A stretch of 64,000 bases of DNA from Gracilariopsis chorda. Taxonomy: Eukaryota > Rhodophyta > Florideophyceae > Gracilariales > Gracilariaceae. Of the stretch, positions 1-64,000 are shown in pieces. The number at the start of each line of letters is the position of its first letter. Within the stretch, counting starts at the first letter, position 1. The translations under genes were made by a program, and so were the position numbers. Under the pieces are notes generated by a model. That model saw only the letters and a program-made list of their open reading frames with translations. It ran no database searches and had not been told where the DNA came from. The stretch spans positions 62,001 to 126,000 of the forward strand of contig NBIV01000161.1 of the NCBI GenBank assembly GCA_003194525.1, given 5' to 3'.

Positions 1-297
1 TTCACAGGTTCATTTATTTCGTAGATCACCAGTTCTAGTCTCGAGTGCAGCGTTGTTGCGGATTGTGATGGTGGGGGAGTTTGTCGTGAAAATTTCGATA
101 GCAAAGGGATGCCAGATCAGAATAATAATAAATACACATATGCATATATGACCACCACCTTCTTTTCATTTGGATGAAAGAAGTTCGATACAGATATATC
201 TATCTCCTACGTGTAAGCTATCTGGGGAATTTCCATAACATGCGGAATAGTTGCACAACTGAAGGCAAACTTGCAGCGCCCGTATTTCTGACTGATA
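1..297. other. Unannotated flank
   Basis: No open reading frame, RNA gene or repeat that I can recognise. It ends where the C-type direct repeat begins. Confidence 0.5.
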
Positions 298-1337
298 CGT
301 CAGGCACTGCCGCCCCTTCTGTTGACCTACGTGGAAAAGGCGGGGAGGGGTAGAGTCCCTATGGGATTCGATATCATTTTAAGAGCCAACCCCCTCTTGC
401 CGCTTCCCCCCCGGGCGCCCCGCTCTGCCGCGTCCCGCGTCTTGTCGCCAGACATCGCAACGCACTCGCTATCCGCCACGCTTCAGACTTTTCCCATACC
501 AAGCCACTCCCCCCAGACAACTTGCGATACCTCTCCGTTCAGGCTCACCTCAATGACTGGAAAGTTCTGCTCGAGTGGCTTCCCCACCAGCTCTCTGATC
601 TCCACCTTCCCCACACGAAACGTCCTGTCCGCTGATCCCAGCACAACAATTGATCCGTCACAGCTTCACGCAAGGCAATACACCCGGTCCGTGTAACCCA
701 TCAGCTGCTTTCGCAGCGGGTCTCCGTCCTCCATCTTCCACTGCCACACCGTGTTGTCACGTGAGTCTGACACAACACGCTTTCCGTCAGCGCTCCATGC
801 AACACAGTGAACTGAGCCTGTGTGTCAAAACAAGCAGCTGCGCCACGATATCTCGGCATTCAACATCTCACACTTTCACAGTGTTGTATTGGGAACCAAA
901 ACTCACAGCGTTCCCTTCCAGGCTCTGCGCCACACAAAACACCCAGCTTCTATGTCCAACAAGCGGCCCTTCTACCGCTTCCATGCTTTCCAACTCCCAT
1001 ACGTGCACAGTCAAGTCATACGCCCCGGACACAACACGCTTTTCATCTGGGCTCCAAGCAACAAACCATACTACTGCTAGTGGGCGGTTGTCCTTTGCAC
1101 GCTTTTATCATCATCTATTTCCGCCTTGCCTTAGTCGAGGCCGTGCATTTATTGTGCTGGCCGCCGCAGCACTCTCTTAGCTAATAATCATTCTTAGTCT
1201 ACTAGCGTTTGGCATTGCACGCCAGTGCTGGTACTCTCGAGCTATGAATAAATTTTCAAGCTACTCTCCGGCAAACAAGGGTACAAAAAGGGCTGTTGTT
1301 ATCCGGTGTCGTAAAATCGTGCAACATGACACTCACA
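298..1337 (+). repeat. Left long direct repeat, probable 5' LTR of old element C
   Basis: About 1.04 kb that reappears in direct orientation at 15337-16399; the shared start is GTCAGGCACTGCC and the shared end lies near GTGCAACATGACA. The right copy begins TG and ends CA. The left copy is followed at once by TGG and a tRNA-like complement (1338-1364), and the right copy is preceded by a purine run (GAGTAGGGGAG, 15326-15336). These are the signs of LTRs. The first two bases of the left copy have mutated (CG for TG). No clear target duplication remains (TGATA against AAATA). The alternative is a plain duplication of a WD40 gene segment that happens to flank retroelement DNA. Confidence 0.55.
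530..1072 (-). pseudogene. WD40-repeat protein remnant (antisense in the C LTR)
   Basis: Read on the minus strand from about 1071 downwards, this stretch encodes at least four degenerate WD40 blades. Visible pieces include VAWSPDEKRVVSGAYDLTV followed by HVWEL, then GPLVGHRSWVFCVAQ with GSQYNTVKV, then VAWSADGKRVVSDSRDNTV. The spacing of about 40 residues and the GH..WV..V..SPDG..V.SGS..N.V.VW pattern are the family signature: WD repeats fold into a beta-propeller protein-binding platform. The frame is mostly shared between blades but is broken by stops, for example TGA after KV in the second blade. No start or end of a complete gene is visible. A second, equally broken copy lies at 15560-16120. 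The likely origin is a host gene piece captured by an LTR element, or a duplicated pseudogene. Confidence 0.6.
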
Positions 1338-1364
1338 TGGCACTCTCGAGGAGGGTCAAACTCC
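1338..1364 (+). other. Candidate primer-binding site of element C
   Basis: Starts TGGCACTCTCGAGGAGGG directly after the CA end of the left LTR. Its complement has the layout of a tRNA 3' end: CCA, one discriminator base, a 7-nt acceptor strand, then a perfect 5-bp T stem (AGGAG/CTCCT) enclosing a 7-nt loop TTTGACC. I cannot name the tRNA. Confidence 0.45.
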
Positions 1365-1539
1365 TCGGAAATCATAAGTGTCGTCTCCTTCGAAGTATCT
1401 TCTTCTGACGTGCACAAGTTTCTTTTTTTTAGTGAGAATATCGCTATTTTGAGGAACTTGGAACGAAGAACGGGTATTGAAGTTCCTCGGCTACCTCGAA
1501 GGTGAGGAATTTGAAGTCTATTAGAAGAACTTCGTTTCG

Positions 1540-1813
1540 GGTTCTGATTTAACTGCTGGTGCACTTAAATACGATAAATTAAATTCAGCCTTCTTAGAAC
1601 GGTTTGGTTGGACTGAAGAACGCGAGAAATACATTTGCCAGACTGTCTCCTCCAGGTTAGAATACGTTGAATTGTTGGGATCATAGAAAACATTGAACAC
1701 ACTTTTCCAGAAGGCATGATTCAGCTCCGAGGCCCAGTTTGGGTTGATTCGGAAGGCTGTGATGTAATTCTCAGATTTTGCTCAGTTTATTATCTTTCGG
1801 GGAGTGGCAGACT
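1540..1813 (+). pseudogene. gag remnant of element C, part 1
   Basis: Broken coding sequence that, in the frame reading FRGVAD at 1793-1810, continues on the far side of element A as YPSLKNIVRAFVAGKKV. It is therefore the 5' half of the gag gene that element A entered. Several stops are present, for example TAA just before FSDFAQF. The part upstream of 1740 has no recognisable domain. Identification as gag rests on the downstream zinc knuckle and protease. Confidence 0.45.
1809..1813 (+). repeat. Target-site duplication AGACT (left) of gypsy A
   Basis: AGACT precedes the 5' LTR and is repeated at 13354-13358 directly after the 3' LTR, proving a simple integration of element A. Confidence 0.9.
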
Positions 1814-2620
1814 TGAAGTGCAACGCCCTCAGGGAGGGATTCTTGGTACTTGATTGTTTTCCCGATATTATCGGTTGTGTAGTGTGTATATGAACTACGC
1901 CCCACTACGGTGGGTATGGACACGTGGGACACGGTTTTGGGTCAATTGGCGGTTGGCCACAGTAGTGGATGTTGCCACGGAATGTGGAGTATTTTAGTTA
2001 ATTTTATTTATTATTTTCACACCCATTTCTGGGAAGCTAGTACTTAGTGCGACGGCGCACTGCCGTCGCACCAGTAAACCTTCCCCAACAAGGGACCCCA
2101 ACCTGGGGAATTGGCTCTGAGCTTTACCGCCTCCGCGTGTTCTCAACTCCTCCTTGGAGGGAAGCACCGTAGTGTACGGAAGTTCACCCCCCTTGCACAT
2201 CTAAAGGAGACCCATCATTGGGAGTACTAATTGTTCCAATCATATTGGTGTTTCGCCCTGTATAGGGAGTCCTGTCCACCGGCATTGCCGTATCTACTCG
2301 TCGCTCTCGCGACCCACTCGTCCTTCCTCTTTCCCCTTTTTAGGGTAGCACCTCCCGCTATCCGCGGCCCTCGTGTGCGCATCCGCTCACACACCCCCAC
2401 TTACGTGGAAACATACCTCTACTGAGGATCACACCCCGCTCACGCGGATACCGATTCTTCGCCTTCACCTCCCTGCGCGAGTCGCGACAGGTGTCCCTGG
2501 TCTTACAAACCGGCTTCGCCGTGACACCTCTGGGAGGGCTCTACCCAACTGGGTTCACCTCGTGAGAGGAAGATCCCGGACGTCTTTCGGTGTTTTTCCC
2601 CTTTGGGGCATTGCACCACA
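1814..2620 (+). repeat. 5' LTR of gypsy A
   Basis: 807 bp, TG...CA. It is the same as 12547-13353 at every position I compared. It contains a 10-bp perfect hairpin with a 5-nt loop at 2047-2071 (GTGCGACGGC arm) and many 4-6 bp hairpins. Confidence 0.92.
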
Positions 2621-2623
2621 AAG

Positions 2624-2645
2624 TGGTCTCCCGACCTAGAATCGG
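2624..2645 (+). other. Candidate primer-binding site of gypsy A
   Basis: TGGTCTCCCGACCTAGAA, three bases after the LTR end. The complement ends in CCA and resembles a tRNA 3' strand with a ...CGATT T loop. Copy B keeps the site with two substitutions (36658 onward). The tRNA is not identified. Confidence 0.4.
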
Positions 2646-2725
2646 TTTTTGCTTTCCCTCTTACGAGGTTTGTTTTCATTCACCGGAAGTTCCGTGATCG
2701 TTTCCCGTCGTAACGGTATTTTCTC

Positions 2726-4900
2726 ATGTCGAGAAATCCCTCCGACGCGGAGCCAGTGGTTACGCGTAGTCGCTCCCGCGACAACGCGGACACTTCCGAA
2801 GTTCGGTTCGTACCCCGTATCCCTATACGGACAAGTTCCAGCCGTGCTGGCGCCGCTTCATCGCGGAATGATACCCCCGACCGGGAACCCCGGAACCTCC
2901 TTTTGCCCTCGTTATCACCCCCGCAGGGGAATGCAGCATCGACTCCGGCTGTTGCCGCAGTGCCCCAGGCACCCCGGCCTGCTCCCGCTGTCGCGGCTTC
3001 AAGCCCCCGTGAAACGGGTGATAACACCCCCCAGGGAACTTCCCTGGAATCCCAGGTCCGCGCTCTGTGGACCGCCCATGACACCCTTGTAGGGGAACTA
3101 AAATCCCTCCAAGAGGTGGTCTCGGCAACCCCCGTAAAGGAGGTCGCCGAGGAGCTCCGTATTTTACGGTCTGATGTCAACTCCGTGTTGGAGAGTTTGG
3201 GACAACCCGCCGCCTTCATCGAAGGAGTTGAAGCCCGATTTGATCGGATTGGTGCCCGCCTGGAGACGCTGGAGCAGTTCGTCCTCATGGACAAACCATC
3301 CCCGGGTGATCCGGTAAACGAGGCATCGCACAACGACCAGCTTGCTGGGAAGAAGAAACGCCGTCACCGACGGAAACACCACCGAAAATATTCGGACTCC
3401 GACTCTTCGACATCGTCGGACTCATCCCGAAACCATTCGGTTAGCTCGAGCTCCTCGGACTCCGACTCGGAGGACGAGAAGCGAGGCTACTCCTCCCGCT
3501 CGAAGCGGTCATCGGCCACTGAAGGTGTGGTCCGAACCCGCCAGAAGGGGAGAAGACACCCCGGTCTCCGGGAATTGAAACCGACAAACCCGGATTACCG
3601 GAAGCTTTTATCATACCGGTACTACCGGCTTGAAGATTCGTCACTTGGACGTACGCCCCGTGGTACGGGAAAGGTGCGAGAATGCATTAAGCGAATGCAG
3701 CTCTCGCTCCGCAACCAGTATTTTACTGGAGAGGACCCAGTCCTAGTACTGGATTTCCTATCCCGCTTTGTAGCGGAGGCCGATATCCTCGGTATGAATG
3801 AGGGACAAGCCTATTTGGCTTTACCGTATTTCTTACGGGGAGTGGCCGAGGACCAATACACCTCTGTCCGAGGATCTTCTCGCGCCTCCGAGGGAGGAGT
3901 TACTTGCTGGCCGGAGGCTGTGCAGTATCTTCTGCGCTCCTACGCCACCAACACCGCTATTCAGCAGGCTATCCTCGCTTTGCGAGATACACGCCAGCAT
4001 GCTGGAGAGACCGAGACCGATTACTCGGTGCGCCTTAACAAGGCTTTCCACAGATGTGGTAACGTATACCCCGCTGGGGAGCGCAGTACCATGTTCATTG
4101 ATGGTCTTGACCCGGCAATCCGGAGTTTAGTTACCCGTTATCGGAAGGACAAGCGAAGGATCACCTACCTCGAGCTGGTCCAACACGCTCGAGCGGAAGG
4201 GGATGCACTTCGTGCAAGAACTCCGAACAATCGGTCTAAATCCGCCAAGGCGTTGTTGCTGGAAAGCGAAGCTTCCTCTCTCCCGCTCACCGCGGATGGG
4301 AACCCTGGACAGGGATTTGATACCGTGCATTTAGCGCAGGGGGATGGCGTGTCGATACCCACCAGTGAGTTACCGTCAACGACGGAGATGACCCATGATA
4401 CGGGAACAGAAGATCCCGTTCTATACGGTGGTAACAGTCGGGTTCAACCCCAACGACTCCCGTTTTCAAACGGTCAATCCCGTTATCAACGGCCTGGATG
4501 GACTGACACCCGCCCTGCGGTTCGCTTCTCCGATACTCGGAATAATAATCCGCGTGTCGCGGTGCTGGCTCTCATTTGCCACCTGTGCTATGCCCATGGC
4601 CATACCTCTCCTCAGTGTATTTGTTCACTGAAGGATATGGCCAAGGTGGTGGCAAATTATGAGGCCCTCACTCCAGAGGAGAAACGTTCCGTCCCGACGG
4701 CTTCCTACCTCCGTGCTAAAACGGACTTTTCTCACGCCCTACCACAGACCCCGCGTGCGCGGCAAGCTTCATACACCCCGATTCGGGAGATCACGCAACC
4801 ATCCGTTGCAACCCCCGCTTATGCGGATAGAAACCCCCGTCAACGGGATGAAGCACTCGTTGTCGAGGAAACCAACCCACCGCCGAAGGCGGAAAACTAA
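2726..4900 (+). CDS. gag: Gag polyprotein of chromovirus A
   Basis: Intact 724-codon ORF with an ATG start. Gag forms the cytoplasmic virus-like particle and binds element RNA. Residues about 20-110 are Pro/Ser/Arg-rich and disordered. A basic stretch (KKKRRHRRKHHRK) is followed by a Ser/Asp-rich RS-like segment at about 205-280. The conserved capsid region of the Retrotrans_gag type follows at about 315-440 (LRNQYFTGEDPVLVLDFLSR). One CCHC zinc knuckle is present, C618-x2-C621-x4-H626-x4-C631. The gene overlaps the pol frame from 4852 to its TAA at 4898-4900; the pol frame lies at -1. Copy B has the same gene with stops. Third-codon positions are shaped by dense short inverted repeats. The family assignment is firm; the role of the RS-like part is unknown. 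Confidence 0.93.
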   Translation: MSRNPSDAEPVVTRSRSRDNADTSEVRFVPRIPIRTSSSRAGAASSRNDTPDREPRNLLLPSLSPPQGNAASTPAVAAVPQAPRPAPAVAASSPRETGDNTPQGTSLESQVRALWTAHDTLVGELKSLQEVVSATPVKEVAEELRILRSDVNSVLESLGQPAAFIEGVEARFDRIGARLETLEQFVLMDKPSPGDPVNEASHNDQLAGKKKRRHRRKHHRKYSDSDSSTSSDSSRNHSVSSSSSDSDSEDEKRGYSSRSKRSSATEGVVRTRQKGRRHPGLRELKPTNPDYRKLLSYRYYRLEDSSLGRTPRGTGKVRECIKRMQLSLRNQYFTGEDPVLVLDFLSRFVAEADILGMNEGQAYLALPYFLRGVAEDQYTSVRGSSRASEGGVTCWPEAVQYLLRSYATNTAIQQAILALRDTRQHAGETETDYSVRLNKAFHRCGNVYPAGERSTMFIDGLDPAIRSLVTRYRKDKRRITYLELVQHARAEGDALRARTPNNRSKSAKALLLESEASSLPLTADGNPGQGFDTVHLAQGDGVSIPTSELPSTTEMTHDTGTEDPVLYGGNSRVQPQRLPFSNGQSRYQRPGWTDTRPAVRFSDTRNNNPRVAVLALICHLCYAHGHTSPQCICSLKDMAKVVANYEALTPEEKRSVPTASYLRAKTDFSHALPQTPRARQASYTPIREITQPSVATPAYADRNPRQRDEALVVEETNPPPKAEN

Positions 4901-7900
4901 CTGAGGGAGTCTCCCCTTTGGGAGAGGCGTCCTCAAAAACGAGGCTGTTGGCGCCCGAGGCGTCCTCGCCTCGCTCCCCGGTGAAAGTCCTCTCGAGGAA
5001 AGACACCGCTGACGCGGACTCTGCGCACCTCGGTGTGTTGCGTCGCCCGTGGATACGGAGTAAAAATCCCCGGATTCCCGGTAGAGTCTTGGTCTTGGCC
5101 AAGCGCAATTATAAGGTCTATGCCGACCTTGGCCTTGACCCCCAGTTTATGGTGAGGTTTCTCACCGTCCTGGATACAGGTGCAGGCCCCAACTTTGTCG
5201 TGGAATCATTGTTACCCCCGCTTGTGCGGTCGCGTATCCGCTCTGACGCGGTCCCCGACATTTCGGATGCGAACAACAATCCGTTACAAACGGTGGGCAC
5301 AGTGGACCTCGTCGTGAGACTTGGTACATCTGTGGTGAAGTTGGACTTCATCGTTTGCCGTTCACTGGCAGCACCAGTCATACTGGGATGTGATTACTGC
5401 GACAGATTTGTCGACGCAATCAGGCCCCGCCTCAGGCGTGTAGAACTTGACGACGGATCGTCGGTTCCGATTGTTCGCCGCCCGCTAAAGCGGTCCTCTC
5501 GGAAACAAGTTCCGCTCCCTGCTGCGCAGGAACCACCGCCCGCGTCCCGCGAGTCCACCAAGCTCCGCGTCGCTGCCTCGGTTTCTATACCGGCGGAGTC
5601 CCAAGTCTGGGTACAGGTAAATTCCCGTCAACACGGTCTTCGGGTTATACAACCCCTCGCCTCGTTGTACGAGAAATCCCAGCTGGCGCTGGCTAATGGA
5701 ATTGTCTCCATTTCCCCGGATGTTCCTTTCCGGATATTGGTTGCCAACCTTGGCAAACACCCCCAGTATCTGGTCAAACACCAAGTAATTGGGAGTGTAA
5801 CCCCCCATCCTATGGGAATGCTGCCAACGAAGATGACAGCCGCCGATGTACTCGGAGTTACCACCTCTTCTGAGGAGTTCACCCCGCCGTCCGAAGACGT
5901 CAAGTCTAAGGAGGGGGAGGAAACCGCTACTTCAGCGTCGAACATACCGAGTAACTCGGAATTGCGAACCACACCTGTTCCACAGGACAATGCTCCATCG
6001 AGCAATGACCGGATTGATCCGGAAAAAGCACTTGAAGCGCTGGACTTCAGCCACGTGCCAGAGTCGCACCGCAACAAACTCCGTACTATGTTACGGGAAT
6101 TCACCACAATGTGGGATGGCTCGCTTGGCGAGATTGATGCAACGGAACACCGGATCGATTTAATCCCCGGTGCGCGACCGGTTGCACAACCCCCTTACAG
6201 GGCAGGTCCGAAAGCTCGGGAAGAGGAGCAGTCCCAAGTGGACAAGATGCTCCGCGCAGGTGTGATTGAGCCCGCTCAATCACCCTGGGCATCCCCAGTT
6301 GTACTGGCTTTAAAGGCCGACGGAACCTGGAGGTTCTGTGTCGACTACCGCCGGCTCAATGCCGTGACTGTTAGGGACACGTACCCCATCCCTCGTATGG
6401 ACGAGTGCATTGACTCCCTTGGAGAGGCCAACGTGTTCACGGCCCTTGATGCCAATTGGGGATATTGGCAAGTACCTGTCAGACAGGAGGATCGCGACAA
6501 AACCGCATTCACCTGCCATGCAGGAACGTACCGCTTCAAGCGGATGCCATTTGGGTTAACCAACGCCCCCGCCACCTTTCAGCGTGCAGTAGATATCCTA
6601 CTCAACCGCTTTAAGTGGCGGAGTTGTCTGGTCTACCTTGATGATATTATCATCTTCTCCAACTCGTTGGACGACCATCTCACTCACGTCCGAGACGTGC
6701 TGACCGTACTCCGCGATGCGGGAATTACCCTCAAGTTGAGGAAATGCGAGTTTTTCACAGATACTGTGAAGTATCTGGGTCACATTATCCGTCCTGGACG
6801 GTTAGCGATCGAGAAAGCTCGAGTCAAATCCCTCGTTGAGGCGAAAGAACCCCGTACTCAAACGGAACTGCGCTCCTTTCTGGGGCTGGTCAACGTCTAT
6901 CGACGGTTTATCCCGAACTTTTCGGATACTGCAGCGCCCCTGAACGCGTTGTTGCGAAAGGGGAACCCCCCAAAACTGGGAACATTTACGCCCGAGCAAT
7001 CGGAAGCCTTTAACTCCTTGAAGGAGGCTGTCACATCAGCACCAATCCTACATCTCCCAAAACTTGGGTTGCCATACTCCGTAGATACGGACTCGAGCGA
7101 CTACCAAGTCGGGTGTGCTCTTTTTCAAACCACCCCCGAGGGGGAACGACACCCAATTGGTTATTGGTCGCGCTCGCTCAATGTCCATGAGCGGAACTAC
7201 TCCGTATCGGAGAAAGAGTGCCTCGCCGTCGTATGGGCGATGACCACTCTGCGCCCCTACCTTATGGGAGTCCATTTCACCGTGTACACGGATCATTCCT
7301 CACTGAGGTGGTTAATGAATATCTCCGACCCGTCGGGACGCCTCATGCGCTGGAGACTCCGCCTCGCGGAATATGACTTCCAAATCATTTATAAAAAGGG
7401 CGCGCAGAACACCCAAGCCGACGCTCTGTTGCGTTTACCCACAAGTGGGGAGGCACTCCCAACGGAGGATGATGAAGTCCCATGTTTCATGGCAATGGAC
7501 CCGGATGATCCGGAATGTGCCGTCGAGGCTGAGCCAGAAAACTGGGACGAAGATGCTGACTTCGACTACCTACTCGCATCGCGAGATGATTCTGAGAAAC
7601 CCATACCGGGAAATTATGTACCGGTTGAGACCGAGGAAATGATCCGAGAACAATTCGGGGACCCCTTCTGTACAAGGATACGTGCACGCCTCAACGGCGG
7701 AGAGAACCTCCCCTTCGGGGTGAACGACATTGGTTACCTCGTGAGGACCGTCGAGGCTACCCCACAAGTTGTGGTACCGCACACGCTACAGAAGCGGATA
7801 TTGCACCTTTCGCATTACCCGAAACTCGGGGGACACTCCGGTGGGAGGAAGCTTTATCTAACCCTTCGCAGGGATTTCTACTGGCCCGCCATGGCGGTTG

Positions 7901-9555
7901 ATTGCTACGCTACGGTGCGGTTTTGCACGCAATGCGCGAAGAACCGGGTCAAACTCCGGAAGCACTCCAAACGGATGAAGCTATTCCCCGCCAGGGCGCC
8001 GCTCGAGTTTGTCGCAATTGACATTCTCGGACCATTGCTCTCTACCAGGAGAGGCAACAAGTTCCTACTCGTTATTACGGACAGGTTCTCGAAATTAGTT
8101 CGGACAGTCCCTCTAAAGAGGATTACCGCCTACACGGTCGCTCACGCCTTTGTGCGGCATTGGGTGTTTGCCTACGGACCTCCTTTGGAGCTACTTTCCG
8201 ACAACGGGAAACAGTTCGCATCGCGATTTTTCCAGGACGTCTGTCGGATACTGGACGTGAAGAATCTCTTCACGACCACGTATCATCCCCAGTCTAATGG
8301 GCAGGTCGAGCGTTTCAACCGGACAATGCTCGCAGCTCTCCGTGCTTACACGGCTGACCACCCCAAGACTTGGGATATCTACACGGATGCCGTGACCTTT
8401 GCGTACAATACGCAGGTACACCGGACTACCGGAATATCCCCTTTCGAGTTGGTCCTTTCACGGACACCCCCGCCAATGGCGTTGGAATCCCAACCTACGT
8501 TGGACGCGTTCCCTTCTGTGAAGGATTACCGCCAGAAGTGGAAAGCATGGCTGACCAAGCTGGTACCCGCAGCACGGAAGGCGATGGACCACGCCCAAGC
8601 CGTCTACAAACGGAATTTCGATGCTCGCTTGCGAGGAGGCAAACCGGAACAGATCAACTCCGGGGACTTCGTATTCGTCCGCAAGGAGTACTACAACCCT
8701 GAAAGGGAGAAGCACCATAAGCTCTCGCCTGTGGCGGATGGTCCTTTCAAGGTTATCTCCGTCACGACGGACACAGTGGTTGTGGAAATGGGTGACGCGC
8801 ATGAGCGGTTATCTCGCGATCGCATCGTGCTAGCTCCGCCACCCTCGACTGAGGCTGCACCAGCTACGCTGGACCCTACGCTGGAATATGGCTCTGCATC
8901 CGATACATCGGTGGTGAGACGGCCTACCGTGCTACCACACCCCTCCCGGGGACTCTCAGACCTACCGACCCTGTCGGACTCACCGGCTCAGCCGGGTAAT
9001 TCGGGCCTCTCTGTGCCCGCCCCTATGGCGCGAATCTACACCCGCCAGGCGGGGCATGTTATCCCTTATCCCGCCGCTCCGTCTCAGGAGGGGGAGGAGA
9101 ACACTCGTTTTCGAGGAATGAGATCGCCGTCGCAACGGGAAACACGCCGTACCATACGGACAACTGACCGCGGAGCACGGAGTATCTCACGCGACACTAA
9201 TCCCCCGTCCTCGGGCAGCGCTGTGCAACAGGAACCAGACGCGCAGGTCCCGCAAAGGCGGCAAATACACCGTGTTACACGGGAAGCTGAAACGCAGCTA
9301 CCGCACACCCCTGTCAGGGAAGGATCCCCGATACGGGAGTACGGCGACAATCGCCCTCAATCCCCTGAGCAGGGAGATGCCTCAAAGCCGCCATTGGCGG
9401 AAGTCCCCGCGGAAGCGGTTCAATCAGGTCGCTCAGACCCGCGCCCCGCGGAGAAGAGGCGCCCAGATACACCAGCGCCGCTGGGAAATACCCACACCCC
9501 TATCGGGGAAAAGGGTAGCCAAGCCGCATCCGAAGCTTCAGGCCCTGGCGCGTAG
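4852..9555 (+). CDS. pol: Pol polyprotein of chromovirus A: protease, RT, RNase H, integrase
   Basis: Open frame with no ATG until 5149; residues are counted here from codon 4918. The aspartic protease has DTGA at about D86. Reverse transcriptase has YLDD at 573-576. RNase H has catalytic residues near D723, E765/E767 and D792, and ends ADALLRLP where copy B and most relatives have ADALSRLP. Integrase has H963-x9-H973-x29-C1003-x2-C1006 zinc binding and a D1035, D1095, E1131 core (35 residues between the last two), then a GPF motif (ADGPFKVIS). A Pro-rich tail follows. TAG at 9553-9555 ends the ORF, but the same frame continues open from 9556 to 10302 and copy B has no stop at that point, so the stop is probably a secondary nonsense mutation. 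All catalytic residues are kept. Confidence 0.92.
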   Translation, partial: STRCRGNQPTAEGGKLTEGVSPLGEASSKTRLLAPEASSPRSPVKVLSRKDTADADSAHLGVLRRPWIRSKNPRIPGRVLVLAKRNYKVYADLGLDPQFMVRFLTVLDTGAGPNFVVESLLPPLVRSRIRSDAVPDISDANNNPLQTVGTVDLVVRLGTSVVKLDFIVCRSLAAPVILGCDYCDRFVDAIRPRLRRVELDDGSSVPIVRRPLKRSSRKQVPLPAAQEPPPASRESTKLRVAASVSIPAESQVWVQVNSRQHGLRVIQPLASLYEKSQLALANGIVSISPDVPFRILVANLGKHPQYLVKHQVIGSVTPHPMGMLPTKMTAADVLGVTTSSEEFTPPSEDVKSKEGEETATSASNIPSNSELRTTPVPQDNAPSSNDRIDPEKALEALDFSHVPESHRNKLRTMLREFTTMWDGSLGEIDATEHRIDLIPGARPVAQPPYRAGPKAREEEQSQVDKMLRAGVIEPAQSPWASPVVLALKADGTWRFCVDYRRLNAVTVRDTYPIPRMDECIDSLGEANVFTALDANWGYWQVPVRQEDRDKTAFTCHAGTYRFKRMPFGLTNAPATFQRAVDILLNRFKWRSCLVYLDDIIIFSNSLDDHLTHVRDVLTVLRDAGITLKLRKCEFFTDTVKYLGHIIRPGRLAIEKARVKSLVEAKEPRTQTELRSFLGLVNVYRRFIPNFSDTAAPLNALLRKGNPPKLGTFTPEQSEAFNSLKEAVTSAPILHLPKLGLPYSVDTDSSDYQVGCALFQTTPEGERHPIGYWSRSLNVHERNYSVSEKECLAVVWAMTTLRPYLMGVHFTVYTDHSSLRWLMNISDPSGRLMRWRLRLAEYDFQIIYKKGAQNTQADALLRLPTSGEALPTEDDEVPCFMAMDPDDPECAVEAEPENWDEDADFDYLLASRDDSEKPIPGNYVPVETEEMIREQFGDPFCTRIRARLNGGENLPFGVNDIGYLVRTVEATPQVVVPHTLQKRILHLSHYPKLGGHSGGRKLYLTLRRDFYWPAMAVDCYATVRFCTQCAKNRVKLRKHSKRMKLFPARAPLEFVAIDILGPLLSTRRGNKFLLVITDRFSKLVRTVPLKRITAYTVAHAFVRHWVFAYGPPLELLSDNGKQFASRFFQDVCRILDVKNLFTTTYHPQSNGQVERFNRTMLAALRAYTADHPKTWDIYTDAVTFAYNTQVHRTTGISPFELVLSRTPPPMALESQPTLDAFPSVKDYRQKWKAWLTKLVPAARKAMDHAQAVYKRNFDARLRGGKPEQINSGDFVFVRKEYYNPEREKHHKLSPVADGPFKVISVTTDTVVVEMGDAHERLSRDRIVLAPPPSTEAAPATLDPTLEYGSASDTSVVRRPTVLPHPSRGLSDLPTLSDSPAQPGNSGLSVPAPMARIYTRQAGHVIPYPAAPSQEGEENTRFRGMRSPSQRETRRTIRTTDRGARSISRDTNPPSSGSAVQQEPDAQVPQRRQIHRVTREAETQLPHTPVREGSPIREYGDNRPQSPEQGDASKPPLAEVPAEAVQSGRSDPRPAEKRRPDTPAPLGNTHTPIGEKGSQAASEASGPGA
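4891..4925 (+). promoter_or_regulatory. Candidate -1 ribosomal frameshift signal between gag and pol
   Basis: GGAAAAC at 4891-4897 sits on the last two sense codons of gag (GAA AAC TAA). A slip of one base backwards enters the pol frame, which is open from 4852. Twelve bases downstream lies a perfect 6-bp hairpin with a CTTT loop, TCTCCC/GGGAGA at 4910-4925. The whole signal is unchanged in copy B (38920 onward). No ATG occurs in pol before 5149, so some recoding or readthrough is required. The heptamer is not the textbook X_XXY_YYZ form, so this is an inference. Confidence 0.5.
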
Positions 9556-10305
9556 CGCTCGGAAACGCTCCCCGTCGCAGACGGAATCGAAGCCCCCGTT
9601 CCGGGGAATAATTTGCGCCAACTACCGCAACGCTGCGGCGAAGAACCGAGGAACTCGGGAAAAACGCGCGCCATCGCACGCTCGAAACCGGTCGTACCGG
9701 ACGCTGCTCCTCCTCATGGAGACGGTGCACCGCACTTAGCGGCCAGGCCCCTGAAAAGGGTGTCATCGGCACCTGCCCGGCACCCCCCAAAGGGGAATTT
9801 TGACCAAAATACCGGTGTACCGGAGTTAGCCTTAGGCAACCCCCCAGTAGCCGGGGACACCACGGCGCCGCCGGAACGTACGGTGCAGAGCGCTCGTGCG
9901 CCCGGCAGGGAGGCGGTTTGCCATCCAACCACCGTGCCGCACGGGACCCCCCAGGGGATCGTGGAAACGCCGATTCCGCAGGAGCGGTCATCTTCCCGCA
10001 AACTCGCGGTTCGTGAGTTCAACCGCGAATGCGGAGTTCAAGTCCCCCGCCGGTTGGCGGTTCGCCTGGCCTACCGTGAAGACGGGAACAACGACACCCC
10101 AATGGGGAATGACTTGCCGGGGAAAACCGTGACACCACATACCCTCTTGAGGGATATTTTCCCGCATGAGCAGCGGCCACTAGGACAGCGCACGGCAACG
10201 TCGGAGTTATCGCCGAACACCCTGCTAAGGGACATTATACCGCACCGCGGACAACCCTCGCAAGGGAGTACAACCACCACCCGGCACGGCCGGCAGGTCT
10301 ACTAA
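9556..10305 (+). pseudogene. Pol C-terminal linker of chromovirus A, beyond the premature TAG
   Basis: Same reading frame as pol, Pro/Arg/Ser-rich and with low similarity to known domains. It is closely matched by 43508-44206 in copy B, where the codon corresponding to the TAG reads as glutamine. It ends at TAA 10303-10305. Copy B has a glutamate codon at that position and its own TAG two codons later. I infer that it once joined the integrase to the chromodomain. Confidence 0.65.
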
Positions 10306-10509
10306 CGAGAGTTCGTAGTAGACCGACTTGTCGGACACACCTGGGACCAGGATGGTATTCTACAATACCGCGTCCGCTGGTACGGGTACGACCCCAGTGG
10401 GGATACGTGGGAGCCAATTGAACACCTCCCACGGTCGCAGATCGTGCGATACCACCGTCAAACGGGAACTGCAGCCCCAGCCACGCTGGTTAATGCCCAA
10501 GTTGGGTAA
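10306..10509 (+). pseudogene. Integrase chromodomain of chromovirus A, cut off by a stop
   Basis: In the pol frame, directly after TAA 10303-10305. The motifs RVRWYGYDPSG and DTWEPIEHL match the chromodomain signature (YLVKW.GY...TWEP..NL type) that chromoviral integrases use to dock on histone-marked chromatin. It ends at TAA 10507-10509. Copy B carries the same domain at 44207-44410 with two internal stops. In copy A the domain itself is undamaged, but it is separated from integrase by two nonsense codons. Confidence 0.8.
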
Positions 10510-10702
10510 CGTTGCCGCGCGAGCGGAGGGCAATGAGAAAGGATAGCAAGGGTAAGTCCGTCTAAGACGGGGAATGCTAATTGGAAATCACCGTTCTAAA
10601 CGGGAAAGTTTATTCAGGGGAGCAGCTAGCTCCTCACGATACTACACTACACTAACTGGCATAGCCAGGGAAAGAATACCAGGAAAACTGGACAAAAGGA
10701 GC
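10510..10702. other. Spacer between chromodomain and antisense ORF
   Basis: Non-coding stretch with short hairpins such as CCGTCTAAGACGG. It includes the left edge (about 10677) of the segment missing from copy B. Confidence 0.5.
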
Positions 10703-12490
10703 TCACTCTTCGCCGTTGCCCGGGGCGTAACCCCCAGCAAGGCGGTAGGCCAACGCGTCCGCCATGGTGGTGACATCCCCCGATACCTCGGCAGCGCTAA
10801 GACCGGCACCCCGGAGAAAACGCGCGATGATCTCGTTTTCATTCGCCGTTACCCCGCTGGGGATAGAAGGTCCGGCACTCGCCGCCGAAGGGTCAGCAGC
10901 CGGCTCGGCCGGAGGTACCCCCCCTGGGGAAGCTTCCGCGCTAGCGCCGGTGTCCTCTACGTCCATCTCCCCGGGCTCTTCCGGATCGTTATCGACCATT
11001 GGGTCATCCCCGCCGTATGCGCGGTAGTAATCGTCAGAATCGACGTACCCCACCGGGTGGTCTTCCGGCACATGCCGGGGCGCATCGCGAAGTTCGCGCG
11101 CCTCCTCGGAGGAAATTTCCCGGAACTCCCAGGGGTCGAAGTAGATAAAATCACCCGCAAGGGCGGTGTTTCTACCCAGTCCCGGGCCACCGGTGTTACC
11201 GCTGCCGCCATCCAGACGACCGCTTTGCTCCAGCGGGACCTCACTCCAGCTAACGCTGTCGATGTACCCAAGTAATTGGAGGACCTCTTCATTGTTGGCC
11301 TGGCCCCCAAGGGGGATGCGAAGATCCAGGTTTCGGATCGCTGCCCGCACGCGCGGTTGAAGGAACCAGAGACGATACTGGTCGTACGCCTCGTTGAGGA
11401 TATAAGCCGCATTGCGGGCCGCCCACTCCGTAACCACTACGGACCACAACCCCGACCGGGGATCCTGCATGAGCAGCGAACCGAGGTACGTAAGTACCGG
11501 CGGAAGTTCTACGTAGCACCCCCGGCAGGCTTCATGGAAGCGCCACCACTCGGGGAGTGCTACATACCGACCTAGTCGGTGAGGCGGCGCAATCCGCTCT
11601 ATCTCCACGTTCTGATACGGGATAATGTACCCGAATCGGGATCGCCAACGCCGCTCGTAGCGGATGAAGTTTTGGAGAAAGTTGGACCGGTATTGCCGGG
11701 GAAGGTACCTGAACTCCGCCCGAATAATCGGTCGCTCCCAGCAAAGGGCCTCTTGCCGCGCTGCGGGGAAATTCCTCCAAGCGAGGGTCTCGAGGCGGAA
11801 CAGGTTCTCGCCGTACCCAATCTCCCCGCGAGTGCGGAAGTAGCTAATGTCGAAGCCAAACTCCGGTGGGACCGGTACATCGAACGGAGCCCGGCTCTGC
11901 CGTTGGTACGCCATGCGCGTCAGCGCGGTCTGCGCCGCAGCGAAGGTCTCGCCCGAGTTTCTTCGGAGGTGGTGACGCGGAATCGCAATCCGGTGACGCC
12001 AATCCCACGATGTGGTGACTGCTCTGGGCAGATCCCCCGGAAGGGTGTCTGAACCATCCGCATAAGCGGTGACCAACCCCTCATTGAGGACAGCGACCGG
12101 GTGAAACCACGGGGCAAGGCGCAGGCGCGACGCGTGATTCCGATTCATCGGGTTGAGCCCCACCAGGGTGTTGTAGGTTGGCCAGTTGGACACCGGAGTG
12201 GTCCCGGAGGACACCACCGAAGGTGGTAGTGCGAAGGGATGGTCGGCTTCAGCAGCCGTATTTCCCGGTTGTACCGGATTTCGATCGCCCTGAGGCAGGG
12301 GAACTGACCGGAAACCGGTGGTGTATCGCCCGAGAAGTCTCGGAGGTTGGCTGTGGTTGTTGATGTTGTTGTCGTCGTTCATTTCTCCCTTGTCGAGGGT
12401 GGCTGTTGTTGTCGTTTGTGTACTTGAGGACTCTGGTGCAGAGGAATATACCGGAGAACCGGAGACAAAGCACTTGCTTTTATCACCCAT
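10703..12490 (-). CDS. Antisense 595-aa ORF of unknown function inside gypsy A
   Basis: Intact ORF with an ATG start, running opposite to gag-pol between the chromodomain and the 3' LTR. The N-terminus is Ser/Thr/Asn-rich. A folded-looking middle (about residues 100-430) is rich in Trp, Tyr, Arg and Phe, for example SWDWRHRIAIPRHHLRR and LPEWWRFHEACRGCYVELPP. The C-terminus is Gly/Pro-rich and strongly acidic (SDDYYRAYGG, DNDPEEPGEMDVED). I see no signal peptide, membrane segment or known domain. Long antisense ORFs in the 3' region are known from some plant gypsy elements, but I cannot link this one to any. Copy B lacks nearly all of it through a ~1.8-kb deletion. Coding for so long with a non-random composition suggests a real protein; expression is unproven. 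Confidence 0.6.
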   Translation of the reverse strand: MGDKSKCFVSGSPVYSSAPESSSTQTTTTATLDKGEMNDDNNINNHSQPPRLLGRYTTGFRSVPLPQGDRNPVQPGNTAAEADHPFALPPSVVSSGTTPVSNWPTYNTLVGLNPMNRNHASRLRLAPWFHPVAVLNEGLVTAYADGSDTLPGDLPRAVTTSWDWRHRIAIPRHHLRRNSGETFAAAQTALTRMAYQRQSRAPFDVPVPPEFGFDISYFRTRGEIGYGENLFRLETLAWRNFPAARQEALCWERPIIRAEFRYLPRQYRSNFLQNFIRYERRWRSRFGYIIPYQNVEIERIAPPHRLGRYVALPEWWRFHEACRGCYVELPPVLTYLGSLLMQDPRSGLWSVVVTEWAARNAAYILNEAYDQYRLWFLQPRVRAAIRNLDLRIPLGGQANNEEVLQLLGYIDSVSWSEVPLEQSGRLDGGSGNTGGPGLGRNTALAGDFIYFDPWEFREISSEEARELRDAPRHVPEDHPVGYVDSDDYYRAYGGDDPMVDNDPEEPGEMDVEDTGASAEASPGGVPPAEPAADPSAASAGPSIPSGVTANENEIIARFLRGAGLSAAEVSGDVTTMADALAYRLAGGYAPGNGEE

Positions 12491-12534
12491 TTTCGTCTGG
12501 GAATCCTCCGCGTCCGCGGTCGTTTTCCCGTCTT

Positions 12535-12546
12535 AGGGGGGGGATA
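12535..12546 (+). other. Polypurine tract of gypsy A
   Basis: AGGGGGGGGATA directly before the 3' LTR: the plus-strand priming site. Copy B has a very similar G-rich run before 44660. Confidence 0.8.
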
Positions 12547-13353
12547 TGAAGTGCAACGCCCTCAGGGAGGGATTCTTGGTACTTGATTGTTTTCCCGATA
12601 TTATCGGTTGTGTAGTGTGTATATGAACTACGCCCCACTACGGTGGGTATGGACACGTGGGACACGGTTTTGGGTCAATTGGCGGTTGGCCACAGTAGTG
12701 GATGTTGCCACGGAATGTGGAGTATTTTAGTTAATTTTATTTATTATTTTCACACCCATTTCTGGGAAGCTAGTACTTAGTGCGACGGCGCACTGCCGTC
12801 GCACCAGTAAACCTTCCCCAACAAGGGACCCCAACCTGGGGAATTGGCTCTGAGCTTTACCGCCTCCGCGTGTTCTCAACTCCTCCTTGGAGGGAAGCAC
12901 CGTAGTGTACGGAAGTTCACCCCCCTTGCACATCTAAAGGAGACCCATCATTGGGAGTACTAATTGTTCCAATCATATTGGTGTTTCGCCCTGTATAGGG
13001 AGTCCTGTCCACCGGCATTGCCGTATCTACTCGTCGCTCTCGCGACCCACTCGTCCTTCCTCTTTCCCCTTTTTAGGGTAGCACCTCCCGCTATCCGCGG
13101 CCCTCGTGTGCGCATCCGCTCACACACCCCCACTTACGTGGAAACATACCTCTACTGAGGATCACACCCCGCTCACGCGGATACCGATTCTTCGCCTTCA
13201 CCTCCCTGCGCGAGTCGCGACAGGTGTCCCTGGTCTTACAAACCGGCTTCGCCGTGACACCTCTGGGAGGGCTCTACCCAACTGGGTTCACCTCGTGAGA
13301 GGAAGATCCCGGACGTCTTTCGGTGTTTTTCCCCTTTGGGGCATTGCACCACA
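12547..13353 (+). repeat. 3' LTR of gypsy A
   Basis: 807 bp, same as the 5' LTR at every position compared. It is followed by the AGACT duplication at 13354-13358. Confidence 0.92.
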
Positions 13354-13960
13354 AGACTATCCATCATTGAAAAATATTGTAAGGGCCTTTGTGGCTGGGA
13401 AAAAGGTACTGAGCTCCCATGGTGCACTACATGTTCTCACGCCGTCAAAGAAAATTCTACAAAAGGATAAGCCAGGCTCTCATGCTTCTCTCGATGCCAA
13501 AGTAGATGAACTCACAAATCAGCCGGCACAGCTAACTTTTTTAGTGAAGAAGAATCAAGCTGCAGACAGAAGGAATGAAGAGAATCAACTGTGCGCAAAT
13601 TTTCACCAATAGGGACACTCCTCAACTCGTTGCAATTTGAACCCTCATCGCAATACCTGATGCGGGCGTTGTGCCAAGGTTGGCCATCTAAGAGCCACGT
13701 GTTGGAAGAAAGATGTCGATGTGGAGCGCTGGGTTGGATTCGAGAACGTCCGTGTAGATTCCGAGAGTGAGAATCGACTCAAGAAAACGGAAAAGGGGGA
13801 TAAAGTGCAGCACAGCCAATAAATGAGTAATGTATCCGTTGTCGTTGTGGACGAAAGTAATGAAGAATGCGTGACCACGACGAAGAGAACAGCTGACTGC
13901 GCGCCAGTACCAAAACAGCCTCGAACGAAAAGACCCATGTGGTTACCCTCTCTCCTCAAA
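13354..13960 (+). pseudogene. gag remnant of element C, part 2, with zinc knuckles
   Basis: Continues the frame interrupted by element A (DYPSLKNIVRAFVAGKKV). A helical region is followed by two CCHC-like knuckles: the first is damaged (CANFHQ, stop, GHSSTRC), the second is complete as CGRCAKVGHLRATC near 13661-13700. This marks a retroelement nucleocapsid. Stops and frame changes show that it is long dead. It is unrelated in sequence to the gag of A and B. Confidence 0.6.
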
Positions 13961-13988
13961 CCATTAGTGACAGTGGAGAAGGAACATC

Positions 13989-14640
13989 ATGGCTTGCCAA
14001 AAAAACCCAGTAAGCCCTAAGAAGGCCACTAAGAAACAAAAGATGCAATCTAGAAAATCTTCCAGCAAATCAAAGCTAGAGAAACATGCAGGACAATTAA
14101 ATGTTCTTGAGGCACTTCCAAATGCTTCCTGCAAAATCACCTTCAGCCAGCTTGTTCGTAGTGATGCTGACGACGCTAAGAAGAATCTAAGTCTCATATT
14201 ATCAGGACGAACGTCTACTACGCGCGTCAACTACGCTGAAGCCCCAAACGAGACCCGACGACTAAAAGAAGTCCCTTGAAAGGTATATGGAACTGAAGTA
14301 CAAGCATTGCTAGACCCAGGAGCAATTCAGAATTTACTTTCTGCAAACCTCACGCAAGGCATATCGTTGGAACCGCTCCCGACAAATAGGAAGATTACAG
14401 TAGCTAAAGGCACCAAAACCATTGTCCGGGGAGCCGTACATGACGTTCCAGTGAAGTTTGGGGCAGAACGCCTTCCGCTAGATTTCCTTGTGTTTGAGAA
14501 GTCTACCTTTAGTTTCATCATAAGTTGTCCGACCTAAGAACGCCTAGAAGCATATATTGACCTGGAAATGCAAGAAGGATCACTAAACTACCACGAAACA
14601 TCTGTCGCTCTTTGCTTTAACCATGGTAACATAAGCGTGG
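13989..14640 (+). pseudogene. Retropepsin-like protease remnant of element C
   Basis: A Lys-rich stretch (SPKKATKKQKMQSRKSSSK) leads to a retroviral-type aspartic protease segment: ALLDPGAIQNLLS near 14307, where the catalytic motif D-S/T-G-A has become D-P-G-A, then VRGAVHDVPVKFG and LDFLVF with normal spacing. A stop follows at 14534-14536. After about 14640 only scrambled frames remain, and I find no convincing RT or integrase, so element C appears internally deleted. Confidence 0.6.
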
Positions 14641-15336
14641 AAGGATGGGCGAAACTCCCATAAACACTGGAACGGACAGTGAAGACTTTAGGACAGAATC
14701 AGAAGTCTTTCTTTCCGATACTAAATCAGATTCAGAACAAAAAGAACTAGGTGTTTTCATGTTGGAAACAAAAATCCCGTACGGGAGAAAATCACCTGGA
14801 CAGCTATGCATCTTCGCTTATCGCTTTACAATCTTAGTAAATCTTTGCTGGTTGAAAGTGTTTTCATTAAGTTACGCAGATTCTTTGGAAGAATACACCC
14901 CCGCCTGGGACGCTCTGCTCATCTTGCATTCCTCATGTACCTGTAGCACTTCGCGGTCGGTCGATATGATCACATTACTCGCTAATCCACTTATCAGCAG
15001 GAAATATCTGCGTTCGTACAGCAGATGGGACGTGGAAAAGACTTTGTGCTATAGTGTGAAGCTGATATCAATCGAATGATGATTCAATTTCCCTTTTGCT
15101 ATCAGGTGATCTCGCCTGAGCCTCAGTACCAATATTGATGGACTGTTCTCCGAAACATACTGTATGAAAAAGACATCTCCATTGGAGAATATATTTTCGT
15201 CTGCATACTGTCATGAACCCTACGTCGAATCTGGCATATTCTGTAAAGCAACAAAGCAACCCGACTACTACTGATGAAAATCGATACTGCTGAAAGGTTC
15301 TGGTCGCCCAGGCGAAGCGACCGCTGAGTAGGGGAG
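14641..15336. other. Degenerate internal region of element C
   Basis: Short broken frames only, no recognisable domain. It ends with GAGTAGGGGAG (15326-15336), a plausible polypurine tract before the right LTR. Confidence 0.4.
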
Positions 15337-16399
15337 TGTCAGGCACTGCCAACTTTCTGTTGCCCTAGTTGGAAAATGCGGGGAGGAGATGGAGTCCCTA
15401 TGAGATTCCATCTCATTTTAAGAGCCAAACCCATCTCGCCGCTTCCACCCCAGGCGCCCTCTCGCCGCTTCTGCCCGCGGAACCCCGCCGTGCGGCGCCC
15501 CGCGTCTCGTCACTAGACGTCGAAACGCACTCGCCATCCCCCACGCTCCAGAGAGTTCCATGCGGCGCCAATTCCGCGACACAACTTGCGATCCCTCCCC
15601 GTTCACGCCCACCTCCATGATTGGAAAGTTTTGTTCGAGTGACTGTCCCACCAGCTCTCTGCTTTTCACGTTCCACACACGAACAGTTTTGTCCGCTCAT
15701 CCTAGCACAGTAGTCGCTCCGTCACAGCTTCATGCAACGCAATACACCAGGTCCGTGTGACCCACCAGCTGCTTTCGCACCGGGTCACTGTCTTCCACCT
15801 TCTACCCTCGCACCTTGTTGTCACGTGAGCCTGACCCAACACGTTTTTCGTCAGGGCTCCATGCAACACACTGAACTGAGCCTGTGTGTCACAAAATGTA
15901 GCTGTGCCATGGTCACCTCGCTTACCACATCCCACACTTTCACACTGTTGTATTGGGAGCCAGAACCGACAGCATTCCCGTCAGGGCTCTGCGGCACACA
16001 AAACACCCAAGTTCTATGTCCCACAAGCGGCCCACCCACCGCTTCCTTGCTTCCCAACTACTATACGTGCACAGTCAGGTCACTCGCCTTGAACACAGCA
16101 AGCTTCCCATCTAGGCTTCAAGCAACAAAACATACCACTGCTAGTGGGCCGTTGTCCCGTGTAGGCTTTTATCATCATCTATTTCCGCCTTGCATTTTTC
16201 AAGGCCGTGCATTTCTTGTGCTAGCCGCCGCAGCACTCTCGCTGCTATTAATCATTTTTATTCTACTAGCGTTTGGCATTAAAAGCCAGTGCTGGTACTC
16301 TCAAGCTACGAATACACTTTCAAGCTACTCTCCAGCAAAGAAGGATAAAAAAAGGGCTGTTGTTGTCCGGTGTCGTGAAATCGTGCAACATGACATTCA
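15337..16399 (+). repeat. Right long direct repeat, probable 3' LTR of element C
   Basis: Direct repeat of 298-1337, beginning TGTCAGG and ending TTCA. It is clearly diverged from the left copy by many substitutions and indels, so element C is far older than A. It contains the second WD40 remnant on the minus strand. Confidence 0.55.
15560..16120 (-). pseudogene. WD40-repeat protein remnant, second copy
   Basis: Counterpart of 530-1072 within the right repeat. The clearest blade is GPLVGHRTWVFCV followed by SPDGNAVGSGSQYNSVKVWD; unlike the left copy, this blade keeps its WD without a stop. Neighbouring blades are frame-shifted. Too broken to be functional. Confidence 0.6.
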
Positions 16400-16854
16400 A
16401 AATACGTGCTAAGTTTATCGTGAACGTTGCAAACGTTGCTATACTGGTAGGGCAACACCTTGGTGGTTTACACTGTAAAGCACACCGCGTCGCCCTCCAC
16501 CATTTTCAGCGCATCACAGCAACACGCACGCAAACTCGTTGCAGTCAAACTTCTTTCTTTCGCAACGTTATCCCGCGTTGCAGCACGTGTTCATGCAATC
16601 AGCATCCCCTTTCCATCACCCTCCGATACCACTAATGCTCGGAAGCGAGCACTGTTCATGTGCAACTACTCTGTACTCTCTACGTTTGATTATGAAATTT
16701 CTTCATCCTGCCCGAAACAAACTTCTCACTGCGCCGCGGTCCATATATCGCGAAATCACTTCATCAACAACAGTTCCGCACGCCAAGCCAGTTCTCCTGC
16801 ACTACTAAGGCTTTCAGTCCTGCAATGCCCGCCTCTCAAACAAAACTTCACTTA
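16400..16854. other. Intergenic stretch without recognisable gene
   Basis: Only short unsupported frames. It ends in TTA at the left boundary of the piggyBac-like element. Confidence 0.45.
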
Positions 16855-17049
16855 GTGTCTATTCGACCAAGATGTTGGCCTCATATGAGGAAATCCGGTC
16901 TGAGACAAAAAATAAATAAAATATTTGACTTCTGGCTCAGAAACAAAGAGTCCTTGAAGTGGGGGTTCAAATTTAAAGAGTTTAAGCACAAACAAGCCAT
17001 TTTCGACGTTTTTTGTGCTTAAATGCTTCAACATCTGTATCAATAGGTA

Positions 17050-17121
17050 GTTGTAATAGCTCAGTTGGCTCCAAACGATTGAGAAGCTGTAGTAAACCCG
17101 AGTTCAAACCTCGCTGAGTTT
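17050..17121 (+). other. tRNA-like sequence with A and B boxes
   Basis: TAGCTCAGTTGG (17057-17068) is a perfect pol III A box/D arm and GTTCAAACC (17102-17110) a good B box, 45 bp apart as in a tRNA. The acceptor ends do not pair, and the T stem has a mismatch. This is therefore a degenerate tRNA or a SINE-type promoter and not a working tRNA. Confidence 0.35.
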
Positions 17122-17396
17122 CTTAAAAATCTAAACATCCTTCGGGACCTCAACTGGTTCTTGTAATAATTATTTCTAAGAACGCATACGCACCCACTTG
17201 AACAACAGAGAGGATACGGTGAAATCTGTTAAAGGGTTTGTTTCGCCATAGAAGTAACTAAATCTTGCAAGTTTCATAACCCAGATTGAATCAGTAGGGG
17301 ACTTAGGGTAATTGAACTTTTGCGTTTGCCAATAGCACATAAAAGCTTTGATTTTAGCTCAATAATCGAGATGAACGCATGTGTTTACGTCTTTGT

Positions 17397-19061
17397 TTAT
17401 TTGTTTTTTATCATTACACCGTGAAAGTGACGTAAATGCTCAGAAAAACATTCCCTACAAGTTCCACTATCACATATATAAATGGGATCATTCTTAAAAG
17501 CAAAACAATCGGCACAAATAGACTTTGACTTCTTCGTTGATTTGTCGATTTTGCAGCGTTCTTGGTAAAATGCCATCGTATCGGCACCATTACTTCTTTT
17601 ACGCTTGCGACTGCCTTGCATCAAATGAATGCCAGTACCAGCTCTTTTCTGAGCTGACTCAATATCATCCAAATTTTGGTTGGTTATATCTATAAGGCCA
17701 GTTGTATCCCAGGTATTATCGAGCAATTCATCTGCAAATTTGATAAAAAATGTATTTGGATTGAGGTTACATCGTCTTTCTTTAGCTGACTTGTATATAT
17801 TACACGTACCAGCCATGCACATTTCCAAAAACAAGCAATGAACCCTGAAAGACCATTCCTTAACTTCTATTTTCTTCTCAAGTTTGAGGTCATCTTGGCG
17901 GCACCGATTGTGCCGATCAATCATCGAGCAGCGCTCATAGTACTCTTTGCATACTTCTCGAATAGGGATTTCAATCTCCACAATCTTTTTAATGTTTTCA
18001 ACTTTCCTAAAACGTTCTCTTGAGATTGGAGTAGCAGGATTTGTGGTTCCATAAGTAGATATAAAATACCTTCGATCTCTGTCCCCCCATAAAACTGCCA
18101 TGAGATTCGTTTTAACTGAATTTCCCTTCCATAGAAGCGTAACGAGCTCTCCCCTTTGAGCATGTGTCAATTCTGACAAATGCTTCATAGAAAATTCTCT
18201 AGCAGCAGTCTTCACAACCCTGATAAATCTTAACCTCTTTTGCAATAGAGAAGTCGCAGTATGGACAGACGAAAAAATGAATTGGCGCAAACAACACTTT
18301 CAGTTCCAAACAAAGGCTCAACCAGTAGCTAAAAAAAGCAGGTCCATGCCGATGTATCTAAGAAAACGAAGATTTTGAGTTGTTTTCTGAACCCATATTG
18401 AGTTCAATTCTCATCGTAATACCACTTTCTCCGCAACAAACGGATTTTTTGTCACACTCGCTTTCGGGTTTGCGATCCAGTGCTGTGTACTGAGGGAGGC
18501 CACCATCAATCTAGTGCTCACCAAGCCCGTACCAATATGACAGGCTTTCGTAAACAAGTAGAGATTGAGATGGAGTGGCGAATGTTCGGCGATCGTGGTT
18601 AATTGCTTTCACAAAATCCGTGTCGAGATTCCAACGACGAGCTCCACCTTTGTTACGCTTACGATATCCGCTAAAGAGAATTAGGACTCTAATAGTCACA
18701 AATCTATTCCTAGCCAAAATTTTTCCAGGGTCAGGGAATGCTAAATATCGATACTGAGACTTTTGACTATACAAATCCCGTCTGTTTGAGAGCTGTAATC
18801 GAATCATAAAAACTAAAATGCCAACAACCTTTAGAATTTTCTTTTAGTAGTTCTTGAAGATCCTTTGCGGCAAAGAACATCATTAGCTATATCGACAATC
18901 AATTTCAGATAAGTTTTTGGAAACATCCACACAACAAAGTGAAATAGCGTGAGATGATTCAGAGCGTGACGGGCGATGATACAATCTCTAGCTGAGTCAA
19001 TGGGGTTACATCGATACAATTGTAGAAATGCACTTGATGGCCTCGAAAAATCAGAAATCAC
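17397..19061 (-). pseudogene. piggyBac-like (DDE_Tnp_1_7) transposase remnant
   Basis: Reading from 19061 down: FHFVVWMFPKTYLKLIVDIAND resembles the N-terminal region of piggyBac transposases. After a frameshift near 18830 comes KVVGILVFMIRL, then KILARNRFVTIRVLI and SLLVYESLSYWYGLG, matching the 'RNRF...' and 'DESM..WYG.G' motifs with the catalytic Asp replaced by Tyr. An open frame at 18290-17397 (297 codons) holds the C-terminal part: SMIDRHNRCRQDDLKLE corresponds to the conserved 'N..MGGVD..D...' region, and a Cys/His-rich tail (CADCFAF, CDSGTCRECF, HLRHFH) matches the terminal zinc-binding domain of this family. Enzymes of this type cut and paste at TTAA; here the flanks show TA. Inactive: frameshifts and loss of a catalytic residue. 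Confidence 0.65.
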
Positions 19062-19719
19062 CCAATGTCAGCCATGAAATTCCACTGATTAGTTGCCTGC
19101 CTTTAAAGTCTGTAAAGTTTACGTTCTGCAAAGTTACAGCAGCGTTACTTTATGTCACCATTGAATTGCCATTGCTCGGGTCATAGGGAGTGTCGTATTT
19201 ATTAAAAATGCCAGTGCTATCTCTCAGAAGCTCAATTTGTTTCTCTACTTCGTCAAAAAAATTTCCTTTATAATTTTGCAGAGATGCAAGATTAGACTGT
19301 TTGGTTTAGCGCGCTAATTGAAACAAACAAGTGATTTTTGACCGATTTTAGTTGTTTTTCTTCAAAATGTCCACTTTTGTGACCGTATCATTTATCGTAG
19401 TGGTCTTCCATAGAGATCCGAAAAACGTGCTGCAGTTAGGAACTGAGATCACAGATCGAGCTCATTTGTGGACAAGGCTGCCGACCTTACGGCGCATATC
19501 AGATATAGCTGTCATTGTGATGGTTTTTTGGAAGTTGGCGACGTTGAAGTGGTTGAATATAAACTTGATGAGAGTATGGACTAGCTTTCACGCTCTGCCG
19601 GAGTAAACAAGACGTCGAACTACGTAGTGGACTAAGAATCTTGACAAAATAATCTTGTTTACAAAATTTGTAAGGCAATCAATTTTCGCCTCATATGAAG
19701 CCATTGGTCGAATAGACAC

Positions 19720-19957
19720 TAGTGGAGGATTGTTTCGCGTTATACACTCACCACGTACACCATTGCACTCGTCTACCCTTGTATCCTTTCTCTCTATCCG
19801 TAAGATAGTCAGTTCCGAATTACAAGTTTTCACTCCTTCACATGCTTTCTGTTCCATCTATCACAACTCTGTCTGCTATCATCATGATGGCGCGCAGAGT
19901 TGAGATCGATGGCGATGATTGTCACTATGTTCATGGCTCGCGTAGCTACGCGGGGGG
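19720..19957. other. Upstream region of the SEL1 gene
   Basis: No gene seen between the piggyBac-like element and the TATA-like box. Confidence 0.4.
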
Positions 19958-19963
19958 TATAAA
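19958..19963 (+). promoter_or_regulatory. TATA-like box upstream of the SEL1-repeat gene
   Basis: TATAAA after a G run (CGGGGGGTATAAATTC), about 255 bp before the first in-frame ATG at 20218. Position is plausible; nothing else tests it. Confidence 0.35.
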
Positions 19964-20217
19964 TTCTCTATCTTCGGACCTTGTCGGATCTCGAGTTGTG
20001 GCAGCCCGTTACACCTCCCGCACTTTCACAGCAGAGCACCAACGCAACGGTTCTCCCACGAAACTCGCCAACAAGCCTCGGTACATCTCTGCCCGCCTTT
20101 GCTTCTGTTCATACGCAACCCCTGCCAGCCTCCTACGCGTCTCCTAACCGACTCTTTGCCGCTGCCTCCGCACCGGTAGTCGTTCTTTTATTTCGCGTCT
20201 GTCATAGACTCAACGCC

Positions 20218-22476
20218 ATGGTTGACCTGGGCGAGCTTAGCAACAGATTCTTCATCATACTTCCAGCGTATGTCGCCGCGTTTCTCCCATGGAGCGCCTT
20301 TAGTAGTAAAGACTTTATCAGCGGGAGTTGGAAAACTATTCGTACAACGCGCGCAGCTGGGTACAGCAACCTTGTTTCTTCCTTTCTTCCGGCAATCTAG
20401 ATCCTGTTTGACAATACAACTCAGTTTGAAGGAGAGGACTACAAAGAGGCATGTGCTGCGCTAATCGCATTAGGTTTTGCGCTGCTACACGGCACTCGCT
20501 CTGCATGGGGCCTCTGGCAGCTTCATGTGTTTCGCAGTTGGTGTGCTAAGAGCATTGATGCACTTGCTGCCATGGGAGTAAACTTTCGTTTCTCAGACAA
20601 GGAACGGCGTGAGTTGGTGAAAGAACGGCAAATGTCGTCATGGGAGATAGCAGACGAGATGCTGGTGAACAATACTATCGTTGACAGCCAAATTGCTTTA
20701 AGCGATGCTCTATCACGTTCACTGACACTCGGAGACGTGAGATCTAGTATGCGGTGTAGGCAGTTCCACGGTCGGTTGTTATGGGAACTGCAGGAGCATT
20801 TCGAAGAAAGCATACGCAAGTCGGAAGAGAATGAGGTAGAAGCAGTTTTGGGACATGGCCCAGCAAGCATTGAGCTAATAGCTCTATGTATCCTCTCGTT
20901 TCCATCTCTAAGCATAGATGTGAAAGAAGATAACGAAGTTGAGCAGGATTTGGTGACGAGCACAAGAGACTGGTGCGGGATCCAAGTTGGATGCGGGTCC
21001 GAAGGAACAGCGGAAGTTGGGAATGCGGCACGTGACACAATGAAAAACAGTGCACTTGTAATTGTACCGGTTTGCGGACCGCAGCGTTGTGAGATCCAAG
21101 TTCGGTTCGTGAGTAACGGGAGAGATCGGAGGAAGTGCGCTAAGGTTTCCTTGTGGTTTGGAGATGAGAAAGAGTTTGTTTGGGAGTGGTGGCGAGATAC
21201 ATTTACCGGCCGGCTAGAGGGCACGAAAGAATGGCAAGGAGAGCACTATATGGAAACGTCATTAAATCTGATAACATCTCCTAGGGATCTTGATACGCAA
21301 TTTGAGAAGTTCAAGACGATAACAAACGAAGAGTTTGATGTTTGGAAAAGATGGAAGCCTTTCCGAGTGGAAATATGCATGTTTGAACTAAGACGCAGCG
21401 AAGTGCTGAAGGAAATCCGAAGAGTGGAAAGGCAGGCAATGCAAAGCATGAAAGTGGGGAACTTGATCTACAAAACTGGATTCTCAAAGCAAAAGAGGAG
21501 AGCTGTTTCTTACGAAAAGGCAAAGATACAAGTGATTTTTCACGGGATGAATTTGATTCGAGAATCAATGGAGCAAGAAATGAAGATCAGAGAAAGTGAT
21601 GTCGAAAGAGGGAGTGAAGATGGAGAGGAGTCCATGGTGAAGAAGCTTTTGGAGACCGCGGGAAATCTGAGTGGAGGGAATACTGGTGCAGTGGAGAGGG
21701 CTGTGCTTCTATACGAGGCTGCTGCAGGGGAGTTTGGCAGCGAGGATGCGTTGGAAAGAGGCGTTGAGCTTGTGTTGCAGAGTGCGAGTGTATCTGATGT
21801 TCGGGCGGTGGAGCTGATACAGATGTTCATTGGAAGCGTAATGCCGTCCGGTAATCTCATTGAGTCGAAGATACACACGTGCGTCGGTGGCGCTGGGTGG
21901 AGCTGTGCTAAGAGCTTGTAGCATGCTAGTCAGTTGTTGTGAGGGAAGCATGGTAGAGCCGCGATTATTCCGATTTCTTCTCTTAGTTTCACGGTTTGGA
22001 GAGAAGAAAGGAGCACAGGAGGTTCAGAATATGATGAAAGTGATGTTATGTAGTTCCGAAAAAGACGAAGCGTTTGGAGAATACGCTTGTCTCTATGGTG
22101 TGCTTTTGTACACAGAGAGTAGGAACGAATCAAAAGCACTGACGGGAACACAAAGCCAAAGGATAAGCAATGCAGTGGTGAAAATGCCCACTGATATAAG
22201 AAGAGAAAGGGTACACGAAACTGGATTAGGTGAAGGATGTTTTATGGATCGAATCAGATTGGCTGCACAATACTGCAAGTACCAAAAAGAACTTCTCGAA
22301 ATAGCTATCACAAGAGGACAACGATCGAGTGCAGCGATTGAACTGGGTCTTTACTGGAAGACGGAGCGGAGGGCGTTCCGAGAGATGCTGTACTGTACGT
22401 GCCACGGGATTGCATGACCGGGCTATCGAAGAAGGTGGGGATGTGTCTGTCATGACTAATCTGGGTCTTTTACTGG
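20218..22476 (+). pseudogene. SEL1-repeat protein gene, 5' segment
   Basis: A frame from ATG 20218 runs to 21921 with a single TAG at 20398-20400. A +1/-1 shift near 21860-21920 passes to the frame that ends at 22417. The N-terminal ~450 residues are charged and helical and have no recognised domain. SEL1 repeat consensus starts near 22335 (AAIELGLYW) and is continued by REMLY-type frames. SEL1 repeats are ~38-residue helical pairs used as protein-binding scaffolds. The coding sequence is cut at 22476 by a 1.06-kb LTR; the next repeat resumes at 23539 on the far side, and further repeats lie beyond copia 1. The gene is a serially interrupted relic. TAG, a frameshift and insertions make it non-functional here. 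Confidence 0.65.
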
Positions 22477-23538
22477 TGTGGGCGCCATCACGAGACGGTG
22501 ACGGAGGGGGTTAAAATAAATGACGAATTAGCCTAAAAAGGGTGTTCCTCGTAGCTTGAAGCCCGAACAAAATGAAACGACACGAACAAAAGATCAAACG
22601 AACAACCAATGCAGGGACCCAAACGGCTCAACCTGCAACGATAACAACAAATACAAAAAGGAGAGCACAAAGCTCAATCCAAGTACAAACTGCTTGATAC
22701 TTCTTGAGACGGCGCAAAACCCAAGATTTATTTCAAGGGTCACTAGGAGTCAGACTCCCGGCTTACGGTAAGACACTCCAGATGTGAAGTGATTTCTGCA
22801 GACTACCCACTTCTGCACCAACCAGAAGCAGGTGCATACAATACTTACAGGGCTTCCAAAGGAAAGCTAACAGCGGGGTATGCTTTCACTCTATACCCAA
22901 TCTGGCCCTTTGCAGGAGAGGTTGCACGGCAAGTGGTCTGCGGACAGCTCCCCGTCAAGGAACTGCGTTCAGACACCACCAGGTCTTTTTACCGTCACCA
23001 TTATCCGAGCAAAGCTCCGGTGGGGGCTCACAGACGACAGAAGCGCCTTTAGAACACAGTACGCGTCTCCCGTCCACGTCAAAGGCGCTTCAACCGGTCT
23101 CAGCGACGGTCATGCCCCACCTTAAGTATGCAAAATTGGACAAGCGCCTCACTAAGTGCGGTTGAGATTTGATGGTTGATAGTAATAGTTGAGATAGTTG
23201 CAGGGGTGAGTACGTTAAGATGTGGTTCTTGAGATGAGTAAAGATTGAAGTCTGGGACTCAATTCCTCCTCTTATAGAGTCAAATAGCATGCAGAACAAT
23301 ACCGAAACGCATTACTACTTTCTACTTACTCATGTTTGCGTTTAGGTTACTCCATTGGCTTCCAGAAGCTTCTGGAGCTGCACACTAACCAATAGTAATT
23401 TAGAAACTGGCACCTGCATCACCGAAATACAGTGGTAATGCTCGGCCCGCGAAGCTTAGAATGCTCCAAACACTGCTGGAGCACTCTACACGTGTGGTCC
23501 AGCAGTGCTGGAGCATTCTACCAATTTCGCGACCGAAA
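22477..23538 (+). mobile_element. Solo LTR D1 inserted in the SEL1 gene
   Basis: 1062 bp starting TGTGGGCGCC, flanked by a perfect 5-bp target duplication ACTGG (22472-22476 and 23539-23543); removal restores the local SEL1 repeat spacing (TTTTACTGGTAAAT). A second copy of 1063 bp lies at 61688-62750 in the same orientation and ends ...ACCAACA. There is no internal coding region. This best fits a solo LTR left by recombination; a non-autonomous element is the alternative. Confidence 0.7.
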
Positions 23539-23716
23539 ACTGGTAAATAGAGCGTAGGGCGTTCCGAGAGATGCTGTACGTGCCACGGAATTGCATGATT
23601 GGGCTATTGAAGAAGGTGGGGATGTGTCTGCCATGACTAATCTGGGTCGTTTACTGGGAAATGGAGCGGAGGGTGTTCGGAGAGATGATGTACGTGCCAT
23701 CAGATTGTACGAGCGG
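23539..23716 (+). pseudogene. SEL1-repeat gene, middle segment
   Basis: About one and a half SEL1 repeats (CTGGTAAATAGAGCGTAGGG..., then AIEEGGDVSAMTNLG in frame, GNGAEGVRRDDVRAIRLYER). It ends at AGCGG (23712-23716), which is duplicated at 29909-29913 beyond copia 1. Confidence 0.7.
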
Positions 23717-23853
23717 TGTAGCGGTTGTCGCTCTGCCTTGTTTATTCTCCTTAGGGGAGTGAAAACGTTCAGTCTATATATATCAGCTCCATAAGACTAG
23801 TGTGTGGACCCTGTGGCTCGTTCTAATGAACGGCCACAGTTAGTCCACTCACA
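23717..23853 (-). repeat. 3' LTR of copia 1
   Basis: 137 bp, matched by 29772-29908 with roughly ten differences, so an older insertion than gypsy A. Confidence 0.9.
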
Positions 23854-24159
23854 GCGTCCCTCACAAATGACTTAGTTAGAATCGTCTTTCGTTCCAATCT
23901 ATCCAAGTGACGTAGTAGCTACCGTTAAAAACCTCAATACAGTAAAACCTCTCAGGAAAAATCTGTATCTTAAGGAAAAGGTATAGCCCTCTTGTCAGCT
24001 GTGCTAAGCAAACCTGCAAGAAATAAAAACAATGTAGCCGCCCGCAGAAAAAGGAAAATCCGATATGTAAGATATGCAATGGTAAGGATATAGAAAAGAA
24101 AAAAAACCGTCAGTATATTCAGAAAGAAGAAGTCGAAGTCGGTAGTAATAATACTTAGT

Positions 24160-24738
24160 TTAAGACATCAAGCCACAAAGAAACGATAGTCCCTTGAGGA
24201 CTTCGTTGGATACAGGCTTGGTAAGCACTTCAGCAGCTTGAACTTCAGTCCCAATCGATTTTACATCCACAACATTGGCCTCCATCAGTTCTCTGACATG
24301 ATGAAATTTAAGGGAAATGTGCTTGTTTCTTTCCGAGACCTTGGGGTCCCTCACAATCGACAACGCAGTCGAGCTGTCTGTGAAAATAGATATTGGGTAC
24401 ATTTTCGGTTCATCGGTTAGGACTGTTTCGTTGCGTAATTCCCAAAACAATCTCCGCAACCACGTAAGCGTTTTACCGCAATACGAAAGTGCAATATACT
24501 CTGCTTCTCCAGACGATAACGCAACAAGCGTTTGTTCCTTGGTCGTCCACATGATCGGTGCTTCATTCACCTTGATCGAAAATCCAGTCGTAGACTTCCT
24601 TGTCTCACGCCATCCACCCCAATCGGCATCGCAATATGCCTCCATTGGCGCTGTAGTATGCGTGGGAAAGAACAAGCAAAGACCCTTTGTACCCTTCACG
24701 TACCTAAGTACTCTCTTCCCAAGTCCCATGTGCCTCAT
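24160..24738 (-). pseudogene. RNase H domain of copia 1
   Basis: Open 192-codon frame with the copia RNase H signature: CDADWGGWRETRKSTTG, then LSSGEAEYIALSY, then FTDSSTALSI. The catalytic Asp-Glu-Asp residues are kept. It is the best preserved part of copia 1, but it is separated from RT by frame breaks. Confidence 0.85.
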
Positions 24739-24829
24739 ACATGGGTCGTGGACTTGCTATGCTAGCAAAGATGCTGCAGAACTTATGTCTAAACTGGAAG
24801 ACACTGCCTAGTACATTAAGTTGCCCACC

Positions 24830-25614
24830 ATCTTCCGGTATCGATTGTGAATGCCAGGTGCAAGACTGAGTTCTTCTTCTCATCGGCCTGTGAGGTGGCA
24901 TTTAGAAGTTAATGGTGTCAGAGCACTGTTTGAGTGGCTCAATCCGTTTTCTTTCAAGATCTTTTCGACATACATGGTCTGTCGGACCTTGATGCCGGTT
25001 TTGTTCCTCTCAATGTCAATTCCGATGAATGACTTAACTTCTCCAAGACGCTTGACCTCGAACAGCTTCTGCATCTCCACTTTGAAGTAATTAAGTAAGG
25101 AATGCGAATCACATGACATCAATATGTCGTCCACAATGATCACTAATGACAATGTACCACTTGTGGATTTATATATGTAAAGGCGACTATCCGTACTAGA
25201 TTGTGTGTATCCTAGTCGTAATAGTGCCTTATGTAGTAGTGAACCCCATACCTTCCCGGCTTAGCGTGCTACATAGAGAGATTTTAGCAGCAAGAATACT
25301 TTGCCAGGTACAAATGAGGATCCAGAGGCGTTCTGTGGTTGCTCCATTATTAAGGGTTCGTCGAGATCTCCGTAAAGGTACGCATTGCTTATGTCCATCG
25401 CCTCCAATCTTAGGTCTTGGGCTGCAGCTTTGGCGAGGATGAGGCGGCTAGTTTCTTGTCGTGCGACTGGGGCGTACAGGTCGTCGGGGTCGAAGTCCAG
25501 GTAAGGACGTTGTAAGTCGCCCCGTGCTACGCAGCGTGCTTTAGGAAGTACCTGTGGGGGATCCAAGCTCAGGTATTTTGCTATGAATCTCCAAGAGAAG
25601 GGTAAGGGCTTCAT
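24830..25614 (-). pseudogene. Reverse transcriptase of copia 1
   Basis: Two open pieces. 25614-25261 holds YAPVARQETSRL, MDISNAYLYGDL and GKVFLLLKSLY, ending in a stop. 25152-24880 holds VIIVDDILMSCDS, the catalytic xxDD box of copia RT, then KLFEVKRLGEVKSFIGIDI. The frame is broken between and after the pieces. Confidence 0.85.
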
Positions 25615-25647
25615 ATTTGGTTTTCTGTCTACAAGCCTCCACGCTCC

Positions 25648-26940
25648 TCATTGCACTAGGGCGTTGTATTCTCTGTCGATTGCTTCTGCCCATCTTGGCA
25701 TTACTCGTGCTTCCAAGAACCTCTTAGGGACTCTGCCATCATCCCTAAGATCTCTTAAGCGAGAGTTTGCAGTCAAACAATGCACTAAATAGGCATCCAA
25801 ACGCTCTTCGTCATCTTCCTCCATCCTCCTCTCGGCTTCGTGAGGACGAATTGAAGAGAAGTCTATTATTTCATTGATGGATGGGAGGGCCTCCTTCTTC
25901 ATTTTGAAGTCTGCCTCTCGGCACTTTATTACTTTTCCCATCGAAGGAACGTAAATTCTTAACAGAGTTCGTGGGCTATGCATCCCAACGAAATGGCCTG
26001 GAACAGCACGAGGTAGTAGCTTCTTGTTCGCCACTGTCTCGGACCGATATATGTACGCATGTCCCTGCTGTCTGAACTTGAGGATATTTGTGAAGTCAGG
26101 CTTTCGTCCGAACCATAGTGTGAAGGGGACCTTCATTCCTACTCGGTGATTTGGTAGGCAGTTCTTTAAGTAGTTGGCATGCGAGATGGCTTCCTTCCAG
26201 AGCTGATGAGGCAAATTTGCAGCGAACAGGAAAGTTCGCGCCATCTTCCACAAGTCCTGGATGCTTTTCTTTGCCAAACCGTTTGATTGATGCGCATAAG
26301 GTGGAGTGAATTCAAGTATCATTCCGTTCTCCATGGCATATGTGACGAAGTCGTCGGACCTATTCTCACCCGCCCCGTCAAGGCGAACGCGGTATATTCG
26401 GTTTGGAGAGGGTTCATTCTCGGTGCGAGCCTTGTACCAACGTACTGACTCAAAGAACTGAGTCTTTTTGTCGAGAAAGTAAAGGGAGCTTACCCTTGTG
26501 TTATCGTCAATAAGTACCTGCATGTACTTAGAACCTTGTAAGGAGCTCGGGGTTATGGGGCCGGTGAGGTCCGTGTGTGTTAGTTCTAATGGCTCTTCCG
26601 CGATCGAGTCAGATTCTCTGAGGGGAGCACTTTTGGTACCAGCGTCGATGCACGGGGTACAGGAAATATTGTTTACCTCTGTCGCGGAAAGTGTGGGTAC
26701 TACATCACATTGGTCGATGCAAGATAGACGCCGATCGCAACCGGGGTGTCCAAGTTTCTCATGCCAGTCCTTGGCAGTCTGCCTGGAGAGTTTGACGCTG
26801 ATTGTGCGCGTGGGGGAGGCGTAGGACTTGGCAAGGGTAAAGTCCGTCTCTTGGCGGTCACTTGTAAAGTTCTTTTCCAGTTGAGCGATCTTTGATGATG
26901 AACATCGAAGTATTTTGGCTGTTGGAAAATGTTAAGTCTA
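25648..26940 (-). pseudogene. Integrase region of copia 1
   Basis: Contains the pre-integrase zinc motif (DWHEKLGHPG followed by Cys pairs), the first catalytic Asp (THTDLTGPI) and the second (LDGAGENRSDD). At the third catalytic position the element reads NGLAKK where copia 2 reads NGVAEK, so the essential Glu has become Lys. The C-terminal part continues with LWFGRKPD and the 'GHFVGM' motif. The coding frame is largely open but the enzyme should be dead. Confidence 0.8.
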
Positions 26941-28152
26941 CGTGCCTTGAAAGCACGGAGAGGGATACGAGGTTAGAGTCGAAGGATGGCGTATGCTTCG
27001 CAGGTAACAGTATCCCCTTTCCAAGCGGTATTTTATTGTTCCAAAGCCTATAATCTCAGATGTGTGGTCACAAGTGTTTACCGTTTGTGGTGTACAGCGT
27101 TGGTAGTCCCAAAACAGGTCTCTCTCGTTGACGAAGACGTGACTTGCACCTGAGTCTAGCCATATTTGTATGCTGTCATCATAATGAAGACTTGCATTTG
27201 CTATGGCAACGAAACCTCGGTTGGGACCAACTTGCCCGCTGTTGTTACGATTGTTATTTGCTTTTCGTGGGTTACGGTGCGTATCCCAGTTTCTGCTTGT
27301 GTTTTGGTTTCGTTCCTCGTGGTGGTTTATATTCCGCTTGGAGTTCCGGTGAGTTTGTTGCCTCTGGTTGTGCGCATGGTTCTTCTTTCGTGACCAGCAC
27401 TCAGAAGGGATCTGTCCTATTCGTCCGCACTTCCAGCACTGTACTCTTGTCTTTCTTCTTCGAGAGGGTTGCTTGCTCCGAATGGTGGACTTCTTTGCGG
27501 CAGAGTATGGGTGAATGCTGTCGTTATCGGTTATTTTAGTCCTTATGGAGGACGTTGAGGCTCTGTGTATTCGATGATCCATCTCTGAACGGACAAGTGA
27601 TACTACATGGTCGTGCTCCATGTTCGTAGCATCTGCTACTAGTGTTATTGCCATGAGTGAGTCTGGCAAGGTTCGAAGCAGAGTGGCAGTTCGCTCTTTG
27701 TCCGTCAGTGGATCTCCAAGTCTGGCAAGTTCCAAGTAAGTTGTTTCCAACTCAGTGAGGTGATCTTGTACGTCGGCACCATATTTAAACGTTAAAGTGC
27801 TTAGCTTCTGACCGAGGTTTAGTTTGGATTGTATGTTATCCTTCTTGTATGTGGACTCAAGTTTCGTCCAAACCTCCAAAGCAGAGCAGTACTCCCTTTC
27901 TAGTAACTCGGAGACAGCAACGATAGGCTGCGTGCCCAAATTCTGTACGATGGCTGATCTTGCCTTTCGATCGGCGTCGTCCCATCGCTTGCGTGCTTGC
28001 GCACTACCATCAGCTGGGCGTGGTTCTGTGAGCACGAATAGTGCTTACAAGCTATTCATTATCTCCCGCACGTATATGCGCCATGTGTAGTAGTCGGCAT
28101 TCCCTTTTAATCTGGGTATAAATTTGGTGTCGTAGTCCTTATCAATGTCCAT
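26938..28152 (-). pseudogene. gag and protease of copia 1
   Basis: ATG at 28152; TAA at 28045-28047 replaces a Gln codon kept in copia 2; the frame then stays open to 26938 (365 codons). Copia gag (UBN2-like) motifs: VWTKLESTYKKDN and LTDKERTATLLRTLPDS. The zinc knuckle reads CWKCGRIGQIPSEC, with Gln in place of the zinc-binding His. The protease motif is WLDSGASHVFV near 27160. Copia 2 is a plus-strand relative with its own defects. Confidence 0.85.
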
Positions 28153-28800
28153 CGTGGAGTAAACTCTACGCGAGACTCAGATATGGCGGCAGATAAAATG
28201 TCTTCACCGGTGTCCTACAGGGGGAGGGAATTTTCTTTTACTTCTTGAACGTTCGGGGCCACCGGCAGGAGATGCTATCCCTGAAACCCTAAAGGTCAGA
28301 CCCCTGGCTCCCAATAAGACTCTTTCTCGATGAGATGCGATTTCAACAGCGTGCCCAAGTTTTGCGCAATCCAGAACGAGGGTGCGTGTAGCGTACGGGA
28401 TGTCCAGGAGAGGTTACTAACAGCAAGATATGTGTTCACCAGTTTACCTCCTCTGATCCCTTTCGGTTACTTGCTCGGCAAAATTGCTCCGGCTCGCTCG
28501 CTGATCTGTCTTTGGAGTCCGGGCTGGGCGATGATACACCCTGTCACCGACGGTTCGCAGCTACACCCCAGCTGTGCCGGTTATCTAGTGCGCTTACTCG
28601 CCGCCGGATTAGTTCAAGTCCCCTTTCGGTTCCGTTACGGTACTCAGCTTGCGGAATACTTTGAGAGACCAGTTGCCAACTTCCACTCAGTGGGTAATGG
28701 CTGCGGAGGCCCTGCTCTGGACTTGGTATCTTTTCTTACAGTCAAACGCCCTGGTAGGGTGTTGACAGGCGGGGCCTTGTGTTCAGGACTTTAGTAGACG
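28153..28800 (-). other. Leader region of copia 1 (no gene)
   Basis: 5' untranslated part of copia 1, clearly similar to 32000-32275 in copia 2 near the gag start (GTCTGACCTTTAG, TCTCGCGT...ATGGAC). No coding region supported. Confidence 0.6.
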
Positions 28801-28847
28801 GTCGTGGATATTTACAGCGTCGACAGGAGAGAGGAGGGGGAGGAAGG

Positions 28848-29500
28848 CCAGTCCAAAGGCAGCAGCCGCAGGGAAGGTTCAATTGCGGAAGTCGCGCCGC
28901 GGGGGGGGGGGGAGGGACGGCCACTCCAGAGGCAGCAGCCGCGTGGAAGGTTCAATGGCGTAAGCCACGCGAGGGGGGGGGGGGAGGGCTAGTCCAGAGG
29001 CACCAGCCCCGGAGAGGGTTCAATGGCGTAAGCAGCGCGGGGGGGGAGGGCCAGTCCAGAGGTGGCAGCCGTGTGGAGGGTTCAATGTCGGAAACCGCGG
29101 GGGGGGGTGCACCAGTCCGGAAGCAGCAGCCGCGGGGAGAGTTCAATGGCAGAAGCTGCGAGGGAGGTGATGGCGGCCAAAGATAGAAGCCACAGGAGGG
29201 GGTGGGGGGGGTCTAGCTGAAGACTGTCCAAAGGCGGCAGCCACCGGGGGTGGAAGAGCGGTGGCGAAAAGCGGAAGCCGCAGTGAGGGAGAAGACGCCA
29301 GTCCAAAGTTGCCGGTCGCGTAGGGGGAGAGTGGCAACCGAAAGCAGAAGCAAGCGAGGAACCGAAAACAAAAGCCACAGGGGGCGTGGGGAGGAGACGC
29401 CGGTTTAAATGCGTGAGCCGCGGGGGGGGATGGGTCGCCACTCGAAAGCGGAAGCTGCAGTGGCCGTAGGGAGGTGAAGCCGGTGCAAAGTTGGCAGCCG
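28848..29500. repeat. G-rich minisatellite in the copia 1 leader
   Basis: At least five tandem units of 61-73 bp (phase marks GTCCAGAGG... at 28851, ~28924, 28992, 29054, 29115), then decayed units to about 29500. Units carry AGTCCAGAGGCAGCAGCC and GGTTCAATGGCGTAAG and are joined by runs of up to 11 G on the plus strand (C-rich in the element's own RNA). All frames here are artefacts of the repeat. Confidence 0.8.
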
Positions 29501-29643
29501 CGAGGAACGCAGAGTGTGCAAGGCGCGCTTAGAGCCCGGCTAGGGAAGCCAGGCGTTCCGTGGGAAGTGCGACGAGCTTTTCTTTGCTCGTAGGGTTCAG
29601 TTAAACTATGATTGCTGCAGCGTTCCTGAATGGTAATGTTTCT

Positions 29644-29675
29644 TGCGTGTGCGTGTGCGTGTGCGTGTGCGTTTG
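29644..29675. repeat. (GTGTGC)n microsatellite
   Basis: About four and a half units of GTGTGC. Confidence 0.8.
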
Positions 29676-29771
29676 CGGAGGCGGCCACTGTCTGCTTAAC
29701 GATACTGGTATCGATAACGTATACTATATAATCGCAGTCAGGCCTGTCGTATGCCTGCAGCGATGCTACAA

Positions 29772-29908
29772 TGTAGCGGTTGTCGCTCTGCCTTCTTTAT
29801 TCTCCTCAGGGGAGTGAAAACGTTCATTCTATATATAAACTCTCCATAATACTAGTGTGTGGACCCTGTGGCTCGTTCCAATTAACGGCCACAGTTAGTC
29901 TATTCACA
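29772..29908 (-). repeat. 5' LTR of copia 1
   Basis: 137 bp, followed by the AGCGG duplication (29909-29913) where the SEL1 repeat resumes. On the minus strand it contains TTTATATATAG, a likely TATA box. Confidence 0.9.
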
Positions 29909-30496
29909 AGCGGGCTATCGAAGAAGTTGGGGATGTGTCTGCCATGTGTAATCTGGGTCTTTTACTGGTAAACGGAGTGGAGGCCGTTCCGAGAGATTCT
30001 GTACGTGCCATGAGATTTTACGAGCGGGCTATCAAGGAAGGTGGGAATGCGACTGCCATGAATACCATGAATAATCTTGGTTATGTACTAATGAACGACG
30101 CGGATGGTGTTCCGAGAGATGCTGTACGTTCAATGGGATTGTACGAGCCGGCTATCGAAGAAGATGGGGATGTGTCTGCCATGACTAATCTGGGTATTTT
30201 ACTGTGAAATGGAGCGGAGGGCGTCTCGAGAGAAGCTGTAAGTTCCATGGGATTGTACGAGCGGGCTATCGAAGAAGGTGGGAATGTGTCTGCCATGACT
30301 AATCTGGTTCTTTTACTGGTAAATGGAGCGCAGGGCGTCTCGAGAGATGCTGTACGTGCAATGGGATTGTACGAGCGGGCTATCGAAGAAGGTGGGAATG
30401 TGTCTGCCATGTGTAATTTGGGTGGTGTACTGGTTCGTGGAGCGGAGGACGTCCCGAGAGATGCGGTATGTGCTCGGAGATTGTACGAGCGGGCTA
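29909..30496 (+). pseudogene. SEL1-repeat gene, 3' segment
   Basis: About five tandem SEL1 repeats of ~38 residues: motifs NGVEAVPRDSVRAM, YERAIKEGGN, MNDADGVPRDAVRSMGLYE, GAQGVSRDAVRAMGLYER and RGAEDVPRDAVCARRLYER. TGA near 30205 (CTG TGA AAT for CTG GTA AAT) interrupts one unit. The last unit is cut within YERA at the left end of the MITE. Sequence and phase continue those at 23539-23716, so the three blocks are one former gene. Confidence 0.8.
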
Positions 30497-30614
30497 GTGT
30501 CTATCCGCCCGGATGGAATCTTGCCAAATGATTATTTTTTGAAGGTTTTGAACCTTTCATGCATGGGTCAGAAATGTTTTTTTTGTATCAAAAGTACGTT
30601 TTTGATATCAAGAA
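30497..30614 (+). mobile_element. MITE, left half
   Basis: Starts GTGTCTATCCGCCCGG after TA (CTAG junction) and matches 62955-63070 of the full copy. It is cut at AAGAA (30610-30614) by copia 2; the right half resumes at 46344. Confidence 0.75.
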
Positions 30615-30773
30615 TGTGAATGGAGACACGCTGGCCACCAGTTGGATCATGGTTTACAGTCCACTCGTCCTGACTGGAGACACCAAATAAATGACCTCGC
30701 TGATCTCCCTGCCTTCACGAGAAGGAGGGGAGAGGGCAGACAGTGAGAAACCACAAAGCTACTCACAGCTACA
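30615..30773 (+). repeat. 5' LTR of copia 2
   Basis: TGTGAATGGAGACACG...CAGCTACA, repeated at 46187-46343 with about 10% difference. Confidence 0.88.
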
Positions 30774-31028
30774 TGGTAGCATCGCATGCGGTTATCGATA
30801 AGACCGTCGACGCGAAAGAGGCGTATCGAAAACAATATCGAATACGTAACGGACACAGCAACCGCTGGCGCAAAAGCCGACACCGAATAAACTCTGCTTC
30901 AGGCTTCTCTCCAAGACAAGGCTTATCTGCACAAAAGAGTGAGAAACGATAACGTTCTCCACTCTCTATAGCGCTTGCGCTCTCGGCGCGCCTTGCGCCA
31001 GACCACTTTTTCCCGGCTGCGCCGACTA

Positions 31029-31320
31029 ATTTGACGCTCCCGAACCATCTCCCGCCCCCGGCAGCCCGTGCACACTCCGCCTTCTCCGCGCGGGACTACT
31101 CTCCCGCTTGCGCCCACTGGTGTGGCGCTCCGAAACCATCTTTCCCCCCCGGCAGCCCGTGCGCACTCCGCCTTCTCCGCGCCGGACTACTCTCCCGCTT
31201 GTGCCCACTGGTGTGGCGCTCCCAAACCATCTATCCCCCCCCGGCAGCCCGTGCACACTCCGCCTTCTCCGTGCCGGACAACCTTCCCCCGCCTGCACCC
31301 ATTGTTGCGTCGCTGCCAAA
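31029..31320. repeat. C-rich 91-92 bp tandem repeat in the copia 2 leader
   Basis: Three units in phase at GGCAGCCCGTGC (31060, 31151, 31243), with C runs and ACTCCGCCTTCTCCG. It is not similar in unit to the copia 1 minisatellite, but sits in the same place and has the same strand bias. Confidence 0.8.
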
Positions 31321-32275
31321 CCCCCCCATTTTAGCCTTTGCAGTCTCTACTGTCGCTACAGCACACAAGCCTCCCTCCCGCCTGTGTGGCACTGCCCGAA
31401 AACCCCAGCTCGTGCACGCTCCGTTTTTGCCGCGCCGGAAAACCCCCCCCTTTTCCCCCGCTCGCACCTTTCCTGGTTGTTCGTGCCGGGCCCATAAAAA
31501 CCCCCCGTATCCAGCGTTGGGTTAGAGCGTGCGAACTAGAAGCTTCTTGAAAGCCACCATGTCGTTGAACAACCCTTGCCCCTGTCTTGTGGTCTGGACC
31601 GATCACCAGAAGCTTCTAGTGGCGACACATCGCAGTTACTGCACACTCCGCATAACCGCCTCCACCATTGGACCACGAACACAGACGGTGAACCGGAACT
31701 ATTATATAAAGTCCTGAATAAGGTCTCCGCCACTGTTAACCCTTCAGGGAAGTTAGCACTTGGCTGAGCTAAGTTTCGCAAGCCGAATACCGGTTGGGAA
31801 TCGACTGGGGACTTGAACTAAGCCTGCGCATAGCGCACTTGCCGTGTAACTGGCTCAGCTGGGGTGAGTGTAGCTGTTCGTAAGGGGACAGGGTGTCTCG
31901 TCGTTCGGCCCGGTTCTTAGTGAAGACAAGGACGTTTTAAGGAGCAAGATCGCCGCGCAAGTAGCCGTAAGGAATTACAGGAGGCCAACTGGTGAACACG
32001 TATTACGTTGTTAGTAACCTCTACTGGACTTTCCGTAGGTTGCACGCACCCTCGTTCTGGATTGTGCAGAACTTGGACGGGCCACTAAAATCGCATCTCA
32101 CCGAGAGAGTCTTACTCGGAGCCAGAGGTCTGACCTTTAGGTAACCGGAGATAGTATCTCCTGCCAGTGGACCCGGCTACGCAAAAGCAGTAGAAGGATC
32201 CCTCAACCTGTAGGGGACCGGTGAAGAATTCTATCTGCCAGTCTCCCTTAGTCTCGCGTTGAGTGATACTCTGCG
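31321..32275 (+). other. Leader region of copia 2 (no gene)
   Basis: Untranslated. 32000-32275 is similar to the copia 1 leader. A TATATAA-like box (TTATATAAAG) lies near 31701. No supported ORF. Confidence 0.5.
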
Positions 32276-33499
32276 ATGGACTCTGAGACTTACCAAGAAA
32301 ATAAACGTATACCCCGTCTAAAAGGGGGCGCCGATTACTACACTTGGCGCATATATATTACGGACCTCATGCACTACCTCCAATCATTATTCGTGCTTTC
32401 GGAACCTCGTCCAAATGAATGATCCGCTGCAGCTCGAAAGAGATGGGACGACGCCGATCGTAAGGCAAGATCGGCCATCGTCCAAAACCTTGACACACAG
32501 CTGATCGTCGCAGTTTCGGAACTACTCGAAAGAGAACACTGCTCTGATTTTGAGGTATGGAATAAACTCGAGTCTACTTATAAGAAGGACAACATACAAT
32601 CCAAATTGAACCTCCGCCAAAAGCTAAGCACCTTGACATTCAAGGATGGCGACGACGTACAGAGACATTTACTCGAGTTGGAGACAACATACTTAGAACT
32701 TGCTAGACTGGGTGACCCACTCACGGAAAAGGAGCGAACTGCGACTATGCTCCGTACCTTGCCAGAATCACTAATGGCAATCACAATATTGGCGGACGCA
32801 ACGAACATGGAATACGATCACGTCATTTCGCTTGTGCGATCGGAAATGGACCGACATGTTCATCGGGCATCGACATATACCCCGAAGGCCACAGAAGCCA
32901 AGAAAGATAGCATTCACCCTTACCCCGCTGCGAAGAAGACTACAACCCGACGCAAGCAGCATGCAAAAGGGAACAAGAAGGGAGTTGTATGTTGGAATTG
33001 TGGACGCATAGGCCACATCAGGGCCGAATGTTGGCGCACGAAAAATAAAAATCAACAACAGCCCAATAATAAAAACTCCAATAATAATAAACATAACAAA
33101 GGCGAAGGACGCAATAACAATCGAGCTTGGGACTCTAACAACTTCACCGACGCCCACAAACAAGGGCGACCAAACGCTAACCACCACCACGAAGACAGAA
33201 ACTGGAACCACTACCGCGGATTCATAGCATTAGCTAATGCCAGTCTCCACCAGGACAACACAACCGCAACATGGCTCTAATCTGGGGCTAGTCATGTTTT
33301 CATCAAGGACAAATCGTTGTTCTGGGAATATCACCAAACACCTCCGCAAACAGTAAACACTTGCGACCACCAGTCAGAGATCGTAGGTAGCGGAAAAATA
33401 AAGCTACCCTTAGGAACCGGACTCATGTTACCGGCGAAAAATACGCCAACCTTCGACTCTAACTTGGTATCCTTATCTGTCCTGGTGAATTACGTCTAG
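32276..33499 (+). pseudogene. gag and protease of copia 2
   Basis: ATG 32276, TGA at 32420-32422 (codon 49), then open to 33277. It shares VWNKLESTYKKDN and LTEKERTATMLRTLPES with copia 1. The zinc knuckle CWNCGRIGHIRAEC is intact. The protease catalytic Asp codon has become TAA at 33278-33280 (WL, stop, SGASHVFI), and the rest of the protease is readable to a TAG at 33497-33499. Confidence 0.85.
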
Positions 33500-33639
33500 T
33501 TGCAATACTCAAACTGATTCGTAATTAAAGACCGCACAACGGGCCAAGTCATACAAAACTCCACCCCTAAGGACGGACTCTATCCCCTACCGAGCCCCGT
33601 ATCACCACCACAGGTACAAGCTGCAACACATGCACCTGG

Positions 33640-34603
33640 CAAGAGAGCCAAGGATTTGCACGAGAAACTCGGACACCCTGGAAGAGAGAAACTCTTGACA
33701 TGTATTTATTTGTGTCAAGGGGTGCCTAAACTCTCCCCATATGAAGTCGACAACGTCATATGCACTCCGTACATTGACGCCGGCACCAAACGTGCTCCAC
33801 TTCGGCAATCACACTATGTAGTGCAGAAACCTTTGGATTTAACGCACACCGACCTCACTGGACCCATAAACCCGACCTCTTTACAAGGGTCGAAGTATAT
33901 GCATGTCCTCATTGACGACAACACAAGGGCAAGCTCAATATAATTTGTAAGTAAGAAGAAACAATTCTTCAAATCTGTCCGCTGGTACAAGGCTCGCGCG
34001 GAAACCGAACTACCTCCCAACCTAATGTACCGCGTTTGCCTTGACGGGGCGGGTGAGAATAGGTCAGACGATTTTGTCTCATACGCGATGGAAAATGGCA
34101 TAGTACTAGAGTTCACCCCACCGTACGCACACCAATCGAACGGTGTAGCAGAGAAAGTCATCCAAGACTTTTGGAAGATGGCTAGAACATTCCTGTTCGC
34201 CTCCAAGCTACCGCATGAGCTAGGGAAAGAAGCCATTTCACACGCAAACTACCTGAGAAATCGCCTACCAAATGATCGAGCAGGAATGAATGTTTCTTAC
34301 ACATTATGGTTCGGACGAGAACCGGACTGCACAAACTTACGGAAGTTTGGGCAAGAAGGCCACGCCTTCACATACAGGCCTGAAACCGTCGCAGATAAGA
34401 AATTCCTACAACGCGCTATTACTGGACACTTCGTGGGGATGCAAAGCCCGTGGACACTGTATATATACATCCCATCCATGGGAAAGGTAATAAAGTACTG
34501 CGAGGCAGATTTAAAGGTTACCAAGGAGTCCCTCCCTTCAATCAAAGACCTTATGGACTTCTCGTCTCTCAGACGATACGAAGCCGAGAAAAACTATGGG
34601 TGA
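33640..34603 (+). pseudogene. Integrase of copia 2
   Basis: Zinc motif HEKLGHPGREK; catalytic Asp in HTDLTGPI, Asp in LDGAGENRSDD, and Glu in NGVAEKVIQD, all kept. A TAA at 33941-33943 splits the domain. The C-terminal part includes LWFGREPD and GHFVGMQS. Confidence 0.85.
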
Positions 34604-35450
34604 AGATGATGAAGACCATCTAGACGCTTCTCTTTCTCATTGCCTTATCACACACTCACGCTCCAAAGACCTCGAGGATTATGGCAGAGTCCCCAAGAGC
34701 TTTGAAGAAGCCAGAGTGATGCCAGGATGGGCAAAAGCAATCGACAGAGAGTACGATGCGTTGGTGGAAAGAGGAACTTCGAAGCTGATTGATAGAGAAC
34801 CTGGAATGAAACCATTGCCACTCCTATGGAGGTTCTTGGCAAAATTATTAAGCTCCGACCCTCCGCGTATCCTTCCAAAAGCGTGTTGTGTAGCACGGGG
34901 CGACCTGCAACGCCCGTACTTGGATTACGACCCAGACAACTTGTACGCCCCGGTTGCCCGTCTTGAAACAATTCGTCTTTTGTTGGCAAAGGCCGCAGCT
35001 CAGGGCCTGATACTAGAGACTATGGATATTAGCAATGCGTACCTGTACGGTGATCTACACGAGCCACTAATCATGGAACAACCCCAAAACGAATCTGGAT
35101 CCTCATTTGTTCCTGGAAAGGTATGCTTGCTTCTAAAGTCAATATACGGCACAAAACAAGCCGGATAAATATGGGTATCTCTCATGCACAATGAGCTATT
35201 CTGCTTGGGATTCAAGCAGTCGAGCACCGATAGCCGTATATATATATACAAGTCCAACAGCGGAACCTTGGCCATCGTAGTGGTCGTTGATGACTTACTG
35301 ACATCTTGTAACTCCCGGTCTCTTCTGGAAGACTTCAAGACAGAGATGCAGAACCTCTTTAAGGTTAAGGTCCTTGGAGAGGTGAAACGGTTCGTTGGAT
35401 TTGACATAACGAGGGACAAGAACGGAATAAAGGTACAATAAAGCAGTTAT
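34596..35450 (+). pseudogene. Reverse transcriptase of copia 2
   Basis: YAPVARLETIRLLLAKAAA, MDISNAYLYGDL and GKVCLLLKSIYGTKQAG, then TAA at 35166-35168, and IVVVVDDLLTSCNS, the catalytic xxDD box. The frame closes at about 35441 (KVQ, stop). Confidence 0.85.
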
Positions 35451-35507
35451 ATTGACAAGATACTGCTGGAAAATGGTCTGGCCAACTCCAACGTTGTTCG
35501 AACTCCA

Positions 35508-35827
35508 TTGCCGTCACAATGTGACATCACAGCTCGTCGAGAGGACAAACGGCGTATTCCATCCAGCGTACATGACCGCTACCGGAAACTGGTAGGACGT
35601 TTGATGTACTTACCCGTCTCATCGAGGCCAGACATCATGTTTGGCGCTTCAATGCTGGCAAGGCAGGTCCATGATCCATGCATGAGGCATGTTGGGCATG
35701 AAAAAAGAGTACTGAGATACTTGAAGGGTACAAAGGGTCTTTGCTTGCTCTTTCCCACGAAAAAAAAAGGCACTAATGGAGGCTTACTGTGACTCAGATT
35801 GGAGCGGTTGTCGTGAGACGAGAAAGT
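35508..35827 (+). pseudogene. RNase H of copia 2, 5' part, cut by gypsy B
   Basis: RT connection and start of RNase H (RYLKGTKGLCLLFP, then YCDSDW with a local frameshift near 35770). It stops at AAAGT (35823-35827), which is duplicated after gypsy B; the domain resumes at 45482. Confidence 0.8.
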
Positions 35828-36654
35828 TGTAGTGCAACGCCCTCAGGGAGGGATTCTTGGTACTTGAACGCTTTCCCGATATTATCGGTTGTGTAGTGTG
35901 TATATGAACTACGCCCCACTATGGTGGATATGGAAACGTGGGACACGGTTATGGGTCAATTGGCGGTTGGCCACAGTAGTGGATGTTGCCACGAAATGTG
36001 GATTATTTTAGTTAATATTATTTATTATTTTCACACCCATTTCTGGGAAGCTAGTACTTAGTGCGACGGCGCACTGCCGTCGCACCAGTAAACCTTCCCC
36101 AACAAGGGACCCCAACCTGGGGAATTGGCTCTAGTTGTTGCCGCTTGCGCGCGTACTCTACTCCTCCTTGGAGGGAAACGCCGTAAACCACGGGACATCT
36201 AACCCCCTTGCACATCTAAAGAAGCCCATCCTTGGGAGTGTAGTTGTTCCAATCATATTGGTGTTTCGCCCTGTATAGGGAGTCCTGTCCACCGGCATTG
36301 CCGTATCTCTTCGTCGCTCTCACGACTCACTTTGTCCTTCTTTCCTCCTCTTCGCCCTTCCTTTTCCCCCTTTTTAGGGTAGCACCTCCCGCTATCCACG
36401 GCTCTCGTGTGCGCATCCGCTCACACACCCCCACTTACGTGGAAACATACCTCTACTGAGGATCACACCCCGCTCACGAGGATACCGATTCTTCGCCTTC
36501 ACCTCCCTGCGCGAGTCGCGACAGGTGTCCCTGGTCTTACAAACTGGCTTCGCCGTGACACCTCTGGGAGGGCTCTACCCAACTGGGTTCACCTCGTGAG
36601 AGGAAGATCCCGAACGTCTTTCGGTGTTTTTCCCCTTTGGGGCATTGCACCACA
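35828..36654 (+). repeat. 5' LTR of gypsy B
   Basis: TGTAGTGCAACGCCC...CACCACA. It has an extra TCTTTCCTCCTCTTCG-type insertion relative to A, near 36340-36360. Confidence 0.9.
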
Positions 36655-36759
36655 AAGTGGTCTCCTGACTTAGAATCGGTTTTTGTTTTCCCTCTTACGA
36701 GGTTTGTTTTTATTCACCGGAAGTTCCGTGATAGTTTCCCGTCGTAATGGTATTTTCTC

Positions 36760-38929
36760 ATGTCGAGAAATCCCTCCGATGCGGAGCCAGTGGTTACCCG
36801 TAGTCGCTCCCGCGACAACGCGGACACTTCCGAAGTTCGGTTCGTACCCCGTATCCCTATACGGACAAGTTCCAGCCGTGCTGGCGCCGCTTCATCGCGG
36901 AATGATACCCCCGACCGGGAACCCCGGAACCTCCTTTTGCCCTCGTTATCACCCCCGCAGGGGAATGCAGCATCGACTCCCGCTGTTGCCGCAGTGCCCC
37001 AGGCACCCCGGCCCGCTCCCGCTGTCGCGGCTTCAAACCCCCGTGGAACGGGCGATAACACCCCCCAGGGGATTTCCCTGGAATCCCAGGTCCGCGCTCT
37101 GTGGACTGCACATGACACCCTTGTAGGGGAACTAAAATCCCTCCAAGAGGTGGTCTCGGCAACCCCTGTAAAGGAGGTCGCCAAGGAACTCCGTATTTTA
37201 CGGTCTGACGTCAACTCCGTGTTGGAGAGTTTGGGACAACCCGCCACCTTCATCGAAGGAGTTGAAGCCCGATTTGATCGGATTGGTACCCGCCTGGAGA
37301 CGCTGGAGCAGTTCGTCCTCATGGACAAACCATCCCCGGATGATCCGGTAAACGAGGCATCGCACAACGACCAGCTTGCTGGGAAGAAGAAACGCCGTCA
37401 TCGACGGAAACACCACCGAAAATATTCGGACTCCGGTTCTTCGACATCTTCGGACTCATCCCGATACCATTCGGTTAGCTCGAGCTCCTCGGACTCCGAC
37501 TCGGAGGACGAGAAGCGAGCCTACTCCTCCCGCTCGAAGCGGCCATCGGCCACTGAAGGTGTGGTCCGAACCCGCCAGAAGGGGAGAAGACACCCCGGTC
37601 TCCTGGAATTGAAACCGACAAACCCGGAGTACCGGAATCTTTTATCATACCGGTACTACCGGCTCGAAGACTCGTCACTTGGACGTACGCCCCGTGGTAC
37701 GGGAAAGGTGCGAGAATGCATTAGGCGAATGCAGCTCTCGCTCCGCAACCAGTATTTTACTGGAGAGGACCCAGTCTTAGTACTGGATTTCCTATCCCGC
37801 TTTGTAGCGGAGGCCGATATCCTCGGTATGAATGAGGGACAAGCGTATTTGGCTTTACCGTATTTCTTACGGGGAGTGGCGGAGGCCTAATACATCTCTG
37901 TCAGAAGATCGTCTCGCGCCTCCGAGGGAGGAGTTACTTGCTGGCCGGAGGCTGTGCAGTATCTTCTGCGCTCCTACGCCACCAACACCGCTATTCAGCA
38001 GGCTATCCTCGCTTTGCGAGATACACGCCAGCGTGCTGGAGAGACCGTGACCGATTACTCGGTGCGCCTTAACAAGGCTTTCCACAGATGTGGTAACGTA
38101 TACCCCGCTGGGGAGCGCAGTACCATGTTCATTGATGGTCTTGACCCGGCAATCCGGAGTTTAGTTACCCGTTATTGGGAGGAAAAGCGGAGGATCACCT
38201 ACCTCGAGCTAGTCCAACACGCCCGAGCGGAAGGGGATGCACTTCGTGCAAGAACTCCGAACAATCGGTCTAAATCCGCCAAGGCATTGTTGCTGGAAAG
38301 TGAAGCTTCCTCTCTCCCACTCACCGCGGATGGGAACCCTGGACAGGGATTTGATACCGTGCATTTAGTGCAGGGGGATGGTTTGTCGATACCTACCAGT
38401 GATTTGCCGTCGATGACGGAGACGACCCGTGATACGGGAACAGAAGATCCCGTTCTATACGGTGGTAATGGTCGGGTCCAACCCCAACGACTCCCGTTTT
38501 CAAACGGTCAATCCCGTTATCAATGGCCTGGATAGACTGACACCCCCCCTGCGGTTTGCTTCTCCGATACTCGGAATAATAATCCGCGTGTCGCGGTATT
38601 GGCTCTCATTTGCCACCTGTGCTTTGCCCATGGCCATACCTCCCCTCAGTGTATTTTTTCACTGAAGGATATGGCCAAGGTGGTGGCAAATTATGAGGCC
38701 CTCACTCCAGAAGAGAAACGTTCCGTCCCGACGGCTTCCTACCTCCGTGCTAAAACGGACTTTTCCCCTACCACAGACCCCGCGTGCGCGGCAAGCTTCA
38801 TACACCCCGATTCGGGAGATCACGCAACCATCCGTTGCAACCCCCGCTTATGCGGATAGAAACCCCCGTCAACGGGATGAAGCACTCGTTGTCGAGGAAA
38901 CCAACCCACCGCCGAAGGCGGAAAACTAA
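36760..38929 (+). pseudogene. gag of chromovirus B
   Basis: Close homologue of the A gag with the same RS-like and capsid segments. It is broken by TAA at 37888-37890 (after FLRGVAEA), TAG at 38533-38535 where A has a Trp codon, and an indel near 38770. The zinc knuckle is intact (CHLCFAHGHTSPQC). Many hairpin arms are conserved with A while loops differ. Confidence 0.9.
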
Positions 38930-38946
38930 CTGAGGGAGTCTCCCCT

Positions 38947-41900
38947 TTGGGAGAGGCGTCCTCAAGAACGAGGCTGTTGGCGCCCGAGGCGTCCTCGCCT
39001 CGCTCCCCGGTGAAAGTCCTCTCGAGGAAAGACACCGCTGACGCGGACTCTGCGCACCTCGGTGTGTTGCGTCGCCCGTGGATACGGAGTAAAAATCCCC
39101 GGATTCCCGGTAGAGTCTTGGTCTTGGCCAAGCGCAATTATAAGGTCTATGCCGACCTTGGCCTTGACCCCCGTTTATGGTGAGGTTTCTCACCGTCCTG
39201 GATACAGGTGCAGGCCCCAACTTTGTTGTGGAATCATTGTCACCCCCGCTTGTGCGGTCGCGTATCCGCTCTGACGCGGTCCCCGACATTTCGGATGCGA
39301 ACAACAATCCGTTACAAACGGTGGGCACAGTGGACCTCGTCGTGAGACTTGGTACCTCTGTAGTGAAGTTGGACTTCATCGTTTGCCGTTCATTGGCAGC
39401 ACCAGTCATACTGGGATGTGATTACTGCGACAGATTTGTCGACGCAATCAGGCCCCGCCTCAGGCGTGTAGAACTTGACGACGGATCGTCGGTTCCGATT
39501 GTTCGCCGCCCGCTAAAGCGGTCCTCTTGGAAACAAGTTCCGCTCCCTGCTGCGCAGGAACCACCGCCCGCGTCCCGCGAGTCCACCAAGCTCCGCGTCG
39601 CTGCCTCGGTTTCTTTAACGGCTGAGTCCCAAGTCTGGGTGCAGGTAAATTCCCGTCAGCACGGTCTTCGGGTTATACAACCCCTCGTCTCGTTGTACGA
39701 GAAATCCCAGCTGGCGCTGGCTAATGGAATTGTCTCCATTTCCCCGGATGTCCCTTTCCGGATATTGGTTGCCAACCTTGGCAAACACCCCCAGTATCTG
39801 GTCAAACACCAATTAATTGGGAGTGTAACCCCCCATCCTATGGGAATGCTGCCAACGAAGATGACAGGCGCCCATGTACTCGGAGTTACCACCTCTTCTG
39901 AGGAGTTCGCCCCGCTGTCCGAAGACGTCAAGTCTAAGGAGGGGGAGGAAACTGCTACTTCAGCGTCGAACATACCGAGTAACTCGGAATTGCGAATCAC
40001 ACCTGTTCCACAGGACAATGCTCCATCGAGCGACGACCGGATTGATCCGGAAAAGGCAATTGAAGCGCTGGACTTTAGCCATGTGACAGAGTCGCACCGC
40101 GACAAACTCCGTACCATGTTACGGGTATTCACCACAATGTAGGATGGCTCGCTTGGCGAGATTAACGCAACGGAACACCAGATCGATTTAATCCCCGGTG
40201 CACGACCGGTTGCACAACCCCCTTACAGGGCAGGTCCGAAAGCTCGGGAAGAGGAGCAGTCCCAAGTGGACAAGATGCTCCGCGCAGGTGTGATTGAGCC
40301 CGCTCAATCACCCTGGGCATCCCCAGTTGTACTGGCTTTAAAGGCCGACGGAACCTGGAGGTTCTGTGTCGACTACCGCCGGCTCAATGCCGTGACCGTT
40401 AGGGACACGTACCCTATCCCTCGTATGGACGAGTGCATTGACTCCCTTGGAGAGGCCAACGTGTTCACGGCCCTTGATGCCAATTGGGGATATTGGCAAG
40501 TACCTGTCAGACAGGAGGATCGCGACAAAATCGCATTCACCTGCCACGCAAGAACGTACCGCTTCAAGCGGATGCCATTTGGGTTAACCAACGCCCCCGC
40601 CACCTTTCAGCGTGCAGTACATATTCTACTCAACCGCTTTAAGTGGCGGAGCTGTCTGGTCTACCTTGATGATATTATCATCTTCTCCAACTCGTTGGAC
40701 GACCATCTCACTCACGTCCGAGACGTGCTGACCGTACTCCGCGATGGGGGAATTACCCTCAAGTTGAGGAAATGCGAGTTTTTCACAGATACTGTGAAGT
40801 ATCTGGGTCACATTATCCGTCCTGGACGGTTAGCGATCGAGAAAGCTCGAGTCAAATCCCTCGTCGAGGCGAAAGAGCCCCGTACTCAAACGGAACTGCG
40901 CTCTTTTCTGGGGCTGGTCAACGTCTATCGACGGTTTATCCCGAACTTTTCGGATACTGCGGCGCCCCTGAACGCGTTGTTGCGAAAGGGGAACCCCCCA
41001 AAACTGGGAACATTTACGCCCGAGCAATCGGAAGCTTTTAACTCCTTGAAGGAGGCTGTCACATCAGCACCAATCCTACATCTCCCAAACCTTGGGTTGC
41101 CATACTCCGTAGATACGGACTCGAGCGACTACCAAGTCTGGTGTGCTCTTTTTCAAACCACCCCCGAGGGGGAACGACATCCAATTGGGTATTGGTCGCG
41201 CTCGCTCAATGTTCATGAGCGTAACTACTCCGTATCGGAGAAAGAGTGCCTCACCGTCGTATGGGCGATGACCACTCTGCGCCCCTACCTTATGGGAATT
41301 CACTTCACCGTGTACACGGATCATTCCTCATTGAGGTGGTTAATGAATATCTCCGACCCGTCGGGACGCCTCATGCGCTGGAGACTCCGCCTCGCGGAAT
41401 ATGACTTTCAAGTCATTTATAAAAAGGGTGCGCAGAACACCCAGGCCGACGCTTTGTCGCGGTTACCCACAAGTGGGGAAGCACTCCCAACGGAGGATGA
41501 CGAAGTCCCATGTTTCATGGCCATAGACCCGGATGATCCGGAATGTGCCATCGATGCTGGGCCAGAAAACTGGGACGAGGATGCTGATTTTGACGAACTA
41601 CTCGCATCGCGAGATGAATCTGAGAACCCGTTACCGGGAAACTTTGTGCCGGTATCACCGGAAGAAATGATCCGAGAACAATTCGACGACCCATTCTGTA
41701 CGAGGATTCGTGCCCGTCTTAACGGTAGTGAAGATCTCCCTTTCGGGGTAAACGACAAAGGCTACCTCGTAAGGAAGGTCGAAGCCCGCCCACAGATTGT
41801 GGTACCTCATTCCCTGCAGTCGCGTGTGTTACATCTATCACACTACGTCCCCATTGGAGGTCACCCAGGTGGGAGGAAACTCTACCTAACCCTGCGAAGG

Positions 41901-44206
41901 GATTTCTATTGGGCCGCCATGGCGGTGGATTGCTACGCAACCGTGCGGTTTTGTAGCGAATGCGCGAAGAATCGCGTCAAGCTCCGCAAAAATGCGAAGA
42001 AGATGAAACTATTCCCCGCAAGGGCGCCGCTCGAGTTTATCGCGATCGATATTCTCGGACCATTACTCACCACGAAACGTGGAAACAAGTTTCTACTTGT
42101 CATTACCGACCGCTTTTCTAAGCTGGTACGGACTGTCCCTCTTCGGAGGATAACCGCTCTCACTGTGGCCCAGGCTCTGGTGGCGCACTGGATTTTCGTC
42201 TACGCTCCCCCTGTGGAGGTGCTCTCCGATAACGGGAAACAGTTCGGGAGCAAGTTCTTCCAGGATGTTTGTCGCATCCTGGACGTGAAGAACTTGTTCA
42301 CGACTACCTAACACCCCCAATGTAATGGGCAATTTGAACGGTTTAACCAGACGTTACTCGCGGCGTTACGTTCCTACGTCGCAGACCACCCAAAGAACTG
42401 GGACATGTACGCTGATGCGTTAAACTACGCGTACAACACGCAGGTAAACCGGACTACCGGAGTTTCGCCATTCGAGTTGGTTCTATCCAGAACACCCCCG
42501 CCTGTGGCGCTGGAATCCCACGCTACCTTGGACAATTTCCCATCAGTGGGTATCTACCAGCAGCAATGGAAGCAATGGCTTTCCAAGCTGGTCCCCGCTG
42601 CGCGAGAGTCAATGGCACGTGCGCAAGCCGCGTACAAGCGGGATTTTGATACTCGCTTGCGAGGGAAATCGTCCCCGATTCGGGCGAATAACTACATCTT
42701 CATCAGGAAGGAGTACTACAACCTGGAACGGGAGAAGCGCCACAAACTCTCGCCTGTGGCGGATAGACCATTCAAGGTCATCTCTGTGAACACCGACACT
42801 GTCGTGGTAGAGATGGGCGACACGCGCCAACGGATTTCCCGTCATCGTGTTGTCCTTGCCCCTCCTCCCTCGTCAGAGGTAGTCCTGGATCCAGGCAACC
42901 CCGTTTCTACGGACTCTGCAACACCGGAGTCATCCGGGAGTACTAGGCCTACGGTACTACGACACCCCAGCCGGGGACTCTCAGACCTACCGACCCTGTC
43001 GGATTCACCGGCTCAGCCGGGTAATTCGGGCCTCTCAGCGCCCGCCCCTACCACGCCCGCCCCACTGGCGCGCATTTATACCCGCCAGGCGGGAAATGTT
43101 ATCCCTTATCCCGCCGCTCCGTCTAAGAAGGGGAGGAGAACACTCGATTTCGAGGAACGATATCGCCGTCGCAACGGGAAGTTGAAACGCAGTCACCGCA
43201 CACCCCGGTCAGGGAGGGATCTCCGTTACGGGAGTACGGCGACGATCGCCCTCAATCCCCTGAGCAGGGCGATGCCTCGAAGCCGCCGTTGGCGGAAGTC
43301 CCCGCGGAAGCGGTTCAATCAGGCTGATCAGACCCGCGCCTTGCGGAGAAGAGGCGCCCAGATACACTAGCGCCGCTGGGAAATCCCCACACCCAACCTG
43401 GGGAAAAAGGCAGCCAAGCCGCAGCCGAAGGTTCAGGCCCTGGCCCGCAAGCGCCGGAAACGCCTCCCGTCGTCGACGGAATTGAAGCCCCCACTGCGGG
43501 GAATAATTTGCGCCAACCCCCGCAACGCTGCGGCGAAGAACCGAGGAACTCGGAAAAAACGCACGCCATCGCACGCTCGAAACCGGTCATACCGGACGCT
43601 GCTCCTCCGCCTGGAGACGGTGCACCGCACTTAGCGGCCAAGCCCCTGAAAAGGGTGTCATCTGCACCTGCCCGGCACCCCCCAAAGGGGAATTTTGACC
43701 AAAATACCGGTGTACCGGAGTTAGCCCCAGGCAACCCGTCAGTAGCCGGGGACACCACGGCATCGCCGGAACGTATGGTGCAGAGCGCTCGTGCGCCTGG
43801 CAGGGAGGCGGTTTGCCACCCAATCACCGTGTCGCACGGGACCCCCCAGGGGATTGTGGAAATGCCGATTCCGCAGGAGCGGTCATCTTCCCGCAAACTC
43901 GCGGTTCGTGAGCTCAACCGCGAAGGCGGAGCCCAAGTCCCCTGCCGACTGGCGGTTCGCCCGCAATACCGCGAAAGCGGAAATGAACCTGCCCCAATGG
44001 GGAATGACTTGCCGGTGAAAACCGTGGCTCCACACACCCTCTTGAGGGATATCTTCCCGCATGAGCAGCGGCCGCTATCACAGCGCACGGAAACGCCGGA
44101 GTTATCGCCGAACACCCTGCTAAGGGACATTATACGGCACAGCGGGCAGCCCCCGCAAGGAAGTACAACCACCACCCGGCACGGCCGGCAGGTCTACGAA
44201 CGATAG
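38947..44206 (+). pseudogene. pol of chromovirus B
   Basis: Same domain order as A. Damage: a 1-nt deletion near 39172 before the protease DTGA; TAG at 40141-40143 for a Trp codon; TAA at 42309-42311 for the Tyr of the integrase YHPQ motif; a frame change in the C-terminal tail near 43130; TAG at 44204-44206. RT (YLDD), RNase H (ADALSRLP intact) and the integrase D, D residues remain readable in a 681-codon frame (40266-42311), but the downstream integrase motif reads NGQFER for NGQVER. Confidence 0.9.
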
Positions 44207-44410
44207 TTCGTAGTAGACCGACTTGTCGGACACACCTGGGACCAGGATGGTATTCTACAATACCGCGTCCGCTGGTAAGGGTATGACCCCAGTGGGGAGA
44301 CGTAGGAGCCAATCGAACACCTCCCACGGTCGCAGGTCGTGCGATACCACCGTCAAACGGGAACTGCAGCTCCAGCCACGCTGGTAAATGCCCAAGTTGG
44401 GCAACGTTGC
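44207..44410 (+). pseudogene. Chromodomain of chromovirus B
   Basis: Same domain as 10306-10509, with TAA for the Tyr after RVRW and TAG for the Trp of TWEP. Without function. Confidence 0.75.
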
Positions 44411-44659
44411 CGCGCGAGCGGAGAGCGATAGGAAAGGATAACAAGGCAAGGTCCGTCGAAGACGGGGAACTCAAACGAGAATCACCGTTCCAAACGGGAA
44501 AGTTTATTCAAGGGAGCAGCTAGCTCCCCACAACACTATACTACAATAGCCGGCTATGCCAGGAAAGAAGAACCGGAGACGGCGTACGCGCTTTTATCAC
44601 CCATTTTCGTCTGGGAACCCTCCGCGTCCGCGGTCGTTTTCCCTTCTTAGGGGGGGATA
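44411..44659 (+). other. 3' region of gypsy B with the antisense-ORF deletion junction
   Basis: Matches A on both sides, but the ~1.78 kb corresponding to A 10678-12456 is missing; the junction lies at about 44566-44571 (GGAAAGAAGAACCGG). A G-rich polypurine tract directly precedes the LTR. Confidence 0.75.
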
Positions 44660-45481
44660 TGTAGTCAACGCCCTCAGGGAGGGATTCTTGGTACTTGAAC
44701 GCTTTCCCGATATTATCGGTTGTGTAGTGTGTATATGAACTACGCCCCACTATGGTGGATATGGACACGTGGGACACGGTTATGGGTCAATTGGCGGTTG
44801 GCCACAGTAGTGGATGTTGCCACGAAATGTGGAGTATTTTAGTTAATATTATTTATTATTTTCACACCCATTTCTGGAAAGCTAGTACTTAGTGCGACGG
44901 CGCACTGCCGTCGCACCAGTAAACCTTCCCCAACAAGGGACCCCAACCTGGGGAATTGGCTCTAGTTGTTGCCGCTTGCGCGCGTACTCTACTCCTCCTT
45001 GGAGGGAAACGCCGTAAACCACGGGACAACTAACCCCCTTGCACATCTAAAGAAGCCCATCCTTGGGAGTATAGTTGTTCCAATCATATTGGTGTTTCGC
45101 CCTGTATAGGGGGTCCTGTCCACCGGCATTGCCGTATCTCTTCGTCGCTCTCACGACTCACTCTGTCCTTCTTTCCTCCTCTTCGCCCTTCCTTTTCCCC
45201 CTTTTTAGGGTAGCACCTCCCGCTATCCGCGGCTATCGTGTGCGCATCCGCTCACCCCCACTTACGTAGAAACATACCTCTACTGAGGATCACACCCCGC
45301 TCACGCGGATACCGATTCTTCGCCTTCACCTCCCTGCGCGAGTCGCGACAGGTGCCCCTGGTCTTACAAACCGGCTTCGCCGTGACACCTCTGGGAGGGC
45401 TCTACCCAACTGGGTTCACCTCGTGAGAGGAAGATCCCGAACGTCTTTCGGTGTTTTTCCCCTTTGAGGCATTGCACCACA
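44660..45481 (+). repeat. 3' LTR of gypsy B
   Basis: 822 bp, diverged from the 5' LTR by substitutions and a 4-nt deletion (TCACACACCCCC against TCACCCCC). Confidence 0.9.
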
Positions 45482-45920
45482 AAAGTCTACGACAGGATTA
45501 TTAATAAAGGTGAACAAAGCACCTGTAATGTGGACGACCAAGAAGCAAACTCTTGTCGCTCTGTCGTCTGGGGAGGCGGAGTACATTGCACTGTCGTATT
45601 TTGGGAAAACACTAACCTAGTTGCGTAGAATATTCTGGGAATTACGCAACGAATCATTCCTAGAGGGTGAACCTCAAATGTACCCCATATCCAGAGCAAC
45701 GGACAGTTCGACTGCTTTGTCGATCGTAAAGAGTCCGAAGCTCTCGGAAAGGAATAAGCATATTGCTCTAAAACATCACTACATAAAAGAGCTGGTGGAG
45801 ACCAAGATAATTGACGTGAAGTCCATAAGGACTGATGTGCATGCTTTCGACATATTTACTAAGCCTGTTGTCTTTAATAAGCTCAGGAGACTGACGTTAC
45901 TTTGTGGCTTGACGAAATAG
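45482..45920 (+). pseudogene. RNase H of copia 2, 3' part
   Basis: Resumes after gypsy B: VMWTTKKQTLVALSSGEAEY, then a TAG inside LTxLRRIFWELRNE, then TDSSTALSIVKSPKLSERN and HIALKHHYIKELV. The catalytic Glu and Asp are kept. Ends at TAG 45918-45920. Confidence 0.85.
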
Positions 45921-46186
45921 TATTGCTACTTGTATTTATTATCTAAATATGTTGATTTCTAACTAAACTTGCTTCTATACTTCCAAGTTCTGTTTTGAAA
46001 GTAGATTCTTATATTTTATGGTGATAAGTATTGGATGTAATAATAGTATCATACCTTTTTTTAGACTGCGCATTTTTCTTATATGGTTTTGCTGTGGTAC
46101 AGGTTTTTAATTGTGGTTACTATGCTTCATAATCATAGAGTAGATTAGTCGCAATCTGCGCCGAATGACTTGCTTGCGAGGGACGG
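45921..46186 (+). other. 3' untranslated region of copia 2
   Basis: AT-rich, no ORF, ends in the polypurine tract GCGAGGGACGG. Confidence 0.55.
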
Positions 46187-46343
46187 TGTGAATGGAGACA
46201 CGCTGGCCCCAGTTGGGACGTGGTTTACAATCCACTCGTCCCGGCTGGAGGCACCAAATAAATGACATCGCTGATCTCCCTGCCTTCACGAGAAGGAGGA
46301 GAGGGGGCAGACATGAAAAGCCACAAAGCTACACGCAGCTACA
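46187..46343 (+). repeat. 3' LTR of copia 2
   Basis: 157 bp, followed by AAGAA and the right half of the MITE. Confidence 0.88.
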
Positions 46344-46600
46344 AAGAAAAGCTGTTTTCTGAAGCTCTGTAGTAAATCCGACATTTTTTTCAATGACATC
46401 TCTATTAAACTATCTGGTTGTCTTATGTTTCTGCTTCTCACCGAGCAGAAACAACAGAGGCTTAGAATTTTTGCTATACAAAAACAGGTTGCATAACTTA
46501 TACGGAATACAAAAGGCGAAAAAATCCCATCAAAAGATCTAAAATTAAAGGTTAAGTTGATTGTTTTGACCTCATATGAGGTCAGCGGTCCGATAGACAC
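46344..46600 (+). mobile_element. MITE, right half
   Basis: Matches 63068-63320 of the full copy. It ends GCGGTCCGATAGACAC before TA (CTAG junction) with the subterminal palindrome CCTCATATGAGG (46570-46581) shared with the piggyBac-like element. Without copia 2 the MITE is about 370 bp. Confidence 0.75.
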
Positions 46601-47950
46601 TAGCGATCGTAAAAATTGTATTGAACATCACATCACATGGCGGCTTGCTTCGTTGTCTGTTTTGAGAACGGTGGTCGATTATGGTTGTTTTCGATCACTT
46701 GTCCTAGTTGGACCAGTGGTGTTATGCCCACGGGCTTCTAAACCTCGACTGTGCAAGGCCAATGTATGTTAATGTTCCGTCCAGAGACAAAACATTTTTC
46801 CTAATGCCTCTCTCTGTTGAAGCGAAGTCCTTAAGACTTGCCCAATTCCGCAAAAGAACTAGGTTTTCAGTAGGACTACAAGGATGGTGCATCACTCTTA
46901 TCCGCCATACAAGGATGAAAACAGCAACGGACTCAGATTGCAAAACAGCGCAGACGTGCATGGAACGGCAGCAAATACACGTTTGAGAGTGCTTGGGTAG
47001 AGTATGGTGACTCGGGTGCGTCAAGCACGAGAAACTATTGCTCGAGTAGCAAGTGGTCACAAGCGGGATTGTTCTGATGTTGTGGGTAGGCGAAGGTGCA
47101 TGTGACGCATTTGTCACGAGAGCAGAACAGGCCGAAGGTGCCGAGCAGCGCTGAGGGGCGGCTCACTTTGAGACGAATAATGTTGTGTGTGAGGTGCTCT
47201 GTTCAGAAGTGCTTTTCGTGCACATGTGGATTCCACATGCACTCGTACAGCATTGTGGAATATCGGGCATCATGCTGTAGAGCAGGTGCGGGACGAACGC
47301 TCGAGGCATGACAAGCGTTGCCAACGGTACCGTTGGTACCGTTGGTATCAAATGGCGGTTGACGGAAAGGATTGACGGCGTGGGTGGCTGTAATAAATGA
47401 TTGCAACAAGATGATGAGCGCTGGCACTTTCTGGGTTTCGCCATTGACGTCAGCGTAAAACAGGGCTAACAATAGCATGCTCAGCTGCAACAAGGACGGA
47501 GAGAGCGAGTTCAAGTGAGCACAAGTGGATGAATGGGGACTTGTTAGGGGAGATGAGGATGCTTGTTGCGTAGCGCGGAAAGCTGCGGTTTGGAGACAGA
47601 CACGCACGAAAGGCATCGAGGGATAACAGCGATGTCGTTTCATGGGCTGAATTGCCGCAGCAGTATTACGCATGGCTTCGTGGGGTGCAGGTCGGACGGC
47701 ATGCACGGCGGATCGTGAAGGAAGGAAGAAGAAAGGCGTCCTTATTGAAGAAGCTGTAGGGGCCGTAATCGCGAAGGCGAGCGTGCGGCGTTGTGCATCT
47801 GCGCGTCTTGTTTGGACGAGAGAGCGCGAGAAAAGAGGCGTACCGCACGGAGTGCGCATCGCACCAGCAACGCGTCGCTGCGCATCAAGCAAACGCGCAA
47901 AAACTCGGTGGCCGTCAGTAGCCGCCAGCAGCATTCAGTAGCCGAACTCC
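46601..47950. other. Region without a supported gene
   Basis: A 243-codon minus-strand frame (47934-47203) contains a hydrophobic stretch (LLQLSMLLLALFYADV), but no domain, and I cannot support it as a gene. A short imperfect repeat of ACCGTTGGT lies at 47317-47348. Confidence 0.35.
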
Positions 47951-47959
47951 CCTCTCACG

Positions 47960-49150
47960 GCCGAGCACATCCGAATCTGAACTCGCCGCTGGTGACGACG
48001 CGGCTCTCTGCCACGCTCAGCTCTGCCTCTCCACTCGTTCTTGCACCTCCGTCCGCTTCGCCAGATGTCCCCGCGGCCACGCCCCGCCAATCGCGCCGCA
48101 CCACCCCCTTCGTCGACGGCGGTTTGGCCGCTTGTCTCGGCTTGCGCGTTTACTTGCCGCCGTCGCGCGCACAATACTCCCGGATAACCTCTGCTCACAT
48201 CCCGTTGTATCATTGCCAACTGACGGTGATGCTTCATTCTTGGAAACTTAACAAGCATCCCCTCCTTCGCCGCCTCCACCAAGCGACGCCCGCGGCAGCA
48301 ATTGGGCACGGACACGACGACAATCGCACTCCGATGCCACCCGCCAACAGCTTTCAACGCAACGAAGCTCTCACTGAATCTAAGTCGTGATCAACTCTGC
48401 AAACAACTGTCTCAACTGCCGTTCAAACAGCTCATGCACCGCTGTCACGAACATGCGCGCCCCCGGCACTGCAGAACGCTTGCAGACGTGTCGTCCCCGT
48501 TCAAGGTGCGCATGGAGCTCACGGTTGGTCCGGCTCTCGCCGCGTCCGGAATGGTTGCGGCGCGAAGCAACTGAATGCGGAACGAACTCGTCCTCGCGCT
48601 GCGTGACGTTCTTTCGCCGACACGCTCAAATTCATGCTGGTGTATATGCTGGTGCCGGTGGCTGGCGCTGGTTTCGGCGCAACGCGCGGCGGCGCTGGGT
48701 TTGTCGCGACACCGCCGTCCAATGTGTTCTCGGGCGGGTAGTATAGCGGTGTGCAACGCGGCGCGGCGTTCTTGTACAAGGGCGTGGTATTCGCTGCCCG
48801 CGGGTTTGCACGTAGTATCATCGGCACCACTTTGTCGCAAGCGCTGCCCACATGCGAACGTTGACAGCGTCGTCTTCGTCGTCGTCTTCGTCCAAGTCCA
48901 GTGACGACGGCGATGATCAAAGTGCTCCGCAGTCGCCAAACGTGTTGCTAAACTCATGTTTGCTCATAACAACCCTCGGTACCAAACCGTAGCTGTCTTG
49001 GAACGCGTCTTATCCGAAGTGACGCCTGAGCGCGTTGCGAACGTTTGTAGCGCGACTTTGAGAACGGCTAGTAACGTGAGCGGGGCGCGAACTGTGGTGG
49101 GCCGCGTTCATCTGGCTACAAACTGTTGGGGGTGCGAATGCAGCAATGTG
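47960..49150 (+). pseudogene. RETICULATA-like (DUF3411-type) plastid protein remnant
   Basis: Three frame-shifted blocks in the right order. Frame 2, 48480-48620: FKVRMELTVGPALAASGMVA, a TGA, then MRNELVLALRDVLS. Frame 1, 48622-48864: DTLKFMLVYMLVPVAGAG, PPSNVFSGG, TAG at 48739-48741, then YSGVQRGAAFLYKGVVFAA and SIIGTTLSQAL. Frame 2, 48956-49150: NNPRYQTVAVLERVLSEVTP, ending in a degraded GG..W..R..G-like segment. This order (EldF...mLaP, F.....Y...QR..A...KG..F..G....iGt, then NlRYQ...E) is what I know from RETICULATA-related proteins, which sit in the plastid envelope. A transit-peptide-like stretch precedes it (47960-48300). Dead by stops and frameshifts. Confidence 0.55.
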
Positions 49151-50480
49151 GAGCTGGCTAACTTGACTTTTTTTTTTAATTAGATAGGGTTGAGTGACGT
49201 CGAGGGTTAAAGGGTTACTAGCTGACCTTGCGTATGCTGGCATCAACAGCAACCTGGCGCACAGCCGTGTGTGTTGACGTCATCTTTGTCCTTTGCAGCG
49301 GAAAAGCAAGCGGATGGTGCCAGAGGTACCAGAACGTAGTTACAGCAGGCAGGCCGTTATTCAGTGCGGCTCCACGCGGTGCAACCAACCATCGGCGAAA
49401 GAAGAGTTGAGTGAAGAAGCAAAAAAATGATTAGCTTGTTGTTGATGTTATTGTTGATGTGTGTTACAAATGACGGCGGGTTGGTCGGGAACAGGAGTGT
49501 TTGGTGCGAGCTTTCTTCCGCCTGATGTGCGAGAGAGAGGGCGGTGAGTCCCACGTCGCAGTGTCAGATAGCGAGATTGGCAGCGCCAATGGCGCTGGTG
49601 GAATGATTGATGGAGGCGTTGAATGGGGCGTTTCGGCGGTGGTGCTCCAGATGGACTGGTTGGGCGTGGAGTGCGATGAGAAGGAGGATGAATATGGCGA
49701 CGGCATATTGTGTGTGAAGTGGTGAAGTGGAGGGGGCGGGTTGAAGAAATAGTGAACGAAGGCGATGGTCGAATGGGAACGGTGAGAACAAGTTCGAGAG
49801 AATGCGTGAGCAGTGAGTGAGCAGAAGCGGAGAGCAGCGACTCGGGTACACCAGCTTATAAACTGCGGAGCACTCTGGCGTGACATGTCGAGAACTCCTT
49901 ACTAAAGGTACCAACGGTGCACAGCAGCCAGTTGAGAAAGGTTTTGTGCCAGCCGCTTTGGTGGCAATTGGCGCAGTTGCGTAGCACGTGTAACGTTTGC
50001 GAAAAGAAGGAACAACACAACGGCGGCGGGTGTGCACCATCACTTAGGCGCTTCACGGCTGTATCCGCTACATTTCGGTTCCCTTGCACGAAGGTATGTG
50101 TAGTAGGTCTACCAACAACGAAGGAGAATTGTTGAACGTGAGCATAGCGAACCCCGTCAGCACGTCGAGCCCTCCGTGCCTCCTCATCGACACGTACACG
50201 CTTTACGTTTTCGTCTTGCAATTCAATAGCGCACCGTCATCCAATAGATCGATTGCACATGCCCACGTTGCCACCGTCCCCCTGTGACGCCATGCCTGGC
50301 ATGCAGTCGGTCGTTTTCGTCATCATCGCGTTGTGCACAGCGCCTTCCGCGCTCCCCGATCGCAGTGTAACCGCGCTGCCAGCGCGACAACGAGTATTTC
50401 TCCACCCACTTTCCCAACTCACAGCCAACAATCCACCGTTTGAGCTCTACGCGTTACAAGGGTAGCTTGAGTCAACAATG
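49151..50480. other. No supported gene; possible minus-strand promoter
   Basis: On the minus strand, TTTATAAGCTGG near 49855-49862 is followed by a CT-rich leader and short Ser/Pro-rich frames of 80-140 codons. They show no known domain. A truncated gene start is possible. Confidence 0.3.
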
Positions 50481-52461
50481 GGACACAAAACAATCGGCAC
50501 ATTGACTTTATCGCAAGTCCTTCCTTTTTTGTGAGAAATATACAGAAGCAAATATAAGCAAATGAGTGGCATTCAATTTCAAAATCTTAGGGTCTGCCCA
50601 GTCGACTTCAAAATCATGGCATTTCTTTACAACAAATGAGGTGACAAATACAACTGTAAGATTCGTTTTTGAATGGTTTGCTCGGAACAATGAACAGTTT
50701 TCAATTCTTTTGCGGTGATTGGCAGGCTCCAAGAAAAGAGAAACCCACCAAAAGCAGAGATAAACAACATTGTTTCTTCCATATTATGGAATCCATAGCA
50801 TATACCTGTCAACGAAGATTGACGGTCACGTCGTCGTGTACGACAAAGTGCTATTTCACCCATCCGCAGTGTCTCGCTTGATACACTCTTCCAGAAAGCT
50901 CCCGCACCTTCGCGAGCACAAGAAACTACGCCTGGTTTATATTCTAAAGGGCCACACATCCATTTTACAAACGCAATAAAAGATGGTAGAGTAGAACCTT
51001 TTCAATCTACACGTTCTCAATTTAAGTTAAATTGCCTCCCGTGCAGCATTGGACAACAAAATAATACCTGCAAGTTACAGTTTTAGATTGCATCTTAACT
51101 ATAGATAAGAATATACAGCGCAAATACTTCTCGTGTGGATCGTAAGGCTAGAGTAAGTATATAAACGGTGTGGTGCCATTGCGAAATTTTTCTTATCTTC
51201 GGTTTCTGAACATCGCTTTTCTTTTCTTTATTCTGTTTTGAAGCTCCTTTTGTGTCCTGCAGAAGTCGTTGTGAGCAAATGAACGGCGTTTTATGAGCTT
51301 TTAGAGCGTATCTCTAGACTGACCAAAAGCCGCTAATGTGTTCTTCTTTGATTACTATACATAGATGCAAACACATTTCATATCTTTGCATCTACATCCG
51401 CAAATACCGTGTGAATTCTCATCTCTTTTGGTCAGCCTTCGCGCTTGCGGGCGCATGTGCCAAGTGAACAGTTTCCTGAGATGTTCTGTTCTGCATAATA
51501 CGGTCCCAAACCACTCCTGCTAAGTGACGCCATAACTTAAAGTTGTAGGGTTGCTTGGCTTTTGTTTTCTGTATTCGGCCGCCCGATGTATATAGAAAGT
51601 CTTCTAATCACCCCGGCTAATACTTAGATACCTTTTACAGAGGTTCCGACGCTTAATGAAGCTTATCAGGTAAGGATGTGAAGGCGTAATTGTCGAAAGT
51701 TTTAATACCTAACAACTTCAAAAGACTATCGAGATAGAGCAGACCAGAACAGCTGAAAATCAACAAATCCCTGCATCCCTGTTCGATTCAGGTTCTTTGG
51801 TATTAATTTACAGTCATTACATTTGTAAGTAAAGTCAAGCATAACATGTTAAATGAAGTCATTCATGTTCTTACTTTGGTGGATAGACGTCGTCGGGGCT
51901 TCAACGTTCTTGCAATTCCCTGCTAAGGGCATCGTGAAAACGTCTCCAAACGCTAGTCGAGAAATCTTTGGTCCCAAAGTGTGAGCGCTTTTTGCCAATA
52001 TATTCATGGTTCTCTGCTATGTACTCATGTGCCTCCTTCCTAAACGTAGCCAGTGTTTACCTGTGTGTCTAGCGAAGCAGCATATTCCCCGGTCCAGTAC
52101 AACACATGAAGGGCTTGCCTTCAGGACTGAAATCATGCATTGCGAGGTGGACGACTTTAGTTGCAGTAGCTGCTACGAACTTGGAACCAATGCAATCTCC
52201 CCGATTGACATTCTCTTTTCCCTCTTCCTTTTCTACTTGAACAATAGCTGGAGAATATTAACTGCCAGTTGAAACCAAAAGTTCCATATGAACTCAGGGA
52301 TACATGCATTTCATGCTTTTGGTTTCGTGTAGTGCGACAGTCATTGGAATGTTTTCGACTATTGCTTCATCCACTTGAAGGCAACTAGCCAAGCTTGTCG
52401 TTGTTTTGTACCGACGTACTCTTAGCCGTCAAACATAATTTCTCGTTCGTGAAACAAAATT
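50481..52461. other. AT-rich stretch, nothing recognised
   Basis: Only short frames, the longest being 110 codons on the minus strand (50959-50627), without a domain. Confidence 0.45.
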
Positions 52462-52960
52462 GTGTTCAGAGCAACAGTTCATGCTTTTGATTATGTAGAC
52501 CGGTTTAAAAATGATCTTGAGAGGCTTTTGGGAAGAGCAATGGGACTTCCACAGTTTATGGGCTCAAAAATCTTGTTTGACGTCATTACAGAATCATTTA
52601 CTATAGCTTTGAAACAACTGCAAGTACAAATCACGGCGGTTGGAGCGGTTGGAGAGATATATGCAGTTCAAGGTATCTATGATGCTCATTTGAAAAATCC
52701 AGAAATCACTCCAGCATACATATTTATGTTATACTTTTGGAATGCTATCAAAGACTTAATGAACTGTGAAAATGTTTCGTGATATTAAGCATTAGAGTGA
52801 TAAGAAGGTTGCATACAACATTTCGGTTGGATCGACGCTTACTGCCTGCAATAACGTGTCGTACGATAGGTTCCAGACGGAGAGCGTTGGCGAGCTTCTG
52901 ACTCTTGCTAACTACCACAAAGAGGCCAGGCCACCGGAGCTTGAAACCGATAGGTAGTTC
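52462..52960 (+). pseudogene. Unknown degenerate coding fragment
   Basis: A 106-codon frame (HAFDYVDRFKNDLERLLGRA, TPAYIFMLYFWNAIKDLM) is followed after a shift by KVAYNISVGSTLTACNNVSY and LLTLANYHKEARPPELETD. Composition is protein-like and both parts read in one direction, but I do not recognise the family. Upstream context suggests the decayed remains of a mobile element. Confidence 0.3.
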
Positions 52961-53444
52961 TTACTTTTTATATTTTATCTCAGTCTAGGGCCAGTGGATG
53001 TTGCAATCAACCCGACTTGCAGTGATTAGTATTGATACATAAATAGAATTCATCATACTAAGCTTTAAACGTTGTCTGGTGCCCAGAATGCGAACACCCC
53101 AAAAAGAGGGGCACACCTATTGAAAAGTCACAAAGTCCTTTTTGTGGGTAAAATTTTCTCATAGTCTGGAGAGAAGTAGGCTCTTCCTGATGGCAGTAAA
53201 ATAAACAAAAGTCTGAGTCTGAAGACCAAACACCATCTCGGTCAGAAGCAGCTTCGTTTTCTATATCGAATACAATTGCAACGTCAGCATCATCGGCATC
53301 ATGTACATCAACTATTCGCTGCCGCTCTCCAAGTACCAACGGTAGCTACAACACCGACATGTCTGTGTGTGTCCTCTGCGGAGGTCGTGTCTGGTGGGCT
53401 ACAGAGAGTTCCAAAGTTAACTTGACAAACGGTTAAGGGCATCC

Positions 53445-53732
53445 CTAACGGTATGCGCAAATCACAAACCCCAAAAATTGCCGGGCCGAGCGGGGCTGCA
53501 GCACAGTACACAGGGGCACAGGTTTAGGCAAGCTGTGTGAAGAACTATTCGCCTCTTGCAAGGCAAAAGCGTGGGAGAACGCGGTGTACACGTGTGGCAT
53601 AAAGATTACGTTGCCGTGCTGACAAAATAAAATGTACACTCGCTCCCCGGTCTTGCCGTTCACTGGGAGAATCCAGGAATTGACAAAACGACAAACTCGT
53701 GAGGGGATATGGCCTTGCCGGTTTTTGGCCAC
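53445..53732 (-). other. Dispersed repeat, minus-strand copy (FVNSWILP motif)
   Basis: The minus strand reads RFVNSWILPVNGKTGERV. A similar sequence on the plus strand at 58150-58290 reads PFVNSWILPLSGSDRESV; nucleotide identity is centred on GTTTTGTCAATTCCTGGATC-like sequence. The two form a long imperfect inverted pair 4.5 kb apart. Confidence 0.45.
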
Positions 53733-54001
53733 TTACCACCGTCACAACAAAAACTTTAAGCGGTTAACGCAACTTATAGATAGACATGCTTCAACAAAGA
53801 AGCATGGCCGCTTGTACAAAGTTCCAAAATGGGGTTTTGCTCGCGTTTTCTGTCCATCTCAACTTCTTGTAAACCAAAAAATGTTTTCCTTTGGTTTCTT
53901 ACCTTGTCTTATCTATTCGGTTACAAATACAAGTAAAACCGTTTACCGTAAATGATGAGCGAGACGAACAAACAGTTTTATAATGTACCCATTTGCGTCG
54001 C

Positions 54002-54720
54002 GGTAGCCTCGAATTCATTACACAAACTATGCAGAAGCTTCTTGAGTTGGTAGTGGACATTAAACCACAAAGAAAAAATTATTGGTCAATAGTTGCGAAA
54101 AAAACTCACGCATGGTGCCGAAAAAACAACTGACCGCAAAGAATGGCAGACGCCTTGAAAGATAAGTTTAAACATCTCGCGTACACCAAACAACCAACTC
54201 CTCATCCACATATTCCGTTCATATTACGACGCAAGAAACAAATTTCTCTTGATACTAACGCCAAAGCACGGGAAATTGTGCTTTAAGACCACCATGAGAA
54301 CCCTGCACCTTCCAAGAAGTAAAATAAAAAATGCAAGAGAAATGTTTGTTGTTGTCAATGGAGCTAGAAAAAAAAGATTGGCATATGATCACTGGCTTCT
54401 ATTGGAGAAACGGATGCATGTATATATGTCAGAACCCAAGAAAACTATGACGAAGACCATGCTTGATATTGCTGAATTTATCGAGAGCTCTGTGCAAAAG
54501 AAAGGAGAAGTTATATCTTTATCCGCTTTTCAAGAATTGGTTCAGAAAGAAATGGAAGGTGCAAGGCGTAGAGTGCTTTAGGAGATTGTACCTCAACAGA
54601 ATAACTATCCCCATCTGGCAAGTGCGTCAGTAATGCTGCCTATTATAGTAAAGATATTCCGATCTTCTTTTGATGCACAACAGTGTTTAAAAGAATTTGA
54701 GAATGAGATGTAGGTGCGAT
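54002..54720 (+). pseudogene. Myb/SANT-like domain protein remnant
   Basis: Frame 54002-54286, one TGA at 54131-54133: MQKLLELVVDIKPQRKNYWS, VAKKTHAWCRKNN, then ALKDKFKHLAYTKQPTPHP and RRKKQI. The LL.LV..I.P...N.W..VA pattern followed by LK.KF..LA..K.PTG fits the Myb/SANT-like DNA-binding domains common in transposon-linked proteins of oomycetes, fungi and algae (DUF6818 type). After a shift, 54249-54581 continues with charged helical sequence (TMLDIAEFIESSVQKKGEV). Broken. Confidence 0.45.
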
Positions 54721-54786
54721 GGGTTTGAGTTGGAGATACTTAGTAGAAAGATATGGCTTTGAATGCGTAAGAAAGTAAAACGATAC

Positions 54787-55585
54787 AGTTAGTGCAATTT
54801 CTGGAAGTGGGAGTGCACCAAAAGATGTTCGGGATCTTCCCTTATTAGATTTGAGCCCAGTTGGGAAGAGCCATCCCAGGAGTGGCCCGACTATAAAGTT
54901 TTGTAAGGCCGAGGCCACCCATCGTGACTTGCGCAAGGATTTTGAGACAAGAATCACGTATCCGCAAAAGCGATGTATGGGGGTAATCGTCCTCTAGAGA
55001 GGTGAGGTTTCCACGTTAGTGGCATGCGCGGACAGGGGCCGTAAGTACCGGGAAAGCCACCCTGTAAAAGGAAAGATAAGGGGGAGCCGATTCACGAGTG
55101 TTGTGACGAATACTAACGGCAGTGCCTGTAAATAAACCTTATGCAAGGCTAACACAAAGAGAGTTGGAATATAAATCCCAATAATCGGGTCCTTTAGATA
55201 GGCAAGGGGGTTAACCTTCCTGTATGAGACGATGCTTCCCTCCAAACAGGGTTAGAGAACACGCGAACACGGTGAGGTCTAGAGCCAATTCCACAGGTTG
55301 GGGTCTCTTCTTGGGGAAGGATTACGGGTGCAATGGCAACTTGCCGGCGCACTAACTACTAACCATCCCAGAAATGGGTGTAAAAATAATAAATAATATT
55401 AACTAAATTACTCCACTTTGGTGGTTCATGCCCACTACTGTGGCCAACTGCGAATTCACTCTTCCGTGTCCCGCGTGTCTAATCCACAATTAGTGGTCGT
55501 AGATCATGCAATGACTACATTACCGAAACATTCGGGAAATCAACCAAGTACCAAGAATCCCTCCCTGAGGACATTGCAATTCAAT
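54787..55585 (-). mobile_element. Old solo LTR of the gypsy A/B family, inverted
   Basis: The reverse complement follows the A LTR from its start (CCTCAGGGAGGGATTCTTGG equivalent near 55560) to its end (ATCCCGAACATC...GTGCA near 54830-54790), length about 799 bp, with many substitutions. ATAC flanks both sides (54783-54786, 55586-55589), a likely remnant of the target duplication. No internal region remains. Confidence 0.75.
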
Positions 55586-55693
55586 ACGTACAGCATCATT
55601 GTAATGATTATTCTACTGTTATGAGATATGACCGGCCAAGTAAAACCAGACTTTAAGTAAGCGAGCAAAATAGTCGGTGAAGTTGGTGAGACC

Positions 55694-55945
55694 ATGGTCA
55701 GCATGCTGGTGAAGAGTGTTTGTAGCACTCTACGACAACAGCGGCAGCAGTTATGGCGATTTGGCGGGGCCTATGCGTTTGTGCGCCATTTTGACATGTA
55801 TGTAGACGGGTTTTCGTGGGAAGTGGGAGACGCAGCGGCGCAAGTGTACCTACCAGGAAGCGTGTGGCACATTAACCGCGCGTTTTCGGATGCTCGTCGC
55901 CATGGGGAGGTATTGCCCATGAGTAGACTGCACGTACTCAGATGA
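55694..55945 (+). CDS. Hypothetical 83-codon ORF
   Basis: ATG 55694. Arg- and Gln-rich start, then FVRHFDMYVDGFSWEVGDAA. No family recognised. May be chance. Confidence 0.2.
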   Translation: MVSMLVKSVCSTLRQQRQQLWRFGGAYAFVRHFDMYVDGFSWEVGDAAAQVYLPGSVWHINRAFSDARRHGEVLPMSRLHVLR

Positions 55946-56371
55946 CATAGAAGTATCGGAATGGATGTTACAAGATCAGAACAGGCAGAGCAGCACGATA
56001 GCGCTCCGTGAGCTGCTTCTTCGTCGGACCGATCAAGTGATCGGCGCGCAAGCCATGATAAATGACGCGTAGCAATGATGCAGCGGCTTTGCGCAGCAAA
56101 TCACACGAGCACTGTAATAGGGGCGCAAACAAGTTTTTGGCAGTGCCACGGTTTCAAGATTGGAATCACAACGTTGCGTGCATGCGCAGCCACGTGCTAC
56201 GTACTGTCACACCAACCGCAGCGCCACGTGATGCACACATCCAGCTCTGCCATTCCGTCCTCTCCCCCACCTTTGACCCATCCCACGCGCTCTTCAAGTA
56301 CCGCACCGTGCTCCCTCTCCCACCTTTCTTCCACCCCCGCTTACCCCTCTCCGTCGTTCCTAACTTCCGTC

Positions 56372-56569
56372 ATGGCTACTCCTCAGCCGCCCCCCGATGT
56401 CCTGTCCTGCTCCCACCGCTGCGCCAATGACTCTACCCCCGTAGGGCTGCCTCTTCTGCCATCCCTCACCGGTGCCCTCTATGATGACCACACCTTCCAC
56501 CCTGCTTCTCTGGGTTCCGATAGCACCTTCCCGCACGTCACGTCCCAGCCAACAGCCACTGCAGCATAA
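56372..56569 (+). CDS. Hypothetical 65-codon Pro/Ser-rich ORF
   Basis: ATG 56372 after a CT-rich leader. No domain. After a shift the downstream frame reads CIYCRKVKASIT (near 56690-56730), weakly like a BED-type zinc-finger piece of a hAT element. Low support. Confidence 0.2.
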   Translation: MATPQPPPDVLSCSHRCANDSTPVGLPLLPSLTGALYDDHTFHPASLGSDSTFPHVTSQPTATAA

Positions 56570-56790
56570 CGACAGCCCGGTCCATTCAAAATTGCATTGT
56601 CGAGGCCTACGGCTTTGATAACAGCGGTTCTGCCACTAACGTAGATCACAAACTTGCTGCTACCGCCTACTAGGAAAAGAGGGTCCACCAATGTATATAT
56701 TGCAGGAAAGTGAAAGCATCAATTACATCCGCAAAATTTTCATACCTTGAACACTGACCGTATCTCATTATTCCCAGTTGTACGTGTTCG

Positions 56791-57699
56791 TTAGTTCATT
56801 AAGTGATAGCAAATCGCAATTATATCACACCTTCTTCCATTATCAGCTGGACGTATTGTACGAAGTCTTCGGAAAAGAATTTTTAACACTTTTGCACTCC
56901 ACTTCGCAGACTGGCAGTAAGCGGAGTATATTTTCTCAAGTACGCAGTTCACTGCCGCCATCTCTATAGACCTCGGCATTTGTATCGCTTCGTTCGACTT
57001 CCTAGAGCGCAGCATTTTCCCATTAGTTATTCTTAGGTTGGCTGCGAATGCACTATCATCAATGATTGCGTACCCCAGTAGCATGACCTCATCAGAGAAG
57101 CGTGGCCAGTAGAGATCAGAAATCCCTGCAATTTTCGAGTCGTGCCATGAGCCTGGGTAGTTGATTGCTCCATGGATGATTTCCACATAGAATCTCGACA
57201 CGAACAGGTTTGTAACCTCTGTACGCTGCGTATATCCTTCGAATTAAGAGTTCTGGAGGTTAAAATCACCGTAACTTGCACAACAGAAAAGCCCGTCATC
57301 ACCAACTTCAAATATACCCTTCAAGTACATGGCTGCGTCTGTTCTTGACTGCTCGAGGCGTCTTGCAGTATCCTGCATGTCCAGTACAGTTGGGCACTCA
57401 CTGCGAGCTTCCGTTATGTTTCCGGCTTTTAGAGCTCTTAACATCAACATTAATCCATATTTTAACCACGCACTCACTCTAGACTGCAAAAGGCTGAATA
57501 TTGAAAAAAGCGAGTACATTATACCCGCCGTTCTCACATACCACAGTACCAATCTAAGTAGTTCCACTGATCGCAATCCTACTTTTCGTCCTCTCCTGTT
57601 GGCATGCTTGGAATATGGGATATGATATTCACAAGTTTGATGCACGCTTTCATTTTGAGGAAGAAGATGATGGAACAACTGCCCTTTGGTGACGTTCAA
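56791..57699 (-). pseudogene. PIF/Harbinger-type (DDE_Tnp_4) transposase remnant
   Basis: One minus-strand frame from 57699 to 56791 with a single stop (TAA 57244-57246). Motifs in order: LRLVLWYVRTAGIMYSLFSIF (helix-turn-helix-like), then KGIFEVGDDGLFCCASYGD (first Asp), GAINYPGSWHDSKIAG, YAIIDDSAFAA (second Asp), and CQSAKWSAKVLKILFRRLR where relatives usually have an acidic residue (AEW) at the Lys. These are the hallmarks of the Harbinger family. About 300 residues, near full length; the stop and probable loss of the Glu make it inactive. TIRs not found. Confidence 0.65.
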
Positions 57700-58149
57700 A
57701 TGAACGATAAAATTATCATCTTTATCACAGGATAAGAGTTCCTACTAGTCTATGCCGACTTGAGCGTGGATAATTTCTTTTAACCCGGATCGAATTAACT
57801 TTCTCTTCTTCGATATCGGTCGTTGCGGTTGGAGCGCAAGAACTGTGCTCAAACGAACCACGTTTGTCTTCCATCACATAAAATCGAGAAGAAAGAGCAT
57901 AACAAACAGTTTGGTCTCAGGTGTCATCCCGTAAGATACTGCAGTGCATGTTATCGAGTTTGGTAATATGAAACAGCTGCGGAGGCGGAAGCTAGGTGGA
58001 GATCGGTTGGGTCTAATATTCGTAAAAGAAGAATTGGTTGCTTGTAACTTACTGGATACCAGCGTTTGTCGTTCTTCAGCGAGTACCAGAACACCGCTGC
58101 CGAACGACAAACTTGCAGCGAGTAAAGTTTCTTTTTTGTAACCCCCTAT

Positions 58150-58290
58150 TGGATGCAGGCGTGTCACTCGCTCCGTTTGTCAATTCCTGGATCCTCCCAC
58201 TTTCGGGCAGCGACAGAGAGAGCGTTTCGACTCCTACTCGATTTTGCCACACGTACATTACACGGTACCCCCATGCTACGTTCGTGAGGA
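58150..58290 (+). other. Dispersed repeat, plus-strand copy (FVNSWILP motif)
   Basis: Inverted partner of 53445-53732; see that entry. Confidence 0.4.
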
Positions 58291-58697
58291 AATTTTCTCA
58301 CGAAAGTGATGGGTGAGCATTTTGTGAGATAGTTCCAGGTCCCACGGCGTGGAAGATGTGGTTCCATTGTCAGGGTGAAGCTCACCAAGAACTGTTGGTG
58401 ACCTCACCCAGATCATCACCTTTCGGGGCATAACCTCTTACTTTAGGACTCCCTCACCCTGTACTTTCTCTACACTCTGATAGTGGTTCTTTGCTAAACA
58501 AAATGAGCGTTGTGCCCAGCTCGCCCGCCCTGTGCCTTGCAAAAAATTCATAAAAGCAAATTTCAATGTTTGTCTCCATAACACCGCGTCTTTGCCCCGA
58601 CACAACACACAAGCATTTTCAACAGTCTTCAGTAGCAGAAAAGAACTCGAGTTAATACCAACTTCATCTCCTTTTCCACCAGCTGAGCACACTTTGT

Positions 58698-61495
58698 GTG
58701 GTTTTCGAAAAAGCACATCCTGTTAGTTTCGGTTCAAATCAGGATATAGACTCAAATGATTTGGAGAACGATTGCAATGATAAAACCAAAATCGTTACCA
58801 ACAATCGCTATCTACATAAAGCTCTAAACAAAACTGCCGACACGCGCAACAATCTTCCAAACGAAGCAGAGGTACTAGCTAAGCATACGGACCTGACACC
58901 AGATGTGACGAAAAATCTTCTCATAGCCTGTATCGCTTCTTCAAAGTATTCAGCAAATGTGGAGTGTAATAGCGATCCAGAATACTCAATGGATGATTAA
59001 TACGATCTAGGTTTCAAAAATAATATCCCTTTTACTAACCCTGATGTAATCATCCTGGACGAAAAAGCTCGAGATATTGTAGAAAATACCTACAAAGCCG
59101 AACAAGTGGGATTTACAACCATTGCACAAGAAGCCACACAGGTCCCAGTCGAAGACCTATGGTTTCTGTATTTGCTGACGGTATCGACACAATCTTAGAA
59201 AATAGCCTTGACTTTCCCAATCAAAACGTGACTGAGAATGATCTCACTAGCCCTCCTAATCATAATGCGCGAACTGAGGGTTTTGAAGTCTGACAGTGTG
59301 CGTCACCATTTTGTTCGCTTACAATCAGCATCGATGATATTAACAAGATCTGGCAACACGATTCGTCGCTGAAGCTAATGGAATTCTAGATGCTGTCATC
59401 TGTGAGATTTCTGGAGCTGGAAGAACCACACACGTATGTGGAAGTATTTTATCTCGTCTTCCTGTGTTGGATGTTTTCCTTCCAGAACACCTATTGGGAA
59501 CGATTGTCGCAAATACTAACCGCGTTCTGACAGCCGGAGAAAAGAAGCTTACAATCGTATAAGAATTTAAAGTGTACTTATTCTCCATGTACTCGCTGCG
59601 AGTTACTGTAAAAGTGTGGGAGTTATGACAGCGAAATAAGACAAAAGGTTTTTCTTTCAGATTGGTATCACCAGGAAGAGGTACCCAGGATTTTGGTCTG
59701 CAATGTCTTTCACTGTAGAGAAAACAGAACGCATAGAGATAAGAGGAACGGATGGTTTAATGTTCCTCAGAGAGCTAATGATCTAAGCCGGGAACCGAAG
59801 GACGAGTTCGCGGCCATTGACAGGATGTTCTGTTATATACCTTGTCAAACTATATTTAGTTCGGATGATGATCATCAGCGCTTGGGGTCACGTGCCGTCA
59901 CCCATCTGACCGTAGTGTATCACAATAACAATCCGAAGATGGCCCTTGGTCCCTTGAATAGCGCTCTTTGTTCATCGTTGAATCCAGTATTCCTTGCCAA
60001 CGACTACTTGCGCTACGGTGAAAATTACAGAGGTTTTGGAGTGATTGGTTAGAGTAATCAAGGTGAGCCAACGGCAGGTACTGCGTGGCCAATGACAGAA
60101 AATATTTTATCCTCTAATCATGGCTATAGTGGTGAACAGACAGTCGATTTTGATCAATGGCCGCATTGGAGCTGGTGGGATTGGTACTTATAAGCGCAGC
60201 TACGACTCTTCTTTTTTATTTGGCGAAGGACGCATACGAAAACACCACAAATGGAGAGTTATCAGGGAGTAAGGATGCACAGGTATGTACAGTGCTTTGC
60301 GAAAGCCGAAGACCACTGCTGGGGGAAACTTCGAAGCATGCGTTTACCGTGAACGCTTTAGCGGAAGAATAGCAACTATTTATCATAATAATCGGAGAAT
60401 GTTTTGCTCGAGCAAATTTACATTAATTTCAAAGAACGGTTATAATTTATATATGGACACATCTGAGATAGCAAATTTTCACACTTTCTACGATAGACAT
60501 GTTACCATAGCGCGTCGAACCCATAATAAATCGGTGTCAGTGGTTTCCATGGAGTGCGTGAAAATTTTTCAAGCACTTGCAAATGTTTAGGACGTAACAT
60601 TGCTGCAACCAGAAGATCCTTCATAGTTCCTGGCACGTGAATCAAGATTGAAATCTAGAACTACACAGAGCTTTTTCAAATGTATAGGAAAGTACTTGGA
60701 GAATAACATCGAGGGCTTAACAAGTTCAACATGTGGCAAAGAAAATGGAAGGGGTTCGGTAACGTTTCCAGAAAGCCTTGACGAAACAAAACATCGGCTA
60801 ACGTCATGTATGGCAAACAAAGCACATGTGTTAGGGATTAAAAAGGCTGGCACGATCTCCATAGATGAAGGAAAAAGCGCATCAGACTTTGTAGTGATTG
60901 CAAAAGCGAACACTGCTAGTTCAATGACGAAGGCTCGATTGTAGCAGGTTATGAGAATTGTGGGCCATTCTCTGTCAAGCAGTCCGTTGAAATCTCAGAT
61001 TGGTAGCAAGTGACTGGAGTTGTTTGAGAGGGTTATCAATTTTTTGCAACATTAGCAGTAGTGGGAGACGACGAACTAACTGAAAAGCAGAGAGAGGCTA
61101 TGAAAACAAAAATTGTTTTGGATAATCTATACAGGACGTCTTTGGATACCTGGGTCATGAAGCCGTTGGTTAGCACAGCTGGTATGAAAGAAGGTATTGT
61201 AAACGAAAGGCAGATGCTTAGGGAGCTCCCAACAATTTTCCAACGTAACAATGTGACAAGGGGAGTATTCTTTGCATCGGGAATACTGGAAGATATGGAT
61301 CAGCGATTCGTTGTACGGCACATGCGAACAACTGAGTTAGTTTCCCCTAAGTCATAATTGATGGTTTCCGACAGCCCTGATGGACTAGCATGTATACACA
61401 TTGAAAATGGAGACTATGTATTATATGTCATTGAAATCAGAACGTTAACCGCACTGCAAACTATAGAGAATGCACGGGAGGTCAAGCACAAATAA
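58698..61495 (+). pseudogene. Large DDE transposase remnant with C-terminal PD-(D/E)XK-like nuclease
   Basis: About 930 codons spread over three frames. Around 59400-59530 a piggyBac-like N-terminal pattern is seen (FLPEHLLGTIVANTNRVL). At 59861-59900 SDDDHQRLGSRAV supplies an Asp cluster. At 60115-60141 SNHGYSGEQ stands where related transposases have 'DRGY'. At 60178-60216 GTYKRSYDSSF, then YRERFSGRIATIYHNN. Near 60600 LLQPEDPS and SRTTQSFF follow. At 61061-61495 lies a distinct C-terminal domain: VNERQMLRELPTIFQRNN, then SPDGLACIHIENGDYVL and VIEIRT, which resembles the SPDG...EIK core of YqaJ-type PD-(D/E)XK nucleases with the Lys changed to Arg. Numerous stops; dead copy. I recognise the general layout from predicted proteins of oomycetes and algae, but cannot name the family. 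Confidence 0.45.
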
Positions 61496-61687
61496 GCACC
61501 ACTCATATGTCTCAGCGATATTTGCAGAAACGAAGATTCCTACAAGTTGTTTCAGTAACTATATCCGTCAGCTGAGTATCACCAACAATGTCTTCACCAC
61601 TTCTTTTGCCTCGGTGTTAAGCAGGTGCTTTATGTGCAGTCAAAAGGAAGTAACTGTGCAGTTAGAGAAATAGTACATAGAGCTATT

Positions 61688-62750
61688 TGTGGGTTCCATC
61701 ACAAAACCGTGAGGCAGGGGGGCCAAACTTAGCAATAAAGAAGGCTAGAAAGGGTGTCCCAGTATCAGAAAGCCTCATAGAGAGGAAAATGATAAACAGA
61801 GAGCACGAAACAATGGAAATGCAGAGACCAAAAGGACTCAACCTGCCAAACAAATATGAAAACGAAAGGGAGAGCGAAAGTCTCAATCCCAGAAAACTTC
61901 TTCAGAACTTCTTGAAACGGCGCGCGATCAAAGAATTATGTCAATGGCCACTACGGGTCAGACTCCAGGCTTCCGGTCAGACACTCCGGATGTGTAGCGA
62001 TATCTGCAGCCTATCTACTTCTGCGCAACCAGAAGCAGGCGCGTACAATGCTTACAGGGCTTCCAAAGGAGAGCTACTCACGGCGGGATATGATTTTACT
62101 CTATACCCAGTCTGGCCCTTTTCAGGAGAGGTTGCACGGCACATCGCCTGCGGACAGCTTCCCGTCCAGCATTCCATCCGTAAATTGCCAAGTCTTTCGA
62201 CCGACACCGTTATTCGAGCAAAGCTCTGGTGTGGCTCACAGACGAGAAAAGCACCTTTGGTACACACTGCCCGTCTCCACTCCACGCTTGAAGCTCTTAA
62301 ACTGGTCTTAGTGACGGCAGTTTCCCATCCCAAGTATGTACCTAGTGGCAAACGCCTCACTAGATGCAGATGACGGTTGAATGGTTGATTGAAAGAGTAA
62401 GAAAGGTTGAGGAGTGAGATATGTGTATGAGTGGGATGTTTTTGCTGAGTTCTGACCGACGTCCGGGCCTCAACTTCCCCTTCCATAACGTCTAAAAGCA
62501 CTTGAAACAACGCAGGAACGCATTACTACTTTCTACTTACTCATATGCGCGTGTAGGTTACTCCATTGGCTTCTAGCAGCCTCTGGAGCTGCACACGAAC
62601 CAATCACACTCCTTCTTCTGGCGCCAGCGTCACTTAAATACAGTATCACGGCTGGGCCAGCGAAGCAAAAGAATGCTCTATGAGCTGTTAGAACATTCTA
62701 CACGTGTGTTCTAGCAGTGCCGCAACATTCTCCACGTTTAGCAACCAACA
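61688..62750 (+). mobile_element. Solo LTR D2
   Basis: 1063 bp, TGTGGGTTCC...AACCAACA, same family, orientation and nearly the same length as D1 (22477-23538). No matching target duplication is visible (CTATT against GTCGG). A TATA-like TTAAATA lies near 62634. Confidence 0.65.
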
Positions 62751-62954
62751 GTCGGCACACCTCGATGGGCGGATCTGCAGGTGCCCTGCGCGAGACTTGG
62801 TGATACCTTGCAGTGGTCTCTCACGACAATGGCATCCAGCGCAAAGCGATTTAGCATCGTGACTATAGATGGGCTACAAAAACTTTGACGCCCCTTTTCC
62901 AGCTTCTACTTGCGGTATCGAACGCCAATCGGAAAGGGTATGCGTTGTCCGCTA
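62751..62954. other. Spacer, nothing recognised
   Basis: No ORF or repeat recognised between D2 and the MITE. Confidence 0.4.
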
Positions 62955-63322
62955 GTTTCTATCCGCCCGGATAAAATGTTGCCAAATGATTGTTTTTTGA
63001 AGGTTTTGAAACTTTCATACACGCCTCAAAACAGTGTTTCTGAATCAATAGTAGGATTTTTATATCAAAAACGCTTGTTCTCTGAAGCTTTGTAGGAAGG
63101 TAGACATATTTCACCAGCACATCGCTATTAAACCATCTGCTTGTCTTACGTTTCTACCTTTGACCTATCACAAACAACAGAAGCTTAGAATTTTAGCTAT
63201 ACAAATACATGTTGCATAACTTATACAGACTACAAAAGCCAAAACATCCGATCAAAATAACTAAAATGAAAGGTTATGTTGATTGTTTTGACCCCATATG
63301 AGGTCAGCGGTCCTATAGATAA
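62955..63322 (+). mobile_element. MITE, uninterrupted copy
   Basis: About 368 bp with a left end GTTTCTATCCGCCCGG and right part CCCCATATGAGGTCAGCGGTCC. It aligns along its full length with the two halves at 30497-30614 and 46344-46600. The right tip has decayed (ATAGATAAG for ATAGACACTAG). No coding capacity. Confidence 0.7.
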
Positions 63323-63375
63323 GTGTCTCTAGTCAGCCTTTGCTGACTGCTGCAAGAGTATGGGCATTCGATGTT

Positions 63376-63505
63376 TGAGTGTCATGGTGCACGATTTCAC
63401 GACAACGGACGATGACAGTCCTCTTTGTACACTTATTTGCTGGAGAGTAGATCAAAAGTATATGCGTAGCTCGAGAGTACCAGCACAGGCGTGCAATGCC
63501 AATGT
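63376..63505 (-). repeat. Truncated C-type LTR fragment, inverted
   Basis: The reverse complement matches the last ~130 bp of the C LTR (CTACTCTCCAGCAAA, TCGTGAAATCGTGCA, CATGACACTCA), showing that the 298-1337 repeat is a dispersed family. Confidence 0.65.
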
Positions 63506-64000
63506 AGTAAATAGGCAAAAACTGCGACAAAGAACCAAGATGCAAGGTAGAAAGGAAGCCCGGTAGTGAACATACAACACAACGAGCGACAAAGCCCGGT
63601 ACAATGTAGCAAAGAGACTATACCAGTGGATAACCTACGCGATCAAAACCTTAGATCTAGTGTAGTGCTGATGATCAGTCCTATTATAGCGCAATGGGCT
63701 ACACGCACGACCAAAACCTTAGGTCTAGGGCGCGGCCGAAGTGCACCGTGCTACGCAAGACGAGCCCTAACAAGAGCAGCAGAGTACAAGCACGTGGGAA
63801 GATGCGGGAGACCGAGCCGCAAGACGTTAATGGGTGGATGGTGAAGAGTGTGGTTGATGGCAGGGAGGAGCAGACTGCTCTAAGAGAAGGTGGGGGTTGC
63901 CAAAGGGAGAAGAAGTGGTCTGGCCCGAGTTGGCTTGGAGGCCACCAAAATAGGGCTTTTATGGACAATCGTTCGATATGAATACCCTCTAGTCTCGCAT
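63506..64000. other. Unannotated right flank
   Basis: Short frames only on both strands, no recognisable gene. Confidence 0.45.

What the first reader, a model, noticed from the sequence alone, without database searches (positions are those of the whole stretch)
2726..4900. Retrotransposon carpeted with 13-nt perfect mini-hairpins (5-bp stem, 3-nt loop)
Seen directly in gag of copy A: 2740-2752 CTCCGacgCGGAG, 2838-2850 CCAGCcgtGCTGG, 2881-2893 CCGGGaacCCCGG, 3006-3018 CCCGTgaaACGGG, 3157-3169 CCGTAtttTACGG, 3213-3225 CCTTCatcGAAGG, 3235-3247 CCGATttgATCGG, 3361-3373 CCGTCaccGACGG, 3496-3508 CCGCTcgaAGCGG, 3560-3572 CCCGGtctCCGGG, 3657-3669 CCCGTggtACGGG, 3885-3897 CCTCCgagGGAGG, 4480-4492 CCGTTatcAACGG, 4529-4541 TCCGAtacTCGGA, 4550-4562 CCGCGtgtCGCGG. 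A random 2.2-kb sequence should hold about two of this exact geometry (1 in 1024 per position). Related geometries (6+4+6 at 2815-2830, 7+3+7 at 3031-3047) are also frequent, and pol, LTRs and the antisense ORF look the same. Most begin CC and end GG. Start positions fall in all three codon phases, so protein sequence does not explain them. Possible causes: selection for a structured genomic RNA, or snap-back template switching during reverse transcription that perfects imperfect inverted repeats.
Basis: partly seen in the sequence, partly recalled or inferred. Interest (0 to 1): 0.88.

Follow-up and report, generated by a model that had tools for sequence, protein, structure and literature searches.

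The report
Retrotransposon built of tiny hairpins
A group of jumping genes, most likely in a red seaweed, is written along nearly its whole length as a chain of tiny self-complementary hairpins that natural selection appears to keep intact, which points to an unrecognised structural code in the element's genome.

Summary
All 15 listed hairpins are exact; the interval holds 26 perfect 5+3+5 repeats against 3.4 (SD 1.7, maximum 8 in 300) in synonymous-codon shuffles. The element (1814-13353) has 105 against 13.3. Copia, five HSP70 loci, flanks and one other gypsy lineage lie at 0.6-1.9 times chance. Three gypsy families 62-68% identical to copy A in pol are about 4.5-6 times over chance. The unit is narrow: 4-5 strict Watson-Crick pairs, 3-4-nt loop, outer pairs oriented CC...GG (150 C, 15 G of 207), sixth pair avoided, pitch near 20 nt. 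Between copies A and B stems change half as often as the rest (5.1% vs 9.7%); 250 recent mutations show no clear excess of hairpin gain; 8 pol hairpins covary between families, though about 79% are not kept in place. This favours purifying selection on a single-stranded fold and argues against snap-back perfection. Function (Gag docking/condensation) is inferred. G-U pairs are not tolerated, unusual for RNA, so cDNA hairpins remain open. Host: probably Gracilariaceae.

The parts
1814..2620 (+). 5' LTR of copy A (TG...CA); 5-bp target duplication AGACT at 1809-1813
   Evidence: BLAST self-match 1814-2621 / 12547-13354 at 100%; ends and duplication read; 5 hairpins of 5+3+5 vs 0.7 expected
2726..4900 (+). 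gag ORF (724 aa, one C-X2-C-X4-H-X4-C motif at residues 618-631, basic run KKKRRHRRKHHRK at 209); 26 perfect 5+3+5 hairpins
   Evidence: no Pfam match
4918..9555 (+). pol ORF (RT, RNase H, integrase); 46 perfect 5+3+5 hairpins
   Evidence: Pfam RVT_1, RT_RNaseH, Integrase_H2C2, rve; 46 vs 6.3 in synonymous shuffles
6531..6543 (+). covarying hairpin CCGCTtcaAGCGG; homologous position reads CCGATtcaATCGG, TCGCTttaAGCGA and CCGTTtcaAACGG in three other families
   Evidence: pol alignment column 1724
7200..7212 (+). covarying hairpin CTCCGtatCGGAG; CTCTGtgtCAGAG, CTCGGtgtCCGAG and CTCCGtctCGGAG in three other families
   Evidence: pol alignment column 2393
9556..10702 (+). stretch after the pol stop; 10 perfect 5+3+5 hairpins
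   Evidence: 10 vs 1.3
10306..10500 (+). chromodomain-coding stretch, in the pol frame but beyond the pol stop at 9553-9555 and a second stop at 10303-10305
   Evidence: Pfam PF00385 E 2.7e-12; frame and stops
10703..12490 (-). antisense ORF (595 aa, no Pfam match); 12 perfect 5+3+5 hairpins
   Evidence: homologues in Gracilariopsis chorda and Gracilaria domingensis
12547..13353 (+). 3' LTR of copy A; target duplication AGACT at 13354-13358
35828..45481 (+). copy B of the same family (8800 of 9596 aligned bases identical to A; frames interrupted); 78 perfect 5+3+5 vs 9.9 expected; target duplication AAAGT on both sides

Best explanation
The single-stranded genome of this chromovirus lineage is under selection to fold into a chain of near-uniform mini-hairpins: 4-5 strict Watson-Crick pairs, a free loop of 3-4 nt, the base of the stem clamped by 5'-CC...GG-3', short A-enriched linkers, and a preferred pitch of about 20 nt. 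Shown here by computation: enrichment, geometry, orientation, lineage restriction, slow change of stems between two copies, covariation between families. Inferred: that the folded molecule is the sense genomic RNA, and that the hairpins act as many equivalent, position-independent docking sites for the element's own Gag (which carries a CCHC motif), used to select, condense and package the RNA, much as dispersed packaging signals do in some RNA viruses. Density rather than exact position is what selection keeps, so hairpins come and go.
For: 26 vs 3.4 in gag, 46 vs 6.3 in pol, 12 vs 3.0 in the antisense ORF with protein and codon use fixed; 105 vs 13.3 in the element. Present in copies A and B and in three further families, absent from copia (8 loci), another chromodomain gypsy (L051) and HSP70 loci. 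Copies A and B differ at 155/3057 stem, 123/1280 loop and 518/5259 other sites (Fisher p 5e-16); third codon positions 63/701 vs 226/1223; non-coding 33/964 vs 154/1573. In the first 4587 columns B differences break 4 perfect 5+3+5 against 13.0 (SD 2.8) at random, and 9 of 4+4+4 against 19.2 (SD 3.4), whereas private mutations of 30 near-identical copies break 19 against 25.6 (SD 4.8) and 32 against 36.2; Fisher tests of stems against the rest, recent versus older changes: p 0.038 and 0.009. In pol 62 of 293 one-way comparisons keep the 5+3+5 in place in another family against 60 of 1420 for control loops of 8-40 nt; 18 of 262 vs 5 of 1390 with a covarying pair, at 8 columns. CC...GG orientation 150:15 although GG...CC would be more stable (-6.18 vs -5.36 kcal/mol), which suggests recognition. 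Preferred centre distance 18-22 nt; in copy A gaps of 5-10 nt 102 vs 62.4 (SD 7.0). CCHC motif in the Gag of the five hairpin-bearing elements read (A, L047, L048, L049, L052), not in the 384-aa gag ORF of L051.
Against: G-U pairs are no more tolerated than A-C: inside 5+3+5 stems G-U 45 vs 44.7 expected, A-C 63 vs 49.7; A-B single changes give G-U 43 and A-C 40; folding energy is equally low on both strands (z -1.40 each). An RNA fold should favour G-U on the sense strand. The only strand-specific sign, A-rich flanks, is modest (506 A vs 407 T, p 0.012). Fourfold sites do not show protected stems in two close pairs (L050/L052 9/243 stem vs 14/503 other; L048/L049 2/222 vs 11/500) and are near saturation between families. 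Gap regularity is not significant in L047 and L048. In gag only one column covaries, 2 of 126 vs 2 of 607 in controls; for 4+4+4 and 5+4+5 in pol covariation is not significant (p 0.09, 0.11). Copia elements also carry a zinc knuckle without hairpins, so the knuckle does not predict them. No Gag binding was measured.
Confidence: 0.42

Rival explanations
1. The hairpins matter in single-stranded DNA: during reverse transcription the minus-strand cDNA folds into mini-hairpins that guard it against host enzymes or ordered strand transfer, or both RNA and DNA (or sense and antisense RNA) must fold.
For: G-U and A-C pairs are treated alike and at chance inside stems, as expected if a pair must work on both strands or in DNA; folding z equal on both strands; an antisense ORF implies an antisense transcript.
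Against: Flanks are A-rich on the sense strand, not symmetric, also inside the antisense ORF (A 0.26 vs background 0.19), which favours one strand; the CC...GG orientation has no DNA-specific reason known to me.
Confidence: 0.22
2. General concealment of the RNA: dense short hairpins keep the transcript from small-RNA targeting, single-strand nucleases or dsRNA sensors, the stems being kept below about 6 pairs so that they are no Dicer-like substrate.
For: Position-free density (about 79% of one-way comparisons not kept in place); sixth pair avoided (22 of 207); 44% of copy A covered by such hairpins against 14% in shuffles.
Against: Does not explain the CC...GG orientation, which costs stability; 78 of 315 gaps in copy A are 30 nt or longer, longest 212, leaving open targets; absent from copia and L051 in the same host.
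Confidence: 0.17
3. Snap-back template switching during reverse transcription perfects imperfect inverted repeats; the hairpins are a mutational by-product.
For: Strict Watson-Crick arms without G-U; restriction to one retroelement lineage.
Against: 250 private substitutions gained 6 hairpins of 5+3+5 against 3.8 (SD 1.8) at random, and 18 clusters of nearby changes were printed without an evident palindrome-making pattern by eye; A-B: 0 of 91 5+3+5 compensated, 7 of 18 doubly changed pairs still paired; stems conserved rather than churned; no reason for the CC...GG orientation, for avoiding a sixth pair, or for a pitch.
Confidence: 0.07
4. Duplex-DNA palindromes that bind a dimeric host or element protein.
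For: CC-N9-GG is symmetric and 401 vs 191 expected.
Against: The three inner pairs are arbitrary in sequence yet complementary and covary; a dimer site would fix bases, not complementarity; flanks are strand-asymmetric.
Confidence: 0.04

Closest known systems
Dispersed packaging signals of small RNA viruses (MS2, STNV, HBV pregenome; review PMC6281560, abstract and passages seen; PMC7612645 abstract start seen in a listing)
   Same: Many short stem-loops spread over a genome, variable in sequence around a shared feature, position-tolerant, proposed to act together.
   Different: There the shared recognition motif is described in the loop (and a bulged A in MS2); here the loop is free and the shared feature is the CC...GG base of the stem. 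Density here is far higher (105 of 5+3+5 in 11.5 kb) and it is an LTR retrotransposon. No protein binding is known here.
Satellite tobacco mosaic virus RNA as a series of local stem-loops (PMC3551766, abstract and passages seen)
   Same: Proposed string of short local hairpins bound in succession by coat protein.
   Different: STMV has 30 helices of 9 bp; the free RNA in that paper folds otherwise. Here units are 4-5 bp and the evidence is comparative, not structural.
Ty3, Ty1 and HIV-1 genomic RNA structure by SHAPE (PMC11381356, abstract and one section seen)
   Same: Retroelement genomes with local structure.
   Different: That paper describes a mosaic of stable and dynamic regions, A-rich genomes, and lowSS regions up to 30% (Ty1, Ty3) or about 40% (HIV-1); the section seen mentions no uniform repeating hairpin unit.
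Genome-scale ordered RNA structure (GORS) of persistent RNA viruses (definition recalled; only listings seen)
   Same: Genome-wide excess of folding over shuffles with little positional conservation.
   Different: GORS as recalled is diffuse and allows long helices and G-U pairs; here the unit has a fixed size, is strictly Watson-Crick and carries an oriented clamp.
Quasipalindrome-associated template-switch mutation (PMC7202029, listing and abstract start only)
   Same: Would produce perfect inverted repeats.
   Different: The signature was sought in recent copies and not found.

Membership tests
Ty3/gypsy LTR retrotransposon, chromovirus | pol order RT - RNase H - integrase | tested here: met
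   Pfam order in 4918-9555
Ty3/gypsy LTR retrotransposon, chromovirus | LTRs with TG...CA ends and a short target duplication | tested here: met
   807-bp LTRs, AGACT on both sides of A, AAAGT on both sides of B
Ty3/gypsy LTR retrotransposon, chromovirus | chromodomain downstream of integrase | tested here: met
   PF00385 E 2.7e-12 at 10306-10500, same frame as pol but beyond two stops in copy A
GORS-like genome-wide RNA structure | folding energy below shuffles along the genome | tested here: met
   mean z -1.40 in 71 windows of 150 nt; copia and two flanks between -0.62 and 0.13
GORS-like genome-wide RNA structure | a property of the RNA strand, with G-U pairs used | tested here: not met
   equal z on both strands; G-U at chance inside stems
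Dispersed packaging signals | many stem-loops with a shared recognition feature | tested here: met
   CC...GG clamp, 150 C vs 15 G at the outermost 5' base of 207
Dispersed packaging signals | recognition motif in the loop | tested here: not met
   5+3+5 loop positions near background in composition
Dispersed packaging signals | specific binding by the capsid/Gag protein | not testable with these tools
   needs binding assays
Snap-back template-switch product | recent changes create or perfect inverted repeats | tested here: not met
   6 gains vs 3.8 (SD 1.8) at random among 250 private substitutions

The most novel reading that the evidence does not exclude
A retroelement lineage has evolved a second, position-independent code laid over its protein code: its genome is quantised into about 20-nt units, each a strict Watson-Crick mini-hairpin of fixed size with a CC...GG clamp read by an element or host protein that coats the genome unit by unit, a nucleosome-like packaging of single-stranded nucleic acid written in the sequence.
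Probability: 0.22. Interest if true: 0.93.

Novelty: new variant of a known kind. Interest (0 to 1): 0.8.

Why it matters
If true, a 10-kb retrotransposon keeps protein coding, an antisense gene and a genome-long array of standard-size hairpins at once. It gives a natural system with four or more diverged families and negative-control elements in the same nucleus to test how retroelement genomes are selected and condensed. It would also show that dispersed, short, exchangeable structure units can be the main selected feature of a retroelement genome.

Tried and rejected
Chance and composition: rejected by dinucleotide shuffles and synonymous-codon shuffles. Host-wide habit: five HSP70 loci give 36 vs 26.6 for 5+3+5, 125 vs 98.6 for 4+4+4 and 39 vs 24.7 for 5+4+5 in 24.5 kb, a slight excess only; a chaperonin control was found but its loci could not be cut out. 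Other retroelements of the host: copia loci 3-7 vs 3.6-4.6 (8 loci), L051 5 vs 6.6; L051 does have an unexplained 17 vs 7.0 at the control geometry 5+12+5.

Thermodynamic reason for CC...GG: rejected, GG...CC is more stable in the model. Folding both strands did not tell the strand. Fourier analysis of hairpin centres gave only weak peaks (best: 20.25 nt in copy A, power 6.3). A solo LTR-like piece (54816-55584) has 1 vs 0.8 of 5+3+5 and 7 vs 3.0 of 4+4+4, too short to use.

Relatives elsewhere: none in viral contigs or bacterial/archaeal genomes, so the trait could not be checked in another species' DNA; the protein relatives come without DNA. No Rfam match and no tRNA in the window. Literature: ten searches listed nothing that I recognised as a retroelement with a uniform hairpin array; the library lacks most subscription papers.

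Corrections made on re-checking: my notes said about 90% of hairpin positions turn over; that divided shared pairs by one-way tests. One search gives 62 of 293 kept in pol (21%) and 20 of 136 in gag (15%). The chromodomain, first recognised by eye, was confirmed by Pfam.
Full report
Observation. All 15 hairpins of the finding are at the stated places, and 2726-4900 holds 26 perfect 5+3+5 inverted repeats, not 15. With protein and codon usage fixed, gag should hold 3.4 (SD 1.7, maximum 8 in 300 shuffles), pol 6.3 against 46 seen, the antisense ORF 3.0 against 12. The element as a whole has 105 against 13.3, copy B 78 against 9.9. Enrichment of 4-bp stems runs over loops of 1 to about 7 nt and is gone beyond about 9 nt.

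What the element is. Copy A is an LTR retrotransposon at 1814-13353 with identical LTRs and a 5-bp target duplication AGACT. It has gag (no Pfam match, one CCHC motif), a gypsy-type pol, a chromodomain-coding stretch beyond the pol stop (PF00385, E 2.7e-12) and a 595-aa antisense ORF. Copy B (35828-45481) shares 8800 of 9596 aligned bases and has interrupted frames. The genome that holds the window is 91.3 Mb in 1081 contigs; 40 matches to gag were scored there and all 40 listed are 99-100% identical over the full query. Six of 39 gag relatives are named Agarophyton chilense, and the antisense protein has relatives in Gracilariopsis and Gracilaria, so the host is probably a gracilariacean red alga (lineage); the host was not identified directly.

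Where the trait occurs. The five represent three families, since L048/L049 and L050/L052 are 99.1% and 97.8% identical in pol; they are 62-68% identical to A in pol. Eight shorter RT loci of two of these families give 17-20 against 3.1-4.1. Eight copia loci give 3-7 against 3.6-4.6, the two copia elements of the window 7 against 3.8-3.9, five HSP70 loci together 36 against 26.6, flanks 53 against 35.2. L051 is itself a chromodomain gypsy, so the trait belongs to a lineage, not to gypsy elements or the host at large.

The unit. Pooled over A, L047, L048 and L050 (207 hairpins of 5+3+5; L049 and L052 left out as near duplicates), the outermost 5' base is C in 150 and G in 15, the second C in 143 and G in 17; inner bases and loops are free. 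CC-N9-GG occurs 401 times against 191. Only 22 of 207 stems extend to a sixth pair, against an assumed chance of 0.26 (p 5e-8). The commonest maximal forms are 4+4+4 (294 vs 93), 4+3+4 (237 vs 100), 5+3+5 (185 vs 27) and 5+4+5 (77 vs 24). Such hairpins cover 44% of copy A against 14% in shuffles, and 33-39% of the other three. Centres prefer a distance of 18-22 nt (1.4-1.8 times uniform in A, 1.2-1.7 in the others); in A gaps of 5-10 nt number 102 against 62.4 (SD 7.0) and gaps of 3 or fewer 21 against 47.5 (SD 5.8); L050 agrees in part (34 vs 20.0, SD 4.2), L047 and L048 do not show it.

Selection or mutation. Between A and B stems differ at 155/3057 sites, loops at 123/1280 and other sites at 518/5259 (stem against the rest, Fisher p 5e-16); at third codon positions 63/701 against 226/1223, in non-coding parts 33/964 against 154/1573. 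In 5+3+5 units alone, loops differ at 38/273 and stems at 40/910; 72 of 91 alignable units are identical in both arms, none is compensated, 19 are broken (14 further units fall in gaps). Thirty near-identical copies (A plus 29 loci) carry 250 private substitutions: stems 75/1539 sites with a singleton, loops 31/650, other 142/2398, while B differences in the same columns number 33, 21 and 105. Private changes break 19 perfect 5+3+5 against 25.6 (SD 4.8) at random and make 6 against 3.8 (SD 1.8); B differences break 4 against 13.0 (SD 2.8) and make 2 against 1.9. The contrast of recent and older changes is significant but modest (p 0.038, or 0.009 with shared polymorphisms). So mutation neither spares nor perfects hairpins in a detectable way; survival of lineages does the filtering.

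Between families. In pol 62 of 293 one-way comparisons find a perfect 5+3+5 at the same columns, against 60 of 1420 for loops of 8-40 nt; 18 of 262 loci-pairs against 5 of 1390 have at least one pair changed on both sides and still complementary, at 8 columns; gag keeps 20 of 136 against 18 of 616 with one covarying column. These tests share families, so the p-values (below 1e-10 in pol) overstate independence. For 4+3+4 and 4+5+4 in pol covariation is also in excess (p 4e-7 and 4e-4), for 4+4+4 and 5+4+5 not significantly. The clearest example reads CCGCTtcaAGCGG, CCGATtcaATCGG, TCGCTttaAGCGA and CCGTTtcaAACGG in four families. About 79% of 5+3+5 hairpins are not kept in place, so what persists is density.

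Which molecule. Inside stems, G-U is at chance (45 vs 44.7), as are A-C (63 vs 49.7) and the other mismatches; A-B single changes produce G-U 43 and A-C 40, or 22 and 31 when stems are defined in B. Folding z is -1.40 on both strands. Flanking bases are A-rich on the sense strand (dn position 1: 46-48% A in CC-type 5+3+5 and 4+4+4 units; overall 506 A vs 407 T, p 0.012), and this holds within the antisense ORF (0.26 vs 0.19). I therefore lean to the sense RNA, but the strictness is unusual for RNA and fits single-stranded DNA, or a need for both strands, as well.

Mechanism. Orientation CC...GG costs about 0.8 kcal/mol against GG...CC, so it asks for recognition rather than stability. Free loops, free inner sequence, fixed size and a preferred pitch fit a protein that reads the base and length of a stem many times along the genome. 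Gag is the obvious candidate because the trait follows one element lineage and its Gag carries a CCHC motif; this is inference. Copia with a zinc knuckle lacks hairpins, so the motif as such is not the cause.

Comparison with print. Dispersed packaging signals (PMC6281560, abstract and passages) are the nearest idea; their shared motif is described in loops. The STMV string of 30 stem-loops (PMC3551766, abstract and passages) is the nearest architecture. The Ty3/Ty1/HIV-1 comparison (PMC11381356, abstract and one section) describes a mosaic structure. Searches listed no paper that I recognised as describing this.

Verdict. Real, strong, lineage-specific and under selection; function open. Interest 0.8; new variant of a known kind (genome-wide structure in an RNA-phase genome), with a minority chance that it is a kind of its own.

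Noticed in passing
10703-12490 (-): Antisense ORF of 595 aa inside the element without Pfam match; relatives include Gracilariopsis chorda BWQ96_03215 (50% over 98%) and Gracilaria domingensis FGB62_50g12 (48% over 72%).
   Followed up: partly
24594-28724 and 31709-35827: Two copia-type elements in opposite orientation, 69.5% identical; the second match ends at 35827, exactly where the LTR of copy B begins (35828).
   Followed up: no
29903-30496 and 22343-23853: 114-nt tandem repeats whose reading frame resembles Sel1-like repeats (resemblance recalled, not tested), with related copies near 22.3-23.9 kb.
   Followed up: no
28836-29164 and 31035-31322: 62/73-nt and 91-nt tandem repeat arrays on either side of the Sel1-like repeats.
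   Followed up: no
54816-55584 (-): Solo-LTR-like piece about 72% identical to the LTR of copy A, little enriched in hairpins.
   Followed up: partly
L051 (7001 bases): Another chromodomain gypsy of the same genome without the hairpins but with 17 vs 7.0 perfect 5+12+5 repeats.
   Followed up: no
2606-2650: A hairpin (ACCAC aaa GTGGT) spans the junction of the 5' LTR and the likely primer-binding site, which begins with TGG (primer-site reading recalled, not tested).
   Followed up: no
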